A stretch of DNA of 64,000 bases from Candidatus Sphingomonas phytovorans (GTDB taxonomy: Bacteria > Pseudomonadota > Alphaproteobacteria > Sphingomonadales > Sphingomonadaceae), in NCBI GenBank assembly GCA_029202385.1, contig CP119314.1:2544501-2608500 (forward strand). The letters run 5' to 3'. A program made the position numbers and the translations under genes. Position 1 is the first letter of the stretch. Every line of letters starts with the position of its first letter. The notes under the pieces are model-generated. The model did no database searches. It worked only from the letters and a program-made list of their open reading frames with translations, and had not been told where the DNA came from. This document shows positions 1-64,000 of the stretch, in pieces.

Positions 1-2186
1 GTCACGCCATATGTCCGTGGCGGCTGATAGTTGGTCGTGGCGCCGATGTTCGTCGTGTTCATCGAGTTGGTGACCTTGGCGTTCGTCAGGTTGCGCACCC
101 ATCCCCGAATGCCGAGGCCGTCCTCGAGCTTCAATCCGACACCTCCGTTCAGCAGTCCGAAGCGCGGCTGGTACAGGTTGTTGTCCACCTCGGTATAATA
201 GCCGCTGTTGTAGCTGTAGGTAGCTGAAAGGTTTATCTTTCCGATACTCACCGGGATTTCATAGTCAGCCGTTACATTTCCGGTGAATCGCGCGGTCTGC
301 GGCAGCCGGTTGCCCTTGGCATCGCGCGTGGTGACCTGGTTGAATCCGACGAAATATATCGCGTTCGGGAAAGCCGTGAACTTGTCGTCCAGGATCGTCA
401 GTCCGCCGGACAGGCGCAACGCGGACGTCACCCGTGCCACCAGTTCAAGCTCGGCTCCCCAGATATGGGCGCGGGCTCCGTTGTAGTAGTAGATCTGGCC
501 GAGCGCGAATCCCCCGACCTGAATATCCTTGTAATCGTAGAAGAAGGCGGAGGCGTTGAGCCGCACCCTGCGATCGAGGAGCGAACTCTTCAATCCGACC
601 TCATAAGCATCGAGCCTTTCCGGGCTATAGGGTGCCTGGGTCGCGAGGGCTGCATTGTAGCCGCCGCTCTTGAAGCCGCGATTGTAAGAGGCATAGACCA
701 TCACGTCGTCGCTGAAGTGATGGTCGAGCGAGACGCGCCATGTCGGGTCGGAGAAGCGCTTCGACTGCGACGACACCGCCTGGTTGGTGATCGGGAAGGG
801 AACGAAGGGTGCTGAGATCACCGTCGTCAGGTCGCTGTCGAGCGAGCGCCTTTCAGTGCTGTAGCGAAAGCCGAGCGTGAGATTGGTGCGCCGGGCGATC
901 GGTACGGTCGCCTGCGCGAAACCGGCAAAGGCTTCAGTCTTCGTCGTGGCATTGTTGACGTTGTTCGTGACCACGCCAAAGCCGGGGATCACCGGCCGGA
1001 CCGGACCGTAGAAGTCGAGGGTCGTCGGATCGGTGATGCCCGTCGCGTGGAAATAATAGGCGCCGACCACCCAACTGATGGGTGAGCCGGGAGTCGACGA
1101 GAGCTGCAATTCCTGGCTGAACTGCTTGTCGGTCTGGGTGAGCCGGATATTCAGGCCGGGCGTGCCGGTGGCATCGGTATCCTGATCGAAGATCATGCGC
1201 GACCGACGATAAGCCGTGATGCTGGTGATGCGGACCCCACCAACATCCTGATTGACCGTTCCGGCGACACCCCAGCCGCGAAAGGCGTAATAAGGCTGGA
1301 AGTCGTTATCGACATCCCAGCGATGCGGGAGCGGCGCGATCGGCAGATAGACCTGCGCACCCGGCGCCGGCCGCAGGGCCGTGAACAGGGAGCCGGCAAG
1401 CTCCGAATAGTCGGCGCTGATGCGGATCCTGGTGCTTCCCTTGTCGTACAGAAGCGAGGAGCGCAGCGCGACATCGCGGTCGGTCTTGTAGACGTCCTGG
1501 CCGTTACGCACATTGTGGCCGAAGCCGTCCTTCATCGCCGAGGCATGGCCCGCGAGATCGACCGCGAGGGAATCGGTCACCCCTCCGGTCACATAGGCGT
1601 CAGCCGAGATCGTGCCATAATTGCCGTACCCCAGGGAGACTTGCCCGCCAGATTGCCTGCTCGGCTCCCGTGTGACGACCTGGATCAGACCGCCCGTCGC
1701 ATTCCGCCCGAAGAGCGTACCCTGCGGCCCCTTCAGGACTTCGACACGCTCGATATTGCTGAGCGACAAGAGGGAGGCGGGGGCCGAGCCGATATAGACT
1801 CCGTCGATATAGGTGGCGACCCCGCCCTCGTAGCCGAGGCCAATGACGTTGTTGCCCACCCCGCGCAGGCGCGGCTGAACATAGCCGCTGTTATTGGTGA
1901 TCGAGAGGCCCGAAACCGTTTGCGCCAGATCCGACGACGTCGTCACCCCACGGGTCTCCAGCGCTGACGAGGTAATCGCGGTAACTGCGATCGGCACATC
2001 CTGGAGGCGTTCCGCGCGACGCTGCGCCGTGACGACGATATCCTCGACCGCCAGCGTGCCGGGCTCCTGGGGTGGCTCGGACTGCGCCACCGCCACCGTC
2101 GTCCAGCCGATGCCGACGACAAAGGCAGCACCCAGAAGCAAACGGCGCTTGCGCAGCAGATTCCCGCGCGAGAACTGAATAGGCAA
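1..2186 (-). CDS. TonB-dependent outer-membrane receptor, C-terminus cut by window edge
   Basis: Reads off the left edge; about 728 residues are present and only a few C-terminal ones are missing. I start it at a TTG (2184-2186) because a strong AGGAGGGG lies just upstream and no ATG gives a signal peptide. The N-terminus is a basic, hydrophobic signal sequence ending near VAVAQ, followed by the TonB-box-like stretch DIVVTAQRR and a plug domain containing VEVLKGPQGTLFGRNATGG. The rest is beta-barrel sequence with the usual YNRGFKSGGYN strand. The family takes up large or scarce ligands (siderophores, glycans, aromatic conjugates) across the outer membrane using TonB energy. The substrate is not evident. 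It closely resembles the receptor at 33518-35686 in plug and C-terminal wording. Confidence 0.93.
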   Translation of the reverse strand, partial: MPIQFSRGNLLRKRRLLLGAAFVVGIGWTTVAVAQSEPPQEPGTLAVEDIVVTAQRRAERLQDVPIAVTAITSSALETRGVTTSSDLAQTVSGLSITNNSGYVQPRLRGVGNNVIGLGYEGGVATYIDGVYIGSAPASLLSLSNIERVEVLKGPQGTLFGRNATGGLIQVVTREPSRQSGGQVSLGYGNYGTISADAYVTGGVTDSLAVDLAGHASAMKDGFGHNVRNGQDVYKTDRDVALRSSLLYDKGSTRIRISADYSELAGSLFTALRPAPGAQVYLPIAPLPHRWDVDNDFQPYYAFRGWGVAGTVNQDVGGVRITSITAYRRSRMIFDQDTDATGTPGLNIRLTQTDKQFSQELQLSSTPGSPISWVVGAYYFHATGITDPTTLDFYGPVRPVIPGFGVVTNNVNNATTKTEAFAGFAQATVPIARRTNLTLGFRYSTERRSLDSDLTTVISAPFVPFPITNQAVSSQSKRFSDPTWRVSLDHHFSDDVMVYASYNRGFKSGGYNAALATQAPYSPERLDAYEVGLKSSLLDRRVRLNASAFFYDYKDIQVGGFALGQIYYYNGARAHIWGAELELVARVTSALRLSGGLTILDDKFTAFPNAIYFVGFNQVTTRDAKGNRLPQTARFTGNVTADYEIPVSIGKINLSATYSYNSGYYTEVDNNLYQPRFGLLNGGVGLKLEDGLGIRGWVRNLTNAKVTNSMNTTNIGATTNYQPPRTYGV

Positions 2187-2372
2187 TGTCCCCTCCTTAT
2201 TGCGCGGCTTCACCGCGTCACCGTTGGATTGGCGGCCGGGCTAGGAGAGTGAAGTCAAAGCAGCGTCAAAAGCGGAAAGACGAGAAATGCTGCACAGGCG
2301 ACCCGGATCAATTGCGGCGCAGCCATCGGCGTCTTCAACCTGACAATTCAGGTCTGTGCGGCAGGCTTGGAG

Positions 2373-2807
2373 CTATCCGATCCGGCGCCAGCGAATTCGA
2401 AGCGCCGCTCCACCTCCGATCGGCGCAGCCAGAAAGGTCATGCGCTCCCCTTCGATGAGAAAACGGCGGGTAAGCTCTACGCCGACAGCATTCGGATTGA
2501 GTGCGATCTCGACGATATGAGTCACCATGTCGCCGTCGACCCGGTATCGTCCCGAATAGGCAGCGCACCCAGTGACGGCGGCCTTCAGATCGGCGTCAGT
2601 CGCTCCGACGATGACTGGCCGGGGACTCACGCCCGCAAGCCTTGCGCGAACCGCCGGCGTCGAGACGACCGAAACCAGGCCTCCGGAGGTATAGACGAGG
2701 CGGCCCGAGCGCGGCACGGGCGGATGCAGCGGATTACCCTGCTCGTCCACATCCTCTTCGCCGAGCATATCCCAAACCCCGATGAGCTCCGCATTGGCTG
2801 GTGTCAT
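2373..2807 (-). CDS. Lipocalin-like domain protein (144 aa)
   Basis: The protein begins with a ligand-barrel pattern (LIGVWDMLGEED, then GRLVYTSGGLVSV) and continues with YSGRYRVDGDMVTHIVEIA, which matches the lipocalin-like family found in many proteobacterial catabolic clusters. There is no signal peptide. Members are small antiparallel barrels of uncertain function, thought to bind or isomerise hydrophobic ligands. It lies 186 bp downstream of, and on the same strand as, nothing closer than the receptor start at 2186, so it could be cotranscribed with that receptor. The 241 bp between its start and the nitroreductase at 3049 form a divergent promoter region with no ORF I would call. Confidence 0.75.
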   Translation of the reverse strand: MTPANAELIGVWDMLGEEDVDEQGNPLHPPVPRSGRLVYTSGGLVSVVSTPAVRARLAGVSPRPVIVGATDADLKAAVTGCAAYSGRYRVDGDMVTHIVEIALNPNAVGVELTRRFLIEGERMTFLAAPIGGGAALRIRWRRIG

Positions 2808-3048
2808 GAACCGATCCTCCGATCCCGCCGCAATGGGGTCGTTGGATCAATCATCCATCAAATCGGCGGCGGACAATGCTTTGAGAATCCTTTGAGCGCC
2901 GGCTGGCAGGCCGGCCGGGACGAACTGGAATGGGGTCGAGGAACCGCGGCCGCTCCCGCCGGCAGATGATCACCGCGGTCGACCGGACACCATCGGAATC
3001 GGACGCCCCGGCCAGTTCAGCCAGTTCGACAAGCGAGGAACCAGCCTG

Positions 3049-3654
3049 ATGCAACCCGGAGCGCCAAGAAGCACCGACCATGATATCGACCCGATCTTCA
3101 CCCAGCGCTGGTCGCCGCGCTCCTTCGACGGCTCGAAGGTGGATGACCGGGAGCTTCACGTTCTGTTCGAGGCGGCGCGCTGGGCCCCTTCATCCTATAA
3201 CCGGCAGCCTTGGCGCTTCGTCTATGCCCATCGGGATTCGGCCGAATGGGCAACGTTCCTTGGCCTGTTGAAGCCCTTCAACGCGGCATGGGCCGCGGGT
3301 GCCTCGGTCATCCTTTTCGTCCTGTCGGACAGGATGATCCAGCTCCCGGGCCGGGAATCCCCCGAAGTCTCACGCAGCCATTCCTTCGACGCCGGCGCCG
3401 CCTGGGCGTGCCTCGCGCTCCAGGCGACCCGGATCGGCTTGTCCACCCACGGCCTCGCAGGGGTAGATTTCGAGCGCGCCCAGACCGAACTGGGCGTGCC
3501 CGACGATTTCCATATCGAGGCTGCCATTGTCGTCGGCCGCCGGGCGGAGAGGGACCTGCTCCCCGAGCCATTGCGCGCACGCGAAACGCCCAGCGGCCGC
3601 AACCCGGTTGCCTCCTTCGCCTGGCAGGGACGCTTTGGCGAAACGACTGGATAA
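3049..3654 (+). CDS. Nitroreductase family protein
   Basis: A 201-residue FMN-dependent nitroreductase-fold enzyme. The FMN-binding N-terminus RWSPRSFDG is followed by WAPSSYNRQPWRF, the family signature, and the C-terminal half carries the typical ATRIGLSTHGLAG and AIVVGRR strands. Such enzymes reduce nitro groups, quinones or enals with NAD(P)H in the cytoplasm. It starts at an ATG after a long divergent intergenic region and ends 17 nt before the next gene, so the two are probably cotranscribed. The exact substrate cannot be told from the sequence. Confidence 0.85.
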   Translation: MQPGAPRSTDHDIDPIFTQRWSPRSFDGSKVDDRELHVLFEAARWAPSSYNRQPWRFVYAHRDSAEWATFLGLLKPFNAAWAAGASVILFVLSDRMIQLPGRESPEVSRSHSFDAGAAWACLALQATRIGLSTHGLAGVDFERAQTELGVPDDFHIEAAIVVGRRAERDLLPEPLRARETPSGRNPVASFAWQGRFGETTG

Positions 3655-3671
3655 AATGGAGAACGAAGATC

Positions 3672-4499
3672 ATGCAGGATCAGCGTGGGGCGCCACCCTC
3701 CAGCACCCACGGGCCGCGGGCCATGCTGAAGCGCGAGCGACTATTCTACGTCGTCGCCAGTCTCATTTCGTTCGGTATCGCGCTGACGGGCTTTCGCTAT
3801 TTCTATCTCATGGGCGGCAAGGGCTTCATGGGAAATCCCCTGACGCGCGAGGTGGTTCCGGTTATCCTGACTCATGCCTTCGCGATGTCGAGCTGGATGG
3901 TCCTGCTCGTGACCCAAAGCCTGCTGGTCTATCGCGGCAAGTTGCGACAGCATCGCCTGTGGGGATGGGTCGGCGCTGTGGTCGCGGTTGCCGTAGTCGG
4001 GCTCGGCGCGGCGATGGCCATCCTCTCAGCCCACTATAATCCGACGGCCTATATGATGTTCAGCGGGCCGAAATTCTTCCTGATGGAGATGCTGACTGAA
4101 ATCGGGCTGTTCGGCGTCCTCGTCGCGACCGCCATTGCCAATCGTGCCAGGGCCGAGGTGCATCGCCCTTTCATCCTGACTGCGACGATCGTCATCGCGT
4201 CCGGCGCGCTTGCCCGCGTGCCGGTCGTCGACTTGCTGGCCGCCACCCCGCCGCTTTACGCTTACGGCCCGGTGCTTTCCTTCGGCCTGCTGCTCTATCT
4301 CCTGAAATGGCGGATGACGGGGTGGCACGACCGCTGGTTCGCGATCGCGCTGGGCAGTGTCGCGCTGGTGTTCCTGCTATCGCTGCCGCTCGGCCGCAGC
4401 ACGCTGTGGGAATGGCTATGGGACGGCTATATCCTCGACGCGTCCGAGATCAGGGCGCGCTTCCCCGGCCCTTACCCCGGTCCCTTCAGCCCACACTGA
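3672..4499 (+). CDS. Multi-pass membrane protein, function unknown (275 aa)
   Basis: The reading frame stays open far upstream inside the nitroreductase, but the credible start is the ATG at 3672 (a second in-frame ATG lies at 3723). About seven hydrophobic helices are visible, beginning FYVVASLISFGIALTGF and ending with FAIALGSVALVFLLSLPLG. Histidines in the second and fourth helices (VVPVILTHAF, RAEVHRPF) are reminiscent of small heme-free or DUF-type membrane proteins seen beside oxidoreductases, but I do not recognise the family with confidence. It sits 17 nt after the nitroreductase and converges on the regulator gene ending at 4523. Confidence 0.75.
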   Translation: MQDQRGAPPSSTHGPRAMLKRERLFYVVASLISFGIALTGFRYFYLMGGKGFMGNPLTREVVPVILTHAFAMSSWMVLLVTQSLLVYRGKLRQHRLWGWVGAVVAVAVVGLGAAMAILSAHYNPTAYMMFSGPKFFLMEMLTEIGLFGVLVATAIANRARAEVHRPFILTATIVIASGALARVPVVDLLAATPPLYAYGPVLSFGLLLYLLKWRMTGWHDRWFAIALGSVALVFLLSLPLGRSTLWEWLWDGYILDASEIRARFPGPYPGPFSPH

Positions 4500-4522
4500 G
4501 CGCATCAGTCCGTATCGACACG

Positions 4523-5611
4523 CTAAAGCGTGATGCCATGCCCAAACGCACCGACCATATTGCCGTCCTGCCCGAAAAGAGGACTCACGATCCGCCGCTG
4601 GGCAAAAGTGTTTCCCTCCTTCGACGTGAGGTGGACATCGCCGACCCAACGCCCTCCGGAAACAGCCTGGCGGAGGATCTGTTCGGCAAGGCCGACATCC
4701 CCGCCTTCAGCATAGACTGCCGTGGGCGGCCGGCCGAACATTTCGTCCTTGGCGAACCCAAGGGAATCCTCGGCGATGCGATTCCAGCCGACGATGCGGT
4801 TCTCCGTGTCGGTCACGGCAACCGCATAGGGCAATTGTTCGAGCACGAACGCAAAATCGGCCAGCGTCCGGGAAAGGGGTGAAAGAGCCTCACCGTTCAG
4901 GATCTGGCTCAAAAGGTCCGTCGTCCCGTCCTCCGGCGTCACGCCGAGTTCAATCTCGAGCTCCCGTGCCAGGGCCTCGAAATGATCGCGCGCGCGGCGT
5001 GGGAACCCCTTGCCGGCATGGCACCGCATGATCGTGCGATGCGCGGTCTCGTCATAGGGATCGAGCTCCAGGATGCGCTGGGCCGTCGAAAGCGTCAGAT
5101 CATATTCCCGTGCGGCAAGCCGGATTTGAGCCAGCCTGGCCAGCGCGTCGTGGAGCCTGCGGCTGAGACGCTCTCGTTCGGCCTCCATCCAGCTCGACAG
5201 CCCGGTCTGGGCGAAATCGAACCCCTGGAGGAATTCGCCCTGGTGCAGCGTCTCGAAAAGTTCCAGCTCCTCGCGCGATGCATAGGCCGGCTCGATCGTG
5301 GAAAGGCGGGCGACGTCGACGCTGATCGCGTTCGACGGGCTCCACACGAATTGGGAGTCGCCGAGAACCAGCTGATCGCCGAACGTCCGGCGCAAATCCG
5401 ACAGGGCCTGGCTCAGGCTGTGACGAGCCCGGGCCTCGTCCTTCTCGCCCCACAGCATGCCGGCGATCATTTCCCTGCTGAACCTGCGTTCCGGATGGAT
5501 TGCGAGATAGGCGGCGAGCATCGCGGTCTTGCGTGTGGGGGGCCGCCGTTCGCGACCGTTACGGTCCTCGAACCTGAGCGGTCCCAGCGCCTTCATCTCG
5601 AGGTGCGACAT
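4523..5611 (-). CDS. BTAD/winged-helix transcription regulator with C-terminal PAS domain
   Basis: Residues 1-95 resemble an OmpR-type winged helix (GPLRFEDRNG, then RKTAMLAAYLAIHPERRFSR and a basic recognition helix ARHSLSQALSDLRR). Residues about 100-240 are a helical BTAD/TPR-like domain (ELDPYDETAHRTIMRCHAGK). Residues about 255-360 form a PAS domain (LEQLPYAVAVTDTENRIVGWN) that may sense a ligand or redox state. This SARP-like layout is best known from actinobacterial antibiotic regulators and is much rarer in proteobacteria. It is divergent from the ligase gene at 5784 with 172 bp between them, so it is the likely regulator of the 5784-10258 unit. Role is inferred from position. Confidence 0.82.
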   Translation of the reverse strand: MSHLEMKALGPLRFEDRNGRERRPPTRKTAMLAAYLAIHPERRFSREMIAGMLWGEKDEARARHSLSQALSDLRRTFGDQLVLGDSQFVWSPSNAISVDVARLSTIEPAYASREELELFETLHQGEFLQGFDFAQTGLSSWMEAERERLSRRLHDALARLAQIRLAAREYDLTLSTAQRILELDPYDETAHRTIMRCHAGKGFPRRARDHFEALARELEIELGVTPEDGTTDLLSQILNGEALSPLSRTLADFAFVLEQLPYAVAVTDTENRIVGWNRIAEDSLGFAKDEMFGRPPTAVYAEGGDVGLAEQILRQAVSGGRWVGDVHLTSKEGNTFAQRRIVSPLFGQDGNMVGAFGHGITL

Positions 5612-5783
5612 GCCTCCCTCCTGCTGCGATCCGGCTATTCCTGAGTCGCCGGCGCGAATATGGGCGTGTTCGAGCCGCCCCGTCTTTCCCTAGCCTATGT
5701 CAGTCGGGGCGCAGGTCGCATGGGAATGGGACAGCACCCCATTTTTGACGCTCCTTTGAGCCAGGGGTTCAAAGGAATGGGGC

Positions 5784-7325
5784 ATGCGCACGCTCCATGA
5801 TCTGCTCGAGCAAGTCGATGCCATCCATTCCGACCGCGTCGCGGTTTCGACACATGGCACGCACCTTTCCTACGCGACGTTGCTGTCCCGCTCTCGCAGG
5901 CTCGCCTCGGTCCTTGCGGCGACTGGCTTGATGACGGGTGACAGGGTCGCGATCTTCGCCCCGAACGGGTTCAGATATCTCGAAGTGAATTTCGCCTGCA
6001 CAATGCTGGGTGTCGTGCTCGTTCCGCTCAATACCAGGCTGGCTGCGGGCGAGATCGAAGACATCCTCCAAAGAGTCGGCTGCAAGCTTTTGGTCGGGCA
6101 GGCTTTGCCCGAACATCACGGTATCGATTCCCTGTCGTGGAACGATGCAGACGGCCCGGGAGGCCGGAATCCCTATGAAGACGCGATCGCCCACGCGCTC
6201 CCGCATGCTGCGCCGCCCGAACGATGCGACGCCGATACGATTGCCCAGATCTTCTTCACCAGCGGGACAACCGGACTGCCCAAAGGGGTGTGCCTGACCC
6301 ATGGCAATCTGCTCGCCAGTGCCGTCGATGCGATGGAGAGACTTGAATTCAGGCGGGACGATGTGTGGCTGCATTCGGCGCCGATGTTCCACCTCGTGGA
6401 CGCATTCGCGATCTGGGGCATGTCACTGGCGGGCGGCGCACATGTCGCGGTTCAGTTCGATCCGGTGACGTTCGGCGAGCTGGTCGAGCGCGAGCGCATT
6501 TCCAAGACCAGCCTTCCGCCCACCTTGCTCGACTGGATCTCGCGGCAACGGCCTGACCTGCACCACGATCTCGGGTCGCTTCGCCTGATCAGCTATGGCG
6601 GATCGCCCATGCAGGATGCCGTCTACCGGCGGTGCCGATCGGTACTGAAGTGCGACCTGCGCCAGGCCTATGGACTGACCGAAGGGTCCGGCTTCGTGTG
6701 CCACGAACAGGCCGGCGACAACCCCGACCCGGAGACGGCGTTCAATATCGTCGGGACGCCGACGCGCCATGTCGATATCGCGCTGGTCGACGACCAAGGG
6801 CGAACGGTCGGCCCCGATGAAGTTGGCGAAATCGTCCTCAAGGGCGCGCGCCTGTTCCGGGAATATTGGGGCGATCCCCTGGCAACGGCGCGCGCCTTCG
6901 TCGATGGCTGGTATCACAGCGGGGACCTGGGGATCCGCACGAACAACGGCCTTTATCGGGTCGTCGGCCGGAAGAAGGAAATGATCATCTCGGGTGGCGA
7001 GAACATCTACCCGGCCGAGGTGGTGAACGCGCTGCTGTCTCATCCCGCAGTGGAGGAGGCGGCGGTGTTCGGGATTCCCAGCGAACGCTGGGGGGAGGAG
7101 GTCCGCGCGGTGATCTACACCACCCCGGGGCCCGGCGCGCCGACAGGAGAGGAGATCGACCGGCACTGCCGAAGCCTGATCGCCGGCTACAAGGCCCCGA
7201 AACGCATCGACTTCTCGGACGCTCCCCTGCCCAAGACCGGCGCAGGGAAGATCGCTACCGCCGCGATCAGGGAAAGATTCCTCGCCGCCGCCCTGCCCCA
7301 CGGGGAAACGGAGTGCGCGAAATGA
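5784..7325 (+). CDS. AMP-dependent acyl-CoA synthetase / ligase
   Basis: A 513-residue ANL-superfamily enzyme. The ATP-binding loop TSGTTGLPKG is near residue 159, the adenylate-binding YGLTEGSG near residue 300, the GWYHSGDLG hinge motif near 375 and the C-terminal lysine loop LPKTGAGKI near 480. It should activate a carboxylic acid to an acyl-adenylate and then the CoA thioester, in the cytoplasm. The substrate is unknown; medium-chain or aromatic acids are typical for this subgroup. Its stop overlaps the next gene's ATG (ATGA at 7322-7325), showing an operon with cytochrome b561. Confidence 0.9.
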   Translation: MRTLHDLLEQVDAIHSDRVAVSTHGTHLSYATLLSRSRRLASVLAATGLMTGDRVAIFAPNGFRYLEVNFACTMLGVVLVPLNTRLAAGEIEDILQRVGCKLLVGQALPEHHGIDSLSWNDADGPGGRNPYEDAIAHALPHAAPPERCDADTIAQIFFTSGTTGLPKGVCLTHGNLLASAVDAMERLEFRRDDVWLHSAPMFHLVDAFAIWGMSLAGGAHVAVQFDPVTFGELVERERISKTSLPPTLLDWISRQRPDLHHDLGSLRLISYGGSPMQDAVYRRCRSVLKCDLRQAYGLTEGSGFVCHEQAGDNPDPETAFNIVGTPTRHVDIALVDDQGRTVGPDEVGEIVLKGARLFREYWGDPLATARAFVDGWYHSGDLGIRTNNGLYRVVGRKKEMIISGGENIYPAEVVNALLSHPAVEEAAVFGIPSERWGEEVRAVIYTTPGPGAPTGEEIDRHCRSLIAGYKAPKRIDFSDAPLPKTGAGKIATAAIRERFLAAALPHGETECAK

Positions 7326-7969
7326 TCACCGGGCCGAGCGCCGGAAGCACTCAGCGCCGATATGCGACAGGATCGATCATCCTCCACTGGACCATCGCGG
7401 CGCTGATCGTCGGCAATATCGCGCTCGGGGTGATGGGCCGCGACGCGCGTCCGCCCGAGAAATTCGCGATCCTCGACTATCACAAGTCGATCGGACTCAC
7501 GATCCTGATGCTCAGCATCCTGCGGCTCGCCTGGCGTATCCTGAACCGCCCCCCTGCCCTTCCCGCGACGATGCCGCGATGGGAGCGAAGCCTGGCGCAT
7601 GCTATCCATACCAGTCTCTATCTGATCATGATCGGCCTTCCCCTGAGCGGCTGGATCGCGGTCACCACTCGGGTATCAGCACCACCGATCACCTATTTCG
7701 GCGTCGTACCATGGCCCTATTTTCCGCTCGTGCGCGGATTGGGGGCGGAAGAACTGGCGAAACTCCATCTGGGTTTCGCACTCACCCATTCGGTCCTGGG
7801 CAAGATCACGCTCGCCCTGCTCCTGCTGCATCTTGCCGGTGCGGTGAAGCACATGGTCGCCCGTGACGGCATCATATGGCGGATGGCACCGCTCGGCATC
7901 TTCCTGCCGGGGAAGCGGATGGCGAAGAGAGCCGACCCCGATCCCGATATGGACAGCATCGTCATTTGA
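7322..7969 (+). CDS. Cytochrome b561 family di-heme membrane protein
   Basis: A 215-residue inner-membrane protein. The open frame extends upstream inside the ligase, but the ATG overlapping the ligase stop is the sensible start. Four transmembrane helices with paired histidines are seen: ILHWTIAALIV (His 22), LDYHKSIGL, LAHAIHTSLYLIMIG and LLLLHLAGAVKH. This is the prokaryotic b561 pattern for two b-type hemes, which pass electrons from quinol to acceptors such as superoxide or periplasmic enzymes. Presence between a CoA ligase and a secreted esterase is unusual and its partner is not evident. Confidence 0.87.
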   Translation: MITGPSAGSTQRRYATGSIILHWTIAALIVGNIALGVMGRDARPPEKFAILDYHKSIGLTILMLSILRLAWRILNRPPALPATMPRWERSLAHAIHTSLYLIMIGLPLSGWIAVTTRVSAPPITYFGVVPWPYFPLVRGLGAEELAKLHLGFALTHSVLGKITLALLLLHLAGAVKHMVARDGIIWRMAPLGIFLPGKRMAKRADPDPDMDSIVI

Positions 7970-8041
7970 GAGTCTCTTGAAGCGTGGCCTGCACAATCCC
8001 GGGTAAGAAACGCCGGCAGCGCAGGTACGGAGGGGCATAGG

Positions 8042-9022
8042 ATGACGATCGGCTCAACCCATCTGGTCCGCGGGATCGGGACATGGCTGGCCTGTCTGTG
8101 GTGCTGTTGTTCACCGGCCCAGGGCCAGGTTCCGCCGGCGATCAAACAAGCCATCCTCACCGGCGGCCGCACGGTCGACGGCCACGCCATGGCGGAACTC
8201 TATGGCCCGCTTCAGGAACATGAACCCTATCGCGGGATCATCGTAGCCCGGGACGTCGGATATGGCCCGTTCGAGCAGCAGCTCGCCGATGTCTTCGTCG
8301 AGAAACGTCAAGGACAGCGGAAGCGCCCGGTCCTGATCTTCGTCCATGGCGGCGGCTTCACCGCCGGCGCGCGCAGACTCTCCAGGGAGAGTCCGTTCTA
8401 CGACAATGTGGCGTTATGGGCGGCCCGCCATGGCTTTGTCGCGATCAGCATCAACTATCGCCTTGCGCCCGCGGCGACCTGGCCGGCCGCCGCCGAGGAC
8501 ATCGGCACTGCGGTTCGGTGGGCGCGCGCGAACGCAGCATCTTATGGCGGGAATCCCGATCGGCTCTTCTTGATGGGGCACTCGGCGGGTGCCACTCACG
8601 TCGCGTCCTATGGTGCCGACCGCACGCTCTGGCGCGGCGACACGCCCGGAGTGCGCGGGATGATCGTCATATCGGGCAGCTTCACGGTCGAGGCACCCGA
8701 AACGGCACCGGCGGCCGACAGGCCGCTCCTGACACGGGCAAAGGCATATTTCGGCAGCGACCCGGATAAATTCGCCGCAGAATCGTCCCTCAATGGATTA
8801 CTCGCTTCCCGAACTCCGTTGCTGCTGGCCAATGCCGAATTCGATCCCGACTATTTTCTGCGGCAGCGCCAGCAATTCCTGTCCGCCGTGCCGCGGGACC
8901 GGTCCCGGGGTGTAAGCAGCGTCATGCTTGCCGGGCACAATCACATGTCCGAGATCTATTCGATCAACACGTCGGACAAATCCCTCACCCGTGAAATCAT
9001 CACATTCGTCCGAAGGAACTGA
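8042..9022 (+). CDS. Secreted alpha/beta hydrolase (carboxylesterase type)
   Basis: A 326-residue esterase. A short signal peptide is visible (LACLWCCCSPAQGQ). The oxyanion-hole motif is FVHGGGFTAG and the nucleophile is the serine of GHSAGATH; a late aspartate (NAEFDPDYF) and the histidine of AGHNHM complete a plausible triad. This is the hormone-sensitive-lipase/BD-FAE type of hydrolase acting on small esters in the periplasm. It lies 72 nt after cytochrome b561 and only a few bases before the MFS gene, so an operon that cleaves an ester and then imports and activates the acid is a fair inference. Confidence 0.87.
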   Translation: MTIGSTHLVRGIGTWLACLWCCCSPAQGQVPPAIKQAILTGGRTVDGHAMAELYGPLQEHEPYRGIIVARDVGYGPFEQQLADVFVEKRQGQRKRPVLIFVHGGGFTAGARRLSRESPFYDNVALWAARHGFVAISINYRLAPAATWPAAAEDIGTAVRWARANAASYGGNPDRLFLMGHSAGATHVASYGADRTLWRGDTPGVRGMIVISGSFTVEAPETAPAADRPLLTRAKAYFGSDPDKFAAESSLNGLLASRTPLLLANAEFDPDYFLRQRQQFLSAVPRDRSRGVSSVMLAGHNHMSEIYSINTSDKSLTREIITFVRRN

Positions 9023-9055
9023 GCCTTGAATAGTCCAGCCGGTGGAGACGGGGAT

Positions 9056-10258
9056 ATGGGCATGCGGGGAGAATTCCGCCGGAGCTGGCGGGAGCTTGTC
9101 GGGGCGACGATTGGCCTTGCCTGTGGCGTGGGCATGTACACGCCAATCACGAGCATGTTTTTCAGGGCGCTTGAAGCAGAGTTCGGCTGGTCGAAAACGG
9201 CACTTGCGTTCGGCTTGCTTGCCCTGCCCCTGACCGGGATCGCGCTGCCGTTCGCCGGCCGCCTCATCGACCGATTCGGCGTTCGGCCAGTTGCCGCCAT
9301 CTCGGCAGCCGCAATGGCCGCGTCGTTCTTCTATCTGTCAGTGATCGGCCCATCGCTCGCGGCATTCTATATCGGTTTCATCGGCTTCAACCTGCTCGGC
9401 TGCGCAACCGGGCCGATCGCCTATACGCGCCCCGTAGCAGCGCGGTTTTCCGCGTCGAAGGGGGCCGCCATCGCGATCGCGCTGTCGGGCATTTCGATAT
9501 CGGGGATACTCCTTTCACCCCTGCTCGGGAATCTGCTGGCTCATGGGGGATGGCGCGCCGGCTATCAGTTGCTCGCGGCGATTGCGTTGATCGGGGGCCT
9601 GGCCGCCGTCTGGCTGATCCGCCCCACCGATGGGGCTGCGCGGGTCGCCGCCGCGGACGGCATCGAGCGGCGCGAGGCGATCCGGACGCTGGAATTCTGG
9701 CAATTCGGCGCTGCCATCTTCCTTGCCGGCGCCGCGTCGGTCGGGTTCGTATCGCAACTCCAGTCGGTGGCGATCGAATATGGCGCGCCAGCGGAAAGGT
9801 CAGGCATCCTCCTTGCGATACTTGCCCTGTCAGTTCTGGTTTTTCGTGTGATGGCCGGCTGGAGCCTCGATCGCTTCTCGCCCGGAATTACCGCCGCCTG
9901 CTTCTTCATTGCCTCCGGGCTGGGGCTCGGGATCTGGCTTCTTCCGCACGGATCGATGGCACTGGCCATATTGGGGACGCTGGCGCTCGGCCTGAGCGTC
10001 GGATCCGAACATGCGTTCATCTCGTTCTTCTGTGCCAGGCTGTTCGGCATGAAAGCCTATAGCGCCATCTTCGGCGGGCTAGCGGTATTCCTCTATTTCG
10101 GGATGGCGGGCGGCGGGATCGTCTTTGCCCGCAGCCGGGACCTTTCGGGATCCTATTCGATCGCGATCATCGGCGCGATCATCGGCCTTGTCGTGGCCGG
10201 CGTGCTGATTGCGGCGCTGCCTGGCCGGATCGGTTCGCCGGCGCCGCAAGAGCAGTAG
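9056..10258 (+). CDS. MFS transporter
   Basis: About 400 residues with twelve hydrophobic helices. The frame is also open from a TTG at 9026, but the ATG at 9056 has GGAG eight bases upstream, so I prefer it. The cytoplasmic loop FAGRLIDRFGVRPV between helices 2 and 3 is the MFS motif A, and its counterpart VFRVMAGWSLDRF lies between helices 8 and 9. It resembles the oxalate/monocarboxylate-type members of the family (paired GYG-less loops) rather than the AAHS permeases found elsewhere here. Likely imports the product of the preceding esterase; that is inferred from context. Confidence 0.87.
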   Translation: MGMRGEFRRSWRELVGATIGLACGVGMYTPITSMFFRALEAEFGWSKTALAFGLLALPLTGIALPFAGRLIDRFGVRPVAAISAAAMAASFFYLSVIGPSLAAFYIGFIGFNLLGCATGPIAYTRPVAARFSASKGAAIAIALSGISISGILLSPLLGNLLAHGGWRAGYQLLAAIALIGGLAAVWLIRPTDGAARVAAADGIERREAIRTLEFWQFGAAIFLAGAASVGFVSQLQSVAIEYGAPAERSGILLAILALSVLVFRVMAGWSLDRFSPGITAACFFIASGLGLGIWLLPHGSMALAILGTLALGLSVGSEHAFISFFCARLFGMKAYSAIFGGLAVFLYFGMAGGGIVFARSRDLSGSYSIAIIGAIIGLVVAGVLIAALPGRIGSPAPQEQ

Positions 10259-10275
10259 GTCGAGCCTGTGCCGGC

Positions 10276-10758
10276 CTATTTGCGCGGCGGTCCTTCGATA
10301 TCGGCGACCAGGCCGGCGGCCGCGACGCCGACGGTGGCGCAGGCCTCGTCATCGTCCGGATGCGCTCCCGATACGCCGACCGCGCCAAGGAGGCGTCCTT
10401 GCGCGTCGCGAATGAGCACCCCGCCCGGCACGGGGATGAAGCGCCCCTGAGTCAGCGCCGTCAGCGACTGGGTGAAATCCGGCGCCTTTGCCGCCCGGTC
10501 GGCGAGCAGGCGGGTCGGCATTCCCATGGCGAGAGCACCCCAGGCCTTGGCGCTGGAAATCTCGCCGCGGAAGAAGCTGGAATTATCTTCGCGTTTTGCA
10601 GCAACCAGCCGGCCGCCCGGATCGAGGACGGTGACCGTCATGGGCGGCAATTCGCGATCCCTCGCCGCCTGAAGCGTCTGGTCGACGATGATGGAAGCCT
10701 GGGCGAGCGCGATCCATGCGCGATCGGACTGGTGGGCCGGTGAAGTGTCGGAGGTCAT
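10276..10758 (-). CDS. GlcG/HbpS-like heme-binding family protein
   Basis: 160 residues from the ATG at 10758, which has AAAGGACC upstream; the frame is open 16 codons further but without a ribosome site. The pattern MTVTVLDPGGRLVAAKRED, then PVPGGVLIRDAQGRLLGAVGVSG, is diagnostic of the GlcG/HbpS family. These small cytoplasmic alpha/beta proteins bind heme or cobalamin-like ligands in a few cases and are often adjacent to catabolic oxidoreductases, with no defined reaction. A second member is at 23736-24164, also next to an AAHS permease. Confidence 0.85.
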   Translation of the reverse strand: MTSDTSPAHQSDRAWIALAQASIIVDQTLQAARDRELPPMTVTVLDPGGRLVAAKREDNSSFFRGEISSAKAWGALAMGMPTRLLADRAAKAPDFTQSLTALTQGRFIPVPGGVLIRDAQGRLLGAVGVSGAHPDDDEACATVGVAAAGLVADIEGPPRK

Positions 10759-10781
10759 CGTCTTGGTCCTTTCGGTGGGAA

Positions 10782-11171
10782 TCAGCAAAGCTCCGGCGGG
10801 GAGCACCGCGTCGACTGGGCGTGAACGAGCCGTGGCTGACCGTCGGCGAGCAGCCAGATATTCGTGAACAGGTTGAAATAGGTCGGCGGAGCATTCCGCA
10901 GGGCGAGCGTGATCTCCACCATGCCGGTCGAGATGCAGGCAGAGCCGATCTCTCGAACGCTGTGCTGACTGATGGTCAACGCGCTGTACGGTCGCTCCTT
11001 CTCGATCATCGCGAGCAGCATTGCCTTGTCCTCGACCCGGCCCGAGCCGTGAATCCAGACGAGGCCGTCGTCCAGCAGCTGGTCGAGTTCCGGCAGGTCG
11101 ACGGCGATCGTCGCCCGGCAGCGCCGCTCTTCGAGATCGCGCAGCAGATGAAGGTGCGCTTCACCAGCCAT
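10782..11171 (-). CDS. NTF2/SnoaL-like family protein (129 aa)
   Basis: A small cone-shaped fold is suggested by the pattern DLEERRCRATIAVDLPELDQLLDDGLVWIH... with the central YSALTISQHSV strand and a C-terminal FTNIWLLADGQPRLVHAQS strand, all typical of DUF4440/SnoaL-like proteins. Members are isomerases, hydratases or dehydratases of small molecules, or have no known activity. It lies between the GlcG-like gene (24 nt) and the RutE-like gene (114 nt) on the same strand. Confidence 0.72.
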   Translation of the reverse strand: MAGEAHLHLLRDLEERRCRATIAVDLPELDQLLDDGLVWIHGSGRVEDKAMLLAMIEKERPYSALTISQHSVREIGSACISTGMVEITLALRNAPPTYFNLFTNIWLLADGQPRLVHAQSTRCSPPELC

Positions 11172-11285
11172 GACGAATTCGCACAGATCTCGAGACTTTG
11201 GGCATCACTTTCCCTTTTCGGCCGGCCGCTGCGCCTATGCGCCGGGCAGGACCGGGCGGCAGCCACCATCCCATGTGACCCGCCC

Positions 11286-11879
11286 TCACGCGATGCGGTT
11301 GAACCGCTCGAACTCGGGACGAGGCAGCCGCCCGAACACCGATGACGGATCGCCATGTCCGAGCGTCATGATGAAATTGACCCGCACGTTCGGAGTATCG
11401 GAGAAGAATGCCGCCTCGACACCCTCGTGATCGAAGCCGGATATGGGTCCGGTATCGAAGCCAAGAGCGCGCGCCGCAATGATCAGATAGGCGCCCTGCA
11501 GGGATGAATTCCTGAAGGCGGAACTGAAGCGCAGTTCGGCATCATGCTCGAACCAGCTCTTCGCATCGAGGTGCGGGAAAAGGTCAGGAAGATGGAGGTG
11601 GAAATCCACGTCCATGCCGATGATGACGCTGACGGGGGCGCCGAGAACCTTCGGACGATTCTTGTCGCTGACGACCTTTGCCAGACGCTCGCGGCCTTCC
11701 GACGAGGTCACCCAGACAAGACGCGCCGGCAACTGGTTGGCGGACGTCGGCCCCATCTTCGCGAGTTCCCAGATGGCCTTGATATCAGCCTCGGCAACTG
11801 GCTCCGCATAATAAGCATTGTAGCTGCGCGCTTCCCGGAAGAGGATGTCGAGAGCGTCGTCTGGAAGGTTGCGGTTCAT
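11286..11879 (-). CDS. RutE/HadB-like nitroreductase (malonic semialdehyde reductase family)
   Basis: 197 residues. Sequence DILFREARSYNAYYAEPV, KMGPTSANQLPARLVWV and the late PNVRVNFIMTLGHGDPS follow the RutE family closely in order and length. Characterised RutE reduces malonic semialdehyde to 3-hydroxypropionate with NAD(P)H, using FMN. In this aromatic cluster it may act on another semialdehyde or enal. It precedes the NTF2-like gene and follows the AAHS permease with 36 nt between, so these minus-strand genes form one unit. Confidence 0.8.
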   Translation of the reverse strand: MNRNLPDDALDILFREARSYNAYYAEPVAEADIKAIWELAKMGPTSANQLPARLVWVTSSEGRERLAKVVSDKNRPKVLGAPVSVIIGMDVDFHLHLPDLFPHLDAKSWFEHDAELRFSSAFRNSSLQGAYLIIAARALGFDTGPISGFDHEGVEAAFFSDTPNVRVNFIMTLGHGDPSSVFGRLPRPEFERFNRIA

Positions 11880-11915
11880 AAAATCTCCTTGAGATCGGGG
11901 TGATAAGGTGCGCAG

Positions 11916-13274
11916 CTAGCGCGGATCCGGCTGCCGGCGAGTCACGCGGACAAGGCCCGCCGCTGCCAGGGCGGCGATGATTGCGGGGATCGCGAAAACT
12001 GCGAAAATCGCCTGGAACGACAGCCCCGCGGCAACGGCGGCGGCCCCCAGCATCGGCCCGATGATCCCGCCCACCCGGCTTAGTCCGAGCGCCCACCCTA
12101 CCCCGCTCGATCGAATGAGGGTGGGATAGAGGCCGGCGGAAATTGCGGTAAGTCCGGTCATGCCTCCCTGGACGAAGGCGCCGGTCAGGAACACCAGCAG
12201 CCCGAGCGACGCTACCGAGGTGCCAGCGGAGCCGATCAGACAGGTCGTCACCGCGCCAAGGCCAAAGATACAGCCGACCGTCGCGATCGCGCGCTTCCCG
12301 TCGATCATGCGGGCCAGCACCAACGGAAAGAGCAATCCGCCGAGCTGGAACATGGACGTGACGAGAAGCGACTCTCTCGGCTCCACGCCATGATCCTGGA
12401 GAATGGTCGGAAGCCAGGTAACGATGAAATAGAGATCGAGCGCCGCGCACAGGAAGATCGACCAGAGGAGAAGCGTTACCGGCAATCGTCCATCCAGGAA
12501 CAACTGGCGCACGGCCACCCTGCCTGCGCCTGTTGCCGAAGCGGAAACCAGACGAGCGTCGGGAGCCAGCGAATAGGCCGGGTCGATGAAGCGCATGGAC
12601 TTCTGCAGCCGCTCGCGTGAGCCCCCGGCCGCGAGAAGGAAGCGAATGGATTCCGGGAGAAGCGCGCCGAGAAGAAGCGCGATCAGCAGACCGAGCACAC
12701 CACCCATGACGAAGAGGAAGTGCCAGCCATGATGTTCAAGCACTAGGGCGGTCACCGGCCCGCCCAGTGCTCCGCCGACCGCCACCCCGCAATACATCAC
12801 CATGACGGCGGTCGCCCGATAGCGTCTGGGCGCGAATTCGGCCACGAGCGCCGCCGCATTCGGCATGAGCGCGCCATAGCCAAGGCCCGAGATGAACCGC
12901 AGCGCGATCAATGTGCCGGCGGTGGCGCTGAATGCGGTGAGGATCGAGAAGACGCCAAACCAGAGAAGCGACAGCAGAATGATCGGCCTGCGCCCGAAAC
13001 GATCGGCGAGCATCCCCCCGGCGAGGGAACCGAACGCCATGCCGACGATGCCAAGCGAGAATACCGGCCCCAGCATCGCCCGCGAAAGATGGAGGTCGCG
13101 CGCGATCGACGGCGCGAGGTAGGTAATCAGTTGCGCGTCGAATCCGTCGATGGCGGCCGCCAGAGCGCACAATCCGATGAGCAGCACGTGCGGGCGACCA
13201 AAGTGACGTTCATCGATGAACGTCTCGAGATCGACATCCGCCTTCCCGTCAACAAGTGTGGCCGAGCGGTTCAT
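11916..13274 (-). CDS. AAHS-family MFS transporter (aromatic acid:H+ symporter type)
   Basis: 452 residues with twelve hydrophobic segments. The first helix contains AAIDGFDAQLITY; the DGFD motif is characteristic of aromatic acid:H+ symporters such as PcaK and BenK. The A-motif loop is GGMLADRFGRRPI and a long central loop separates the two halves. It should import a benzoate-like or phenylacetate-like acid across the inner membrane. It heads the minus-strand unit with the RutE-like, NTF2-like and GlcG-like genes. The 190 bp to the divergent LuxR gene is the shared promoter region. Confidence 0.88.
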   Translation of the reverse strand: MNRSATLVDGKADVDLETFIDERHFGRPHVLLIGLCALAAAIDGFDAQLITYLAPSIARDLHLSRAMLGPVFSLGIVGMAFGSLAGGMLADRFGRRPIILLSLLWFGVFSILTAFSATAGTLIALRFISGLGYGALMPNAAALVAEFAPRRYRATAVMVMYCGVAVGGALGGPVTALVLEHHGWHFLFVMGGVLGLLIALLLGALLPESIRFLLAAGGSRERLQKSMRFIDPAYSLAPDARLVSASATGAGRVAVRQLFLDGRLPVTLLLWSIFLCAALDLYFIVTWLPTILQDHGVEPRESLLVTSMFQLGGLLFPLVLARMIDGKRAIATVGCIFGLGAVTTCLIGSAGTSVASLGLLVFLTGAFVQGGMTGLTAISAGLYPTLIRSSGVGWALGLSRVGGIIGPMLGAAAVAAGLSFQAIFAVFAIPAIIAALAAAGLVRVTRRQPDPR

Positions 13275-13464
13275 ATCCTGGTCCCAACTTTTCTATCTGT
13301 TCGTGAAATCCCGATGCATTCCGGTTGCCGCTCGCCGGTCCCGGAACGGCGCATCTCGTCCTGGCGCGGCATTGTCAGGCCCTCTTCATCGCATTAGGCT
13401 CAATGAAAGCAGCGCTGACGGGCCCGGCCCGTTCCGACGCTGGAGGGAGGGTCCTGAAGCGGTG

Positions 13465-14262
13465 ATGATCCACGAATTGCCCCCGGCTTCGCAGGGCGCA
13501 CAAATTTTTCAGCGGAGTGTCGCAGATCTCATCGAGACGGTGGGCATCGACCAGTTCGAGGACGATCTGTTCCGCCTCGTGCACGACGCGATCGGCTGCA
13601 TCCACATGAATGCGATTTCCTTCGGTCGCGACGATGCGCGCATATTGGTCCTCGCCGGAAATGAAGGTGCCTCCCAGGTGGCCCGGGAAGTCGGCACCCG
13701 CTACATCAGGCATTACTGGCAGCTCGACCCGGTTCACTCTCGGTTGCGGCAGCTCGCTCCGGGCTTCCACATGATCGAGATCCGGTCGAACGACATCGAC
13801 AATGCCGACTATCGGGACGACTGCTACACGGCGGTCCGGATCGCCGAGCGCATCTCGCTTTGCGAGACGCGCGACGACCGGATCATGCGCGCGAACTTCT
13901 ACCATCCGCATGGCTTCATGCCTGAACAAAAGGCTGCGATCGCGGAGGCCGCAGGCTTGTTGATGCCGCTGCTTTGGCGGCACGCCAAAGGTTGCGACCG
14001 AATCCTGCGAACCTATGAGGATTTCGACCTCAGGCTCGCCGAAGTAGCGCCGGCGCTCACAGAACGCGAGCGGCAGGTATGCGCCCTCATCGCCCTTGGC
14101 GTCGGCTCGGAAGGCATCGGGCTCAGGCTCGGCATCAGCATCAATACCGTGCTGACCTATCGCAAGCGCGCTTATACCCGGCTTGGCATCACCTCCCAGA
14201 ACGAACTCCTCCGCCTGGCCGGTGGCCCGGTGCGGATGCAGGTCGCGGCGGTCATCAACTGA
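13465..14262 (+). CDS. LuxR-type transcription regulator
   Basis: 265 residues from the ATG at 13465; a GTG three bases earlier is equally possible given the purine-rich GGAGGGAGGG upstream, and the frame is open back to 13216. Residues 1-180 look like an autoinducer/PAS-type sensor domain (RYIRHYWQLDPVHS, with a WxxxDP core seen in LuxR sensors). Residues about 190-255 are a LuxR helix-turn-helix: LTERERQVCALIALG...LGISINTVLTYRKRAYTRLG. No luxI homologue is in the window, so it may sense a catabolite or be an orphan. It is divergent from the AAHS gene and converges on hmgA. Confidence 0.85.
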   Translation: MIHELPPASQGAQIFQRSVADLIETVGIDQFEDDLFRLVHDAIGCIHMNAISFGRDDARILVLAGNEGASQVAREVGTRYIRHYWQLDPVHSRLRQLAPGFHMIEIRSNDIDNADYRDDCYTAVRIAERISLCETRDDRIMRANFYHPHGFMPEQKAAIAEAAGLLMPLLWRHAKGCDRILRTYEDFDLRLAEVAPALTERERQVCALIALGVGSEGIGLRLGISINTVLTYRKRAYTRLGITSQNELLRLAGGPVRMQVAAVIN

Positions 14263-14326
14263 CGGGAAGCCGTGCCTCAGTTGCCCGCTACCGGGATTGC
14301 GCAAGGGAGCAGAGTGCGTCCGCAAT

Positions 14327-15691
14327 TCAGGCCGGTGCCTTGAACCTGGCTTGAAGTCCGTCCCAGCAGGACGGATAGGTCGCGTCGATCAGCTCCAGGC
14401 TGCTGGCATAGCCGGTAGGATTCATCGGCGTGCGCGTTTCGAACATGAAGGCGAGCGTGTTCGCGAGCCTGTCGGGCTGGAGGTCGCGGCTGGTCGCGGC
14501 ATCGAACGCCTGGCTGTCGGGCCCATGCGCCAGCATCCCGTTGTGCAGGCTCATCGCGCCTGGGGCGAAGCCATCGGGCTTGGCATCATAGACGCCGTAG
14601 ATCAGGCCCATGAACTCGCTCATGACATTGCGATGATACCAGGGCGGGCGGAACGTGTTTTCCATGACCAGCCACCGTTCCGGGAAGATCACGAAATCGA
14701 CATTGGCCGTCCCCGGAATCTCCGAAGGGGAGGTGAGCACGGTGAAGATGGAAGGATCCGGATGATCGTAGAGGATCGATCCGACCGGGCAGAAACGACG
14801 CAGGTCATATTTCACCGGCGCGCAATTGCCGTGCCACGCGACGACATCGAGCGGTGAATGCGCGATCTCGCTCACATACATCCTGCCAAGCATCTTGACG
14901 TACAGCCGGGCCGGTTCGTCATCGTCCTCATAGGCAGCGACGGGTGACAGGAAGTCCCTTTCGTTGGCGAGCCCGTTCGCGCCGATAGGCCCCCGTTCGG
15001 GCAATTCGAACGCAGCGCCGTAATTTTCGCAGATGAATCCGCGAGCCGGACCGTCGACGGGATCCACCTTGAACGTCATCCCGCGCGGAATGATGGCGAT
15101 TTCGCCTGGGCCGACCTGAAGCCACCCGCATTCAGTGAACAGGGACAGGAGCCCCTGCTGGGGAACGAGGAGAAGTTCGCCGTCGAGGTTGCGATAATAT
15201 CGCCGCCCCATCGGCTCGTTGGCGAGATACACATGCGCGGCCATGCCGGTTTGCAGCCACGCGTCGCCGGTGGTGACGATCGTGCGAAGCGCCGAGAGGA
15301 AGTTGCAGGGGTCGTCGGGAATGGCGATCGGCCGCCAGCGAAGCTGGGATATCGGCATCTCGCTTTCGTCGCGGCACGGCGCCGTTCGAACGAGGCGGGT
15401 CTCCATCGGCTTGAAATCGTGCCCGTGGCTTACCGAAGGCCGGATCCGATAGAACCAGGTCCGCCGGTTGCGCGCACGTGGCGCGGTAAAGGCCGATCCC
15501 GAAAATTGCTCCGCGTAGAGCCCGAGCGGCGGGCGCTGGGGCGAATTGCGGCCAATGGGAAGAGCGCCAGCGACCGCTTCGGTCGAGAAGCCGTTCCGGA
15601 ACCCGGGCATATAGGCAAGGCTGCCATCAGGTGGGGAAAGCACGGCCTCGCCATGCGGGGAAAAGTCTGTTGCACTGCTGGCGTGGCTCAT
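14327..15691 (-). CDS. hmgA: Homogentisate 1,2-dioxygenase
   Basis: About 454 residues. Starts at 15691 (GAG upstream); an in-frame ATG at 15718 would add nine residues. Opening the ring of homogentisate to maleylacetoacetate requires Fe(II), and the ligands are visible: the histidine of PWYHRN, the glutamate of SEFMGLIYG and the histidine in LHNGMLAHGPD. PGFRNGFSTEA near the N-terminus is the family start. It is the central ring-cleavage step of tyrosine, phenylalanine and 4-hydroxyphenylacetate breakdown. It ends an operon with five upstream genes of unclear chemistry; fumarylacetoacetase is at 22397-23713, while maleylacetoacetate isomerase is not in the window. Confidence 0.96.
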   Translation of the reverse strand: MSHASSATDFSPHGEAVLSPPDGSLAYMPGFRNGFSTEAVAGALPIGRNSPQRPPLGLYAEQFSGSAFTAPRARNRRTWFYRIRPSVSHGHDFKPMETRLVRTAPCRDESEMPISQLRWRPIAIPDDPCNFLSALRTIVTTGDAWLQTGMAAHVYLANEPMGRRYYRNLDGELLLVPQQGLLSLFTECGWLQVGPGEIAIIPRGMTFKVDPVDGPARGFICENYGAAFELPERGPIGANGLANERDFLSPVAAYEDDDEPARLYVKMLGRMYVSEIAHSPLDVVAWHGNCAPVKYDLRRFCPVGSILYDHPDPSIFTVLTSPSEIPGTANVDFVIFPERWLVMENTFRPPWYHRNVMSEFMGLIYGVYDAKPDGFAPGAMSLHNGMLAHGPDSQAFDAATSRDLQPDRLANTLAFMFETRTPMNPTGYASSLELIDATYPSCWDGLQARFKAPA

Positions 15692-15779
15692 TGCTATCTC
15701 ATCGACCTGGTTTTTCATGCGGGAAGACTAGGCGGGCCACCTGAAGCGATCAGTCACAACCGGCGGTGACAGGCCCGGA

Positions 15780-16550
15780 TCATGCCAGGCTTTCGAAAAA
15801 GGCTGCCAGTCGACGGGCCAGCGCCGCAGGGTCATCGACCATCGGATAGTGCCCGGTTTCCGGGATGACCTCGATCCGCGCATCACGATAAAGGGCGCGA
15901 TAAAGGGGGTCGAGAAATGCGTGATCCACCCCGCGATCCTCGGCCCCGAACAGGATGAGCAATGGCGCCGACAAGATATCCGCCCCCGCCGACAGGTCAT
16001 CGTCGATGAAGGAGTTGGCGTAGCGAGCGAACGCCTCGTGCCGCGCGGTTTGCCTCGTCTGCCTGACGAGCCCGGCGACCCAGGTTGCATCGCGCGACGA
16101 TCCGACGGATTGCGCGACGATGGCCTGCGCGACCTCGTCTTCCTCGGCGGCCCGAGCAAAGAAGGCCCTGGTATCGTCGTCCAGGCCGAGTGGCGTCGCC
16201 GGGACCGGCGTCACCGCGGCAACGGACGCAACGCGCCCGGGATGGGCGATGGCGAGCTTCTGCGCTACCTTGCCGCCCATCGAGTGTCCGACGATCGAAA
16301 ATCGCGGCCAGCCAAGTTCGTCGGCAATCGCCATTGCGTCATCGGCGACCTCGTCAAGATCGAAGCGCCCTTCGATATCGCGCGACCTGCCATAGCCCCT
16401 GATGTCGAAACGGGCAGTCGTGAAATGGCCGGGATCGAGTTCCGCCACGAGATCGTCGAACAGGCGATGATCCGAGAACCAGCCATGGATGACGAGCAGG
16501 TGACTGACACCTTGTCCGGCGGTGAAAGGTTCGGGATAGTGGCGGGTCAT
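15780..16550 (-). CDS. Alpha/beta hydrolase
   Basis: 256 residues of the small-molecule hydrolase type. The oxyanion turn is VIHGWFSDHRLFDDL, the nucleophile the serine in VGHSMGG, the acid the aspartate in FGAEDRGVD and the base the histidine in PETGHYPM. No signal peptide, so cytoplasmic. Its ATG overlaps the stop of the FAH-family gene (16547-16550), and hmgA follows about 90 nt later. It resembles meta-cleavage-product and enol-lactone hydrolases in size, so it may cut a C-C or ester bond of an aromatic precursor. The substrate is unknown. Confidence 0.85.
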   Translation of the reverse strand: MTRHYPEPFTAGQGVSHLLVIHGWFSDHRLFDDLVAELDPGHFTTARFDIRGYGRSRDIEGRFDLDEVADDAMAIADELGWPRFSIVGHSMGGKVAQKLAIAHPGRVASVAAVTPVPATPLGLDDDTRAFFARAAEEDEVAQAIVAQSVGSSRDATWVAGLVRQTRQTARHEAFARYANSFIDDDLSAGADILSAPLLILFGAEDRGVDHAFLDPLYRALYRDARIEVIPETGHYPMVDDPAALARRLAAFFESLA

Positions 16551-17434
16551 GAGGAAAATCCTTCGCCTGGAGGTTCGGGAACGACCTCATTCTCGATCGC
16601 GCCCAGCCCGTCGATTTCGATGCGAACCTTCTGCCCGAGCCGCAGATATCTCGGCGGATCAAATCCCTGACCGACGCCGGCGGGCGTGCCGGTACAAAGG
16701 ATATCGCCGGGCTCAAGCGTGAATACCGTGCTCAGATGCGCGATCATCTCAACCAGGGAGGCGATCATGTCGCCGGTATTGCCCTGCTGCCGCAATTCGC
16801 CGTCGACATGAGTCCGCAAGGTCAGGGCATGCGGATCCACGATCTCGTCGGCCGTGGTGAGCCATGGTCCGCATGGCCCATGCGTGTCGAAAGACTTGCC
16901 GAGCGTCCCTGTCGGCGACGCCGCCTGCCAGTCGCGCACGCTGACATCGTTCGCCACCATGAAGCCGAAAATCGCCTGACCAGCGTCGGCCACCGGGATA
17001 TGCCGGCACCGCCGCCCGATGACACAGGCCAGTTCTCCCTCGTAATCGAGAGCGGAGGACACGCGCGGCATATGGATCGGATCATTCGGCCCCGCGAGGC
17101 AGGTCACCTGCTTGTTGAACCAGATCTGGGTACCGATCGGCGGTAGCTGCGCGCCGCGCTCCGCAAGCTCGTTGCGATGACCATGGTAGTTGAGGCCGAT
17201 GCCCAGGAACTTGCGCGGCCTGGAAACGGGTGCGCGCAGGATCACCTCGGACAGAGCAAGACGAGGAAGCCCCGCCTTCGCGCCCCGGAGCTGCGACACC
17301 GCCTGGGCACCACCTTCGAGGACCGAGTGCATGTCCTGCGGGCAAGCACGGTCGGCACTCGCGTCATAGATGGTCGCATCTTCGACGATGCCGAGCTTCG
17401 TCCGGTTGTCGTGGAAGAAAGTCGCCAGTTTCAT
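16547..17434 (-). CDS. Fumarylacetoacetate hydrolase family protein
   Basis: 295 residues. The family core is plain: PRKFLGIGLNYHGH, then DYEGELACVIGRR with the metal-binding glutamates, FMVANDVSVRDWQ with the metal-binding aspartate, and the C-terminal EPGDILCTGTPAGVG. Such Mg-dependent enzymes hydrolyse or decarboxylate beta-diketones such as fumarylpyruvate or acylpyruvates. It is translationally coupled on both sides by 4-nt overlaps (17431-17434 and 16547-16550), so it works with the SnoaL-like protein and the hydrolase. It is separate from the true fumarylacetoacetase at 22397, and may serve a gentisate-like or other ring-fission branch. Confidence 0.88.
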   Translation of the reverse strand: MKLATFFHDNRTKLGIVEDATIYDASADRACPQDMHSVLEGGAQAVSQLRGAKAGLPRLALSEVILRAPVSRPRKFLGIGLNYHGHRNELAERGAQLPPIGTQIWFNKQVTCLAGPNDPIHMPRVSSALDYEGELACVIGRRCRHIPVADAGQAIFGFMVANDVSVRDWQAASPTGTLGKSFDTHGPCGPWLTTADEIVDPHALTLRTHVDGELRQQGNTGDMIASLVEMIAHLSTVFTLEPGDILCTGTPAGVGQGFDPPRYLRLGQKVRIEIDGLGAIENEVVPEPPGEGFSS

Positions 17435-18006
17435 GTCGTCCGGTTTCCAGGCGAAGGGAGTTTCCAGAGGGCGAAATCATCGATGAGCGGATCGATGCGG
17501 GCGACAAGACCGCCGTCCAGTTCGAGGATGACTGCCTGGCGAAGGAGCAGGCGATCGCCGGCGGGACCGACAAGACCCGACTGGTCATGACAGGCGACGG
17601 TATAGCGGACGAGCGCTTTCTCCTCCTGCGCGAGCACCTCGTTCACGACCATTCCGAACCCCGGAAACAGCGTGTGCAGCCGCTGGATCCGGTCGCGGGT
17701 GAGCCAGGCGGCGATCTCGGGAGCGAGAATACGGTCGAGCTCACCGCCGTCGTTCGATCCGACCACGGTCTCGATGAACCAGCGGGAAAAACCATCGATC
17801 CCGCCCACCGGCCGCTTTGCAACGGGCTCGACGGAGGGCACCCCAAGACGGCATTGAGGACAGGTCGAATCCGATGAATCCGCAACGAAAAGAGTGGGCG
17901 AGACGTGCGTCTCGTCGATCGCGAGACCACATGCCGTAATCGATTGCGGCCCGTGCCTTGCGGCACGCACATGGCTGTGCTGCAAAAGGGAAAGGCAGGC
18001 GATCAT
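17431..18006 (-). CDS. SnoaL/NTF2-like protein with a Cys-rich N-terminal extension (191 aa)
   Basis: Residues about 65-190 look like a SnoaL-like fold: GIDGFSRWFIETVVGSNDGG, VLAQEEKALVRYTVACHDQ and a closing LVARIDPLIDDFALW. The first 60 residues are an unusual extension containing TCPQCRLGVPS, a CxxC pair, before the fold begins; the true start could therefore be an internal one, though the ATG overlapping the cupin stop (18003-18006) supports the full length. Many relatives are isomerases or cyclases, others only ligand-binding. Overlaps the FAH-family gene by 4 nt. Confidence 0.7.
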   Translation of the reverse strand: MIACLSLLQHSHVRAARHGPQSITACGLAIDETHVSPTLFVADSSDSTCPQCRLGVPSVEPVAKRPVGGIDGFSRWFIETVVGSNDGGELDRILAPEIAAWLTRDRIQRLHTLFPGFGMVVNEVLAQEEKALVRYTVACHDQSGLVGPAGDRLLLRQAVILELDGGLVARIDPLIDDFALWKLPSPGNRTT

Positions 18007-18629
18007 TGTTCTGGCTCGCTTCGTGCGACCTCGCCTTCAGCACCGAACGCTCTTCGCCATCCATGTTCGCGCACGTCGAAAAGCTTCGAGCCGTCCGATT
18101 CCGAAATTTCGGCCAGGATCGCGGGGTCTAGCTGACGCTCCTCCCGCACCGCCGGCGGCAGGGTAAGCGCCCTGGCGGGCTCACCGACATATTCGAACAG
18201 CCGCCGTTGCTGGTGCGTCGAGGTGAAGCCGGTCGCCGTGACGGTCAGGGAGAACATCCGCGTCACCGGCGCCGCCGAGAGGAACCAGTGCGCTCTTCCC
18301 GCGGGCAGGAAGATCATCGCGTCCTTGGGAACGTCGTAGCGGACTCCCTCGACCCAGGCAGTGAGATGCCCCTCGATGATGAAGAAGATTTCGTGCTGAT
18401 AGAGGTGGACATGCGGCGGAGGGCCCATGCCCTCCGGAATATTGCCTTCCCAGATGCAGCAACTGTGCCCCACGGCCGGCCCGTCGGCGTACATGACGAG
18501 AAGCTGGCTTTCGTACCACAGCGCACGATCAAGGGTTCGCTCCGCGACGAACGGGCGAAGCGGCTCATAGTCGGCGAGACCCTGCTCCTCACGGGCCTCG
18601 CGGGATTCCTTCTCCCAATCCATGTCCAA
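18003..18629 (-). CDS. Cupin-domain protein (208 aa)
   Basis: A single cupin barrel. Motif 1 reads PPPHVHLYQHEIFFIIEGHL, giving the metal-binding His-x-His...Glu...pattern, and motif 2 reads PKDAMIFLPAGRAHWF with the distal histidine. The flanking sequence matches no specific dioxygenase that I can name. It could be an iron or manganese dioxygenase, an isomerase, or a sugar/acid-binding protein. Placed between an SDR and a SnoaL-like protein in an operon ending in hmgA, an oxidative step on the aromatic precursor is a reasonable inference. Confidence 0.8.
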   Translation of the reverse strand: MDMDWEKESREAREEQGLADYEPLRPFVAERTLDRALWYESQLLVMYADGPAVGHSCCIWEGNIPEGMGPPPHVHLYQHEIFFIIEGHLTAWVEGVRYDVPKDAMIFLPAGRAHWFLSAAPVTRMFSLTVTATGFTSTHQQRRLFEYVGEPARALTLPPAVREERQLDPAILAEISESDGSKLFDVREHGWRRAFGAEGEVARSEPEQ

Positions 18630-18673
18630 CTCCTGTGCCTGCCTGTTTTCGCCACCGGTTCACCCCGGCGGCG

Positions 18674-19435
18674 CTAGAGATGTCGTCCGCCGTCGACCAC
18701 GATCCGCGTTCCCGTCGCCATCCGCAGATGCGTGACCGCCGCCAGCGCCGCCCAGGCAACCTCTTCCGGCTCCATGAGGCGCTTGAGAGGGGTCTTCGCG
18801 GCGGCTCCTTGAAGAGCATCGGCCGTGCGCCCAGGAACGAAGGCTGTGTTGACCGCAGCGGGAGAAATGGAAACGACCCTGATTTCCGGCCCAAGGGCAC
18901 GGCCGAGCGAAAGGGCGAGATTGTCGAGCGCCGCCTTGGAGGCGCAATAAGCGACGTTGCTGCCCGATCCGGTAAAACCGGAGATCGAAGAAATATTGAC
19001 CACGGCCGCATCGCCGGTCGCGCGCATCAGCGGAGCAAAGGCGCGGATGCACGCAAAAGGGCCCCGGACATTCGACACCATGATCTTGTCGAACGTCTCG
19101 TCATCAAGCGCGTCGAGATCATGATGGGCGATCGCATTGGTATGACCGGCAGCGTTCACCAGGATGTCGCAACGTCCCCAGCGCTCCCTGCACATGTCGG
19201 AGGCCGCCTGGAGCGTCGCGCTATCGGCAAGGTCCATGGGAATTGCACCATGGCGCGCCGCACCGCCCGGAAGCGAAACGACAAGCGCGGAGGCGCGCGC
19301 CTCGCTGGCATGATAGCCAACAAGGATCGAAGCGCCGGCCTCCGCCATCAGGCGCGCGGTCGCGGCACCAATGCCGCCGGTGGCGCCGGCAATAACCGCC
19401 ACGCGGCCGTCAAGCGGGGTGATGGAGAGGGTCAT
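18674..19435 (-). CDS. Short-chain dehydrogenase/reductase
   Basis: 253 residues from the ATG at 19435 (AGGA nine bases upstream); the frame extends 18 codons further. The nucleotide-binding motif is GATGGIGAATARLMAEAG near residue 16, NAAGHTNAI is the NNAG equivalent, and the catalytic Ser...Tyr-x-x-x-Lys is SISGFTGSGSNVAYCASK. Classical NAD(P)-dependent SDR acting on a ring or side-chain alcohol. First gene of the operon that ends with hmgA; the 44 nt to the cupin gene suggest cotranscription. Confidence 0.9.
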   Translation of the reverse strand: MTLSITPLDGRVAVIAGATGGIGAATARLMAEAGASILVGYHASEARASALVVSLPGGAARHGAIPMDLADSATLQAASDMCRERWGRCDILVNAAGHTNAIAHHDLDALDDETFDKIMVSNVRGPFACIRAFAPLMRATGDAAVVNISSISGFTGSGSNVAYCASKAALDNLALSLGRALGPEIRVVSISPAAVNTAFVPGRTADALQGAAAKTPLKRLMEPEEVAWAALAAVTHLRMATGTRIVVDGGRHL

Positions 19436-19802
19436 GACGGGCTCATCCTGATTGAACTGGTGACCGGACTGCCCGTCCGGGACGGGCAAGGGAGCCCGAA
19501 CGAGCGCCCGAACCGGAAGCGACCGAATAGGATGCGCACCTGCCGGGCGCAGTCACACGCCAATGTGTCCCAGCCCGGTCCGTCCACACGACGCGCCGCG
19601 ATGGGCAGAGCCGCAGGACCTGACACCAGCGCGTCACAGCCGCGTGTGGCTGCCTGGGCTTTCCACTTTCTCTAGGCGATCGAGGCCCGTTCATTACGGG
19701 TGACGTCGACCAGCCGTGCGGGATCGCCGCGACGATCCCTAGAGGCTGCGACAATCGCGGTACTGGAGCACCAGGCCGCATCGCTTTGGGGGAGGATATT
19801 CC
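19436..19802. other. Divergent intergenic region (367 bp)
   Basis: Lies between the SDR start and the receptor start. I see no ORF with a good start or codon pattern. A weak 7-bp inverted pair (CTCTAGG at 19670, CCTAGAG at 19738) and a small CAGCC/GGCTG dyad near 19637-19652 are the only structure. A purine-rich GGGGGAGG at about 19788 is the ribosome site of the receptor gene. Confidence 0.5.
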
Positions 19803-22055
19803 ATGACGACAGCAATCACGCCTCGGTCCGCCACGTTGCGCGCAACCATGCGCCTTCACCTTGCCGGTTGCGCCCTTGGCGCATTCCTGCTGCCGGGCGT
19901 CGCCCTGGCGCAGCAAGGTACGGATGTGTCGGCCGGACAGGAATCGAGCACAGGTTCCGCCTCGGTGAACGAGGACATCATCGTGACCGCGCAACGAACC
20001 GGGGCGCAGTCCCTCCAGAAAACGCCGATCGCGATTTCCGCGTTCACCGCTCAGCAGCTCGAGGATCGTCAGGCGACCAACATCAAGGACATGATGCAAT
20101 ATACGCCGAACCTGCAGGTTTCGCAGGCTGCGGCGAACGCGCTGATCTTCATCCGCGGCATCGGGACGACCAACACCTATGCAGGGTCCGATCCCGACGT
20201 CACCACCCAGGTCGATGGCGTCTATATCGCGCGGCCATCGGCGCAGCTTGGTGATTTCTTCGACGTAGAGCGGGTCGAAATCCTGCGCGGCCCGCAAGGC
20301 ACGCTGTACGGACGCAATGCGGCCGGCGGGACAATCAACGTCATCTCCCGCAAGCCGGGCGACGATTTCGCCGCGCGCCTTGCCGTCACCGCGGGCGACT
20401 ATGGCCTCGTCCAGACCCAGGGATATGTGAGCGGCCCGCTCATCCCGGGAAAGCTCCAGGTCAGCTTGTCGGGCAACTACCTCCGGCACAACGGCTATAT
20501 CGAGAATATCGCACCCGGAGGGCATGACATCGACAGCGCCAACAGGGGCGCCGTGCGCGGCCAGATCCGCCTTTCGCTCGGATCGGTCGAGGCGATCACG
20601 CGCGGCGACTGGTACCGGACCTACGAATATATCGAGAGCTACGACCAGTTGCTCGCGCGCGTGTCGGTCCCGGCCCCGCTCGCCAACTCGACGGTCGGCA
20701 CCTACCGTAAGGTGGCGCTCGACCTTCCCCAACTGCTCGACGCGCGGGGCGGCGGCGTCTCGCAGGAGATCAATATCGGTCTCGCGCCGTCGCTGTCGCT
20801 CAAGTCGATCACGGCCTATCGCGAAAGCCACTATATCGTCAGCAACGATTCCGACGCGACCGAGCTGAATCTGACGCAGAACCGCCAGACGGAAGACCAG
20901 CACCAATTCTCCCAGGAGGTTGCCCTCCAGTATAATGGCGGCGGCCTGGCCGCGGTCGCGGGCGCCTATTATTTCCGGGAAAGGATCGTCGGATCGACCA
21001 CCGCGGTCCTGATCGGCCCGGGGCTCATCCGCGGTTCGATACCTGACGTGGTCGCTGAATCGAAGGCGGTGTTTGCGCAGGGCAGCTATAATGTCACCGA
21101 TGCGCTGCGCGTAACCCTGGGTGCTCGCTACACCTGGGAGGAGAAGAGCATCGATCCCTATGCCTATACGAAATTGCTCGCCACGGGCGGGCTGGTCGGC
21201 CTGCCGTTCACGACGTCGGCCGACCGGAAATATCACGCGTTCACGCCGAAATTCGGGATCGACTACCGCGTCACTCCCGATTTCCTCATCTACGGGTCGA
21301 TCACGAGGGGCTTCAAGAGCGGCGGCTTCAACTATTCGTCGCGGAGCCTCGCCGCGCTCGACTTCGCCCCTGAGACGATCTGGAGCTACGAAGCGGGCAT
21401 CAAGAGCGACTGGCTCGATCGCCGCCTGCGCGTCAACCTGACCGGCTTCGTCTATGATTACAAGGGATTGCAGGTCCAGGCGCTGCTCAGCCCTGGAAAC
21501 GCCTTTATCGGCAATGCCGACAGCGCGAAGGTGAAGGGGGTCGAACTGGAGGTCACGGCGAAGCCGGTGCCGAACCTCACCTTGACCTCCAATGCCTCCT
21601 ATCTCGACGCCCGTTATGGCAGCTTCACCAACGCCGCGGTCGTCGCCGGTGCCGTGAGCTACGTTATCGGCGACCCCCGGTACAATGCTGCGACGACATC
21701 GTTCAACGCCACGGGCAACCGGCTCAATGCGGCGCCGCGCTTCTCGACGCTGCAGGCGATCCAGTACGACATCCCGACATCGATCGGCACCATCGCCGCG
21801 CGCGGGGAATTCAGCTGGCAAGGCAAGGTCTATTACGACGTGACCAACGTCAACGTACTCAGCCAGCCGGAATATGGCCTGCTCAACCTCGCGCTCGGCT
21901 GGAAATCGCAGAGCGGCGCCTGGCGCGGCCAGCTTCTCGTCCGCAACGTCACCGACAAGCAATATCTCAACAGCGCCGCGGCCCCCGGGGCATATCCCAC
22001 CGGGCACGCGGGCCCGCCGCGAACGGTTTCGGTCACCATATCGCGCTCGTGGTAG
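19803..22055 (+). CDS. TonB-dependent outer-membrane receptor (750 aa)
   Basis: Signal peptide MRLHLAGCALGAFLLPGVALAQ follows a 16-residue lead. The TonB-box-like NEDIIVTAQRTGAQSLQKTP precedes a plug with VEILRGPQGTLYGRNAAGG, then a 22-strand barrel with ITRGFKSGGFNY. It ends in the aromatic-tailed VSVTISRSW as the family requires. The ligand is unknown. It is divergent from the SDR operon and directly upstream of fumarylacetoacetase, so uptake of a tyrosine- or homogentisate-related compound would fit, but other ligands are possible. Confidence 0.95.
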   Translation: MTTAITPRSATLRATMRLHLAGCALGAFLLPGVALAQQGTDVSAGQESSTGSASVNEDIIVTAQRTGAQSLQKTPIAISAFTAQQLEDRQATNIKDMMQYTPNLQVSQAAANALIFIRGIGTTNTYAGSDPDVTTQVDGVYIARPSAQLGDFFDVERVEILRGPQGTLYGRNAAGGTINVISRKPGDDFAARLAVTAGDYGLVQTQGYVSGPLIPGKLQVSLSGNYLRHNGYIENIAPGGHDIDSANRGAVRGQIRLSLGSVEAITRGDWYRTYEYIESYDQLLARVSVPAPLANSTVGTYRKVALDLPQLLDARGGGVSQEINIGLAPSLSLKSITAYRESHYIVSNDSDATELNLTQNRQTEDQHQFSQEVALQYNGGGLAAVAGAYYFRERIVGSTTAVLIGPGLIRGSIPDVVAESKAVFAQGSYNVTDALRVTLGARYTWEEKSIDPYAYTKLLATGGLVGLPFTTSADRKYHAFTPKFGIDYRVTPDFLIYGSITRGFKSGGFNYSSRSLAALDFAPETIWSYEAGIKSDWLDRRLRVNLTGFVYDYKGLQVQALLSPGNAFIGNADSAKVKGVELEVTAKPVPNLTLTSNASYLDARYGSFTNAAVVAGAVSYVIGDPRYNAATTSFNATGNRLNAAPRFSTLQAIQYDIPTSIGTIAARGEFSWQGKVYYDVTNVNVLSQPEYGLLNLALGWKSQSGAWRGQLLVRNVTDKQYLNSAAAPGAYPTGHAGPPRTVSVTISRSW

Positions 22056-22396
22056 GCACTGATCGATCGGGAGGAGCCGGACGAGAGGAGGCCATCGGGC
22101 GAAACGATCGCCTGCCCGCCCCTCAACCCTTGTTCCTCCCATCCTCTCCATATCGGCCGATGATAAGCGACAGAGCCATTTGGTCTCGACTGGTCGATTG
22201 ATGGCTCCCGCAAATCAATGGCGTCATTGATGCTTGAGCATCGATCATGATCCATCTGCCCGACACAACGCGCCGGCGGATCGGCGCGCGTTCATCCGGA
22301 CGTCGGCTCATTCTCTATCGGCAAGGCAGAATCCCACATGTTTGAACGCCGCTCGCCCTTCTCCGCAACGCGCCACCTCTCCGGAGGAGCGAGCGC
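22056..22396. other. Intergenic region upstream of fumarylacetoacetase (341 bp)
   Basis: No ORF worth calling. It holds an operator-like dyad (22214-22231), two extra ATTGAT half-sites, and a short hairpin GATGC-TTGA-GCATC at 22229-22242. A GC-rich hairpin (about 22269-22288) is followed by no T-run, so it is not a convincing terminator for the receptor gene. Confidence 0.4.
22214..22231. promoter_or_regulatory. Operator-like inverted repeat upstream of fumarylacetoacetase
   Basis: ATCAATG-GCGT-CATTGAT is a perfect 7-bp inverted repeat with a 4-base spacer, and a further ATTGAT half-site lies 17 bases upstream (22197-22202). It is about 165 bp from the fumarylacetoacetase start, so it could bind a LysR, IclR or TetR regulator. 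The regulator is not identified. Confidence 0.35.
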
Positions 22397-23713
22397 GTGA
22401 CTCAGGCCGGGATCGATGAAACGCATGCGCCGGGTCTCGAAAGCTGGGTGGCGGACGCAAACGGCCATTCCGACTTCCCCGTGCAGAATCTTCCCTTCGC
22501 GATCTTTTCGCGCAGCGGTGAGGCATCGCGGCCGGGGATCGCCATCGGTGACCATATCCTAGACCTGCCTGCCGTGCGCCACCTGCTGCCCCCGGAGCTT
22601 GGCGACGTGCCGATGGGACAGCATCTCAACGACCTGTTCGCGCTGCCGGCCGCGCGACGGAGAGCGCTCAGGCGGCAGATCTCGACCCTGCTCAGCGACG
22701 ACAGGTACAAAGCCTCGGTCGTCCCGGCCCTGGCACGGGCCGAGGATTGCCTGCTCCATCTGCCCGCGGCGATCGGGGACTATACCGACTTCTATGTCGG
22801 CATCCATCACGCGACGAATGTCGGGCGGTTGTTCCGGCCCGACAACCCGTTGCTACCCAACTATAAATATATCCCGATCGGCTATCATGGACGGGCATCC
22901 TCGATCCGCCCGTCCGGAGTTCCGGTGATCCGGCCAGTCGGCCAGTCGAAAGGCCCCGACGACCTGGAGCCGCGCTTCGGACCATCGGCGCGCCTTGATT
23001 ATGAACTTGAGCTCGGCATCTGGATCGGCAGCGGGAACGACCTTGGACAACCGATCCCGATCGGCGAGGCCGCCGATCATATCGCCGGCTTCAGCCTGTT
23101 CAACGACTGGTCGGCGCGCGATTTCCAGGCGTGGGAATATGTCCCGCTGGGGCCGTTCCTCGCCAAGAATTTCCACAGCAGCATTTCCCCCTGGGTCATC
23201 ACCTCGGAGGCGCTGGCGCCGTTCCGGATCGCGCAACCGCCCCGGCCGGAGGGTGATCCACCTCCCCTTCCCTACCTCTCGGACGGCGAGGACCAGGCCC
23301 GGGGCGCCCTGGCGATCGACCTGCGCGTCGCCCTGCTGAGCGAGCGCATGCGTAACGAGGGCCTGGCGCCGCTGGAACTCAGCCGGAGCGCCGCGTCGAA
23401 CATGTACTGGACCCCGGCGCAGATCGTCGCGCACCACAGCTCCAACGGCTGCAACCTCAACCCGGGCGACCTGATGGGCACCGGCACGATTTCGGGGCCC
23501 GATCCGTCGGGCTTCGGCAGCCTGCTGGAGATCACGCGCGGCGGATCGGTGCCTCTCCCGCTCCCGACCGGGGAGCAGCGGCACTTTCTCGAAGACGGGG
23601 ACGAGGTGATCTTCAACGGACACGCGCACGCCCAGGGTTTCGTCTCGATCGGCCTCGGCGAATGCCGCGCCAGGATCCTGCCCGCCACCCCGAGCGCGAC
23701 TTTCACCTCATAG
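22397..23713 (+). CDS. fahA: Fumarylacetoacetase
   Basis: 438 residues, starting at a GTG (22397) with GGAGG 10 bases upstream. The N-terminal SH3-like lead (DFPVQNLPFAIFS) is the true-fumarylacetoacetase type, not the shorter FAHD type. Catalytic sequence DYTDFYVGIHHATNVGRLFR, then PIGYHGRASS, ELELGIWIG and FNDWSARDFQAWEY carry the Ca/Mg ligands and the catalytic histidine. It cleaves fumarylacetoacetate to fumarate and acetoacetate, finishing homogentisate catabolism. No neighbouring maleylacetoacetate isomerase is seen. Confidence 0.95.
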   Translation: MTQAGIDETHAPGLESWVADANGHSDFPVQNLPFAIFSRSGEASRPGIAIGDHILDLPAVRHLLPPELGDVPMGQHLNDLFALPAARRRALRRQISTLLSDDRYKASVVPALARAEDCLLHLPAAIGDYTDFYVGIHHATNVGRLFRPDNPLLPNYKYIPIGYHGRASSIRPSGVPVIRPVGQSKGPDDLEPRFGPSARLDYELELGIWIGSGNDLGQPIPIGEAADHIAGFSLFNDWSARDFQAWEYVPLGPFLAKNFHSSISPWVITSEALAPFRIAQPPRPEGDPPPLPYLSDGEDQARGALAIDLRVALLSERMRNEGLAPLELSRSAASNMYWTPAQIVAHHSSNGCNLNPGDLMGTGTISGPDPSGFGSLLEITRGGSVPLPLPTGEQRHFLEDGDEVIFNGHAHAQGFVSIGLGECRARILPATPSATFTS

Positions 23714-23735
23714 CCATCTGACGAAAGACAAATCC

Positions 23736-24164
23736 ATGAACCAGGTCACGATCGAACAGGCACGGACAATCATTGCAAAGGCATTTGCCGAAGGCGAAGT
23801 CCGCTCTCTGAAGCCGCTGAGCGTAGCCGTACTCGATCCCGGCGGGCACCTTATCGCTTTCGAACGGCAGGATGGCGCCTCGACCCTCCGTCACAAGATC
23901 GCCGCTGGAAAGGCGGCGGGTGCGCTTGCCCTGGGCGTATCGAGCCGCAAGATCGCCGAGATGGCGGTGGAGCGCCCCACCTTTGTCGGCGCGGTGGGTA
24001 CCATCGCGCCGGACGGGATCATCCCCGCAGCCGGCGGCCTGATCATCGTCGGCGGAAATGACGAACCGCTGGGCGCAGTGGGCGTGACCGGCGACACCTC
24101 CGACAATGACGAACTATGCGCCATCGCCGGAATCCAGGCCACGGGACTGGACTACCGCCCCTGA
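23736..24164 (+). CDS. GlcG/HbpS-like heme-binding family protein
   Basis: 142 residues, the second copy in this window. LSVAVLDPGGHLIAFERQD, then IPAAGGLIIVGGNDEPLGAVG and TGDTSDNDELCA give the GlcG/HbpS signature. Starts at an ATG 22 nt after the fumarylacetoacetase stop, so it is in the same transcript. Function in heme handling is known for a few relatives only. It converges on the AAHS permease ending at 24193. Confidence 0.86.
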   Translation: MNQVTIEQARTIIAKAFAEGEVRSLKPLSVAVLDPGGHLIAFERQDGASTLRHKIAAGKAAGALALGVSSRKIAEMAVERPTFVGAVGTIAPDGIIPAAGGLIIVGGNDEPLGAVGVTGDTSDNDELCAIAGIQATGLDYRP

Positions 24165-24192
24165 TCGGCGGATCGGTCCAAGCGTCCGTTCC

Positions 24193-25434
24193 TCATTCCG
24201 GCGCGCGTGATCCCGGGCCGTTCGCGCGCCGCAACCAAGCTGCGCTGAACATCGCCAGCGCGGCCAGCACCGCCGGCACCGCAGCAGCAAGGAACAGCCG
24301 GCTTTCCGGAACCTTGGCCGCCACCAGCGCGCCACCAAGCAGCGGGCCGACGATCGAGCCGAAACGCCCCACCGCCATGCCGATGCCCGAACCGGCCCCG
24401 CGAACGGGCGGGGGGAAGAGGTCGACCATCATCGCTGGAAAGTTGATCTGAGCGCCGAGGACGCAGAAGCCCGCCAGGAACAATACCCCGAAGATGAATG
24501 GCTCCGAAGGAAGCGGAGCCCCGATCAAGGCGACGAAGCAGGAGCCCAGCAGGGTCATGAAAGCGATCGGGAGAAAAGGACCGAAGCGGTTGATCAACGG
24601 AATACTGAAAAGCGCACCGGTGATTCCGCCGAGATTGAGGGCGACGCCCGCGAGCGCCGCCAGTTGCGGCGTGCCGCCCCGCGATACCACTAGTGACGGC
24701 GTCCAGCTCACCAGGGCGTAGGTCAGCATCAGCAGGCAGAACAGCCCTACCCAGAGGCAGACCGCCGGCCACAAGCGCCCTTCCGAAAGCGGCGCGCGCA
24801 GGAAATTGCGGTCCCGCCCGGGCGCGCGCGCGACTGCCTTGCCCTTGAAGGATTCAGGAATGGCGAGTGCCGCCACGGTCGCCAGCAGGCAGGCGACGCC
24901 AGCGCAGACAAAGACGGTTGGCCAGCCGGCATGCAGGACGCCTGCCGTCAGCGCACCGCCGACGACCGCGCCCAGCGGATAGCCGATATACATCAGCGTG
25001 ACCGTGCCGGCACGGCGATCGTGACCGGCATGTTCGGCCGTCAGCGAGATGACAGCCGGCAAGGCACCGCCAAGCCCGATGCCAGCGAGGAAACGCAGGC
25101 CCGCAAGCTGGTGGAACGTCACGGCGAGCGAGCATGCGAAGGTCATTGCCGTGGCAAGCAGAAGGGACCCGACGAGCATCGGCTTTCGCCCATAGCGGTC
25201 CGACAGGGGACCCATCGAAACCGCGCCGACGATCGCGCCGAAATAGCCCGCGGCGAAGAGCTGCCCGATATTCGTCGGCTGGAGGTGCAGCGCATGCGCG
25301 AGCAACGGCGCGACGAAGGACACCATCAGCGTGTCATAGCCGTCGACCATGACGATGAGGAACGACAGGATCACCACGCGCACGAGCGTGGCGCGATCCT
25401 GCGGAAGGCCTGTGTTCGTTTCCGCCGCGGCCAT
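24193..25434 (-). CDS. AAHS-family MFS transporter, second copy
   Basis: 413 residues from the ATG at 25434, immediately after the stop of the amidohydrolase (25437); the open frame runs further upstream inside that gene. Twelve helices, with the aromatic-acid signature VMVDGYDTLMVSF in the first and the A-motif loop GPLSDRYGRKPMLVG. It should be a proton-coupled importer of an aromatic or lactone-derived acid. It is the last gene of a three-gene operon with the aldolase and the amidohydrolase. Confidence 0.87.
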   Translation of the reverse strand: MAAAETNTGLPQDRATLVRVVILSFLIVMVDGYDTLMVSFVAPLLAHALHLQPTNIGQLFAAGYFGAIVGAVSMGPLSDRYGRKPMLVGSLLLATAMTFACSLAVTFHQLAGLRFLAGIGLGGALPAVISLTAEHAGHDRRAGTVTLMYIGYPLGAVVGGALTAGVLHAGWPTVFVCAGVACLLATVAALAIPESFKGKAVARAPGRDRNFLRAPLSEGRLWPAVCLWVGLFCLLMLTYALVSWTPSLVVSRGGTPQLAALAGVALNLGGITGALFSIPLINRFGPFLPIAFMTLLGSCFVALIGAPLPSEPFIFGVLFLAGFCVLGAQINFPAMMVDLFPPPVRGAGSGIGMAVGRFGSIVGPLLGGALVAAKVPESRLFLAAAVPAVLAALAMFSAAWLRRANGPGSRAPE

Positions 25435-25436
25435 GG

Positions 25437-26321
25437 TCAGGCGAAGCCCAGGAGTTTTCTGGGGTTGTCGCTCAGGATCTGCTTCCTGACCGCCGGATCG
25501 GGCGCCCATATTGCAAGCAGGTTGAGCAGGGCGCCGGTATCCCGTCCGCCCTCCGGGATATGCGGCCAGTCCGACCCCCAGATCGCGCGCTCGGGCGCGG
25601 CGGCGACGATTGCCTTGGCGATCTCATTGACTGGATCCATGCCGCGCTTCTTCGCGAGGCGATAGGGTGCCGACAGCTTGAGCCAGCAACGCCCCTGCTT
25701 CATCAGCGCGAGCAGTCGCGAGAAATCGTCCTCGGTCAGGCCATCCTCCTCGAGCATATAGCCCATATGGTCGATGACATAATCGATCTCGAGCGTCGCA
25801 AGGAAGTCGATCAGGTCGCGCACAACATAGCCTGGAGCATAGAATTGGAGGTGCCAGCCAAGCGGCGCGACCTTCGCTGCCATCGCGGTGATGAAATCCT
25901 GGATTTCCTGCAACGGCAGTTGGGCGCGCTTGAACAGGTCGAGCCGCACGCCGCAGACACCGGCCTCCGCATAGGCCTGGAGCGTGGCGACATCGACGTC
26001 CGGGTCGACCATCACAACGCCCCGGGCCATGCCGCCCGCAGCCTTCAGATTATCGATCAGGCACCGATTGTCCGTATCGTAGAAACTCGGCTGCACGATC
26101 ACGAAATGGCGAAGGCCCAGAACCGGCATCGCCGCGCGAAACTGCTCAAGCGTGGCATCGGGCAGCGTATAATGCGGCCGTTCGACGGAGGGGTAGCAAT
26201 CAAGCGGACCGAAGATGTGCATGTGCGCGTCGACCGCGCCTTCCGGCATGTCGAACATCGGCGTTTCGAGCGTTTCTGCTGGGCGCATCGGCTGCGAAAC
26301 GAGCGGTTCGGTTGCTGTCAT
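25437..26321 (-). CDS. Amidohydrolase, 2-pyrone-4,6-dicarboxylate lactonase-like
   Basis: 294 residues. The metal-binding DAHMHIFGP starts near residue 30 and the closing WGSDWPH carries the catalytic aspartate; DNRCLIDNLKA and RGVVMVDPDVD follow the LigI/PDC-hydrolase pattern. LigI opens 2-pyrone-4,6-dicarboxylate in lignin-aromatic catabolism. Conservation of general fold is clear, but the ligand need not be that lactone. It sits directly ahead of the AAHS permease and 36 nt after an HpaI-type aldolase, so lactone opening followed by aldol cleavage is the natural reading. Confidence 0.82.
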   Translation of the reverse strand: MTATEPLVSQPMRPAETLETPMFDMPEGAVDAHMHIFGPLDCYPSVERPHYTLPDATLEQFRAAMPVLGLRHFVIVQPSFYDTDNRCLIDNLKAAGGMARGVVMVDPDVDVATLQAYAEAGVCGVRLDLFKRAQLPLQEIQDFITAMAAKVAPLGWHLQFYAPGYVVRDLIDFLATLEIDYVIDHMGYMLEEDGLTEDDFSRLLALMKQGRCWLKLSAPYRLAKKRGMDPVNEIAKAIVAAAPERAIWGSDWPHIPEGGRDTGALLNLLAIWAPDPAVRKQILSDNPRKLLGFA

Positions 26322-26356
26322 GTGATGTCTTTCCGTAAATCCGTGAATTGATCGTG

Positions 26357-27166
26357 TCAGGCGAACTTGCGGCGCCAGCTGTCCGCACGTTGCGTCAGCC
26401 CCTCCGCCACGACATCGGTATCGATGCCGGCGAAAATGAAGGGCGCGAACCCCATGTCGAGCAACGCCAGAAAATGATCGTCATCGGCCACGCCGCCGAT
26501 GATCGCGACCTTTCCGTGCTTTCGAGCGGCCGCGGCCACGCGTTCGCAAGCCTGCATCACCGCTGGATCGCGCACCTTTCCCGGACAGCCCATTTCAGCG
26601 GTCAGATCGTTGGTGCCGACCGCGACGATGTCGATGCCCTCGACAGCGGCGATCGCATCGGCATTTTCAACGCCTAGCGGGGATTCAATGAGGGCCTGAA
26701 CGGTGATCGACCGGTTGGCTGTCGTTACGAATTCATCCGCCGGCGTGCGGACAAAACCCGTTTGCGGAAGCCTGGCGAGCATCGACCGCTTCCCGACGGG
26801 CGGGAAGCGGCATGCGGCTGCGAGAAGACGTGCCTCGGCATCGTTCTCAATCTTTGGCCCGATGATCCCGGTGGCGCCGCTGTCGAGGAGCCTGCCGATG
26901 ACCCCATATTCGCGTTCCGGGACACGCACCCACGCGCCAAGCCCGATATCATGTGCCGTGGCGGCAATCTGCGACGCGGCGTCGATGGATATGCTGCTGT
27001 GCTCAAGGTCGATCCAGACAAGGTCGTAGCCTGCCCCCGACGCCATGCGCGCGATATCGGGCGTGCGGCTGTAGCGGATGCCGAGAGACAATATGCGATG
27101 GCCGGCGGCAAGGCGCACCATGACCGGCGTTTCCAGATCAATGGAGCGCTCGCGATCATAGCGCAT
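26357..27166 (-). CDS. HpcH/HpaI-family aldolase
   Basis: 269 residues from the ATG at 27166, which has GAGGAGAGGG upstream; the open frame runs 18 codons further. The sequence DLVWIDLEHSSI, ALIESPLGVENADAI and VGTNDLTAEMG shows the metal-binding glutamate and aspartate of class II pyruvate aldolases. Products would be pyruvate plus an aldehyde from a 4-hydroxy-2-oxo acid, as in homoprotocatechuate or protocatechuate meta-cleavage. First gene of the operon; LysR is divergent. Confidence 0.85.
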   Translation of the reverse strand: MRYDRERSIDLETPVMVRLAAGHRILSLGIRYSRTPDIARMASGAGYDLVWIDLEHSSISIDAASQIAATAHDIGLGAWVRVPEREYGVIGRLLDSGATGIIGPKIENDAEARLLAAACRFPPVGKRSMLARLPQTGFVRTPADEFVTTANRSITVQALIESPLGVENADAIAAVEGIDIVAVGTNDLTAEMGCPGKVRDPAVMQACERVAAAARKHGKVAIIGGVADDDHFLALLDMGFAPFIFAGIDTDVVAEGLTQRADSWRRKFA

Positions 27167-27334
27167 CGTCAGACCCTCTCCTCTTGCACGGGCCCCCGGT
27201 TTGAACCCTGGCGGCCGCACGGCTGATTTTTTCCGGACGCGGCGACATGGCCACCGCGCGAACCGTCATTTGCCGCCCGAGTTCGTTTTATGCTAATTTA
27301 ATACCGGAGCGCGATTGATTGGGCTAATATATCA

Positions 27335-28246
27335 ATGGATATTCGGCAGCTGCGTTACTTCACTGTCCTCTGCGAAGAACTTCATTTTCGACGCGCGGCC
27401 GAACGATTGAACATCACGCAGGCGCCGCTCTCCCTGGCGATCCAGTCGCTCGAGCGCGAGCTCGGCGCGCAATTGTTCCACCGGACCCAGCGGCGAGTCT
27501 CGCTGACCGACGTCGGCGCCGCGTTCCGGTCGAATGCCATCGCAGTCCTTGGACAACTCGAACGCGCCGTGGATGATGTCCGCGAGATGGTGCAAGGCGA
27601 GGCCGGGCATCTTCGGATCGGCTTCACCGCCGGCTCTTCCCTGCTTTTCTTCTTTCCCAAGATCGTCCGGACGTTCAGGACCCGCTATCCGCAGGTGAAG
27701 GTGACCCTCCATGAAATCTCGTCGCAGGGGCAGATGACCGCACTTGCCGATCGGGAGATCGACATCGGCTTCATCCGCACGCTCACTGCCCCCAACCGCT
27801 CCGAGATCAGCTTCACTCATCTCGTCGAGGACCCTCTGGTGGTCGCAATGCATGCCGAACATCGGCTCAATCGGGCCGAGACGCTGACGATCGCCGAACT
27901 GCAGGACGAGCCGCTCATCTTCTATCCGCGGAAATCCGGGGTGGGCATCTACGATCAGGTGATCAAGCTCTTCTCGCGCCAGGGCCATATGCCGAACATC
28001 GTTCAGGAGGCGCAGGAATCATCCACGATCATCAGCCTCGCGGCGTCGGGGCTCGGCGTGGCGATCGTTCCCTCGGAACTCCAGTGCATCAAGGTGCCTA
28101 ATATCAGCTTCAGGCCGCTCGCCGATGAAGGGGCGGTCACGCGCCTGCTGCTTGGATGCCGGGCCGGCGAGGAGAGCGCGCTGGTCGCGAACTTCCGCCG
28201 CCTGGCCCAGGCGACGATCGCATCGGCGCACCGCGAAGCGCCCTGA
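27335..28246 (+). CDS. LysR-family transcription regulator
   Basis: 303 residues. N-terminal winged helix FRRAAERLNITQAPLSLAIQSLERELGAQLF, then a two-lobed effector domain beginning GHLRIGFTAGSSLLF. Divergent from the aldolase-amidohydrolase-AAHS operon with 168 bp between the starts, where AT-rich sequence (ATGCTAATTTAATACC, 27290-27305) offers T-N11-A sites. Such regulators usually respond to a pathway intermediate and control the divergent operon. It could also act on the receptor 230 bp downstream. Confidence 0.9.
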   Translation: MDIRQLRYFTVLCEELHFRRAAERLNITQAPLSLAIQSLERELGAQLFHRTQRRVSLTDVGAAFRSNAIAVLGQLERAVDDVREMVQGEAGHLRIGFTAGSSLLFFFPKIVRTFRTRYPQVKVTLHEISSQGQMTALADREIDIGFIRTLTAPNRSEISFTHLVEDPLVVAMHAEHRLNRAETLTIAELQDEPLIFYPRKSGVGIYDQVIKLFSRQGHMPNIVQEAQESSTIISLAASGLGVAIVPSELQCIKVPNISFRPLADEGAVTRLLLGCRAGEESALVANFRRLAQATIASAHREAP

Positions 28247-28474
28247 GCTCCGGGACAAAGCTTGATTGCTTATTTAAAACAATTGGCCCTTCACATTGAA
28301 TTGGCGCAGATCAACCTCCTTCCCCTATCCAGACGAAGACGCCGCCGGGTCAGCCCGTGAATGCCGCTGGTACCGTTGCGACTGCAGGCCAGGCTATCGG
28401 CCCTGATCGCAACGATCCCGCCCATTCCGGACAGACGAAAATCGCAGCGCGCCTGTTCGGGAGAGGAAGTTACG

Positions 28475-30832
28475 ATGCACCAGCTGAAGAGATCATTTTC
28501 ACGTTCGATCGGGAGGTCTGCGCCGATCTTCCTGATTGGCTCCATGATGTCGCCGATCGCGGAAGCCCAGACCGTGAACCCGCCCGAATCCGAGCGGGAA
28601 GAGCAAGGCATCGCCGACATCATCGTCACTGCGGAACGCCGCAAGAGTTCGGTGCAGGATACGCCGATCGCAATCAGCGCCTTTGATGGCGCCAGGCTCG
28701 AAAGCCAGGGCATCGTATCGGTCGAGGGACTGTCGCGCATCGCGCCGAGCCTCCAGATCTATTCCGAACAGATCAACAACGAAGAATATATCATTCGCGG
28801 CATCGGCAAATCCAATGAGGATCTGACGACGGATTCGGGCGTCGCGGTCAACATCAACGATGCCTATATTCCGCAGTCGGGCGAGGCCAACGCAGCGCTT
28901 TTCGATATCGAGCGCGTCGAGGTGCTGCGCGGCCCCCAGGGAACGCTCTACGGCAAGAACGCCGTCGGCGGGGTCATCAATATCATCACGCGCAAACCGA
29001 CCGATCATCTGGACGGCTATGTCCTCGCCGAACTCGGCGGGCTCGGCCGCCGCCAGTTCGAAGCCGCGGTAGGTGCTCCGGTCGTCGAGGACAAGCTGTC
29101 CGCCCGGATCGCCGGTTTCTCGCTCCATACGGATGGCGCATACCGCAATCTCACCACCGGCCGGCGCGCGAACGGCATCGATTCCCAGGCGCTGCGCGGG
29201 TCGGTCCGCTTCACGCCCAACGAGGATTGGGAAATCAATCTGGTGGCCGATTATTCCAAGGTCGACCAGCACGGCGTTCTCAAGAGCATCATCGCCGATG
29301 TGCCCGGAACGCCTCTCATCGTCCGCGACTTCCTCGAGGGCCCCTACCCCACCCAGGAAAAGGATATTCGCAGCGGCAGGAGCGAAACCGAAGGCGAACA
29401 GGGCATTCGCCAATGGGGCGGCGTGCTGAGGGTCGACCGCAAGGCCGATGCCGGAACCATCTCCTTCCTTTCCGCCTATCGCAGCGAACGCAGCTACAAT
29501 GTCGAGGACGTCGATCGCACGGCCGCGCTGCAAAACAACTTCTCGGCAACCCAGAAGACCTGGGCGACGAGCCAGGAGCTGCGTTTCGTCTCCGACGATG
29601 CCGGACCACTCTCGGCAGGTGGCAAGCTCCATTGGTCGGGAGGTCTCTATTGGTTCCACGAGCAGGGCAGGCGCGATCAGCAGATTTTCCTGCACGGCTG
29701 CACACCCGGCAGCCAGCCATGCGATGCCGGCAAACCCGACGATCCCGACGATGGGATCCTGGGGCCTGGCTCGCCCGACTATCAGAACAGCACGACGAGC
29801 TTCCTGCAGCGGGTCAACACCGACAGCTTCGCGGCCTTTGGCGAAATCAAGTATGATATCGCCGACCGGCTGAGCGCGACCGCGGGCCTGCGCTACACCA
29901 GCGAGAACAAGAGCTTCGACCTCGACGCGACCAGCGTCGCGAACGTGCCGGGCGGCGATCCCTTTTCCCTGTTCATGCCTGATGGCGATTTCCGGGCATC
30001 GCGGAGCAAGACCTGGCACAGTCTCACGCCCAAGTTCGTCCTGGAGTTTGCGCCGAACGGCAACATCCACACCTATGCGAGCTATGCGCGCGGCTTCAAG
30101 AGCGGTGGTTTCAACGGCCAGGCGGGAACGGCAGCGGACACCGAAGCCTTCAACCCGGAGGTCGCCGACAATTTCGAGGTTGGCGTCAAGGCTGACCTGC
30201 TCGACCGTCGCCTGCGGCTCAACGCCGCCGCCTTCTACATCAAATTCAATGACCTGCAGGTCTCGGGCGTAAACCAGCAAGGCCTGATCATCACCAACAA
30301 CGCCGCCGACGCGCGCATCAAGGGTTTCGAACTCGAAGGCTGGGCTCAGCCACTGCCGGGCCTGAACATCAACGGCAGCCTCTCGCTGCTCGACGCGACC
30401 TTCAGGAACTATGCGATCGAGGCGTTCGATCCGTCGATCACCGACGGGCCACCCTTCTATATCCTCGACCTCAACGGCAAGCGCCTGCCGAACATTCCCA
30501 GATATACGGCAACGCTCGGTGCGCAATATGAGCACAGGTTCGGCAACGGTTCCAAGGTGAGGATAGGAGCGGACGGGACGTTCAAGGGCAACACCCTGAC
30601 GAACGAGCTGACGCTCCGCGCCAATTCCTACACCGTGGTCGATGCCAGGATCGGCTGGACCTCCGCCAATGGACGCTGGGATTTCAGCGGCTGGATCCGG
30701 AACCTCACCAACGAAGTCTATTATACCGGCGGCGGCGCCATTCCGGACTACAACAAGACGACAACACGGGTTGGCCTGGTGGCCGACCCCAGGACGGCAG
30801 GCGTCACGGTCAAGCTCCTGTTTGGAGAATGA
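28475..30832 (+). CDS. TonB-dependent outer-membrane receptor (785 aa)
   Basis: Start at ATG 28475 (GAGAGGAAG upstream); the frame is open another 38 codons but the signal peptide (RSAPIFLIGSMMSPIAEAQ) begins here. The TonB-box-like ADIIVTAERRKSS is followed by the plug motif VEVLRGPQGTLYGKNAVGG and barrel strands such as YARGFKSGGFNG. The final residues lack the usual C-terminal aromatic strand end (KLLFGE), a small oddity. It is followed by a terminator-like hairpin and then by the EAR-propeller gene, with which it may form a functional unit. Confidence 0.94.
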   Translation: MHQLKRSFSRSIGRSAPIFLIGSMMSPIAEAQTVNPPESEREEQGIADIIVTAERRKSSVQDTPIAISAFDGARLESQGIVSVEGLSRIAPSLQIYSEQINNEEYIIRGIGKSNEDLTTDSGVAVNINDAYIPQSGEANAALFDIERVEVLRGPQGTLYGKNAVGGVINIITRKPTDHLDGYVLAELGGLGRRQFEAAVGAPVVEDKLSARIAGFSLHTDGAYRNLTTGRRANGIDSQALRGSVRFTPNEDWEINLVADYSKVDQHGVLKSIIADVPGTPLIVRDFLEGPYPTQEKDIRSGRSETEGEQGIRQWGGVLRVDRKADAGTISFLSAYRSERSYNVEDVDRTAALQNNFSATQKTWATSQELRFVSDDAGPLSAGGKLHWSGGLYWFHEQGRRDQQIFLHGCTPGSQPCDAGKPDDPDDGILGPGSPDYQNSTTSFLQRVNTDSFAAFGEIKYDIADRLSATAGLRYTSENKSFDLDATSVANVPGGDPFSLFMPDGDFRASRSKTWHSLTPKFVLEFAPNGNIHTYASYARGFKSGGFNGQAGTAADTEAFNPEVADNFEVGVKADLLDRRLRLNAAAFYIKFNDLQVSGVNQQGLIITNNAADARIKGFELEGWAQPLPGLNINGSLSLLDATFRNYAIEAFDPSITDGPPFYILDLNGKRLPNIPRYTATLGAQYEHRFGNGSKVRIGADGTFKGNTLTNELTLRANSYTVVDARIGWTSANGRWDFSGWIRNLTNEVYYTGGGAIPDYNKTTTRVGLVADPRTAGVTVKLLFGE

Positions 30833-30878
30833 TGGCGGGCAGCCGGAAACCACAACCACAACCACAAGCAGGCCCGCA

Positions 30879-30906
30879 GGCGGCTCTGGAGCATTCCGGA
30901 GCCGCC
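30879..30906 (+). terminator. Probable intrinsic terminator after the receptor gene
   Basis: GGCGGCTC and GAGCCGCC form an 8-bp stem extended inward by a wobble pair and GGA/TCC around a GCAT loop. It is followed by the T-rich AGATAGCCTTTCTCCG stretch. It would end or attenuate transcription from the receptor at 28475-30832 before the gene at 31001. Confidence 0.6.
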
Positions 30907-31000
30907 AGATAGCCTTTCTCCGTTCGTCGAACGGGATTGCCGGAAGAAGCCCCGCCGGGTTGATGATCTTTTGAACGAGAGACGAGAAGGAACTGGTTCG

Positions 31001-32128
31001 ATGCAGCAGGACAGCGATTTTCTGGCGGCCGAGGCAAAGATCCTCGCGGTCCACCAGCGGCTCGCCACGTCGGGCGCGCGGTGCGCGCACATCTTCACGC
31101 TTGGAGACACAGTGAACCTTGTCGTGCCTCAGCTCGCCGAGGATATCCCGGGCCAGGCTCCGCACATGAATGCCGGCAATTCCGACGTGGACGCGATCCT
31201 CTACCGCTGGAATGACGGACGCTTCGTCGAACATGGGCGCCTTCCCAGCCCGGGCGGCGAGGACGCGCTTTGCTTCAACAACGGCGAGGGCACCTATCTC
31301 GCCTTTGCCAATCTGCGCACTGGAAGCGGGCCCTATCAGCCGAACACGACCTCACTGATCTATCGGGAGGTCGACGGGGAGTGGACGCTTGACGAGACGG
31401 TACCGACCTTCGCGGCAAAACAGTGGCATCATTTCTCGCTCGACGGCCGGGAATTCCTCGCGCTGGCACAGGGCCTCACCCTTCCCCACCTGTCGCCCGA
31501 GGGGCACGGCCGATCGGTCCTGTTCGAACGGATCAACGGCAAATGGATCGAGTTCCAGGTCCTGGGTGGGCGCTGGGGATATAATTGGTGCGACTTCGAG
31601 ATCGATGGTCACCACTTCCTCGCCTATGCGGATCATATCTCACCGAGTCTCATTTACCGCTGGGACGGGGCATCCTTCGTGCCCTACCAGTCCTTCGCCG
31701 AACAAACGGGGCGATCCTTTCTCCATTTCAGGCGTGACGGTTCCGACTGGCTCGCCTTTGCCGCGATTGGCGGCGTATCGACGCTCTATCGCTGGAACGG
31801 TGAATTGTTCGTCGCCCACCAGTCGCTCGGCGGCGCGGGAGGCCGCGAATTCGAACTGATCGACAGCGACCACGGCCTCTTCCTCGTGAGAATATGCTTC
31901 ATCGAAGGCACCCCTGCCGATCCCAAGACGACACTCACATCGCAGCTGTTCAAATGGGCCGACGGAAAATTCGAGCTGATCGAGGAATTTCCGACCTTCG
32001 GCGGCACCGATGCAAGTCATTTCCGGGCGGATGGAAGAGACTATCTGGTGGTCTCCGACAGCCTGACACCCGATGTCCGATACCGGCAGGACATGGTGAT
32101 CTACGAACTGTCGCTGGACCGGGCCTGA
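31001..32128 (+). CDS. Seven-unit EAR/EPTP-repeat beta-propeller protein (375 aa)
   Basis: Start at ATG 31001 with AAGGA nine bases upstream. Seven tandem units of about 44 residues recur, each with a Trp/His-Phe core, a hydrophobic FLA(Y/F/V)A strand and an IYRW-G--F strand: examples are HHFLAYADHISPSLIYRWDG and DWLAFAAIGGVSTLYRWNG. This is the epilepsy-associated repeat (EAR/EPTP) pattern known from LGI1 and TSPEAR, where seven repeats make a beta-propeller for protein-protein binding. It has no signal peptide that I can see. It sits 22 nt before an unrecognised gene, both between two TonB receptors. Role unknown; a binding scaffold is inferred. Confidence 0.72.
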   Translation: MQQDSDFLAAEAKILAVHQRLATSGARCAHIFTLGDTVNLVVPQLAEDIPGQAPHMNAGNSDVDAILYRWNDGRFVEHGRLPSPGGEDALCFNNGEGTYLAFANLRTGSGPYQPNTTSLIYREVDGEWTLDETVPTFAAKQWHHFSLDGREFLALAQGLTLPHLSPEGHGRSVLFERINGKWIEFQVLGGRWGYNWCDFEIDGHHFLAYADHISPSLIYRWDGASFVPYQSFAEQTGRSFLHFRRDGSDWLAFAAIGGVSTLYRWNGELFVAHQSLGGAGGREFELIDSDHGLFLVRICFIEGTPADPKTTLTSQLFKWADGKFELIEEFPTFGGTDASHFRADGRDYLVVSDSLTPDVRYRQDMVIYELSLDRA

Positions 32129-32149
32129 GCGAGAATAGGGGACGAGACG

Positions 32150-33316
32150 ATGCGTTACGAAACCGACCCTGAATTCAAGAAACTTTACGAGCTCTTCACC
32201 TCGACCCAGGACAGCATCGGGACTCACCTTCAGCGACAACTCGGGGCGGTCAACGCCGACGATCCCCTCCTCGTCGCGACGGGAAGCGACCTGGTATTCT
32301 TTCCCGGATCCGGCCGGCCTCCGGTGACGGAAAGCTTTCGCCTGTCGACGCGGGGCTTCTTCGAGCTCACCGGCGTCTCGCACCTTGGTATCGCCATTCC
32401 CTATCTCGCCCGGCTCCGGGAGACGGGGTGTGACGGGTGGGAACGCGATGCACGCGACCTCATTGCCCAGTGCCGCACCACAAGGGCCGCCAATAGCGGG
32501 GCTTACTGGCGCGACACGGTCGCGGTCGAGGCCTGGTCGGGCCTCGAAGACAAGATCTCTGATCTCGTTGACTATACCTGCGCGACCACCGCCGACTATC
32601 TCGAAAAGGCGCTCGCAGATCCGGCGCTTTTCGATTTCGAGTATCTGCAGGCGAACCTGCTCGAGGGCGATGGCCCGGATGCCCTGCCCGTGCCGTTCAA
32701 CGACATGATGGCGGCCACCTTTGCCCTTGTCTTTCTCGATACGGGGTACCGGATCATAAATTGGCTGCACGCGCAGGATATTCGCTGGGACCGCCTCATG
32801 GTGATGATCAGCGGGCGTGCCGGCCGGCCCACCGCCGGGGTCACCTGGCAGACGAACAGCATGTGCCACCTGCTCTATCAGACGTCGGCACGAAAACTCG
32901 ATCCCGAGCGGCTGCTGATCGCGCCGCACGCCCCAAGCCTTGCCCTGAGCGAGCTCACCGGTCCGGAAGCGTGCGCGCGGATCGAGGCCGATTACCGGCA
33001 GATCTGGTACAGTTCCCGCTCCTCCGTCGAGATGAGCCGCCTGATGTGGCCGGATTATCCAGCGTACAAAAAACCGGTCGAGGCGCCCCCGGTCGTTGAC
33101 CCCGAGACGCGGATCGTTTCCGAAATCCCGATGGTCAGATCGGTCAATGACCGGCGCGCGATCGTGACCCGGCTGCGCTATGTCATGGAGGACCCAGCGC
33201 AGCAGATCGCGATGGCGGGATCGCAGTTCATGATCGACCAGTTGTGCGCCAACGGCAACAGGCCCGACCTGGTCGAGATTCCAGGCTTTACCCACATTTC
33301 ATACCCGAAAGTCTGA
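32150..33316 (+). CDS. Unrecognised protein, 388 aa, paired with the EAR-propeller gene
   Basis: I do not recognise this family. The sequence is soluble, acidic and mixed alpha/beta, without a signal peptide or transmembrane helix. Conserved-looking stretches include GSDLVFFPGSGRPPV, FFELTGVSHLGIAIPYL, RTTRAANSGAYW and RAGRPTAGVTWQTN. It has several Trp and Cys residues but no catalytic motif that I can name. It starts 22 nt after the EAR-propeller stop, strongly suggesting translation from the same message. The pairing suggests an enzyme and its binding partner, but that is only inference. Confidence 0.8.
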   Translation: MRYETDPEFKKLYELFTSTQDSIGTHLQRQLGAVNADDPLLVATGSDLVFFPGSGRPPVTESFRLSTRGFFELTGVSHLGIAIPYLARLRETGCDGWERDARDLIAQCRTTRAANSGAYWRDTVAVEAWSGLEDKISDLVDYTCATTADYLEKALADPALFDFEYLQANLLEGDGPDALPVPFNDMMAATFALVFLDTGYRIINWLHAQDIRWDRLMVMISGRAGRPTAGVTWQTNSMCHLLYQTSARKLDPERLLIAPHAPSLALSELTGPEACARIEADYRQIWYSSRSSVEMSRLMWPDYPAYKKPVEAPPVVDPETRIVSEIPMVRSVNDRRAIVTRLRYVMEDPAQQIAMAGSQFMIDQLCANGNRPDLVEIPGFTHISYPKV

Positions 33317-33322
33317 TGCGCG

Positions 33323-33353
33323 GCGGTGTCGGCGGCCTTGTGCCCGACACCGC
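33323..33353 (+). terminator. Stem-loop after the 388-aa gene, possible terminator
   Basis: GCGGTGTCGG (33323-33332) and CCGACACCGC (33344-33353) are a perfect 10-bp inverted repeat with an 11-base loop, starting seven bases after the stop. No T-run follows, so it may be a processing or factor-dependent terminator rather than a simple intrinsic one. Confidence 0.45.
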
Positions 33354-33428
33354 TGGCTGATCGGTCACCAAGCGATTCCAGTGCCGGATTCGGACACGTC
33401 CCCCCCGGGACGGCAGGCATCTGATATT

Positions 33429-33440
33429 TGACATATGTCA
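33429..33440. promoter_or_regulatory. Palindromic operator-like site upstream of receptor gene
   Basis: TGACATATGTCA is a perfect 12-bp palindrome 78 bp before the receptor start (33518), next to further TGACA(T/C) half-sites (33460) and an AT-rich segment. A related TGAC-N5-GTCA dyad sits at 38045-38057 in front of the TetR gene. The combination suggests that TetR binds both. Confidence 0.45.
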
Positions 33441-33517
33441 TATTGACGATTATCCATTATGACATTACTCCATTATATAAATCGAGCCGCAATGGCGGCC
33501 TTAGAGGGAGAGAGACC

Positions 33518-35686
33518 ATGAAGAAGGCCTGGCTGGCGGTATCGACAGCGTGGATATGCCTGGTGCCTTGCGAGGCGATCGCACAGGATGCGCCGAGCAC
33601 CGACGCGGCGCCCGACATCATCGTGACGGCGCAACGCCGGGCCGAGCGCCTTCAGGACGTGCCGATCGCGATCACAGCATTGTCGGCCGAGCAGTTGGCA
33701 GCATCGGGCGTGTCGGACGTCACCAAGCTCAACACGATCACGCCGGGTCTCTATATCCAGGCTTCGACCGGCTTCGTGTCGCCGCACATTCGCGGCATCG
33801 GCACCTCGGCGGGCGGCGCTGGACTGGAGAATTCCGTCGCCGTGTATATCGACGGCGTCTACATGGCGTCGCAGCCGGGCTCGCTGCTTTCCCTCAACAA
33901 CGTTGCCCGGATCGAAGTGCTGAAGGGCCCGCAGGGAACCCTGTTCGGGCGCAACGCGACGGGCGGCCTCATCCAGATCGTCACGCAGGATCCAACCCAG
34001 GATTTCACCGCGAAGATGACCGCCGGCTACGGCAATTACGATACCTTCACGGGCAGCGCCTATGTCGCCGGCGGCATCGCGCCGAATCTGGCTGCGGATA
34101 TTGCCGGGCAGGTGACGACCCAGGGCAAGGGCTACGGCATCAACGTCGCGACCGGCAACGATGTCTATCGCACCAAGCTCGACCTCGCGCTCCGCTCGAA
34201 ATGGGTGTTCACGCCGACCGACGCGACGACGATCAAGCTTTCGCTCGATTACGAGCGCCGGATCGGCAACACCTCGATCAGTTCGAAGGAAGCGCCCGGA
34301 CTGGTCCCGGTGTTCGGCCCCGCGTACAATATCCGCACCTGGGACATCAACGCCGACTATGACCCCTATCAGCGCCTGAACGGCGGTGGCGCGAGCCTCG
34401 ACATCCAGCAGGATCTGGGCGGAGTCCAGCTTCAGTCGATCACTGCCTATCGCAAGTCCGAATACACGATCGGGTTCGATACCGACCTGACGCCGACCCC
34501 GGCCCAGACGCTGACGATCTCGGTCCTCAAGGACCGACAGATCAGCCAGGAACTGAAGCTCCAGTCAGAGGCCGGATCGAAAATCCAGTGGGTCGTGGGC
34601 GCCTTCTACTTCAACGCCGATGCCGAGCTCGACCCGAACGTCCTGAGACTTGGCGGCCCGGCGATCCCGCCTCCCCCGGCACCGCCGATCACCGGGATTT
34701 CCAACTATGCCAAGCTCACCACCCGCGCCTGGGCGGGCTATGGACAGGTGACCGTGCCGCTTGGCGACAGGACCAAGCTGACCGGCGGCTTCCGCTACAG
34801 CACCGAACGCCGGTCGATCTTCTCGACGACGGCGGCAACGCTGATCAACGGCGTCGTCATCAACCCGTTCGGGCCCAACACGTCACAGCATGTGACCTTC
34901 TCCGCGCCGACATGGCGGGTGTCGCTCGACCACAAGCTCGACGACAACAATATGATCTACGCGTCATACAATCGCGGCTTCAAGAGCGGCGGCTACAATG
35001 CCCGGAACGCCGCAGCACCGGCGTTCGCGCAGGAACAGCTCGATGCCTATGAAGTGGGCATCAAGTCCGACCTGTTCGACCGCCTGCTCCGGGTGAATGC
35101 CGCGGCATTCTACTACAAATACCGCAACATCCAGGTGAGCCGGTTCGAGCTCAACAACATCTTCATCTACAATGGCGCCGGCGCGGAAATCTACGGCGTC
35201 GACCTCGATCTCCAGTTGCGTCCGGCCAAGGGGCTGACCATCGACGGTGGCGTCAGCGTCCTCCACGATCGCTTCACCAGCTTCCCGAACGCCGATCGCT
35301 ACACCCCCAATCCGTTGGGCGGATCGATCCGGTCGACGGTATCGGCCGAGGGCAACCGGCTTCCGATCACGCCGGACGCGACAGTCAACCTCAACGTCCA
35401 TTATGTGCGCGAGACGAAGGCGGGCATCTGGTCCTTCGATCTGGGCGGCTACTATAACAGCGGCTTCTTCGGCCAGCCCGACAATGTGCTCGAGCAGAAA
35501 GCCTATGCGCTGCTCGACGGATCGATCGGCTGGAAAATGCCGGACAAGCGGTACGGCATCAGGGTCTGGGGCAAGAACCTGACCAACAAACCGGTCACCA
35601 CCGCACTCGGCCAGTCCGACACGTCAGCCATCGTCCAGTACGACGCGCCGCGCACCTACGGGATCACGCTGAGCGCCGACTTCTGA
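33518..35686 (+). CDS. TonB-dependent outer-membrane receptor (722 aa)
   Basis: Start at ATG 33518 with AGAGGGAGAG upstream; 30 earlier codons are open but not preceded by a ribosome site. Signal peptide KKAWLAVSTAWICLVPCEAIAQ; DIIVTAQRRAERLQDVPIA precedes a plug with IEVLKGPQGTLFGRNATGG; barrel with YNRGFKSGGYNA; ends in YGITLSADF as expected. Close in wording to the receptor at 1-2186, so both probably bind related ligands. An operator-like palindrome upstream suggests TetR control. It precedes the frameshifted esterase. Confidence 0.95.
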   Translation: MKKAWLAVSTAWICLVPCEAIAQDAPSTDAAPDIIVTAQRRAERLQDVPIAITALSAEQLAASGVSDVTKLNTITPGLYIQASTGFVSPHIRGIGTSAGGAGLENSVAVYIDGVYMASQPGSLLSLNNVARIEVLKGPQGTLFGRNATGGLIQIVTQDPTQDFTAKMTAGYGNYDTFTGSAYVAGGIAPNLAADIAGQVTTQGKGYGINVATGNDVYRTKLDLALRSKWVFTPTDATTIKLSLDYERRIGNTSISSKEAPGLVPVFGPAYNIRTWDINADYDPYQRLNGGGASLDIQQDLGGVQLQSITAYRKSEYTIGFDTDLTPTPAQTLTISVLKDRQISQELKLQSEAGSKIQWVVGAFYFNADAELDPNVLRLGGPAIPPPPAPPITGISNYAKLTTRAWAGYGQVTVPLGDRTKLTGGFRYSTERRSIFSTTAATLINGVVINPFGPNTSQHVTFSAPTWRVSLDHKLDDNNMIYASYNRGFKSGGYNARNAAAPAFAQEQLDAYEVGIKSDLFDRLLRVNAAAFYYKYRNIQVSRFELNNIFIYNGAGAEIYGVDLDLQLRPAKGLTIDGGVSVLHDRFTSFPNADRYTPNPLGGSIRSTVSAEGNRLPITPDATVNLNVHYVRETKAGIWSFDLGGYYNSGFFGQPDNVLEQKAYALLDGSIGWKMPDKRYGIRVWGKNLTNKPVTTALGQSDTSAIVQYDAPRTYGITLSADF

Positions 35687-35776
35687 CCAGTTGAGGCTTT
35701 CATGATCGGCACGACCGATACCCGCGACACCCTGGCGATCAGATCGAACCCCGCCGAGCGAACATTGGAGATTTTC

Positions 35777-36878
35777 ATGAACCGATACAGAAAGAGGTTG
35801 ATCGTGGCAGGCAGCCTGGCCGCTTTTGCGATGGGGAGTGCAACCGTGGCGGATGCGAAGGAAGCCCAGCCCGCGGGTGGCCCGTCCGGCACCCAGTGCC
35901 CGGCGACACCGCCTCCGCCAGGCATGCCGAGTATGCCGCCCATTCCGATGGCGACAAGCGTCAAGCCAAGCGATGTGAGCACCAGTACCGTGATCAAGCC
36001 CGACCCGGCCGATCAGATCGAGTGCGGCCACATCGCGTTGAAGACGGTATCCAACGTCGCCTTCGCCCACATCCCCGGTCCGGGCGGCCAGGCGCGCGAT
36101 CTCGCCCTGGATATTCTCTCCCCTTCCGCACCCGGCAAATATCCGCTGGTCATCTACGTTACTGGCGGCGGCTTCGTCATCGCCCCCAAGGAGAACGGGC
36201 TGAACCTGCGCACCTTCGTGGCCGAGAATGGCTTCGTGGTCGCCAGCATTCAGTATCGGACGGCCATGGACGGCGCGACCTTCCGCGACGGCGGTCGCCG
36301 ACGTAAAGTCAGCGATCAGATTCCTGCGCGCCCACGCCGCCGACTATGGCATCGATCCTTCGCGCGTGGCGGTCTGGGGTGAATCGGCGGGTGGCTATCT
36401 CGCCGCCATGGTCGGCGTGACGAACGGGGTGAAGGACTTCGATCGTGGCGACAATCTCGACCAGAGCAGCGCCGTCCAGGCCGTTGTCGACAAGTTCGGC
36501 ACGTCGGACACGGTGCATGTGGCGGAGGATTTCAATCCCGAGATGGCAGGCTTCGTTGCGCCCGGATCGCCGATCGCACGCTATCTTGCCGAGGGTGGTA
36601 CGGCCTTTCCCCCCGCTTCCAATCCCCTCACCTATATCGACCGGTCTGATCCGCCGTTTCTGATCTTCCATGGCAACCAGGACCGGATTGTGTCGCCGAG
36701 CCAGACACTGAGGCTGCACAATGCTTTACGCGCCGCCGGCGTCCCGAGCACGCGCTATATCCTGGATGGGGCCGGCCATGGCGATCTCGCCTTCGTCGGT
36801 GATCCAATGGCCGGCCTTCCCTGGTCGTCGAAGGAAACCATGAATATCATCGTCCACTTCCTGCATGATCCGAAGTGA
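35777..36878 (+). pseudogene. Alpha/beta hydrolase (secreted esterase) broken by a +1 frameshift
   Basis: The first part (35777 to about 36290) has a signal peptide ending near VADAKEA and strands VIYVTGGGFVIAPKENG and VASIQYRTAM. The second part is in another frame from about 36291 and supplies the catalytic GESAGG, the aspartate of HGNQDRI and the histidine of GAGHGD. Deleting the G at 36290 restores AVADVKSAIRFLRAHAADYG in one frame. The likely intact enzyme would be a 367-residue BD-FAE/xylan-esterase-like periplasmic hydrolase. Whether this is a true mutation or a read error cannot be told here. Start ATG 35777 has TTGGAG upstream. Confidence 0.8.
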
Positions 36879-37341
36879 CGGCAAAGGGGGAGGCGACCAC
36901 GGCAGTCAGGTGACGGTTGCCGACGAGCGTCTGGCGGCAGGCAGGCTAACGCTTGCCTGCCGTTTCCTTCTATCGGCAATCTTCCTTTCGACCGGCGTTG
37001 CCGGCCTGCTTTCGCCTACGGGTTTCGCCGCCGGGCTGGGCCAGATGGGTGTTCCGTTTCCCGCCTTCAGCGCTGCGGCATCGACCATCCTGAACATCGT
37101 CGGTCCACTCGTCCTGATCTTCAACGTCAGGGGATATGGACGGATCGCGGCATTCGCCCTTGCGGGTTTTACCGCTCTTACGATCCCCTTCGGCCACGCC
37201 TTCTGGCGGTTCGACGAGCCCCGGCGAACCGAAGAATTGCGGATCGCGATCGAACATCTCTCGCTTATCGGAGGATTGGTGCTCGCTGGCCTGCGATCAC
37301 CTGGCCTCAGGCAAGAGCGCGTTCCGGATCATCCCCGCTGA
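36865..37341 (+). CDS. DoxX-family membrane protein
   Basis: 158 residues, four hydrophobic helices: LACRFLLSAIFLSTGVAGLLS, ILNIVGPLVLIFN, RIAAFALAGFTALTIPFGHAFW and LSLIGGLVLAGL, the typical DoxX layout with an ExxR-like loop. The start overlaps the end of the hydrolase; a GTG at 36910 is an alternative, so the first 15 residues are uncertain. DoxX proteins are inner-membrane quinone-linked subunits of unknown detail. The 3' end overlaps the TetR gene tail by 35 nt (convergent). Confidence 0.75.
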   Translation: MIRSDGKGGGDHGSQVTVADERLAAGRLTLACRFLLSAIFLSTGVAGLLSPTGFAAGLGQMGVPFPAFSAAASTILNIVGPLVLIFNVRGYGRIAAFALAGFTALTIPFGHAFWRFDEPRRTEELRIAIEHLSLIGGLVLAGLRSPGLRQERVPDHPR

Positions 37342-38005
37342 GATCGTCAAGGACTGCATGGCGCAGTTGCTCGACCGGGAGACCGGGCAAGCGCAGGGTC
37401 GCGATGCGTTGGGCATTCTCGTCGGCGACACCGAAGGATCGCAGGAGCATCTGCGCGCCGGCATCGATTTCCTTCGGCGTGATACCGCTTGTCATACCCC
37501 GCTGCACGAGTGCCGTTACAAGACCATAGCCCATTTCAAGCGCAATCTGCAGCGACGGGACATTCACCAGCCCCTCCGCCTGGGCCGCAGTGATGTTGCG
37601 GAGCGCGTGCTGCCGCATGTCCGGCGTTGGTGGTCCGATCAGCGGCAGTACGCGCAACAGGATTTCCGCGCCGACACGATCGGAGGAAATGCGCCTGATG
37701 GAATAACGGATGTTGCAGCAGATCCGTTCGATCGGGCTGGTCAATCCGTCGAAACTCGCTGACTGTTCCTTGTTAAGCTGGATGACCATGTGCTGCGCCA
37801 TCTCCCGCAGCATTGCGTCAAAGGTCGGAAAATAATTGTAGATCGAACCGCGCGAGAGGTGCGCTGCATAGCGGACGTCGTCGATGGTGGTGCCGTCGAT
37901 GCCGCGTTCCTCGAACAGGGCGAAGGCAGCGGCCAGGATTCGGGTGCGCGTCTTTGCCCGCTTGATGCGGGCGTTCCTCGTCCTGAAATTCTCTTCGTTA
38001 TTCAT
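37307..38005 (-). CDS. TetR-family transcription regulator
   Basis: 232 residues from the ATG at 38005. Helix-turn-helix is RGIDGTTIDDVRYAAHLSRGSIYNYFP followed by a ligand-binding helical domain ending LRLPGLPVEQLRHAVL. Its upstream region carries a TGAC-ACTTC-GTCA dyad, resembling the palindrome ahead of the receptor at 33518. It is therefore the likely repressor of that receptor and the esterase, and of itself. Ligand not predictable. Confidence 0.85.
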   Translation of the reverse strand: MNNEENFRTRNARIKRAKTRTRILAAAFALFEERGIDGTTIDDVRYAAHLSRGSIYNYFPTFDAMLREMAQHMVIQLNKEQSASFDGLTSPIERICCNIRYSIRRISSDRVGAEILLRVLPLIGPPTPDMRQHALRNITAAQAEGLVNVPSLQIALEMGYGLVTALVQRGMTSGITPKEIDAGAQMLLRSFGVADENAQRIATLRLPGLPVEQLRHAVLDDLSGDDPERALA

Positions 38006-38337
38006 CGTTCCGCCACAGGATAAATTTTGAACAGACATTCATTATGACACTTCGTCAATAAAGATGCCTTCCACCGCCGCTTGTCAACACGTCTCGCGCC
38101 CGCACCGCGCAGGGAGAGGTCGCGAATGTTCATGGCACCATCTAGCCGGAGTAACCCCGCGGCAGGAACGGAAAATCGTGTGCGGAGACAAGGACCGGGA
38201 TTTCAACTGGTCGGCGGCAAACATGAAAGCGGGAAGGAGGGCGCACCGGCTCGAACCTCGTCGGTCCGGGGCGTCGGTTGACGCTGGGTCCGCGCCTGCT
38301 AGGTCCTGAAGGTGACTGGATCGGTGGTGATACTAGA
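38006..38337. other. Divergent intergenic region between two TetR genes (332 bp)
   Basis: Carries the dyad at 38045-38057 near the first TetR gene. Two overlapping frames at 38064-38309 encode basic low-complexity peptides without ribosome sites, so I do not call genes there. No terminator or other element is evident. Confidence 0.45.
38045..38057. promoter_or_regulatory. TetR-operator-like dyad at the TetR promoter
   Basis: TGAC-ACTTC-GTCA, an inverted repeat 40 bp before the TetR start at 38005, with a GACATTCATTATGACAC stretch beside it that echoes the CATTATGACAT sequence near 33454-33466. Sharing of this motif between the two promoters supports autoregulation. Confidence 0.4.
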
Positions 38338-38916
38338 ATGGCGCGAACACAGGCAGCTGATTACGAAGAAAGACGCGAGGCCATTGTCGCGAAGGCGGCA
38401 CAGCTTTTCGCGGAAAATGGCTTTCTCGGCGCGTCGGTGCTCGAGCTGGCAAACGCCTGCCAGACGTCCAAGTCGCTTCTATATCATTATTATCCCTCGA
38501 AAGAGGACGTCCTCTACGCCGTCATGGCTTCCCACATCGACCGCCTCGTCGCTGATGTGGATCAGGCCATGGCCGTCCAGGGCAAGCCGGAGCAGCGACT
38601 GAAGACCCTGCTTCGTCTCTTCATGAAAGACTATGTCGGGGCCGCCGCGCCGCAAAAGGTCCTCCTCAACGATCTGAGGCACCTGCCCGATGAAAAGCGC
38701 CACTCCATCGTCGCGAAACAGCGCAGGATCCTCGATACGGTGCAGGCCCTGCTCGTTGAGCTCGACCCGACACTGGCCGATCAAAAAGGCAAGGCGCGCG
38801 CCAAGACCATGTTGTTGTTCGGCATGATCAACTGGACCGGGAACTGGTATGATCCGGCCGGTCCGCTTGATCCGGAGAGCATCGCCGACATGGCATTCAA
38901 CCTCGCTGTCGGTTAG
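38338..38916 (+). CDS. paaR: TetR-family regulator, candidate PaaR of the phenylacetate genes
   Basis: 192 residues from ATG 38338. N-terminal helix-turn-helix FLGASVLELANACQTSKSLLYHYYPSK is followed by a helical effector domain. It lies immediately before, and converges on, the paaEDCBA operon (72 nt between), a placement typical of TetR-type PaaR in alpha- and betaproteobacteria, which binds phenylacetyl-CoA. Operator-like TGACCG/CGGTCA sites at 42665-42680 and 44015-44028 fit it. The name is positional, so confidence in function is moderate. Confidence 0.85.
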   Translation: MARTQAADYEERREAIVAKAAQLFAENGFLGASVLELANACQTSKSLLYHYYPSKEDVLYAVMASHIDRLVADVDQAMAVQGKPEQRLKTLLRLFMKDYVGAAAPQKVLLNDLRHLPDEKRHSIVAKQRRILDTVQALLVELDPTLADQKGKARAKTMLLFGMINWTGNWYDPAGPLDPESIADMAFNLAVG

Positions 38917-38988
38917 TTTTCTGAACCGGAAGGGCGCGGCGTTCCGGATTGGAGCGACGATGCCGACACTCGCTGGATCAGCGAATTT

Positions 38989-40065
38989 TCAGGCATCGAA
39001 GTCGAGTTCGACATCGTCCGAAAGCGGCACGGCCTGGCAGGTGAGAACATAACCGCGCGCCACCTCCTCCCTGGAGAGGCCGAAATTCTGGTGCATGGCC
39101 ACCTCACCGGTGACGACCTTCGCACGACAGGTAGCGCACACGCCCGCCTTGCAGGCGAACGGGGCCGGCAGCCCGGCGGCGCGCGCATTCTCGAGAATGG
39201 AGCCCTTCTGCGCGTCGAAAGTCAGCGCGCGTCGGCGGCCATCGAGCGTCAATCGTACCTTCCTGCCTTCCGCCTTGCGGGCGCGTTCTTCCGCCGCGTT
39301 GCGGTCCGCCTCGCTGATCGGACCGACATTGAACCGTTCCGAAAGGATCGACGCGGCAGGGACGCCCCCGGCGAGCAGCGCGCCTTCAACCGCATCCATC
39401 ATGCTGCCCGGCCCGCAGATGAAGGCCGCGTCGATGTCCGACGGATCGAGCAGCCGCTCGAATATCTCGCCGAGCTTGCCCGTATCAAGCCGGCCGTTGA
39501 ACATCGGAATACCGTCTTCTTCCTCGGTGAGGAAATGGAAGATCTGGACCCGATCTAGAAACCGGTTCTTCAGGGCGGATATCTCCTCCAGGAACATGAT
39601 GCTGGACGAGGTCCGGTTGCCATAGAAAAGCACGAACCGGCTATGCGGTTCGGTCGCGAGGCCCGTCTTCAGCAGGGACAGGATCGGCGTAATGCCCGAA
39701 CCAGCGGCGAAGGCCGCATAGGTGGCGCTGCGTGCCGGATCGAAGCGCCAGGTGAAGCTGCCATGCGGCGGCATCGCGTCGAGCGTGCCGCCGACCGTCA
39801 GCATCTTGTTCGCCCAGGTCGAGAAAAGCCCGCCCTCGACGCGCTTGATGGCGACCCGCAGCTCGCTTTCATCCGGCGCAGTGCAGAGCGAATAGTTCCG
39901 CCGCACCTCTTCCCCGTCAAGCTCGGCGCGCAGGGTCAGATGCTGGCCGGGCGAATGGCGAAATGCCTCCCGAAGCGACGCGGGCACGGAGAGGCGAAGC
40001 GACACGGCATCGTTGGTCTCGCGACGTATCTCGGCGATTTCGAGGGCATGGAACCCGGTGGACAT
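38989..40065 (-). CDS. paaE: Phenylacetyl-CoA epoxidase reductase subunit PaaE
   Basis: 358 residues from ATG 40065 (AGGAGCGACG upstream). N-terminal FAD domain with RRNYSLC, NADPH domain (GSGITPILSLLKTGL) and C-terminal plant-type ferredoxin domain with the CKAGVCATCRAKV cysteine set around residues 300-345. PaaE transfers electrons from NADPH to the PaaABC oxygenase that epoxidises phenylacetyl-CoA. Last gene of the paaABCDE operon. Confidence 0.95.
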   Translation of the reverse strand: MSTGFHALEIAEIRRETNDAVSLRLSVPASLREAFRHSPGQHLTLRAELDGEEVRRNYSLCTAPDESELRVAIKRVEGGLFSTWANKMLTVGGTLDAMPPHGSFTWRFDPARSATYAAFAAGSGITPILSLLKTGLATEPHSRFVLFYGNRTSSSIMFLEEISALKNRFLDRVQIFHFLTEEEDGIPMFNGRLDTGKLGEIFERLLDPSDIDAAFICGPGSMMDAVEGALLAGGVPAASILSERFNVGPISEADRNAAEERARKAEGRKVRLTLDGRRRALTFDAQKGSILENARAAGLPAPFACKAGVCATCRAKVVTGEVAMHQNFGLSREEVARGYVLTCQAVPLSDDVELDFDA

Positions 40066-40073
40066 CGTCGCTC

Positions 40074-40583
40074 CTAATGGCATTTGAATTTGTCGAACGG
40101 CTCCAGGCAATCGTCACATTGCCAAAGCGCTTTGCACGGGGTCGACCCGAAGCGGCTGATCTCACGCGTCCCGGCCGAGTTGCATCGGGGGCAATGGACG
40201 GTCTCACGAGCGCGCAACGAATGCAGGGCCGCATTCCTGGCCGGCGGCGCAATGCCGTAGGCCAGCAGTTTCTCCCGCCCGGCATCGGTGATCATGTCCG
40301 TCGTCCATGGTGGATAGAGTTCGGTCCGGATCTCGACATTCGAGAAGCCGGCATCGTCGAGCCCGGCCCGTACGGAAGCCTCGATGACGAGCGTGGCCGG
40401 GCAGCCCGTATAGGTTGGCGTCAGCGTGACCCTTGGCGTGCCGGCGGTCTCGATCGACCGGACGATGCCGAGGTCAATCACCGAAACCACGGGGATTTCG
40501 GGATCAGGCACGGTCGCCAGCACTTCGGCGAGACGATCGGCCAGGCCAGAATCGGACGGCACCGATGCGCCCATGGCCGTCAC
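40074..40583 (-). CDS. paaD: Phenylacetate pathway accessory protein PaaD
   Basis: 169 residues. N-terminal half is the MIP18/DUF59 type: VLATVPDPEIPVVSVIDLGIVRSI and VTLTPTYTGCPA, thought to aid iron-sulfur assembly. C-terminal zinc-ribbon-like cysteines (HCPRCNSAG and LWQCDDCLEPF) follow. PaaD is needed for PaaABCE function but not catalytic. Overlaps paaC by 4 nt (40580-40583) and is separated from paaE by 8 nt. Confidence 0.94.
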   Translation of the reverse strand: MTAMGASVPSDSGLADRLAEVLATVPDPEIPVVSVIDLGIVRSIETAGTPRVTLTPTYTGCPATLVIEASVRAGLDDAGFSNVEIRTELYPPWTTDMITDAGREKLLAYGIAPPARNAALHSLRARETVHCPRCNSAGTREISRFGSTPCKALWQCDDCLEPFDKFKCH

Positions 40584-41335
40584 CAGGCGGCTTCGGGGTG
40601 CGCTCGGGGCACGACCTGCATGACCGCGAGAAGCGGTGACAGATGCTCGGTGTGGCGCCCGTCGCGACCGCCCGATATCTGCCAGACTCGCCCGGGCTGT
40701 GCAGGCAGCGTCGCGATGGACAGCAGTTCGGCGACGCGGCTGTCGAACCCCGCCCGCAGTGCCGTACGATCGAACAACACGCCTTCGGGCTGGAGACCGG
40801 CCTGTTCCTCGCTGCGGGCAAACATGTCGTCGACGAAGCGCCAGAACCAGTCGAAGCCCTCCGTCATGCGTAGCCTGCTTTCATCGGTGCCGTCGCCGAG
40901 CCGGACGACCCAGTCCGACGCCAGCTCGGCATGATAGGCGACCTCCTTGATCGCCTTCGCGCTGATGGCCGCGATCCTGGCGTCGGCTGAGCCCTGAAGC
41001 TTGCCGAACAACGCCAGTTGATAGGTCGAGAAGAGGAACTGCCGGGCGATGGTCTGGCCGAAGTCGCCATTGGGCTGTTCGACCAGCAGGCAGTTCCGGA
41101 ATTCGCCCGCATCGCGGTGGAAGGCCAGCCGATCGGCGCTGCGCCCCTTCCCTTCCACCTCGCCGGCATAATCGAGAAACAGCGTGGCCTGGCCGATCAG
41201 GTCGAGCGCGAGGTTCGACAGGCCGAGATCGACCTCGATGCTCGGCGCATGCCCGCTCCATTCGCAAAGCCGCTGGCCAAGAATGAGTGAATCGTCGGCA
41301 AGCTCGAGAAGAGCAAGGAAAAGCGGGTCGTTCAT
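40580..41335 (-). CDS. paaC: Phenylacetyl-CoA epoxidase subunit PaaC
   Basis: 251 residues, all alpha-helical. LLELADDSLILGQRLCEWSGHAP and DLIGQATLFLDYA are family landmarks, with residues EVAYHAELASDWVVRLGDGT from the PaaC di-iron-like bundle. PaaC pairs with PaaA as the structural partner of the epoxidase. Overlaps paaD by 4 nt; paaB ends 7 nt earlier. Confidence 0.95.
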   Translation of the reverse strand: MNDPLFLALLELADDSLILGQRLCEWSGHAPSIEVDLGLSNLALDLIGQATLFLDYAGEVEGKGRSADRLAFHRDAGEFRNCLLVEQPNGDFGQTIARQFLFSTYQLALFGKLQGSADARIAAISAKAIKEVAYHAELASDWVVRLGDGTDESRLRMTEGFDWFWRFVDDMFARSEEQAGLQPEGVLFDRTALRAGFDSRVAELLSIATLPAQPGRVWQISGGRDGRHTEHLSPLLAVMQVVPRAHPEAAW

Positions 41336-41342
41336 GCCTGTC

Positions 41343-41627
41343 TCACATGTGCTTCACGGCGTCGGGAAGGTCGTAGAAGGTCGGGTGCCGGTAGATCTTG
41401 TCTTCGGCGGGCTCGAACAGCGCGGCTGATTTCCCCGGATCGGAAGCCACGATGTCGCTCGACCGGATGACCCAGATGCTCACCCCCTCCATCCGCCGAG
41501 TGTAGGTATCGCGCGCGTGCCGGACGGCGAGATCACCGTCGGGCGCATGCACCGAGCCGACATGGCGATGCTCGATCCCCCCGCGCGCCCGCACGAACAC
41601 TTCCCAAAGGGGCCAATCCCTGCTCAT
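41343..41627 (-). CDS. paaB: Phenylacetyl-CoA epoxidase subunit PaaB
   Basis: 94 residues from the ATG at 41627, which overlaps paaA's stop by 4 nt; the frame is open much further up inside paa[26 protein letters not shown] and [17 protein letters not shown] are the PaaB hallmarks. The small subunit bridges PaaAC units in the epoxidase complex. Confidence 0.94.
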
Positions 41628-42631
41628 TCCCGCACCCCTCCTGCCAGTGCCGCCACGGCGTGCGCGTGCTTCGCCTGATAGGCATCGGCCGCCGCGCGAA
41701 CCCATGCCCCCGCTTCCCACGCGGCGCGGCGCGCGTTGATCCGTTCCTTCGCCACCGGGCCATGCCCCTGGACGACCGCGTAGAATTCCTCCCAGTCGAT
41801 CGCGCCGAAATCATAATGCCCGCGCTCCTCGTTCCAGCGCAGGTCCGGATCGGGAATGGTGAGCCCCAGCAGTTCCGCCTGGGGAACCGTCGCATCGACG
41901 AATTTCTGGCGCAGCTCGTCGTTCGTCTCGCGCTTGATGCGCCAGCGGATCGACTGGGCGCTGTTGGGCGAATTGTCGTCGGGCGGGCCGAGCATCATCA
42001 GCGCTGGCCACCACCAGCGATCGAGCGAATCCTGCGCCATCGCCTTTTGGGCGGTGGTGCCGTTCGCGAGCGAAAGGAGCAGGTCGAAACCCTGGCGCTG
42101 GTGGAAGCTCTCCTCCTTGCAAACGCGTACCATCGCTCGGGCATAGGGGCCGTAGGATGTCCGCTGGAGCGGGACCTGATTCATGATCGCGGCACCGTCC
42201 ACCAACCAGCCGATCGCGCCGATGTCCGCCCAGCTCAGCGTGGGATAGTTGAAGATTGTCGAATATTTCGCCTTGCCCGCATGCAGGGCGTCGATCATCT
42301 GTTCCCGGCTGGTTCCCAGGGTTTCCGCCGCGCAATAAAGGTAGAGACCGTGCCCCCCTTCATCCTGGATCTTGGCCAGGAGGATCGCCTTGCGCTTGAG
42401 GCTTGGCGCCCGCGTCAGCCAATTGCCCTCGGGCAGCATCCCGACGATCTCGCTGTGCGCGTGCTGGGATATCTGGCGCGTCAGCGTGCGCCGATAAGCT
42501 TCAGGCATCCAGTCCTTCGGTTCGATGAATTCGTCCGCCGCGACCCGCGCCTCGAACGCGGCAAGCATCGCGGAATCCTCCACGTCGGCCGGAGCGACTG
42601 CCGCAACCCTATCCAGCTCTGTCGTATACAT
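41624..42631 (-). CDS. paaA: Phenylacetyl-CoA epoxidase catalytic subunit PaaA
   Basis: 335 residues. Helical di-iron ferritin-like fold; [16 protein letters not shown] (about residue 100-115) and [15 protein letters not shown] (about residue 155) supply the carboxylate and histidine ligands. It epoxidises the ring of phenylacetyl-CoA. The start ATG at 42631 has AGGAGATTCAGG upstream and an operator-like site about 35-50 bp further. First of five coupled genes. Confidence 0.96.
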
Positions 42632-42664
42632 CCTGAATCTCCTGCGCTTCAGGCCATATAATTA

Positions 42665-42680
42665 ACCGACCATACGGTCA
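42665..42680. promoter_or_regulatory. PaaR-like operator upstream of paaA
   Basis: ACCGACCATACGGTCA contains inverted halves GACC and GGTC around ATAC and lies 34-49 bp before the paaA ATG. A related sequence, TGTCCGATCGGTCA, is at 44015-44028 between the thiolase and paaG, so both sides of the regulon share it. This resembles TetR-type PaaR operator sites known in other proteobacteria, but I have not compared them directly. Confidence 0.55.
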
Positions 42681-42712
42681 ATGAATTATCTGCATTGAGC
42701 GAACGGATTCTT

Positions 42713-43912
42713 TCACACGCGCTCGATGACCATCGCGATCCCCTGTCCGACACCGATGCACATGGTGCACAGCGCATATCTGGCACCGCGCAATCCGAGC
42801 TCCTCCGTCGCCGTCAGGATCAGCCGGGCGCCGGACATGCCCAGCGGGTGGCCGAGGGCGATCGCGCCGCCGTTGGGGTTCACGTGCGGGGCATCGTCGG
42901 CGATGCCGAGCTGCCGGAGAACGACCAGCCCCTGGCTTGCAAATGCCTCGTTCAATTCGACGACATCCATATCGTCCACCGCCAGTCCAAGCCGATCCAG
43001 CAGCTTCCTACTGGCGGGCGCAGGCCCGATTCCCATGATATGGGGAGAAACGCCCGCGACGCTCGTGCCAAGGACGCGCGCTCGCGGACTGAGTCCATAT
43101 CGATCGATCGCGCGCGCACTTGCAACGATGATGGCGGCGGCGCCATCATTCACACCGCTTGCATTGCCGGCGGTGACCGTGCCGTCCGGGCGCACTATCG
43201 GACGAAGCGCGCCAAGTGCCTCCAGCGTCGTCTCGCGAGGGTGTTCGTCCCGCTCGACCACAAGCGGATCGCCTTTCCGGTTCGGGACGCTGACAGGTAC
43301 GATCTCCTGCGACAGGCGGCCGCTCGCCTGGGCCGCAGCCGCGCGGCGTTGACTTTCAGCCGCGAATTTATCCTGGTCGGAGCGGCTCACGCCGAATTCC
43401 CGCGCGACGTTCTCGGCCGTCTCGGGCATCGAATCGATCCCAAACTGCGCCTTCAGCCGGGCATTCACGAAGCGCCATCCGATCGTGGTGTCATAGACCG
43501 CGTTGTCCCGGGCGAATGGCTGGGCTGCCTTCGGCATGACGAACGGCGCGCGGGTCATGCTCTCCACGCCGCCCGCGATCATGAGGTCGGCCTCGCCCGC
43601 CTTGATGGCGCGCGCGGCAAAGGCAACCGCATCCATGCCCGATCCGCACAAGCGATTGATCGTCGTGCCTGGCGCGTCTTCTCCGAGACCCGACAGGAGC
43701 GCCGCCATGCGCGCGACGTTCCGGTTGTCCTCACCTGCCTGGTTGGCACATCCAAGGATGACGTCTTCGACATTGCCGACGAGGCGCGGATTGCGCTCGA
43801 CAAGCGCCGCGAGCGGCACCGCGGCCAGATCGTCCGGCCGGATCGTCGCCAGGGCACCGCCATATCGCGCGACGGGAGTCCGCACGGCATCGCAGATGAA
43901 CGCCTCAACCAA
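42713..43912 (-). CDS. paaJ: Acetyl-CoA acetyltransferase / 3-oxoadipyl-CoA thiolase
   Basis: 399 residues, starting at a TTG (43910-43912) preceded by GGGGAGAAG; the residues EAFICDAVRTPVARYGG are the usual thiolase N-terminus. Nucleophilic cysteine in NRLCGSGMDAVA (about residue 90), second-site NEAFASQGLVV, and the C-terminal GHPLGMSGARL histidine and the MCIGVGQGIA cysteine form the active site. It probably catalyses the final thiolysis of phenylacetate or adipyl-CoA intermediates. Separated from paaA by 81 bp containing the operator site, and divergent from paaG. Confidence 0.92.
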   Translation of the reverse strand: MVEAFICDAVRTPVARYGGALATIRPDDLAAVPLAALVERNPRLVGNVEDVILGCANQAGEDNRNVARMAALLSGLGEDAPGTTINRLCGSGMDAVAFAARAIKAGEADLMIAGGVESMTRAPFVMPKAAQPFARDNAVYDTTIGWRFVNARLKAQFGIDSMPETAENVAREFGVSRSDQDKFAAESQRRAAAAQASGRLSQEIVPVSVPNRKGDPLVVERDEHPRETTLEALGALRPIVRPDGTVTAGNASGVNDGAAAIIVASARAIDRYGLSPRARVLGTSVAGVSPHIMGIGPAPASRKLLDRLGLAVDDMDVVELNEAFASQGLVVLRQLGIADDAPHVNPNGGAIALGHPLGMSGARLILTATEELGLRGARYALCTMCIGVGQGIAMVIERV

Positions 43913-44014
43913 TATCTTCTCCCCATGGCGCCGGCACCAAAAGCGCTGGCGACCTCTTCTGAATCGATCGACATGCCTCGCCTCCTAGAGCCGAAAATTG
44001 CGCTTGCCAATAAT

Positions 44015-44028
44015 TGTCCGATCGGTCA
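44015..44028. promoter_or_regulatory. PaaR-like operator between thiolase and paaG
   Basis: TGTCCGATCGGTCA, containing the palindrome CCGATCGG, lies 31-44 bp before paaG and about 100 bp from the thiolase start. It shares the CGGTCA half with the site upstream of paaA. Position between divergent genes fits control of both. Confidence 0.55.
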
Positions 44029-44058
44029 GTCTATAAAAAGAAACGTAGAGGAGCCAGG

Positions 44059-44850
44059 ATGAGCTACAGCACGATCCTTCTGGAAATCGGGGACGGTGCC
44101 GCGAGGCTGACCCTGAACAGACCGGAGCGGCTGAACAGCTTCACCGTGCAGATGCACGAGGAAGTTGCCGCAGCACTCGACCTCGTCGAACGCGACGAGA
44201 ACGTCCGGGTGCTGCTGCTCACCGGCGCGGGCCGCGGATTCTGCGCGGGCCAGGATCTTTCGGATCGATCGGTTGCGCCGGGTGCCGAGCCCGTCGACCT
44301 GGGCCATTCGGTCGAGACCTATTATGCGCCGCTCGTCCTCAGGCTGGCATCGATGGAGAAACCGGTCATCTGCGCGGTCAACGGCGTCGCGGCCGGCGCG
44401 GGCGCGAATATAGCCCTTGCCTGCGACATCGTCATCGCGGCCAGGAGCGCACGCTTCATCCAGTCCTTCGCGAATATCGGTCTCATCCCCGATTCCGGCG
44501 GGACATGGGTTCTCCCGCGCCTTGTCGGGCAAGCGCGTGCGCTTGGACTGGCGATGACGGGCGAGCCGTTGTCGGCGGAGAAAGCCGAGAACTGGGGGCT
44601 CATCTGGAAGTGCGTCGATGACGAGCAGCTTGGGCAGGAAGCCGACACGCTGCTGCGGCGTTTCGCGACCGGCCCAACGCGCGGCCTTGCCGCAACGAAG
44701 CGCGCCATCCGGAATGCGGCGCTGAACTCGTTCGAGAATGAGTTGCTGATCGAGCGCGACCTGATGCGCGAGCTCGGACGAAGCGACGATTATCAGGAGG
44801 GTGTGGCCGCCTTCATGGCCAAGCGCCCTCCCCATTTTACCGGCCGATAG
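44059..44850 (+). CDS. paaG: 2-(1,2-epoxy-1,2-dihydrophenyl)acetyl-CoA isomerase PaaG
   Basis: 263 residues of the crotonase fold from the ATG at 44059 (GAGGAG upstream). LNRPERLNSFT, VLLLTGAGRGFCAGQDLSD (CoA/oxyanion loop), AVNGVAAGAGANIALACDIVIA and the IGLIPDSGGTWVLPRLVG catalytic loop are visible. It isomerises the epoxide to the oxepin-CoA that PaaZ opens. First of the plus-strand paa genes, 18 nt before paaZ. Confidence 0.93.
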   Translation: MSYSTILLEIGDGAARLTLNRPERLNSFTVQMHEEVAAALDLVERDENVRVLLLTGAGRGFCAGQDLSDRSVAPGAEPVDLGHSVETYYAPLVLRLASMEKPVICAVNGVAAGAGANIALACDIVIAARSARFIQSFANIGLIPDSGGTWVLPRLVGQARALGLAMTGEPLSAEKAENWGLIWKCVDDEQLGQEADTLLRRFATGPTRGLAATKRAIRNAALNSFENELLIERDLMRELGRSDDYQEGVAAFMAKRPPHFTGR

Positions 44851-44868
44851 GCTCTGGCAGAGGCTTTT

Positions 44869-46893
44869 ATGACGAAGATCCTGGAGAACTATTCGGCCGA
44901 CCGCTGGGTCAGAAGCACTGAACCGGTGCCCGTGCTGTCGGCGATCAGCGGCGACCCCGTCGCTCAGGCCGGCAGCACGGGGCTCGATTTCGCGGCCATG
45001 CTGTCGCATGCCCGCCAGGTCGGCGGCCCGGCGCTTCGCGCGATGAGCTTCCATGATCGCGCGCGCATGCTCAAGGCGCTCGCCCAGGCGATCATCACTC
45101 GCAAGGAAGAACTCTACGCGCTGTCGACGGCGACGGGCGCGACACGAAACGACAGCTGGATCGATATCGAAGGCGGCGCGGGAACGCTGTTCGCCCTGTC
45201 GTCAAAGGGCCGAAAGGAACTGCCCGACGACGTCATCCTGACTGATGGCGACTTCGAACCGATCGGCAAGCTGGGCAGCTTCATCGGCCAGCATGTCTAT
45301 ACGTCGCTCCAGGGCGCGGCGATCCATATCAACGCCTTCAACTTTCCCGTCTGGGGCATGCTGGAGAAGCTCGGCCCGGCCCTGCTCGCGGGAGTACCGG
45401 CGATCGTGAAGCCCGGCACGACATCATCCCAGGTGGCGGAGCACGCATTCCGCATCATGGTCGAAGCCGGCGTTCTGCCGCCGGGCGCCGTTCAACTCAT
45501 CGTCGGAAGCGTCGGCGACCTCCTCGATCACCTGACCTGCCAGGACGTGGTATCCTTCACGGGATCGGCAGGGACCGCGATGAAATTGCAGGCACATCCC
45601 GTGATCGCGCGTGAATCGGTGCGCTTCGTGGCGGAGCGGGATTCGCTCAATGCTGCGATCCTCGGGCCGGATGCCGGTCCTGACACACCGGAATTCGATC
45701 TCTTCATCAAGGAGGTGGCACGGGAGATGACCGTCAAGGCGGGGCAGAAATGCACCGCGATCCGGCGTGCCTTCGTACCGCGCCAATGGCTGGATGCCGC
45801 CGAAGAGGCATTGAAGGCACGGCTCGGCAAGATCGTCATCGGCGACCCCGCCATGGAGGGCGTCACCATGGGCGCACTTGCCGGACGGTCCCAGCTTGCG
45901 GATGTCCGCGAAAAGGCGCGGGAACTGTCGACCGAGGCCCAACTCGTGTTCGGCGATATCGACCATGTCGACATCAAGGGTGGCGAGCCCGCATCAGGCG
46001 CGTACATATCGCCCCTCCTGTTCCGCATGGACGATCCCTGGGCCGCGCAGAAGGTTCACGATATCGAGGCATTCGGGCCCGTCGCGACGCTGATGCCTTA
46101 TGACGGTCTCGACGACGCGATCGCGCTCGCCAATCGTGGCAAAGGGTCTCTCGCCCTTTCATTCTTCACTTATGATCCACAGGTCGCGCGGCAATTCCTG
46201 CTCGGCACGGGCTCCTTCCACGGGCGGATCGTCATCCTCGATCGAGACAGCGCGAAAGAATCCACCGGTCATGGCTCCCCTCTGCCGATGCTGATCCATG
46301 GCGGCCCCGGACGTGCCGGCGGCGGCGAGGAAATGGGCGGCATCCGGGGCGTCAAACACTATATGCAGCGCAGCGCCGTGCAGGGCCATCCGCGCATAAT
46401 CGGCGCCATCACGCGACGCTGGCTTCCGGGCTCGGCGCAAGCCGAAGCGACCACCCATCCGTTCCGGCTCCGCTTCGGCGAACTGGAGATCGGCTATACG
46501 CTGCGAACCGGCGCCAGAGCGATCACACTGGAGGATATCGAGCATTTTGCGCATTTCACGGGCGATACCTTCTACGCTCATATGGACGAGGAAGCGGCCG
46601 CGGCTAATCCCTTCTTCCCGGGCCGCGTGGCGCATGGCTATCTGATCCTGTCATTCGCGGCGGGGCTGTTCGTCGATCCGGCACCGGGGCCCGTTCTCGC
46701 CAATTACGGGCTCGAGGGCCTGAGGTTTCTGAAACCCGTGTCGCCGGGCGAGACCATCAGGGTGGCGCTGACGGTGAAGAGCAAGACACAGCGCAACGAG
46801 CAATATGGCGAGGTTCGCTGGGCGGTCGTGGTGACCGACAGCAGCGACGCTATGGTCGCGACCTATGACCTGCTCACGATGAACGCCCTCTGA
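44869..46893 (+). CDS. paaZ: Oxepin-CoA hydrolase / aldehyde dehydrogenase fusion PaaZ
   Basis: 674 residues. Residues 1-520 are an aldehyde dehydrogenase: VKAGQKCTAIRRAF holds the catalytic cysteine and HINAFNFPVWGMLEKLGP is a cofactor-binding stretch. Residues about 530-674 are a MaoC-type hydratase with HFTGDTFYAHMDEEAAAA and the GRVAHGYLIL histidine loop. This two-domain enzyme opens oxepin-CoA and oxidises the resulting aldehyde. Full length, with no frameshift, unlike the split forms in some strains. Confidence 0.95.
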   Translation: MTKILENYSADRWVRSTEPVPVLSAISGDPVAQAGSTGLDFAAMLSHARQVGGPALRAMSFHDRARMLKALAQAIITRKEELYALSTATGATRNDSWIDIEGGAGTLFALSSKGRKELPDDVILTDGDFEPIGKLGSFIGQHVYTSLQGAAIHINAFNFPVWGMLEKLGPALLAGVPAIVKPGTTSSQVAEHAFRIMVEAGVLPPGAVQLIVGSVGDLLDHLTCQDVVSFTGSAGTAMKLQAHPVIARESVRFVAERDSLNAAILGPDAGPDTPEFDLFIKEVAREMTVKAGQKCTAIRRAFVPRQWLDAAEEALKARLGKIVIGDPAMEGVTMGALAGRSQLADVREKARELSTEAQLVFGDIDHVDIKGGEPASGAYISPLLFRMDDPWAAQKVHDIEAFGPVATLMPYDGLDDAIALANRGKGSLALSFFTYDPQVARQFLLGTGSFHGRIVILDRDSAKESTGHGSPLPMLIHGGPGRAGGGEEMGGIRGVKHYMQRSAVQGHPRIIGAITRRWLPGSAQAEATTHPFRLRFGELEIGYTLRTGARAITLEDIEHFAHFTGDTFYAHMDEEAAAANPFFPGRVAHGYLILSFAAGLFVDPAPGPVLANYGLEGLRFLKPVSPGETIRVALTVKSKTQRNEQYGEVRWAVVVTDSSDAMVATYDLLTMNAL

Positions 46894-46910
46894 GAGGATC
46901 GGCCAGAGAA

Positions 46911-48182
46911 ATGGACTACGGCCCCACCACGAAAGAGGCATTGCAGCGCGTCCAGCTTGAACGGCTGCGATGGTCCGTCGGGCACGCCTATCGCAATGTC
47001 GGCTCCTTCCGCGCGGCGTGCGATGCGAAGGATGTCAGTCCCGACGACATCCGTTCCTTGCCGGACATTGCGCGCCTGCCCTTCACGACCAAGGCCGATC
47101 TGCGGGCAGCCTATCCGTTCGGCATGTTCGCTGTACCGGAAGACAAGGTTGCACGTATCCACGCGTCCTCGGGCACGACCGGGCTGCCGACCGTCGTGGG
47201 CTACACCGCCGACGATATCCGGACATGGTCGTCGCTGGTCGCCCGAAGCATCCATGCCGCGGGTGGGCGCGCAGGCATGAAGGTGCATATCGCTTATGGC
47301 TATGGGCTGTTCACCGGCGGGCTCGGTGCGCACTATGGCGCCGAGGCGCTTGGATGCGCCGTCATTCCCATGTCGGGCGGCCAGACCGAAAAGCAGGTCA
47401 AATTGATCCAGGACTTCAAACCGGAAGTCATCATGGTGACGCCGAGTTACATGCTCTCGATCCTCGACGAATTCCGGCGCCAGGGCATCGACCCGAGAAG
47501 TTCGTCCCTGCGCATCGGGATATTCGGAGCCGAGCCCTGGACCGAGGCGATGCGCCGCGAAATCGAAGGCGCATTCGATCTCGCCGCAACCGATATCTAC
47601 GGCCTGTCGGAAGTCATGGGCCCCGGTGTCGCCCAAGAGTTCCAGGGGACATCGGGCCCGACGATCTGGGAAGACCATTTCCTGCCGGAGATCGTCGATC
47701 CTGAAACGGGCGAGCCCCTTCCCGATGGCGAGGAAGGCGAGCTCATCTTCACCTCGCTCTCCAAGCAGGCGCTCCCGATCATCCGGTATCGCACGAGGGA
47801 CCTGACCCGCCTCCTGCCCGGTGACGGGCTTCCCTATCGCAGGATGGCGAAGATCGTCGGCCGATCGGACGACATGCTGATCGTCCGGGGCGTCAACGTC
47901 TTCCCGACGCAGATCGAGGAGCAGCTTCTCAAATGCGCCGAGCTCGCGCCGCATTTCGTGATCGAGGTCACCCGGCCCGATCGCATGGATGAAGTGATCA
48001 TCGAAGTGGAGCCGCGCATCGGCATCGACATGTCGACCTGCCAGGCCCACGCGACCACCCTGTCGAGCTATATCAAGGAGAATGTCGGCATCAGCGCACG
48101 CGTGTCGTTGCGCCCGCCGGGCGCAATCGCCCGCTCGCAGGGGAAAGCATCACATGTGCGGGACCTTCGACCCGCCCACTGA
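46911..48182 (+). CDS. paaK: Phenylacetate-CoA ligase PaaK
   Basis: 423 residues. The ATP loop IHASSGTTGLPTVVGY is near residue 85, the adenylate region YGLSEVMGPGVAQEF near residue 230, and RYRTRDLTRLLPG follows. The enzyme makes phenylacetyl-CoA from phenylacetate and so feeds the epoxidase. Starts 17 nt after paaZ. The tail overlaps the convergent ketopantoate reductase-like gene by 33 nt, which suggests convergent-transcript interference. Confidence 0.95.
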   Translation: MDYGPTTKEALQRVQLERLRWSVGHAYRNVGSFRAACDAKDVSPDDIRSLPDIARLPFTTKADLRAAYPFGMFAVPEDKVARIHASSGTTGLPTVVGYTADDIRTWSSLVARSIHAAGGRAGMKVHIAYGYGLFTGGLGAHYGAEALGCAVIPMSGGQTEKQVKLIQDFKPEVIMVTPSYMLSILDEFRRQGIDPRSSSLRIGIFGAEPWTEAMRREIEGAFDLAATDIYGLSEVMGPGVAQEFQGTSGPTIWEDHFLPEIVDPETGEPLPDGEEGELIFTSLSKQALPIIRYRTRDLTRLLPGDGLPYRRMAKIVGRSDDMLIVRGVNVFPTQIEEQLLKCAELAPHFVIEVTRPDRMDEVIIEVEPRIGIDMSTCQAHATTLSSYIKENVGISARVSLRPPGAIARSQGKASHVRDLRPAH

Positions 48183-49178
48183 ACGCGGCATCATCGCTTC
48201 GGGCGGATAGAGGCCGTTGACCCGCGCAAAAAGGCGGCTGAGACCAAGCAGCGTCTGCAGATTTTCCACCCGCAGGTTCAGTGATTCCCCGATCTCGATC
48301 GGTGCCGACAACAGTTGATCGATTTCCAGTGGCTTGCCCGCCTCGGCATCCTGCAGCATCGAGGTCTTGAAGGCGCCCAGTTGCCGCGTAACGGCGTTGC
48401 GATCCTCGCCGCGCTCGGCAATGTCGCAGCCGATGCGCGCGCCGATCGCTTGAGCTTCAGCCATTGCCCGCAGGACGAAGGCGCTGACCAGCGGATCGTC
48501 GAGCACGCGATCGCAGGTAGCACCGGTCATCGCGGAGATGGGATTCATCGTCATGTTGCCCCAGAGCTTGTACCAGATATCGCGGCGGATGGCCGGGCTC
48601 CGTTCGACATCGAACCCCGCGCCGGCGAATATTCCGGCCACCAGGTCGAGCCTTGGGGAAAGCGATCCGTCCGGTTCGCCGAGGATCAGCCGGTTGCCCG
48701 CCTTATGCGCGACATCACCCGGCCCGCGAACGAAGGCCGACGCGTGAACCACACATCCGAGCACCGTTTCGAACGGGATCGCCTGTGCGATCGCCCCGCC
48801 CGGATCGATGGAGAGCAACGCGGTTGACGCCAGCTCGCCCCCGCCGCCCAGCAGGAACCACCAGGGCACGCCGTTCATCGCCGGTATGACGATCGTATCC
48901 GGCCCGATCAGCGGTCGGAGCGACGACGCAAGCACGGGCAGCGCCGGCCCCTTGAGCGCGACGACGACGAGGTCCTGGACGCCCAGGACAGCCGCATCAT
49001 CGCTGGCCCCGACCTGCGCCTCCAGCGCCTGTCCTCCCAGTTCCAGCCGCCATGGCGCCTCCCGTAGCGCGGCGAGCGTCTCGCCCCGAGCGAGGACGCT
49101 GACATCATGACCCGAGGCGGCGAGACGCACGCCCATCCAGCCGCCTATCGCACCCGCCCCGACAATCGCTATCTTCAT
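48150..49178 (-). CDS. Ketopantoate reductase-like 2-oxoacid dehydrogenase
   Basis: 342 residues from ATG 49178 (AAGG six bases upstream). N-terminal NADP fold GAGAIGGWMGVRLAASGHD, the substrate loop KLWGNMTMNPISAMTG, and a C-terminal helical domain match ApbA/PanE-family enzymes. In this operon it may reduce or oxidise a 2-oxo acid from the homoprotocatechuate pathway rather than make pantoate. Last gene of the operon, tightly following the 37-codon ORF by one base. Confidence 0.87.
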   Translation of the reverse strand: MKIAIVGAGAIGGWMGVRLAASGHDVSVLARGETLAALREAPWRLELGGQALEAQVGASDDAAVLGVQDLVVVALKGPALPVLASSLRPLIGPDTIVIPAMNGVPWWFLLGGGGELASTALLSIDPGGAIAQAIPFETVLGCVVHASAFVRGPGDVAHKAGNRLILGEPDGSLSPRLDLVAGIFAGAGFDVERSPAIRRDIWYKLWGNMTMNPISAMTGATCDRVLDDPLVSAFVLRAMAEAQAIGARIGCDIAERGEDRNAVTRQLGAFKTSMLQDAEAGKPLEIDQLLSAPIEIGESLNLRVENLQTLLGLSRLFARVNGLYPPEAMMPRSVGGSKVPHM

Positions 49179-49179
49179 A

Positions 49180-49293
49180 TCAGACCTTCTCAATACCCAT
49201 TCCCGGCAGCCGGCACGCGCCCAGCGCCGCGAGGGCAGCCTCGCTATCGATCGTCATGATTTCGCCCGCAATCAAACCGGATTTTGCATTCAT
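49180..49293 (-). CDS. Predicted 37-residue protein in the hpa operon
   Basis: A short frame from the ATG at 49293 to the stop at 49180-49182. The ATG overlaps the FAD-oxidase stop in an ATGA (49290-49293), the same coupling as the other genes of this operon, and the ketopantoate reductase-like ATG follows its stop by one base. The product begins MNAKSGLIAGEIM and continues with an alanine- and leucine-rich helix, ending GIEKV. I do not recognise it. The coupling could mean a real small subunit or regulator, or a leftover fragment kept for translational coupling. Confidence 0.5.
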   Translation of the reverse strand: MNAKSGLIAGEIMTIDSEAALAALGACRLPGMGIEKV

Positions 49294-50702
49294 GGCAGGA
49301 CCTTCCCAGGGTTCATCAACCCCAGGGGATCGAGCGCCTGTTTGACGACCCGCATCAGGGCGGTCTCGACAGACGGCCTGTAGCGTGCCGCCTCATGGTG
49401 ACGCAGCTGGCCAAGACCATGTTCGGCGGAGACCGTGCCGCCATGCCGAACGACGATATCGTGAGTCACGCGATTGATCGCATCCTGATCCGCCAGGAAC
49501 GCCTGCTGATCGCCGCCGCGCGGGGGCGAGAAATTATAGTGGATATTGCCGTCCCCGAGGTGACCGAAGGTGACGAAGCGAATCTCCGGCCAGCGCGAGG
49601 CGATCGCTGCATCGGCCTCCGCCAGAAAGGCGGGGATGCGGGACAGCGGCACCGCGACGTCGTGCTTGATCGTCTTGCCGATCGCCCCCTGCGCCTCGGA
49701 AATACCCTCGCGCAACGCCCAGAAGGCACGGGTCTGCGCCACCGATCCGGCAATCGCTGCGTCGATCACATCCCCTCGCTCGAACGCTCCGGCGAGCAGA
49801 TCCTCCAGTGCCGCACGAAGTTTTGCTTCCTCCTCCAGGCCGCTCAGCTCGATCAGGACATACCAGGGCGCCGCCTCCGCCAACGGTCGGCGCAGGTCGG
49901 GCCGATGATCGAGCAGCAGGGCGAGGCATTCCTCCGACAGGAACTCGCAAGCGGTCAGGGCCGTGTCGAGCGTCGCGCGGGCACGATCGAACAGAGCCAG
50001 CGCCGATGCGACCGACGACAGGGCGACAAAGGCCGCGACGCGTGCCGCCGGTCTCGGAAAAAGCCGCATCACCGCACCGGTGATGATCCCCAGCGTGCCT
50101 TCCGAGCCAATAAAGAGATCGCGCAGATCATAGCCACTATTGTCCTTGCGCAACCGCCTGAGCCCGTCCCACACCTCGCCCTGCGCAGTGACGGCCTCGA
50201 TCCCCAGGCACAGGTCGCGGGCATTTCCGTAGCGCAATACCCCGGTTCCGCCGGCATTCGTCGCGAGATTGCCGCCAATCGTGCAGGATCCCTCCGCCCC
50301 CAGGCTGAGTGGGAACAGGCGACCGACCTCATCGGCCGCCTCCTGCACCGCCTGAAGAATGCAGCCGGCATCGACAATGATGACATTGTCCAGCGGATCG
50401 ACGGCGCGGATCCGGTTCATCCGCGCGAGCGAGAGGACGATCACATCGCCCTCCACCTCGGGCGTCGCGCCGCCGGACATGCCGGTATTGCCCCCTTGCG
50501 GCACGATCGCGACGTGGTGTTCGCCGCACCAGCGCACGATCGCGGCGACATCCTCAGTGCTGTCCGGCTGGACCACCGCACTCGCCGCACCGCGCCACAG
50601 CTTGCGCCAGTCGACAAGGAAGGGTGCCATGTCCTCCGGGTCGGTCAGCAACCGTCCGGAAAAGCGGCCGGCAAGTTCCCCGATCGGCGACGCCGTGCTC
50701 AT
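49290..50702 (-). CDS. FAD-linked oxidase, D-2-hydroxyacid dehydrogenase type
   Basis: 470 residues. The FAD-binding loop VPQGGNTGMSGGATP (about residue 75) and the closing HLGDGNIHYN and EHGLGQLRHHEAARY of the C-terminal domain match the D-lactate/D-2-hydroxyglutarate dehydrogenase group. Such enzymes oxidise a D-2-hydroxy acid and pass electrons to quinone or flavoprotein partners. It overlaps the hpaG-like gene by 4 nt and the small ORF by 4 nt. Its place in a homoprotocatechuate operon suggests a hydroxy acid such as a phenyllactate or a 2-hydroxy side product; this is inferred. Confidence 0.88.
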   Translation of the reverse strand: MSTASPIGELAGRFSGRLLTDPEDMAPFLVDWRKLWRGAASAVVQPDSTEDVAAIVRWCGEHHVAIVPQGGNTGMSGGATPEVEGDVIVLSLARMNRIRAVDPLDNVIIVDAGCILQAVQEAADEVGRLFPLSLGAEGSCTIGGNLATNAGGTGVLRYGNARDLCLGIEAVTAQGEVWDGLRRLRKDNSGYDLRDLFIGSEGTLGIITGAVMRLFPRPAARVAAFVALSSVASALALFDRARATLDTALTACEFLSEECLALLLDHRPDLRRPLAEAAPWYVLIELSGLEEEAKLRAALEDLLAGAFERGDVIDAAIAGSVAQTRAFWALREGISEAQGAIGKTIKHDVAVPLSRIPAFLAEADAAIASRWPEIRFVTFGHLGDGNIHYNFSPPRGGDQQAFLADQDAINRVTHDIVVRHGGTVSAEHGLGQLRHHEAARYRPSVETALMRVVKQALDPLGLMNPGKVLP

Positions 50703-51601
50703 TCTCCCGACGCGGCGCGATAATTGGCCTTGAGATCATCGCGCACCCGCTCGTCGAAGCCGAGCGCGACACGGCGCACCTCGGGCGTATCCATCGGCGG
50801 ATGGCCGATCGCGTCCGCGCGGGGCCGGGGACCGGCGACGACGGTGTTGCGCAATCGCCCGATATTGGTGATCTCGACCTCGATCGTGTCGCCGGGATCG
50901 AGCGACCGCGAATGGGCCGGGGTGCCGGTGCAGATGATGTCGCCTGGCAGCAGCGTGATGTAGCGGGCGATGTCGGCGATCATATAGTCCGGTCCCCACA
51001 CCATCTCGTCACCGATCGCCGCTTCCTGCACCAGCAGCCCGTTGCGATAGGTGCGCAGCATTTCGTTGCGTGGATCAACGCCCGATACCACGCCCGGCCC
51101 GATCGGGCAGAAGCCGTCCATTCCCTTGACCCGCAACATCGATCCCTGGTCGGTGTCGCGGAAATCCTGCGCGCCCATGTCGAGCACCGGCGCGAAGCCG
51201 GCGATATGATCCCAGGCCTCATCGGGGGTGATATTGCGCGCGAGCTTGCCGATGATCGCCGCGAACTCGCCCTCGTAGTTGAGATAGCGAATACCGTCAG
51301 GCTTGATGAGCTGGCCGTTATGGCCGTTGAGCGCGGTGACGGGCTTGGTGAAATAGGTCGGCGTTTCGGTCGGGCTGGGGTTGTTCCGCGTCTCGACCCC
51401 GCGCGACGCATAGCTCAGATGGACCGCGATGATCTTGCTCGGCGGAACCGCGCAAGGTGGCAGATGGACAAGCGCGGCCGGATCCACCGAACGCCCGTCA
51501 TCCAGCCGAAGCGTGATCGGATCGACCATCGTGCCCCAGCAAGCCGATCCGTCGACGACGACCCGTCGCCGTTCGATGCGCGGACCGTCCAGCACGCTCA
51601 T
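50699..51601 (-). CDS. FAH-family isomerase/decarboxylase, HpaG-like
   Basis: 300 residues from ATG 51601, overlapping the hpaD stop by 4 nt. Core sequence KIIAVHLSYASRGVE, GIRYLNYEGEFAAIIGK with metal-binding glutamates, KGMDGFCPIGP and LPGDIICTGTPAHS place it in the FAH superfamily. In homoprotocatechuate degradation HpaG isomerises and decarboxylates 5-oxopent-3-ene-1,2,5-tricarboxylate. Unlike the two-domain HpaG, this is single-domain. Confidence 0.82.
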   Translation of the reverse strand: MSVLDGPRIERRRVVVDGSACWGTMVDPITLRLDDGRSVDPAALVHLPPCAVPPSKIIAVHLSYASRGVETRNNPSPTETPTYFTKPVTALNGHNGQLIKPDGIRYLNYEGEFAAIIGKLARNITPDEAWDHIAGFAPVLDMGAQDFRDTDQGSMLRVKGMDGFCPIGPGVVSGVDPRNEMLRTYRNGLLVQEAAIGDEMVWGPDYMIADIARYITLLPGDIICTGTPAHSRSLDPGDTIEVEITNIGRLRNTVVAGPRPRADAIGHPPMDTPEVRRVALGFDERVRDDLKANYRAASGE

Positions 51602-52482
51602 TGCGCTGTCTCCCCGGCACCGGTGCCGCAATCGAACCAGATGTCGATATTGCCGGTGCCGCGTGCATTCTCATAGTCCGACACTGGCTCTCCCCTGGCA
51701 CGGCACGCCGCACCGCCCATGGCCCCGACCATCTGAAGATAATGGCCGCCCAATCCCTCCCACGGGATTTTGGCGTATAGCGACGGAAAGCGCTCGACGA
51801 TCACGTCATGGCGCCCCTCGCGCAGCAAGGCGACAGCCTCAAGGTCGCTTTCGACATTTGCCGCGCTCGACACATTCTCCGGATGGTAGATGCGTGGATT
51901 CTTCTGCTGCCAGTTGATGCCGTTGAACTTGTGGCTCAGCGCGCCCGAAGCGAGCAGGACGACACGCAGATCGCTGCGCCGGATCGCCTCCCCGACCACC
52001 TCGCCCGATTCAAGGAAGTTCTCGCTCTCGCAATTCTGGCAGTTGCTGACGGTCATGATCCGTTCCCGCGCGCGGAGCAGGTTGACGACGTTGATCGTGG
52101 CATAGTGACGCGGCAGGGTCGGCTCGGCGATGGCACGCCCCATGACGCCCCTCTCCTCGGCGACCTGCTCGCACAGCCGCGCCAGTTCCGGTGCGCCGCG
52201 ATAGTCATATTTCTGGCCGTGCAGATACCAGGGCATTTCGTCCGAGATATAGCTGCCGGCATACTGCTCGCCGGCATCGTAGAGGTGATAGCCGGTGGTG
52301 AACCAGTGGGTGTCGAAGATCACCAGAACGTCCGGGCTGACCGCGTCGATCCTCTCGCGCAGCCGCGCCGCGCCGGCGATCAGATCCGAATCCGCGCCGG
52401 CACCCATTTTCACCCGGAAGTCGTCATCCTGCATCAGTCCCGGATGATGCGACACGAGTGCCGCGCCCACGATCTTGCCCAT
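51598..52482 (-). CDS. hpaD: 3,4-dihydroxyphenylacetate 2,3-dioxygenase
   Basis: 294 residues of the class III (LigB-type) extradiol dioxygenases. Iron ligands are suggested by ALVSHHPGLMQ near residue 12, IFDTHWFTTGYH near residue 56 and the later ALSHKFNGINW. The sequence follows the HpaD/HpcB group rather than protocatechuate 4,5-dioxygenases. It cleaves homoprotocatechuate to 5-carboxymethyl-2-hydroxymuconic semialdehyde. Starts 17 nt after hpaE and overlaps the HpaG-like gene by 4 nt. Confidence 0.93.
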   Translation of the reverse strand: MGKIVGAALVSHHPGLMQDDDFRVKMGAGADSDLIAGAARLRERIDAVSPDVLVIFDTHWFTTGYHLYDAGEQYAGSYISDEMPWYLHGQKYDYRGAPELARLCEQVAEERGVMGRAIAEPTLPRHYATINVVNLLRARERIMTVSNCQNCESENFLESGEVVGEAIRRSDLRVVLLASGALSHKFNGINWQQKNPRIYHPENVSSAANVESDLEAVALLREGRHDVIVERFPSLYAKIPWEGLGGHYLQMVGAMGGAACRARGEPVSDYENARGTGNIDIWFDCGTGAGETAQ

Positions 52483-52499
52483 CTCGATCCTCCTGTCGG

Positions 52500-53969
52500 T
52501 CAGCGATGGCTGAAGCTTGGCTTGAACGGCTGCTTCGGCACGACCACGTCCTTGATGTTGCTGAAGAACTCGAAGCTCCAGTCGCCACCCTCACGGCCGA
52601 TGCCGCTGTTCCGGCAGCCGCCAAAGGGTGCGGCGAGATCGCGGATGCCGAAGCTGTTGATCCAGATAAAGCCGGTCTGCACCTGCTCGGCGACCGCCTT
52701 CGCATGCGCTTCCTCACCATAGCAGACCCCGCCAAGCCCATAGACGGTGTCGTTGGCGAGGCGCACCGCCTCTGCATCGTCGGCGAAGGTCTGAAGAACC
52801 AGCACCGGCCCGAACACTTCCTGCTGGACGATCTCCGAATCCTGCGCGACGTCAGTGAGCATCGTCGGCTTGTAGTAGAGCGCACCGGCAGGATCCGGCT
52901 CTCCGCCCCACAAGACTGTCGCGCCGGCCCGCCTCGCCCGTTCGACATAGCCGATGATCCGATCGACCTGGCGCGGGTGGATGATCGGGCCCACCTCGGT
53001 CAGTTCCTCGCGCGGGTCGCCCACGACCAGTTGCTCGACGATGGCGCGCATCGCGGCGACGAACCGGTCGCGAACGCGCTCATGAACCAGAAACCGCGTC
53101 CCGGCGAGGCACACCTGGGTGGCATTGCGATACATGAGCGCGCCAGTCGCCGCAGCCGCGTCCAAGTCAGCATCCTCAAGGACGATGAAGGGCGATTTCC
53201 CGCCCAGTTCCAGACTGCACGGCACCAGATTCGCGCCGGCGACCTGGGCGATCTTCCGCGCCGTCGCGACCGAACCCGTAAAGGAGATCCGTGCGACGCG
53301 TGGGTCACGCACCAGCAGATCGCCGGTCACCGCGCCGTCGCCCTGCACCACGTTGAACACGCCTGCCGGCAAGCCCGCCGCATCGGCAGCATCAGCCAGG
53401 ATCGAGCAGGTGAGCGGTGCCCATTCGGGCGGCTTGATGACAATGGTGTTGCCCGCCGCAAGCGCAGGCCCCGCTTTCCAGGTGCTCAGCATCAGCGGCG
53501 CGTTCCACGGCGTGATGATCGCGCACACGCCGGCCGGATCGTGCCGCACGTGATGGAGCGCCTGCGCCGTCTCGATCGTCCGGTCCTGCAGAGTCAGGGC
53601 CGCCTCTGCGAAGAAGGTGATGTTGAGCATCGCCCGCGGCACGATGCCGTGGCGCATCCGCGACAGGAGAACCCCCGCGTCGTTCGCTTCGGCCTCGCAC
53701 AGCAGGTCGGCGCGCTTGCCGATCTCCTCGGCAAAGCGGCGCAGATACGGCAGGCGTCCCTCTGCGCCGAGCGCTGCCCAATTGGGAAAGGCGTGCGCGG
53801 CAGCTGTCACCGCGGCGTCGACATGCTCAGCCAGACCTTGCGCGACCCTGCCCAGTCGACGCTGGTCGATCGGCGAGAACAGGTCGAACTGCTCGGTCGA
53901 CGAGACTCGCCGGCCGTCGATATAGTGCAAAGGGGAAACCACCCCACTGCCGATGATGATGTCTTGCAT
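52500..53969 (-). CDS. hpaE: 5-carboxymethyl-2-hydroxymuconate semialdehyde dehydrogenase
   Basis: 489 residues. NAD-dependent aldehyde dehydrogenase with LELGGKSPFIVLEDA (general base Glu) and ATQVCLAGTRFLVH (catalytic Cys near residue 290). The family match to HpaE is supported by the adjacent hpaD. It oxidises the ring-cleavage product to 5-carboxymethyl-2-hydroxymuconate. First gene of the operon; LysR is divergent with 96 nt between starts. Confidence 0.93.
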   Translation of the reverse strand: MQDIIIGSGVVSPLHYIDGRRVSSTEQFDLFSPIDQRRLGRVAQGLAEHVDAAVTAAAHAFPNWAALGAEGRLPYLRRFAEEIGKRADLLCEAEANDAGVLLSRMRHGIVPRAMLNITFFAEAALTLQDRTIETAQALHHVRHDPAGVCAIITPWNAPLMLSTWKAGPALAAGNTIVIKPPEWAPLTCSILADAADAAGLPAGVFNVVQGDGAVTGDLLVRDPRVARISFTGSVATARKIAQVAGANLVPCSLELGGKSPFIVLEDADLDAAAATGALMYRNATQVCLAGTRFLVHERVRDRFVAAMRAIVEQLVVGDPREELTEVGPIIHPRQVDRIIGYVERARRAGATVLWGGEPDPAGALYYKPTMLTDVAQDSEIVQQEVFGPVLVLQTFADDAEAVRLANDTVYGLGGVCYGEEAHAKAVAEQVQTGFIWINSFGIRDLAAPFGGCRNSGIGREGGDWSFEFFSNIKDVVVPKQPFKPSFSHR

Positions 53970-54065
53970 GACTGCCCTCTTCTTGGGTCAACCCTAGCAA
54001 AGCCCTTCAATTCAAATTAGCGAAACCTTCTGGCCTATTATCAATCAAAATTGCACAATGATGCG

Positions 54066-55019
54066 ATGACCCCACGTTTCACCCCCCGCCAGCTCGAGGC
54101 GTTCATCGCCGCTGCGGAGCTTCACAGCTTCAGGCAGGCAGCCGGACGCATCCACCTTACCCCTTCCGCTATCAGCAACCTCATCGCGGAACTTGAAGGT
54201 GCGGTAGGGTTCGCCCTGTTCGACAGGACCACGCGAAAGATTGCGCTGACGCCGGCGGGGCGCAGTTTTCTTCCCGCCGCGCTCGCCGTCCAGCGCCAGA
54301 TCGGACGGGCTGCGGCGGCCGCCGATGACATTCGCGACAATAGAGAGGACGTCGTTCGCGTGGCCGCGCCCCTCGTCGTCGCCTCGACGCTCCTTCCCCG
54401 GCTGATCGCCGCGCTATCGGCGGATTCGCGTTTCACCATCAGAGTGATCGATACACCGGTCGTCTGGCTGGCCGACCGGGTCGCAATCGGCGAAGCCGAC
54501 CTGGCGATCGGACCCGACCGGGACGTGCCGGCCAATATTGTCCAAACACGGCTGTTTCCGACGCCATGGGTATTTTGGTGCAGGCCTGACCACGCCCTGG
54601 CCAAATCGGCCTCTCTCACATGGCGCGAACTGGCCGATATCGAGCTGTTCGCCGCCGGACGCGATCATGAGGAGAGAATCTGGCCGCAGCTTGTCGAGCT
54701 CGATCCTGCGTGCGTGCCCAGGCGAGTGCAGGTCGTCGACCACATCTCGACATCGCTGGGAATGGCGGCGGCTGGCCTCGGCGCCACCTTCTCCCCGGAC
54801 TATGTCGCCCCGCTCGCCCGATCCTTCGGTCTTGTGCAGCGTCCACTGACCGATCCCGACATCATGCGACACTTGTCGCTCTATGAAAGGGTCGGAGGTG
54901 AGTCAGCTGCGGTCGCCACCGTCCGCGACTATATTGTCGATACCGCGAAACAGACCGCGGCGGCTCTGCGCGCGTGGCCGGCTCCCGGCGGTGACGAACC
55001 CTGGCGCAAAGCGGATTGA
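54066..55019 (+). CDS. LysR-family transcription regulator of the hpa operon (predicted)
   Basis: 317 residues from ATG 54066; a TTG at 54051 is possible. Winged helix FRQAAGRIHLTPSAISNLIAELEGAVGFALF, then an effector domain starting VVRVAAPLVVAST. It is divergent from hpaE over 96 nt of AT-rich sequence with T-N11-A candidates. Control of the operon is inferred from position. Confidence 0.9.
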   Translation: MTPRFTPRQLEAFIAAAELHSFRQAAGRIHLTPSAISNLIAELEGAVGFALFDRTTRKIALTPAGRSFLPAALAVQRQIGRAAAAADDIRDNREDVVRVAAPLVVASTLLPRLIAALSADSRFTIRVIDTPVVWLADRVAIGEADLAIGPDRDVPANIVQTRLFPTPWVFWCRPDHALAKSASLTWRELADIELFAAGRDHEERIWPQLVELDPACVPRRVQVVDHISTSLGMAAAGLGATFSPDYVAPLARSFGLVQRPLTDPDIMRHLSLYERVGGESAAVATVRDYIVDTAKQTAAALRAWPAPGGDEPWRKAD

Positions 55020-55247
55020 ACAAGCGGGCGGCGATTCCCCACTCCCCTCAATTCAGAAGCCTCACTGCCCATTAGCCGCGAGGCACGGCATTCGGCGCGA
55101 TATCGAGGCCGTCCACGATCCTGTGCCTGAACAGCGCCCGCCGCCGCGACGTTCGAATTTTCACGCCGGCATTTTCGCCATAGCGGTTTGACGCACCCAA
55201 AGCATCGAGCCTGCGACGCGGCATTCCGCCGCAGGGGGTTTCTCGTC

Positions 55248-58223
55248 ATGCGTCGTCGTTCGGCTATCACCTTGCTGCTGTCAGGCATCGCGCTTGCGCC
55301 GGCATCCGCTTGCCTCGCTGCTCCGGCAGCGGCTGCGTCCCGCACAATCGCGCTCGATATTCCGGCATCGGACCTGGGCGCTGCCCTGAACGAAGTCGGG
55401 CGCCAGGCGGGAATCCAGATATCCTTTCCGTTCGATCACGCTTCCGGCCACCATGTGGCGCCGCTGAAGGGCCGGATGACGCCGCTCGATGCCGTGCGCC
55501 GGCTCATCGTCGGCACCGCGCTCACCGTGAGGGAGGCGGGCGAAGGCCATATCCTGCTGACCGCCGGGGAGCAGCGGACCAATGCAGCGACATCGACCAA
55601 CGATGAGCCAACGACCGAAGGCGACATCGTCGTCACCGGCTTCCGCCTCGCTACCCGCCGCGCGCTCGATACCAAGCGCAAGAGCGGCCAGATCATCGAC
55701 GCGATCAGCCAGGACGAGGTAAGCCAGCTTCCTGACGTCAACATCGTCGAAGCCGCGCGACGCATTCCCGGCATTTCAGTGATGACCGACCGGGATTCGA
55801 GCCGCGGACACGACAATTATCAATATGTCACGATCCGCGGACTCGACAGTCGCTACAATCTCGTCACCGTCGACGGCGCGCAGATCGCCAGCGCCGACAG
55901 CAGCTATCGCGGCGCACAGCTCGCGATGCTGCCTGCCTCGCTGGTCAGCGAGATCCAGGCGATCAAGACAGTGACGGCCCAATATGATCCGCACGCGCTT
56001 GGCGGCCAACTCAACCTCGTGACCAAGAGCGCGTTCGACACCGGCACCTCGCTCACGGCACAGGCAATGGGCGGCTGGACCTCACAGACCGGCAAGGTCG
56101 TCCCCGACAGGAACGCCAATATCCGGGCTGACGCGACCGGCGCGATCCTGTTCGGCGCGAACCATGAATTCGGTCTGGTCGTGTCGGGCGAATATCAGCA
56201 GCTCCATGCCTCGGCGCTGGCGAACCTGCCGGGGGACACCGCAGGTGCCGGCTGGACCTATTACACCGCCGCGGGCGCAGCGACCGGAGACATCGCCAAT
56301 TCGACCGGACGCGCCGTGCCCGTGCGCGTGCAGGATTATGCCTTTGACGAGAAACGCGAACGCTACAGCGTCAACGCCAAGCTCGAATATCGTCCGAACG
56401 ACCGCTTCGGCGTGTCGGTCTTCGGCGGCTATTATCACGAGCTTTCGGACGAGGACCGCTACGAGGCGCTCGCCCTTCCCTCCAGCAGCTACACGCCGGG
56501 CGCGTCGGCCGAAACAGGCAGGCTGAACACCGGCAACTACCAGCTCGGCCTCGTCGCCCAGCCGGAAAAGCGCCGTACCTGGCTGGTCAATGGCAACGCG
56601 CATTACGACTTCAGCGACAAGCTCAAGCTGACCGCCGGCGCGTCGAATTCCCAGGCGCACTACAATGAAGATCGCTGGATGTATAAATGGAACACGGGGA
56701 TGGTCATCACCCCAACCTCGGCCGCCACCTCCAATCTTCCCGCCTATGGCTATAGCTACCAGAACGCCAACGGCCAGCCGACGATCGCGCTGAACGATCC
56801 TTTGGCGGCGGCGAAGGCCGCCAGTTACGGGCCGCGCTACTGGCGCGACATCGTCTATGACATCGACAACCGGGTGCGCGGCCTGCACGGCGAGCTGTCG
56901 TGGAATTTCGGCGCCAACGATCGCGGCCTCGGCATTCAGGCTGGCGTCAACCAGACGCTGACTCATGTCGAAAGCCTGCTCAACTATCGCGAATGGTTTG
57001 CGAAGGACGCCGCATCGGCGGCACTGATCGGCAATCTCGACCAATATTCGCAATCGACCGTGCTGACGCCGCTTTCCGCGCCGGGCGTCAACTTCTACCT
57101 GATCGACGCGGCCAAGGCGAAGGCAGTGCTGCTCGACCATCCCGAATGGTTCCGCCAGTCGACGGCGCGCGTCGCCGACGGCAACAACGCCTTTTACGAA
57201 CTGCGCGAATCCATCACGGCGGGCTATGGCCAGCTCCGCTGGCAGGGCGATGCCCTGAACCTGCAGGCCGGGCTTCGGTACGACAGCACCTCGGTCGGCG
57301 TGACGACTCACCTCAACGGCGGCAGCGCGCTGGTGTCGCGGCAGCGCAGCTATGCCTATGCCCTGCCGTCGGCGGTGGCGACATGGAACGTCACAAGCGC
57401 GGTCAAGCTGCGCGGCGGCATCAGCGAGACGATCGGCCGCCCCGATTACGGCCAATATGGCGCGACCACGACCATGTCGCTCGACCTTTCGTCGACGCTC
57501 ACCCCGCTGACGATCAACCAGGGTAACCCCGATCTGAAGCCACGCCGTTCCTGGAACTACGACCTTTCGGGCGAATGGTATCTCGGCGCTGGCGGGCTCC
57601 TTTCGGCGGCCCTGTTCTACAAGGACATCCACGACGAGATCTTCACCAAGTCCACGGTCGGAACCGGCGTCTATACCGATGGCGCAACCTATGGCGCGAC
57701 GATCACCCAGCCGGTCAACGCCTCGCGCGCCGCCGTGAAGGGGGCCGAGATACAGATCGTCAAGGACCGGCTCGATTTCCTGCCGGGCCCGCTCGCCAAT
57801 CTCGGCGTGTCACTCAACGCCACCTGGCTCGACGGCCATTTCGACTTCGTGTCGACCAACGGCGCCACCCGCCGGATCGGCGCGCTCTTCAACCAGCCGA
57901 ACCATATCTACAACGCAACGCTCTTCTATGTGGACGGCCCGTTCAGCCTGCGGGCTGCATTCAACCGGATCGGCGCGTCGCCCGTATCGGTCGATTCGCA
58001 ATTCAGCTGGCGTGATATCTGGGCGGATTCGCGCGACCAGCTCGATCTGCACGCCAGCTATAATGTGACGCCCTGGCTGCAGGTGATCGGCCAGGTCCAG
58101 AACGTGACGAACACGGCGTTCGAGGCGCATCTCGGCCAGAATCGCGAGTTGCTGCAGACGCGCTATCCGGTGGGCCGGACGGTGTGGTTCGGGCTCGTCT
58201 TCAAGCCCGGCGACAGGAAGTGA
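55248..58223 (+). CDS. TonB-dependent receptor with N-terminal STN signalling domain (991 aa)
   Basis: Start at ATG 55248 (AGGGGG upstream); the open frame begins at 55188. Signal peptide SAITLLLSGIALAPASACLA, then an STN domain (residues about 30-110; ALNEVGRQAGIQISFPFDHA), then plug and barrel, ending VWFGLVFKPGDRK. STN domains signal to a FecR/ECF pair when ligand binds. Such a pair follows (58366 and 59028). The barrel is longer than in the other four receptors. The ligand is unknown; a phosphate-containing or metal-chelating molecule is only speculation. Confidence 0.95.
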   Translation: MRRRSAITLLLSGIALAPASACLAAPAAAASRTIALDIPASDLGAALNEVGRQAGIQISFPFDHASGHHVAPLKGRMTPLDAVRRLIVGTALTVREAGEGHILLTAGEQRTNAATSTNDEPTTEGDIVVTGFRLATRRALDTKRKSGQIIDAISQDEVSQLPDVNIVEAARRIPGISVMTDRDSSRGHDNYQYVTIRGLDSRYNLVTVDGAQIASADSSYRGAQLAMLPASLVSEIQAIKTVTAQYDPHALGGQLNLVTKSAFDTGTSLTAQAMGGWTSQTGKVVPDRNANIRADATGAILFGANHEFGLVVSGEYQQLHASALANLPGDTAGAGWTYYTAAGAATGDIANSTGRAVPVRVQDYAFDEKRERYSVNAKLEYRPNDRFGVSVFGGYYHELSDEDRYEALALPSSSYTPGASAETGRLNTGNYQLGLVAQPEKRRTWLVNGNAHYDFSDKLKLTAGASNSQAHYNEDRWMYKWNTGMVITPTSAATSNLPAYGYSYQNANGQPTIALNDPLAAAKAASYGPRYWRDIVYDIDNRVRGLHGELSWNFGANDRGLGIQAGVNQTLTHVESLLNYREWFAKDAASAALIGNLDQYSQSTVLTPLSAPGVNFYLIDAAKAKAVLLDHPEWFRQSTARVADGNNAFYELRESITAGYGQLRWQGDALNLQAGLRYDSTSVGVTTHLNGGSALVSRQRSYAYALPSAVATWNVTSAVKLRGGISETIGRPDYGQYGATTTMSLDLSSTLTPLTINQGNPDLKPRRSWNYDLSGEWYLGAGGLLSAALFYKDIHDEIFTKSTVGTGVYTDGATYGATITQPVNASRAAVKGAEIQIVKDRLDFLPGPLANLGVSLNATWLDGHFDFVSTNGATRRIGALFNQPNHIYNATLFYVDGPFSLRAAFNRIGASPVSVDSQFSWRDIWADSRDQLDLHASYNVTPWLQVIGQVQNVTNTAFEAHLGQNRELLQTRYPVGRTVWFGLVFKPGDRK

Positions 58224-58229
58224 GCGACA

Positions 58230-58259
58230 TGTCCTCCGGGCACCAGTGCCCGGAGGACA
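58230..58259 (+). terminator. Strong hairpin after the STN receptor
   Basis: A 14-bp perfect inverted repeat: TGTCCTCCGGGCAC and its complement around a 2-base CA centre, starting seven bases after the stop. The following sequence is only weakly T-rich (CATCTTCCC). It could reduce readthrough from the receptor to the sigma factor gene or stabilise the message. Confidence 0.5.
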
Positions 58260-58365
58260 CCATCTTCCCGAAAATCACGGGCGTGACCGGATCCTGTCAC
58301 GGCACCGTATCAATCCGGCCCTAGGGCAATCGGGAAACATCCAGAATCGAGCATTTCCCCGATCC

Positions 58366-58941
58366 ATGTCCTGGCTTCGCCCGATCGATGCATGGTTCGC
58401 ATCGTCAGTCCTTCCCCATGAGAGCGAGCTGCTCCGCCAGGCGCGGCGCTGGGCCCTTGACGACGACGAGGCCCGCGACCTGCTGCACGAGGCCTATGCC
58501 CAGCTTCTCCAACTCGACCGCTGGGACCAGATCGCCAACCCCGCAGCCTATGCCGTCCGCATCATGCGCAACACGGCGCTCCAGCGGATGCGCCGAGCGC
58601 GGATCGTGCCCATGCGCCAGTTCGCCGCGCTCGAAGAGGCCGAGCACCCCGACCCGGCGCCCGACAGTTTCGCCATCGCGGCGGGCCGCGACGAACTGCG
58701 GCGCATGATGACGGCGATCGATGCCCTGCCTCTTTCGTGCCGCCGCGTCGTCCTGCTGCGCAAGTTCGAGGAATTACCGCCCCGGGCGATCGCCGAACGG
58801 CTCGGGCTCAGTCTGTCGACAGTGGAGAAGCATCTGTCGCGGGGGATATTGCTGCTCTCGCGTGCCCTGCGCGACCTTCCCATTCCGGCCGACCCAGCCG
58901 GTTTGGGTGAAACGAACGGCGCCGCACGCCGGCTAGCATGA
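58366..58941 (+). CDS. ECF sigma factor, FecI type
   Basis: 191 residues from the ATG at 58366; the frame is open 40 codons further, overlapping the hairpin. Sigma region 2 includes WALDDDEARDLLHEAYAQLLQL and region 4 LPLSCRRVVLLRKFEELPPRAIAERLGLSLSTVEKHLS. FecI-group factors direct RNA polymerase to the cognate receptor promoter when FecR is signalled. It lies between the STN receptor and the FecR gene. Confidence 0.9.
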   Translation: MSWLRPIDAWFASSVLPHESELLRQARRWALDDDEARDLLHEAYAQLLQLDRWDQIANPAAYAVRIMRNTALQRMRRARIVPMRQFAALEEAEHPDPAPDSFAIAAGRDELRRMMTAIDALPLSCRRVVLLRKFEELPPRAIAERLGLSLSTVEKHLSRGILLLSRALRDLPIPADPAGLGETNGAARRLA

Positions 58942-59027
58942 AGAAAATCGCGTCGTTGGCATGGCGGTTTCGCTTCCGCTAATCATCGGGAGGTGATCGG
59001 CATCCCCACGGACATGAGAAAAGCATT

Positions 59028-60002
59028 TTGACCCTATCGATCGAGCGCCAGGAGCGAATCGAGGCCGAAGCGGCCGATTGGCTCGCCGCACTCGACGCCG
59101 GATGCGCCGATGTGGCTGCCTTCGAGGCCTGGCGCGCGTCCGACCCTACGCATGCCCTCGCCTTCATCCGGATGAACGCCGTGTGGCGCGACCTCGATCG
59201 CTTGCGCAGTGGCCATTCCGCACATGAACCGGCCGCTGCGGCAGCCCCGCCAATCATGGCTGCTCCCCGCATGGCACTGCCGCGGCGCACCGCGATCAAG
59301 GCAGCCTTCGGCATGGCCGGGGCGCTGGCGGCGGGTGGCGCCGTCTTCATCGCAAGCCAGGCGGCGGCTCATACCGTGGAAACGGCGATCGGCGAGCGCA
59401 GGCGCTTCTACGTGGCGGATCATACCTGCCTCGACCTCAATACCGGAGGCCGGTTGCGCTGGTGGTTGGCCGAAGGCCAGCTGGAAGTCGAGCTTGAACG
59501 GGGCGAACTCGCCCTGGACCTTCCGCAAGGCACCCAACCCTGCACGCTTCATGTCGGTGCGGCGCGGTTTCGCCTGGGGCCCGGCCGGTTCAACGTGCGC
59601 TTGCACGCCGGAGAGATCGTCGACCTTGCGACCATCGCCGGCAAGGCCTGGATGCTGCCGCTCCATGGCCGTGCCGGGACCGCGCTTGTGGCAGAACGCC
59701 GCAAGCTGGTCGTTACCGATGCGAAACAGGAGGCAAGGCCCCTGTCGGACGGTGATATCCAGACGCTTTCGGCCTGGCAGGAGGGCGAGATCCTGTTCGA
59801 CGGCCAGCCCCTGACGGAGGCGATCGCCGAATATAACCGCTACCTGCCCGCACCAATCGAACTGGCACGCGCCGAGATGGGCCAGGTTCGGCTGGGGGGC
59901 CGTTTCCTCACCAACGATCCGAGCGAATTCCTGAAGGCCCTTCGCCTCAATTTCGGTATTCGCGCCGAGGTGCGGCGGGACCGGATTGTCCTGTCGACCT
60001 GA
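59028..60002 (+). CDS. FecR-family sigma regulator
   Basis: 324 residues, starting at a TTG (59028) because no in-frame ATG precedes the N-terminal EAADWLAALDAGCADVAAFEAW. One membrane-spanning segment (AAFGMAGALAAGGAVFIASQ, about residue 95), then the FecR periplasmic domain (RRFYVADHTCLDLNTGG) and a C-terminal STN-like tail. Transmits the receptor signal to the sigma factor. Ends 9 nt before the convergent PhoD gene. Confidence 0.9.
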   Translation: MTLSIERQERIEAEAADWLAALDAGCADVAAFEAWRASDPTHALAFIRMNAVWRDLDRLRSGHSAHEPAAAAAPPIMAAPRMALPRRTAIKAAFGMAGALAAGGAVFIASQAAAHTVETAIGERRRFYVADHTCLDLNTGGRLRWWLAEGQLEVELERGELALDLPQGTQPCTLHVGAARFRLGPGRFNVRLHAGEIVDLATIAGKAWMLPLHGRAGTALVAERRKLVVTDAKQEARPLSDGDIQTLSAWQEGEILFDGQPLTEAIAEYNRYLPAPIELARAEMGQVRLGGRFLTNDPSEFLKALRLNFGIRAEVRRDRIVLST

Positions 60003-60011
60003 CCGTCCCCG

Positions 60012-61601
60012 TCAGCTTGCGCCAGCAATGCCCGCCCGCCCGGATTCCACCTCGAAGCGCGCAATCGTCGATACGGCGGAGTCGGGATTGCGGGCATCGG
60101 CCAGGCCGCGAAACAGGACTTCGCTGCCCTTCCCGCTCAAGTCCACCCTGGCATAGCCGCGCACCTCATTTTCGGCGAAGCGAACCCCGGGGTTGGCCTT
60201 AGCCTCCTCACGCCATCCGGGATGGTTGTTGAGCGAGGTGATCGATCCGCCGACGAACTCCGCGGCGACGGGCGCGGCATCGGGACGATCGGGATGGTGG
60301 ATATCGGTGGCGGTGAAGGCGTGGATATCGCCACTCAGCACGACAGGGTTGGGCGTCTTCGCGTCCGCCCAGCGGCGGAAGATCCGGTCGCGCGCGGCCG
60401 GATAGCCTTCCCAGCGATCGGCCGGATGGACGACCGCGCCCTGTTCCGGATGACGGGGATCGATCATCGCGAACGGCGTCATCAGGGTCTGCTGCGCGAG
60501 GAAATTCCACTGCGCGCGCGTCTTCCCCAACGCGTCGAGCAGCCAGCGTTCCTGGACGTCGCCGAGCATCGTACGGGATGTATCATGGCGCTGCGGGCAA
60601 TCGAGCACCCCGACCAGATAATCGCGATGCTCAGCGAGCAGTTCGGGCGGCTGGCAGGCACGGGCACCCCGGAACTGCCGGTCGTCGATCACCTGGAACT
60701 GGGCGAGCGTTCCCCAGTCCAGCGTCCGGTAGAGACATGCATCGGGGCCCGAGGGACGGGCAGCCGCTCGTAGCGGCAAGTGCTCCCAATAGGCCTGATA
60801 GGCTGCCGCGCGCCGCGCGAGAAACGCGACGGGATCGCCATTATGCTCGTCCAGCGCACCGGCATAATCGTTCGCGACCTCATGATCGTCCCAGGTGACA
60901 ATCCACGGCGCGGCCGCATGAGCCGCCTGGAGCAGCGGGTCCATCTTGTAGGTCGCGTAGCGTATCCGGTAGCCCGATACATCGAAGGGTTCGGGATTGA
61001 GGTGGCGACGGACGCCGCCATTGCCCGGGGCGTTCTCATAGATATAGTCGCCGAGGAACAGGATCAGCTCGGGGTCGTCGGCGACGACGTGGCGCCAGGC
61101 GGCGTAATGGCCCGCTTCGTATTTCTGGCACGAGCCGAAGCAGAAACGGAGGTGGTCGACGGTCGCTCCCGGTGCCGGAGCCGTCCGCGTCCTGCCAACC
61201 GGACTCGCCACGCCATCGGCGACGAACCGATAGAAATAGGGACGCCCCGGACGCAGGCCCGATACTTCGACATGCACCGAATGGCCGGCCACCGGATCGG
61301 CTGCGGCAGTTCCCGACCGGACGACGCGGGCGAATCCTTCATCCTCCGCCACCTGCCAGCGCACCGGGACACGGCGGGGCGGCATGCCGCCCTCGGCCTC
61401 AAGCGGGTGCGGCGCGAGACGCGTCCACAGGACCATTCCGTCGGGCGACGGCTCGCCCGATGCCACGCCGAGCGTGAACGGCGTATCGCTGCCGAGCAGC
61501 ACGCCGGCGCGTGCGGAGAAGGTCAACAAAGCAGGCGCGGCGATCGCACCGGCCTTCAGGATATCCCGACGAGTCTTACGAAGCACTGGCACCCCACACA
61601 T
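60012..61601 (-). CDS. phoD: PhoD-type alkaline phosphatase/phosphodiesterase
   Basis: 529 residues from the ATG at 61601; the open frame is longer. A twin-arginine signal TRRDILKAG precedes GASGEP-like N-terminal sequence. Metal and phosphate motifs visible are FGSCQKYEAGHYAAW, FLGDYIYE, TWDDHEVANDYAG and LSGDIHAFTATD. PhoD enzymes hydrolyse phosphate mono- or diesters in the periplasm. It converges on the FecR operon, so co-regulation is possible but not shown. Confidence 0.92.
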   Translation of the reverse strand: MCGVPVLRKTRRDILKAGAIAAPALLTFSARAGVLLGSDTPFTLGVASGEPSPDGMVLWTRLAPHPLEAEGGMPPRRVPVRWQVAEDEGFARVVRSGTAAADPVAGHSVHVEVSGLRPGRPYFYRFVADGVASPVGRTRTAPAPGATVDHLRFCFGSCQKYEAGHYAAWRHVVADDPELILFLGDYIYENAPGNGGVRRHLNPEPFDVSGYRIRYATYKMDPLLQAAHAAAPWIVTWDDHEVANDYAGALDEHNGDPVAFLARRAAAYQAYWEHLPLRAAARPSGPDACLYRTLDWGTLAQFQVIDDRQFRGARACQPPELLAEHRDYLVGVLDCPQRHDTSRTMLGDVQERWLLDALGKTRAQWNFLAQQTLMTPFAMIDPRHPEQGAVVHPADRWEGYPAARDRIFRRWADAKTPNPVVLSGDIHAFTATDIHHPDRPDAAPVAAEFVGGSITSLNNHPGWREEAKANPGVRFAENEVRGYARVDLSGKGSEVLFRGLADARNPDSAVSTIARFEVESGRAGIAGAS

Positions 61602-62053
61602 CCGCGACCGTGAAAAGGCGAGCCGCCCTGAGTCTCTCGTCTCCGATTGTGACGTGCTCGCGACACACCCGGGTCTGTTCCTTGGTGCCAGGCGGCCAAC
61701 CGTTCCACCGGCCCGGCTTCGTCCACCATGGGAGAAGGGCCGCCCTGCGTATTTCACCGTGATTCATTACTGATGCCGCAAATATCAAGGACAGGTACCT
61801 CGGCGATATCACTTCCCAGCGACCCTCCCCAGATCTTCAATCCGAAAATTGTGACGCTCCACATTGTTATCGAAGCGAGCGCTTGCAGCAGCCGATGGCC
61901 TGTCGCATGCTGATGATCTCTCGTAAAAGGCAAAAGCATTCAACTTCAATTTGGCGCCAAAAGGCTGATTGCCTGAACTTGTCGTAGTCGTGTCATCCAT
62001 AACTGATAATATATCCAGGATCCTGTGTTGCGGGACGGGAAAGAGGGGGAAGA
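61602..62053. other. Divergent intergenic region (452 bp)
   Basis: Between phoD and the subtilase gene. No ORF that I would call. The half nearer the subtilase is clearly AT-richer than the flanks, as expected for a promoter. Weak Pho-box-like repeats are described separately. Confidence 0.5.
61979..61996 (+). promoter_or_regulatory. Pho-box-like direct repeat upstream of the subtilase gene
   Basis: TTGTCGT-AGTC-GTGTCAT matches the 7-4-7 layout of CTGTCAT-N4-CTGTCAT at 11 of 14 positions, 58 bp before the subtilase ATG. A poorer mirror-strand match lies at 61649-61666, 48 bp before phoD. With only sequence in view this may be chance. Confidence 0.25.
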
Positions 62054-63847
62054 ATGCAGCCGGCGGAGGTCGATACCTTATTGTTCTCGATGGGCGTGCG
62101 GCAGCGCTTCACCCAGGATACCCCGATCCTTCCCGAAGTCTGGTATGCCTATGCCGCAACGCCGGATCAGCGGCACGATTTGCTGATCACACCACTCAAC
62201 ACCGATTCGGCCAATCGCCTGCTGCGGGAAATACTGGAAGCGCCCGGCGATACAGACCTGATCGCGACATGCCCCGCCGCACTCCGCGGATTCGTCGCGA
62301 TGCGCCTGACGTTCGATGAATTCTGCCAGCTTATCCTGCCGCGCACGCATTGGGCCAAGGCCGCCGTCGCGCTCGCGCGCCGCAACGACTATCGCGAGGG
62401 CTGGTTGCACCTCGTGTTCGAGCGCAGTCGTCGTCTGGCCGTTTCTGAATCGCCCCGCGACAAGGAGATGTCGGATTTCGAAATAGGTCGAATTGCCGTA
62501 TTGATCGGCGCGATCCTCGCTGACCGCGAAGCCCTGCGCACTGGGCCTGCAAAGCCGAGGGACGGAGATTTTTTCTCCGCAAGCTTCAGCAACGCCGAAA
62601 AGCTGATCGCACGCCTTTCCGACACACCCGCGACGGGCGCGATCTGGCGCGTGGCGATGAACCGGCCGCTAGACCTTTCGGACGAGCAGGCCCGCAGCAC
62701 GGTCAAGGCGGACGCCGCGTTCCGCGTCTTCGAGGTCAAATGCGCTGATATCTGCTGGGCGGTCATCGATTCCGGCATCGACGCCGGTCATCCGGCCTTC
62801 AACGACGGCGGCACCTCTCGAATTGCAGGCGCCTATGATCTCACCAGCCTTCGGCCATTGTTGAACGCCGCCTATCGCACCAATCCGGCGAACAACCCCC
62901 AACTGGCCCGATGCTGCGCCGCTGCGGGCGTTACGATCGACGATGGAGTCCAGCTCCTCACCGCGATCTACCGCGCCCTCGATACCGACACGATGGACTG
63001 GTCCTCGATCGAACGGCTCATCCGATTGCAGAATCCGTCTCTACCGACCGACGGCCATGGTACCCATGTCGCGGGCATCATCGGCGCCAATTGGCGCGAC
63101 GAAGATGGCGAACCCATCGTCATCGGGCTCTGCCCGGATATCCATCTGCTCGATCTTCGTATTCTCGCGCCCGCATCGGACGAGGGAGAGACCGCCGAGG
63201 AAGACACTGAATTCGCGGTGATCAGCGCCCTGCAGTTCGTTCGCTATCTCAACGGGCGCAACGAACATATCGCAGTCCACGGCGTCAATCTGAGCCTTTC
63301 CATTCCCCATGCAGTCGAAAACTACGCCTGTGGAAGAACGCCGATCTGCGACGAATGCGAACGACTGGTCGGGGCCGGCGTGACCGTCGTCGCGGCGGCC
63401 GGCAATAACGGCTATCAGGGTTTCGCCACGGCGAAGGGCCTTTATCGCGGCTATGCGACGTTGAGCATCACTGATCCCGGCAACGCCGATTCAGTCATCA
63501 CGGTCGGTTCCACGCACAAACGCGAGCCCCATACTTTTGGTGTCTCCTATTTCTCGAGCCGGGGGCCGACCGGCGACGGACGCCTGAAACCCGATCTGGT
63601 CGCACCGGGCGAGCGCATCAGGAGCACGCTTCCCGGCGGCGAGTACGGGCCGCTCGATGGAACCAGCCAGGCGACACCGCACGTCAGCGCAGCGGCCGCC
63701 ATGCTGATGGCCCGCTTTCCCGAACTGATCGGGCAACCACGGCAGATCAAGCAACTGCTGTGCGAGAGCGCGACCGACCTCGGCCGCGAGCGCGCTTTCC
63801 AAGGGCATGGTCTGCTCGACACGCTGCGAGCGCTGCAATCCTATTAG
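62054..63847 (+). CDS. S8-family (subtilisin-like) serine protease without a signal peptide
   Basis: 597 residues. The catalytic triad is Asp239 (AVIDSGIDAGHP), His335 (GHGTHVAGIIGAN) and Ser538 (GTSQATPHVSAAAA), with the oxyanion asparagine N451 in AAAGNNGYQG. The first 230 residues are a helical region that I do not recognise; no signal peptide or membrane helix is seen, so the enzyme is probably cytosolic, unusual for this class. An insertion of about 80 residues separates the Asp and His blocks. The ATG at 62054 follows GGGAAGAGGGGGAAG. The next gene, of metallo-beta-lactamase fold, starts 12 nt after the stop. Confidence 0.9.
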   Translation: MQPAEVDTLLFSMGVRQRFTQDTPILPEVWYAYAATPDQRHDLLITPLNTDSANRLLREILEAPGDTDLIATCPAALRGFVAMRLTFDEFCQLILPRTHWAKAAVALARRNDYREGWLHLVFERSRRLAVSESPRDKEMSDFEIGRIAVLIGAILADREALRTGPAKPRDGDFFSASFSNAEKLIARLSDTPATGAIWRVAMNRPLDLSDEQARSTVKADAAFRVFEVKCADICWAVIDSGIDAGHPAFNDGGTSRIAGAYDLTSLRPLLNAAYRTNPANNPQLARCCAAAGVTIDDGVQLLTAIYRALDTDTMDWSSIERLIRLQNPSLPTDGHGTHVAGIIGANWRDEDGEPIVIGLCPDIHLLDLRILAPASDEGETAEEDTEFAVISALQFVRYLNGRNEHIAVHGVNLSLSIPHAVENYACGRTPICDECERLVGAGVTVVAAAGNNGYQGFATAKGLYRGYATLSITDPGNADSVITVGSTHKREPHTFGVSYFSSRGPTGDGRLKPDLVAPGERIRSTLPGGEYGPLDGTSQATPHVSAAAAMLMARFPELIGQPRQIKQLLCESATDLGRERAFQGHGLLDTLRALQSY

Positions 63848-63859
63848 AGGAGCCTATCG

Positions 63860-64000
63860 ATGGAGCATTTCACGCTTGAACCGCTGGCCGCCCGTCACGG
63901 CGACTGCCTGTTGCTGCACTACGGTCCGGCTGCCGCACCCGGCACGATCCTGATCGATGGGGGGCCCTCCCAGGTCTATGGCAAGACGCTCAAGCCCCGT
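63860..64000 (+). CDS. Start of a metallo-beta-lactamase-fold hydrolase, cut by window edge
   Basis: Only the first 47 residues are present. The ATG at 63860 has GAGGAG nine bases upstream. HGDCLLLHYGPAAAPGTILI followed by DGGPSQVYG resembles the opening of MBL-fold proteins of the ComEC-like type, in which the first strand pair is followed by IDGG. The metal-binding HxHxDH is beyond the edge, so this is a probable identification. It is coupled to the subtilase by 12 nt. Confidence 0.6.
   Translation, partial: MEHFTLEPLAARHGDCLLLHYGPAAAPGTILIDGGPSQVYGKTLKPR

Follow-up and report, generated by a model that had tools for sequence, protein, structure and literature searches.

A gene for a bacterial EAR/EPTP seven-bladed propeller protein and the gene directly downstream, encoding a protein of the DUF5624 family, form a module that is nearly always kept together. 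Literature searches returned no description of this module, which is built from known families and whose function we infer. Since the pair moves jointly between distantly related soil bacteria, and often lies amid genes of aromatic breakdown, it probably constitutes one undescribed enzyme. We give a probability of about 0.45 to the whole explanation that the two proteins are a cytosolic module, one enzyme, acting at or close to the entry point of a catabolic route for a ring compound or lactone.

The gene pair and its predicted folds

The window, i.e., the whole stretch of DNA that was analysed (64,000 nucleotides), is a portion of the 5.45-Mb single-contig genome of Candidatus Sphingomonas phytovorans. 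The following features of the window were used (strand in brackets):

22397..23713 (+), fumarylacetoacetase (TIGR01266, 517 bits against a cut-off of 375.3)
23736..24164 (+), HbpS-like small protein (PF03928, E=1.3e-27)
24193..25509 (-), aromatic acid:H+ symporter-type MFS transporter (top NCBIfam model TIGR00895 at E=1.7e-81, scoring 274 bits against a cut-off of 418.55)
25437..26321 (-), Amidohydrolase_2 protein, LigI-like lactonase (PF04909, E=1.4e-44); associated with the pair in two phyla
26357..27220 (-), HpcH/HpaI-type (class II pyruvate) aldolase (PF03328, E=1.9e-34); associated with the pair in two phyla
27335..28246 (+), LysR regulator (PF03466, PF00126)
28361..30832 (+), TonB-dependent receptor upstream of the pair (PF07715, PF00593); sphingomonad context only
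31001..32128 (+), EPTP/EAR seven-bladed propeller protein (375 aa; Pfam EPTP); probably cytosolic, judging by its N-terminus
32150..33316 (+), DUF5624 protein (388 aa; Pfam DUF5624); candidate catalytic partner
33428..35686 (+), TonB-dependent receptor downstream of the pair (PF07715, PF00593); sphingomonad context only
35702..36878 (+), BD-FAE-type esterase in two overlapping ORFs (PF20434)
40580..48182 (strand not specified), paa genes for PaaC, 3-oxoadipyl-CoA thiolase, PaaG, PaaZ and PaaK (NCBIfam); wider context
48150..53969 (-), hpa-like genes: 2-dehydropantoate reductase-like, GlcD-like, HpaG-C-like, HpaD-like dioxygenase and HpaE-like; wider context

The ORFs of the pair lie on a common strand with 21 nt between them. 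The 375-aa protein was matched by the Pfam EPTP model (PF03736) in six significant stretches (E=3.1e-40, 136.4 bits against a cut-off of 21), its predicted fold consists of seven four-stranded blades, and its best match by Foldseek and VIA-align as well as by the Pfam profile was the EPTP/EAR propeller of LGI1, a human epilepsy protein, and of other animal proteins. Profile and predicted fold thus bear out the seven EAR units that the first-pass annotation had read from the sequence. The 388-aa protein, which had been called unrecognised, belongs to a known domain family, DUF5624 (PF18538; E=7.5e-45, 152.6 bits against a cut-off of 25), to which no function has been assigned. Its predicted fold is the same as that of 4jx2 (22-23% identity in the fold match), the only clear match in the fold comparison. 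No recognised active-site motif is present in DUF5624. A search of the NCBIfam models at E<=10 gave no match for either protein. The nearest named relatives of both proteins were sphingomonads, among the best 120 of 699 and of 469 matches; the best 120 of 940 matches made up a further homologue list.

Residue conservation was determined in sets of 57 rows, which include near-duplicates (the window sequence occurs twice, and L013 and L092 are one locus); the alignments A1 and A2 held 32 sequences each. In the EPTP set one polar residue per blade is 98-100% conserved (R27, E87, K140, Y194, R238, R282, and T336), always five positions before the phenylalanine of the blade (isoleucine in blade 6). 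In propellers, equivalent positions at the start of the inner strands line the pore. Because the seven blades carry a mixed set of residues (R, E, K, Y, R, R, and T), this conservation is not easily put down to a repeat-wide structural need; in the giant EAR protein described below, the equivalent position, read by eye, also differs between blades. The DUF5624 family has dozens of near-invariant residues, those at least 97% conserved including R64, E72, S77, H78, E133, Y142, C144, N184, T190, R226, W233, R283, E294, R343, E347, and D348, of which E72, S77, H78, C144, N184, and T190 of the window protein are identical in the alignment with 4jx2.

Co-occurrence and shared history of the two genes

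One genome per GTDB species was scanned for near relatives of the DUF5624 protein sharing the two peptide patterns of the scan; the 16 loci found belong to actinobacteria, sphingomonads and other proteobacteria. The EPTP gene was directly upstream of the DUF5624 gene and on the same strand at 15 of these loci. In a set of 24 rows, the gap between the two genes had a median of 22 nt (range -14 to 100; 23 rows, L012 having no assigned start). Copy numbers of the two genes were equal in all 15 genomes examined at the genome level (the L007 genome not included), one Burkholderiales MAG carrying two of each. More distant pairs on plasmids of Sinorhizobium (46%) and Streptomyces (42%) kept the propeller-first arrangement at the one place examined per plasmid. 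The linear 1.03-Mb plasmid of Streptomyces mirabilis (L022) has two DUF5624 places, the better of which was examined.

The single exception to adjacency is a Sphingomonas MAG with the EPTP gene (L093, G296 C134 3256-4380; 77% identical) and the DUF5624 gene (L011) on different contigs, both genes being still present. Its EPTP gene lies between a transporter and, directly after it, a relative of the window receptor that follows DUF5624. Unless this MAG is mixed, the partners are unlinked in it yet both kept. The tight pairing with the next gene that had been proposed therefore holds, since the genes were apart in this one MAG and not in most relatives.

Samples at higher taxonomic rank were surveyed with the family profiles. 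Among 296 genomes of the window's order EPTP or DUF5624 was found only in the window's own genome, and among 398 genomes of its phylum DUF5624 was found in one and EPTP in two, the second (G324) with EPTP inside a 19,352-aa open frame. The same eight of 249 Lentzea-family genomes carried both families and none carried one alone, a co-occurrence with a naive chance of 3e-15 that ignores relatedness; four of the eight, the centre genome among them, were in the locus set beforehand. Neither family was found in 14 control genomes. EPTP and DUF5624 are thus a module nearly always kept together, not chance neighbours.

For 23 pairs the distance matrices of the two proteins correlated at 0.971, a value reached by none of 5000 permutations, although correlated trees are expected for any two co-inherited genes and alone are no proof of contact. 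The 23-row trees omit L013, which duplicates L092, as well as L011 and L093, which have one partner each. In both unrooted trees eight actinobacterial rows were nested in the clade of the window and Sphingopyxis (100/100), and four other actinobacterial rows formed a separate clade. The simplest reading of these unrooted trees is that the pair moved jointly between phyla at least once.

Genomic context of the pair

Among the neighbours, it is the lactonase together with the aldolase whose association with the pair extends across phyla. A close aldolase (47-72%) adjoins a close lactonase (49-82%) near the pair in 10 of 19 pair genomes, three of them actinobacterial, and in two phyla the two genes overlap or lie within tens of bases of one another. 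In the split Sphingomonas MAG they are near the DUF5624 gene but not the EPTP gene, and in Sinorhizobium (L021) they lie about 7-8 kb from the pair. The other nine genomes gave no aldolase match at E<=1e-40 and had no close lactonase (35-38% matches in five, none in four), so the route is not obligatory for the pair.

The window lactonase matched the 2-pyrone-4,6-dicarboxylate hydrolase 4d8l (E=2.4e-39), and in the alignment it retains the LigI motifs HxH, H and D, which we take to be the metal-binding residues of a LigI-type site, as well as two arginines; its score with the equivalog model for 4-sulfomuconolactone hydrolase (NF042924) was 170.3 bits against a cut-off of 500. The nearest solved structure to the aldolase is 1dxe (E=7.8e-27). 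In the aldolase the family's H, E and D positions are conserved, presumably with their usual roles, and the protein is a member of the wider PF03328 family, scoring 107.7 bits against the cut-off of 368.8 for the HpaI 4-hydroxy-2-oxoheptanedioate aldolase equivalog (TIGR02311). Together the two enzymes suggest that a carboxylated lactone may be opened and pyruvate then released by a retro-aldol reaction. The neighbourhood is more suggestive of a catabolic route for aromatics or lactones than of receptor chemistry.

In three loci of the nested actinobacterial clade (L005, L006, and L007) a nitroreductase follows the pair in place of the lactonase and aldolase, and two of the three also have a flavin monooxygenase and an SRPBCC protein there. 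The window itself has a nitroreductase-like gene at 11286-11879, whose product by eye resembles the nitroreductase encoded directly after the pair in Nocardia, Lentzea and Saccharothrix. The two esterase ORFs (35702-36382 and 36228-36878) are in different frames and cover PF20434 positions 1-60 and 64-215, apparently owing to a frameshift or sequencing error; in L002, L012, and the actinobacterial L086, homologues are no more than about 9 kb away from the pair. PaaC, the thiolase, PaaG and PaaZ scored above their NCBIfam cut-offs and PaaK just under (637 bits against 646.3); of the hpa-like genes the reductase alone scored above its cut-off, and the GlcD, HpaG-C, HpaD and HpaE models were below theirs.

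Proposed function and known systems

The pair does lie between two TonB-dependent receptors in the window, as the first-pass annotation had it, and an enzyme with a propeller partner handling the receptor's ligand had been proposed on that basis. The enzyme and its partner stand as our best guess; the ligand of a receptor does not stand as a general role. By gene calls at 17 loci the receptor cluster is present in eight, all of them sphingomonad, and no TonB receptor was called in the actinobacterial and Burkholderiales pair loci, so that the constant association expected of an uptake accessory was not found; actinobacteria, as Gram-positives, have no TonB system. Simple hydropathy (threshold 2.0, with the leader of the exported window esterase, 2.28, as positive control) detected a signal-peptide-like N-terminus in none of the 57 rows of either protein, 25 of each 57 being cut to the matched stretch, which suggests that both proteins are probably cytosolic and act there. 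That the pair is an accessory partner of the flanking receptors is accordingly very improbable, and as a general role it is largely refuted by the actinobacterial pairs. Decidedly unlikely, too, is a sensor or regulatory module without enzyme activity, the propeller binding a ligand and DUF5624 transmitting: both proteins do lack a recognised enzyme signature and the LysR regulator (same cluster) is nearby in 10 of 17 loci, one of them (L003) at only 32% identity, but Pfam showed neither a DNA-binding nor a signalling domain in the two proteins, and a LysR match was present in only two of 12 actinobacterial loci (25% and 32%).

Two further alternatives keep the pair within catabolism. The pair may catalyse a (de)hydration that links the reactions of the LigI-like lactonase and the HpaI aldolase, like LigJ in the protocatechuate 4,5-cleavage pathway, as the close spacing of the two genes near the pair in two phyla and the resemblance of the window lactonase to LigI would allow. 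We consider this unlikely though credible, given that nine of the 19 genomes keep the pair without close matches to either enzyme and that Pfam showed no hydratase resemblance in EPTP or DUF5624; moreover, an HpaH hydratase (437 bits against a cut-off of 351.5) is encoded near DUF5624 in L011 and a homologue in L013/L092, so a hydratase may already exist there, which weakens this alternative. Some seven-bladed propellers are muconate-lactonising and lactonase enzymes, and the EAR protein might itself be the catalyst, e.g., a lactonising or lactone-opening propeller, with DUF5624 as partner or sequential enzyme; this we regard as rather unlikely.

The analysis shows the two families, their predicted folds, their co-occurrence, the likeness of their trees and the genes around them; for the preferred reading, a single cytosolic two-protein enzyme, we infer a physical complex, the pore as ligand site, the enzymatic role, the substrate and the step. 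DUF5624 would serve as catalytic or co-catalytic chain. An anionic substrate derived from a ring compound would bind in the central pore of the EAR propeller, with one near-invariant polar residue per blade, and be handed on to DUF5624. The pair would act where a catabolic route begins or close to it; the entry step is favoured because the lactonase and aldolase vary between genomes and the pair does not. In one widespread arrangement the LigI-like lactonase would act next, followed by the HpcH/HpaI aldolase releasing pyruvate, and sphingomonads would add TonB receptors, the aromatic-acid-type transporter and fumarylacetoacetase. Should the pair be an enzyme, aromatic or lactone catabolism would gain an extra step, found in two phyla. 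Whether it represents a new two-subunit enzyme class, in which the pore of a cytosolic EAR propeller is the substrate or active site and DUF5624 contributes an orphan fold, is more doubtful, and we hold this only tentatively; to our knowledge, a catalytic role would be the first for the EAR family.

The lower pathway of protocatechuate 4,5-cleavage consists of the LigI lactonase, the LigJ hydratase and the LigK aldolase. It likewise places a LigI-like lactonase next to a pyruvate aldolase, but the window aldolase is of the HpcH/HpaI type, unlike that of the pathway, and we know of no counterpart of EAR and DUF5624 there. Legionella lpg1979 (4jx2) has the same DUF5624 family and predicted fold as the window protein; its chain is titled putative secreted protein, whereas the window DUF5624 shows no signal-peptide-like N-terminus by simple hydropathy. 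Searches by name, locus tag and PDB code found no paper on it, and the only crystal structure found for DUF5624 (4jx2, released 2013) had no role; the family now gains a gene partner and a metabolic setting. The window's phylum has another bacterial EAR protein, in G324: a giant adhesin-like protein whose 13 EPTP matches fall into two clusters (C1, about 431732-435616; loci L055-L067), likely two EAR propellers; the family-profile search gave no DUF5624 match in that genome.

Animal EAR proteins are generally secreted or extracellular, a property that belongs to these members and does not define the fold. The window protein shares the seven-bladed fold with LGI1 and the other animal EPTP/EAR propellers, and it offers a tractable bacterial homologue for them: in a 2013 review of human LGI members (PMC3691968), whether anything associates with the LGI pore, and with it the function of that pore, is called unknown. 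In contrast to the animal forms, given there as secreted or extracellular (PMC3691968), the window EAR protein is bacterial, stand-alone and apparently cytosolic, and it has a fixed gene partner.
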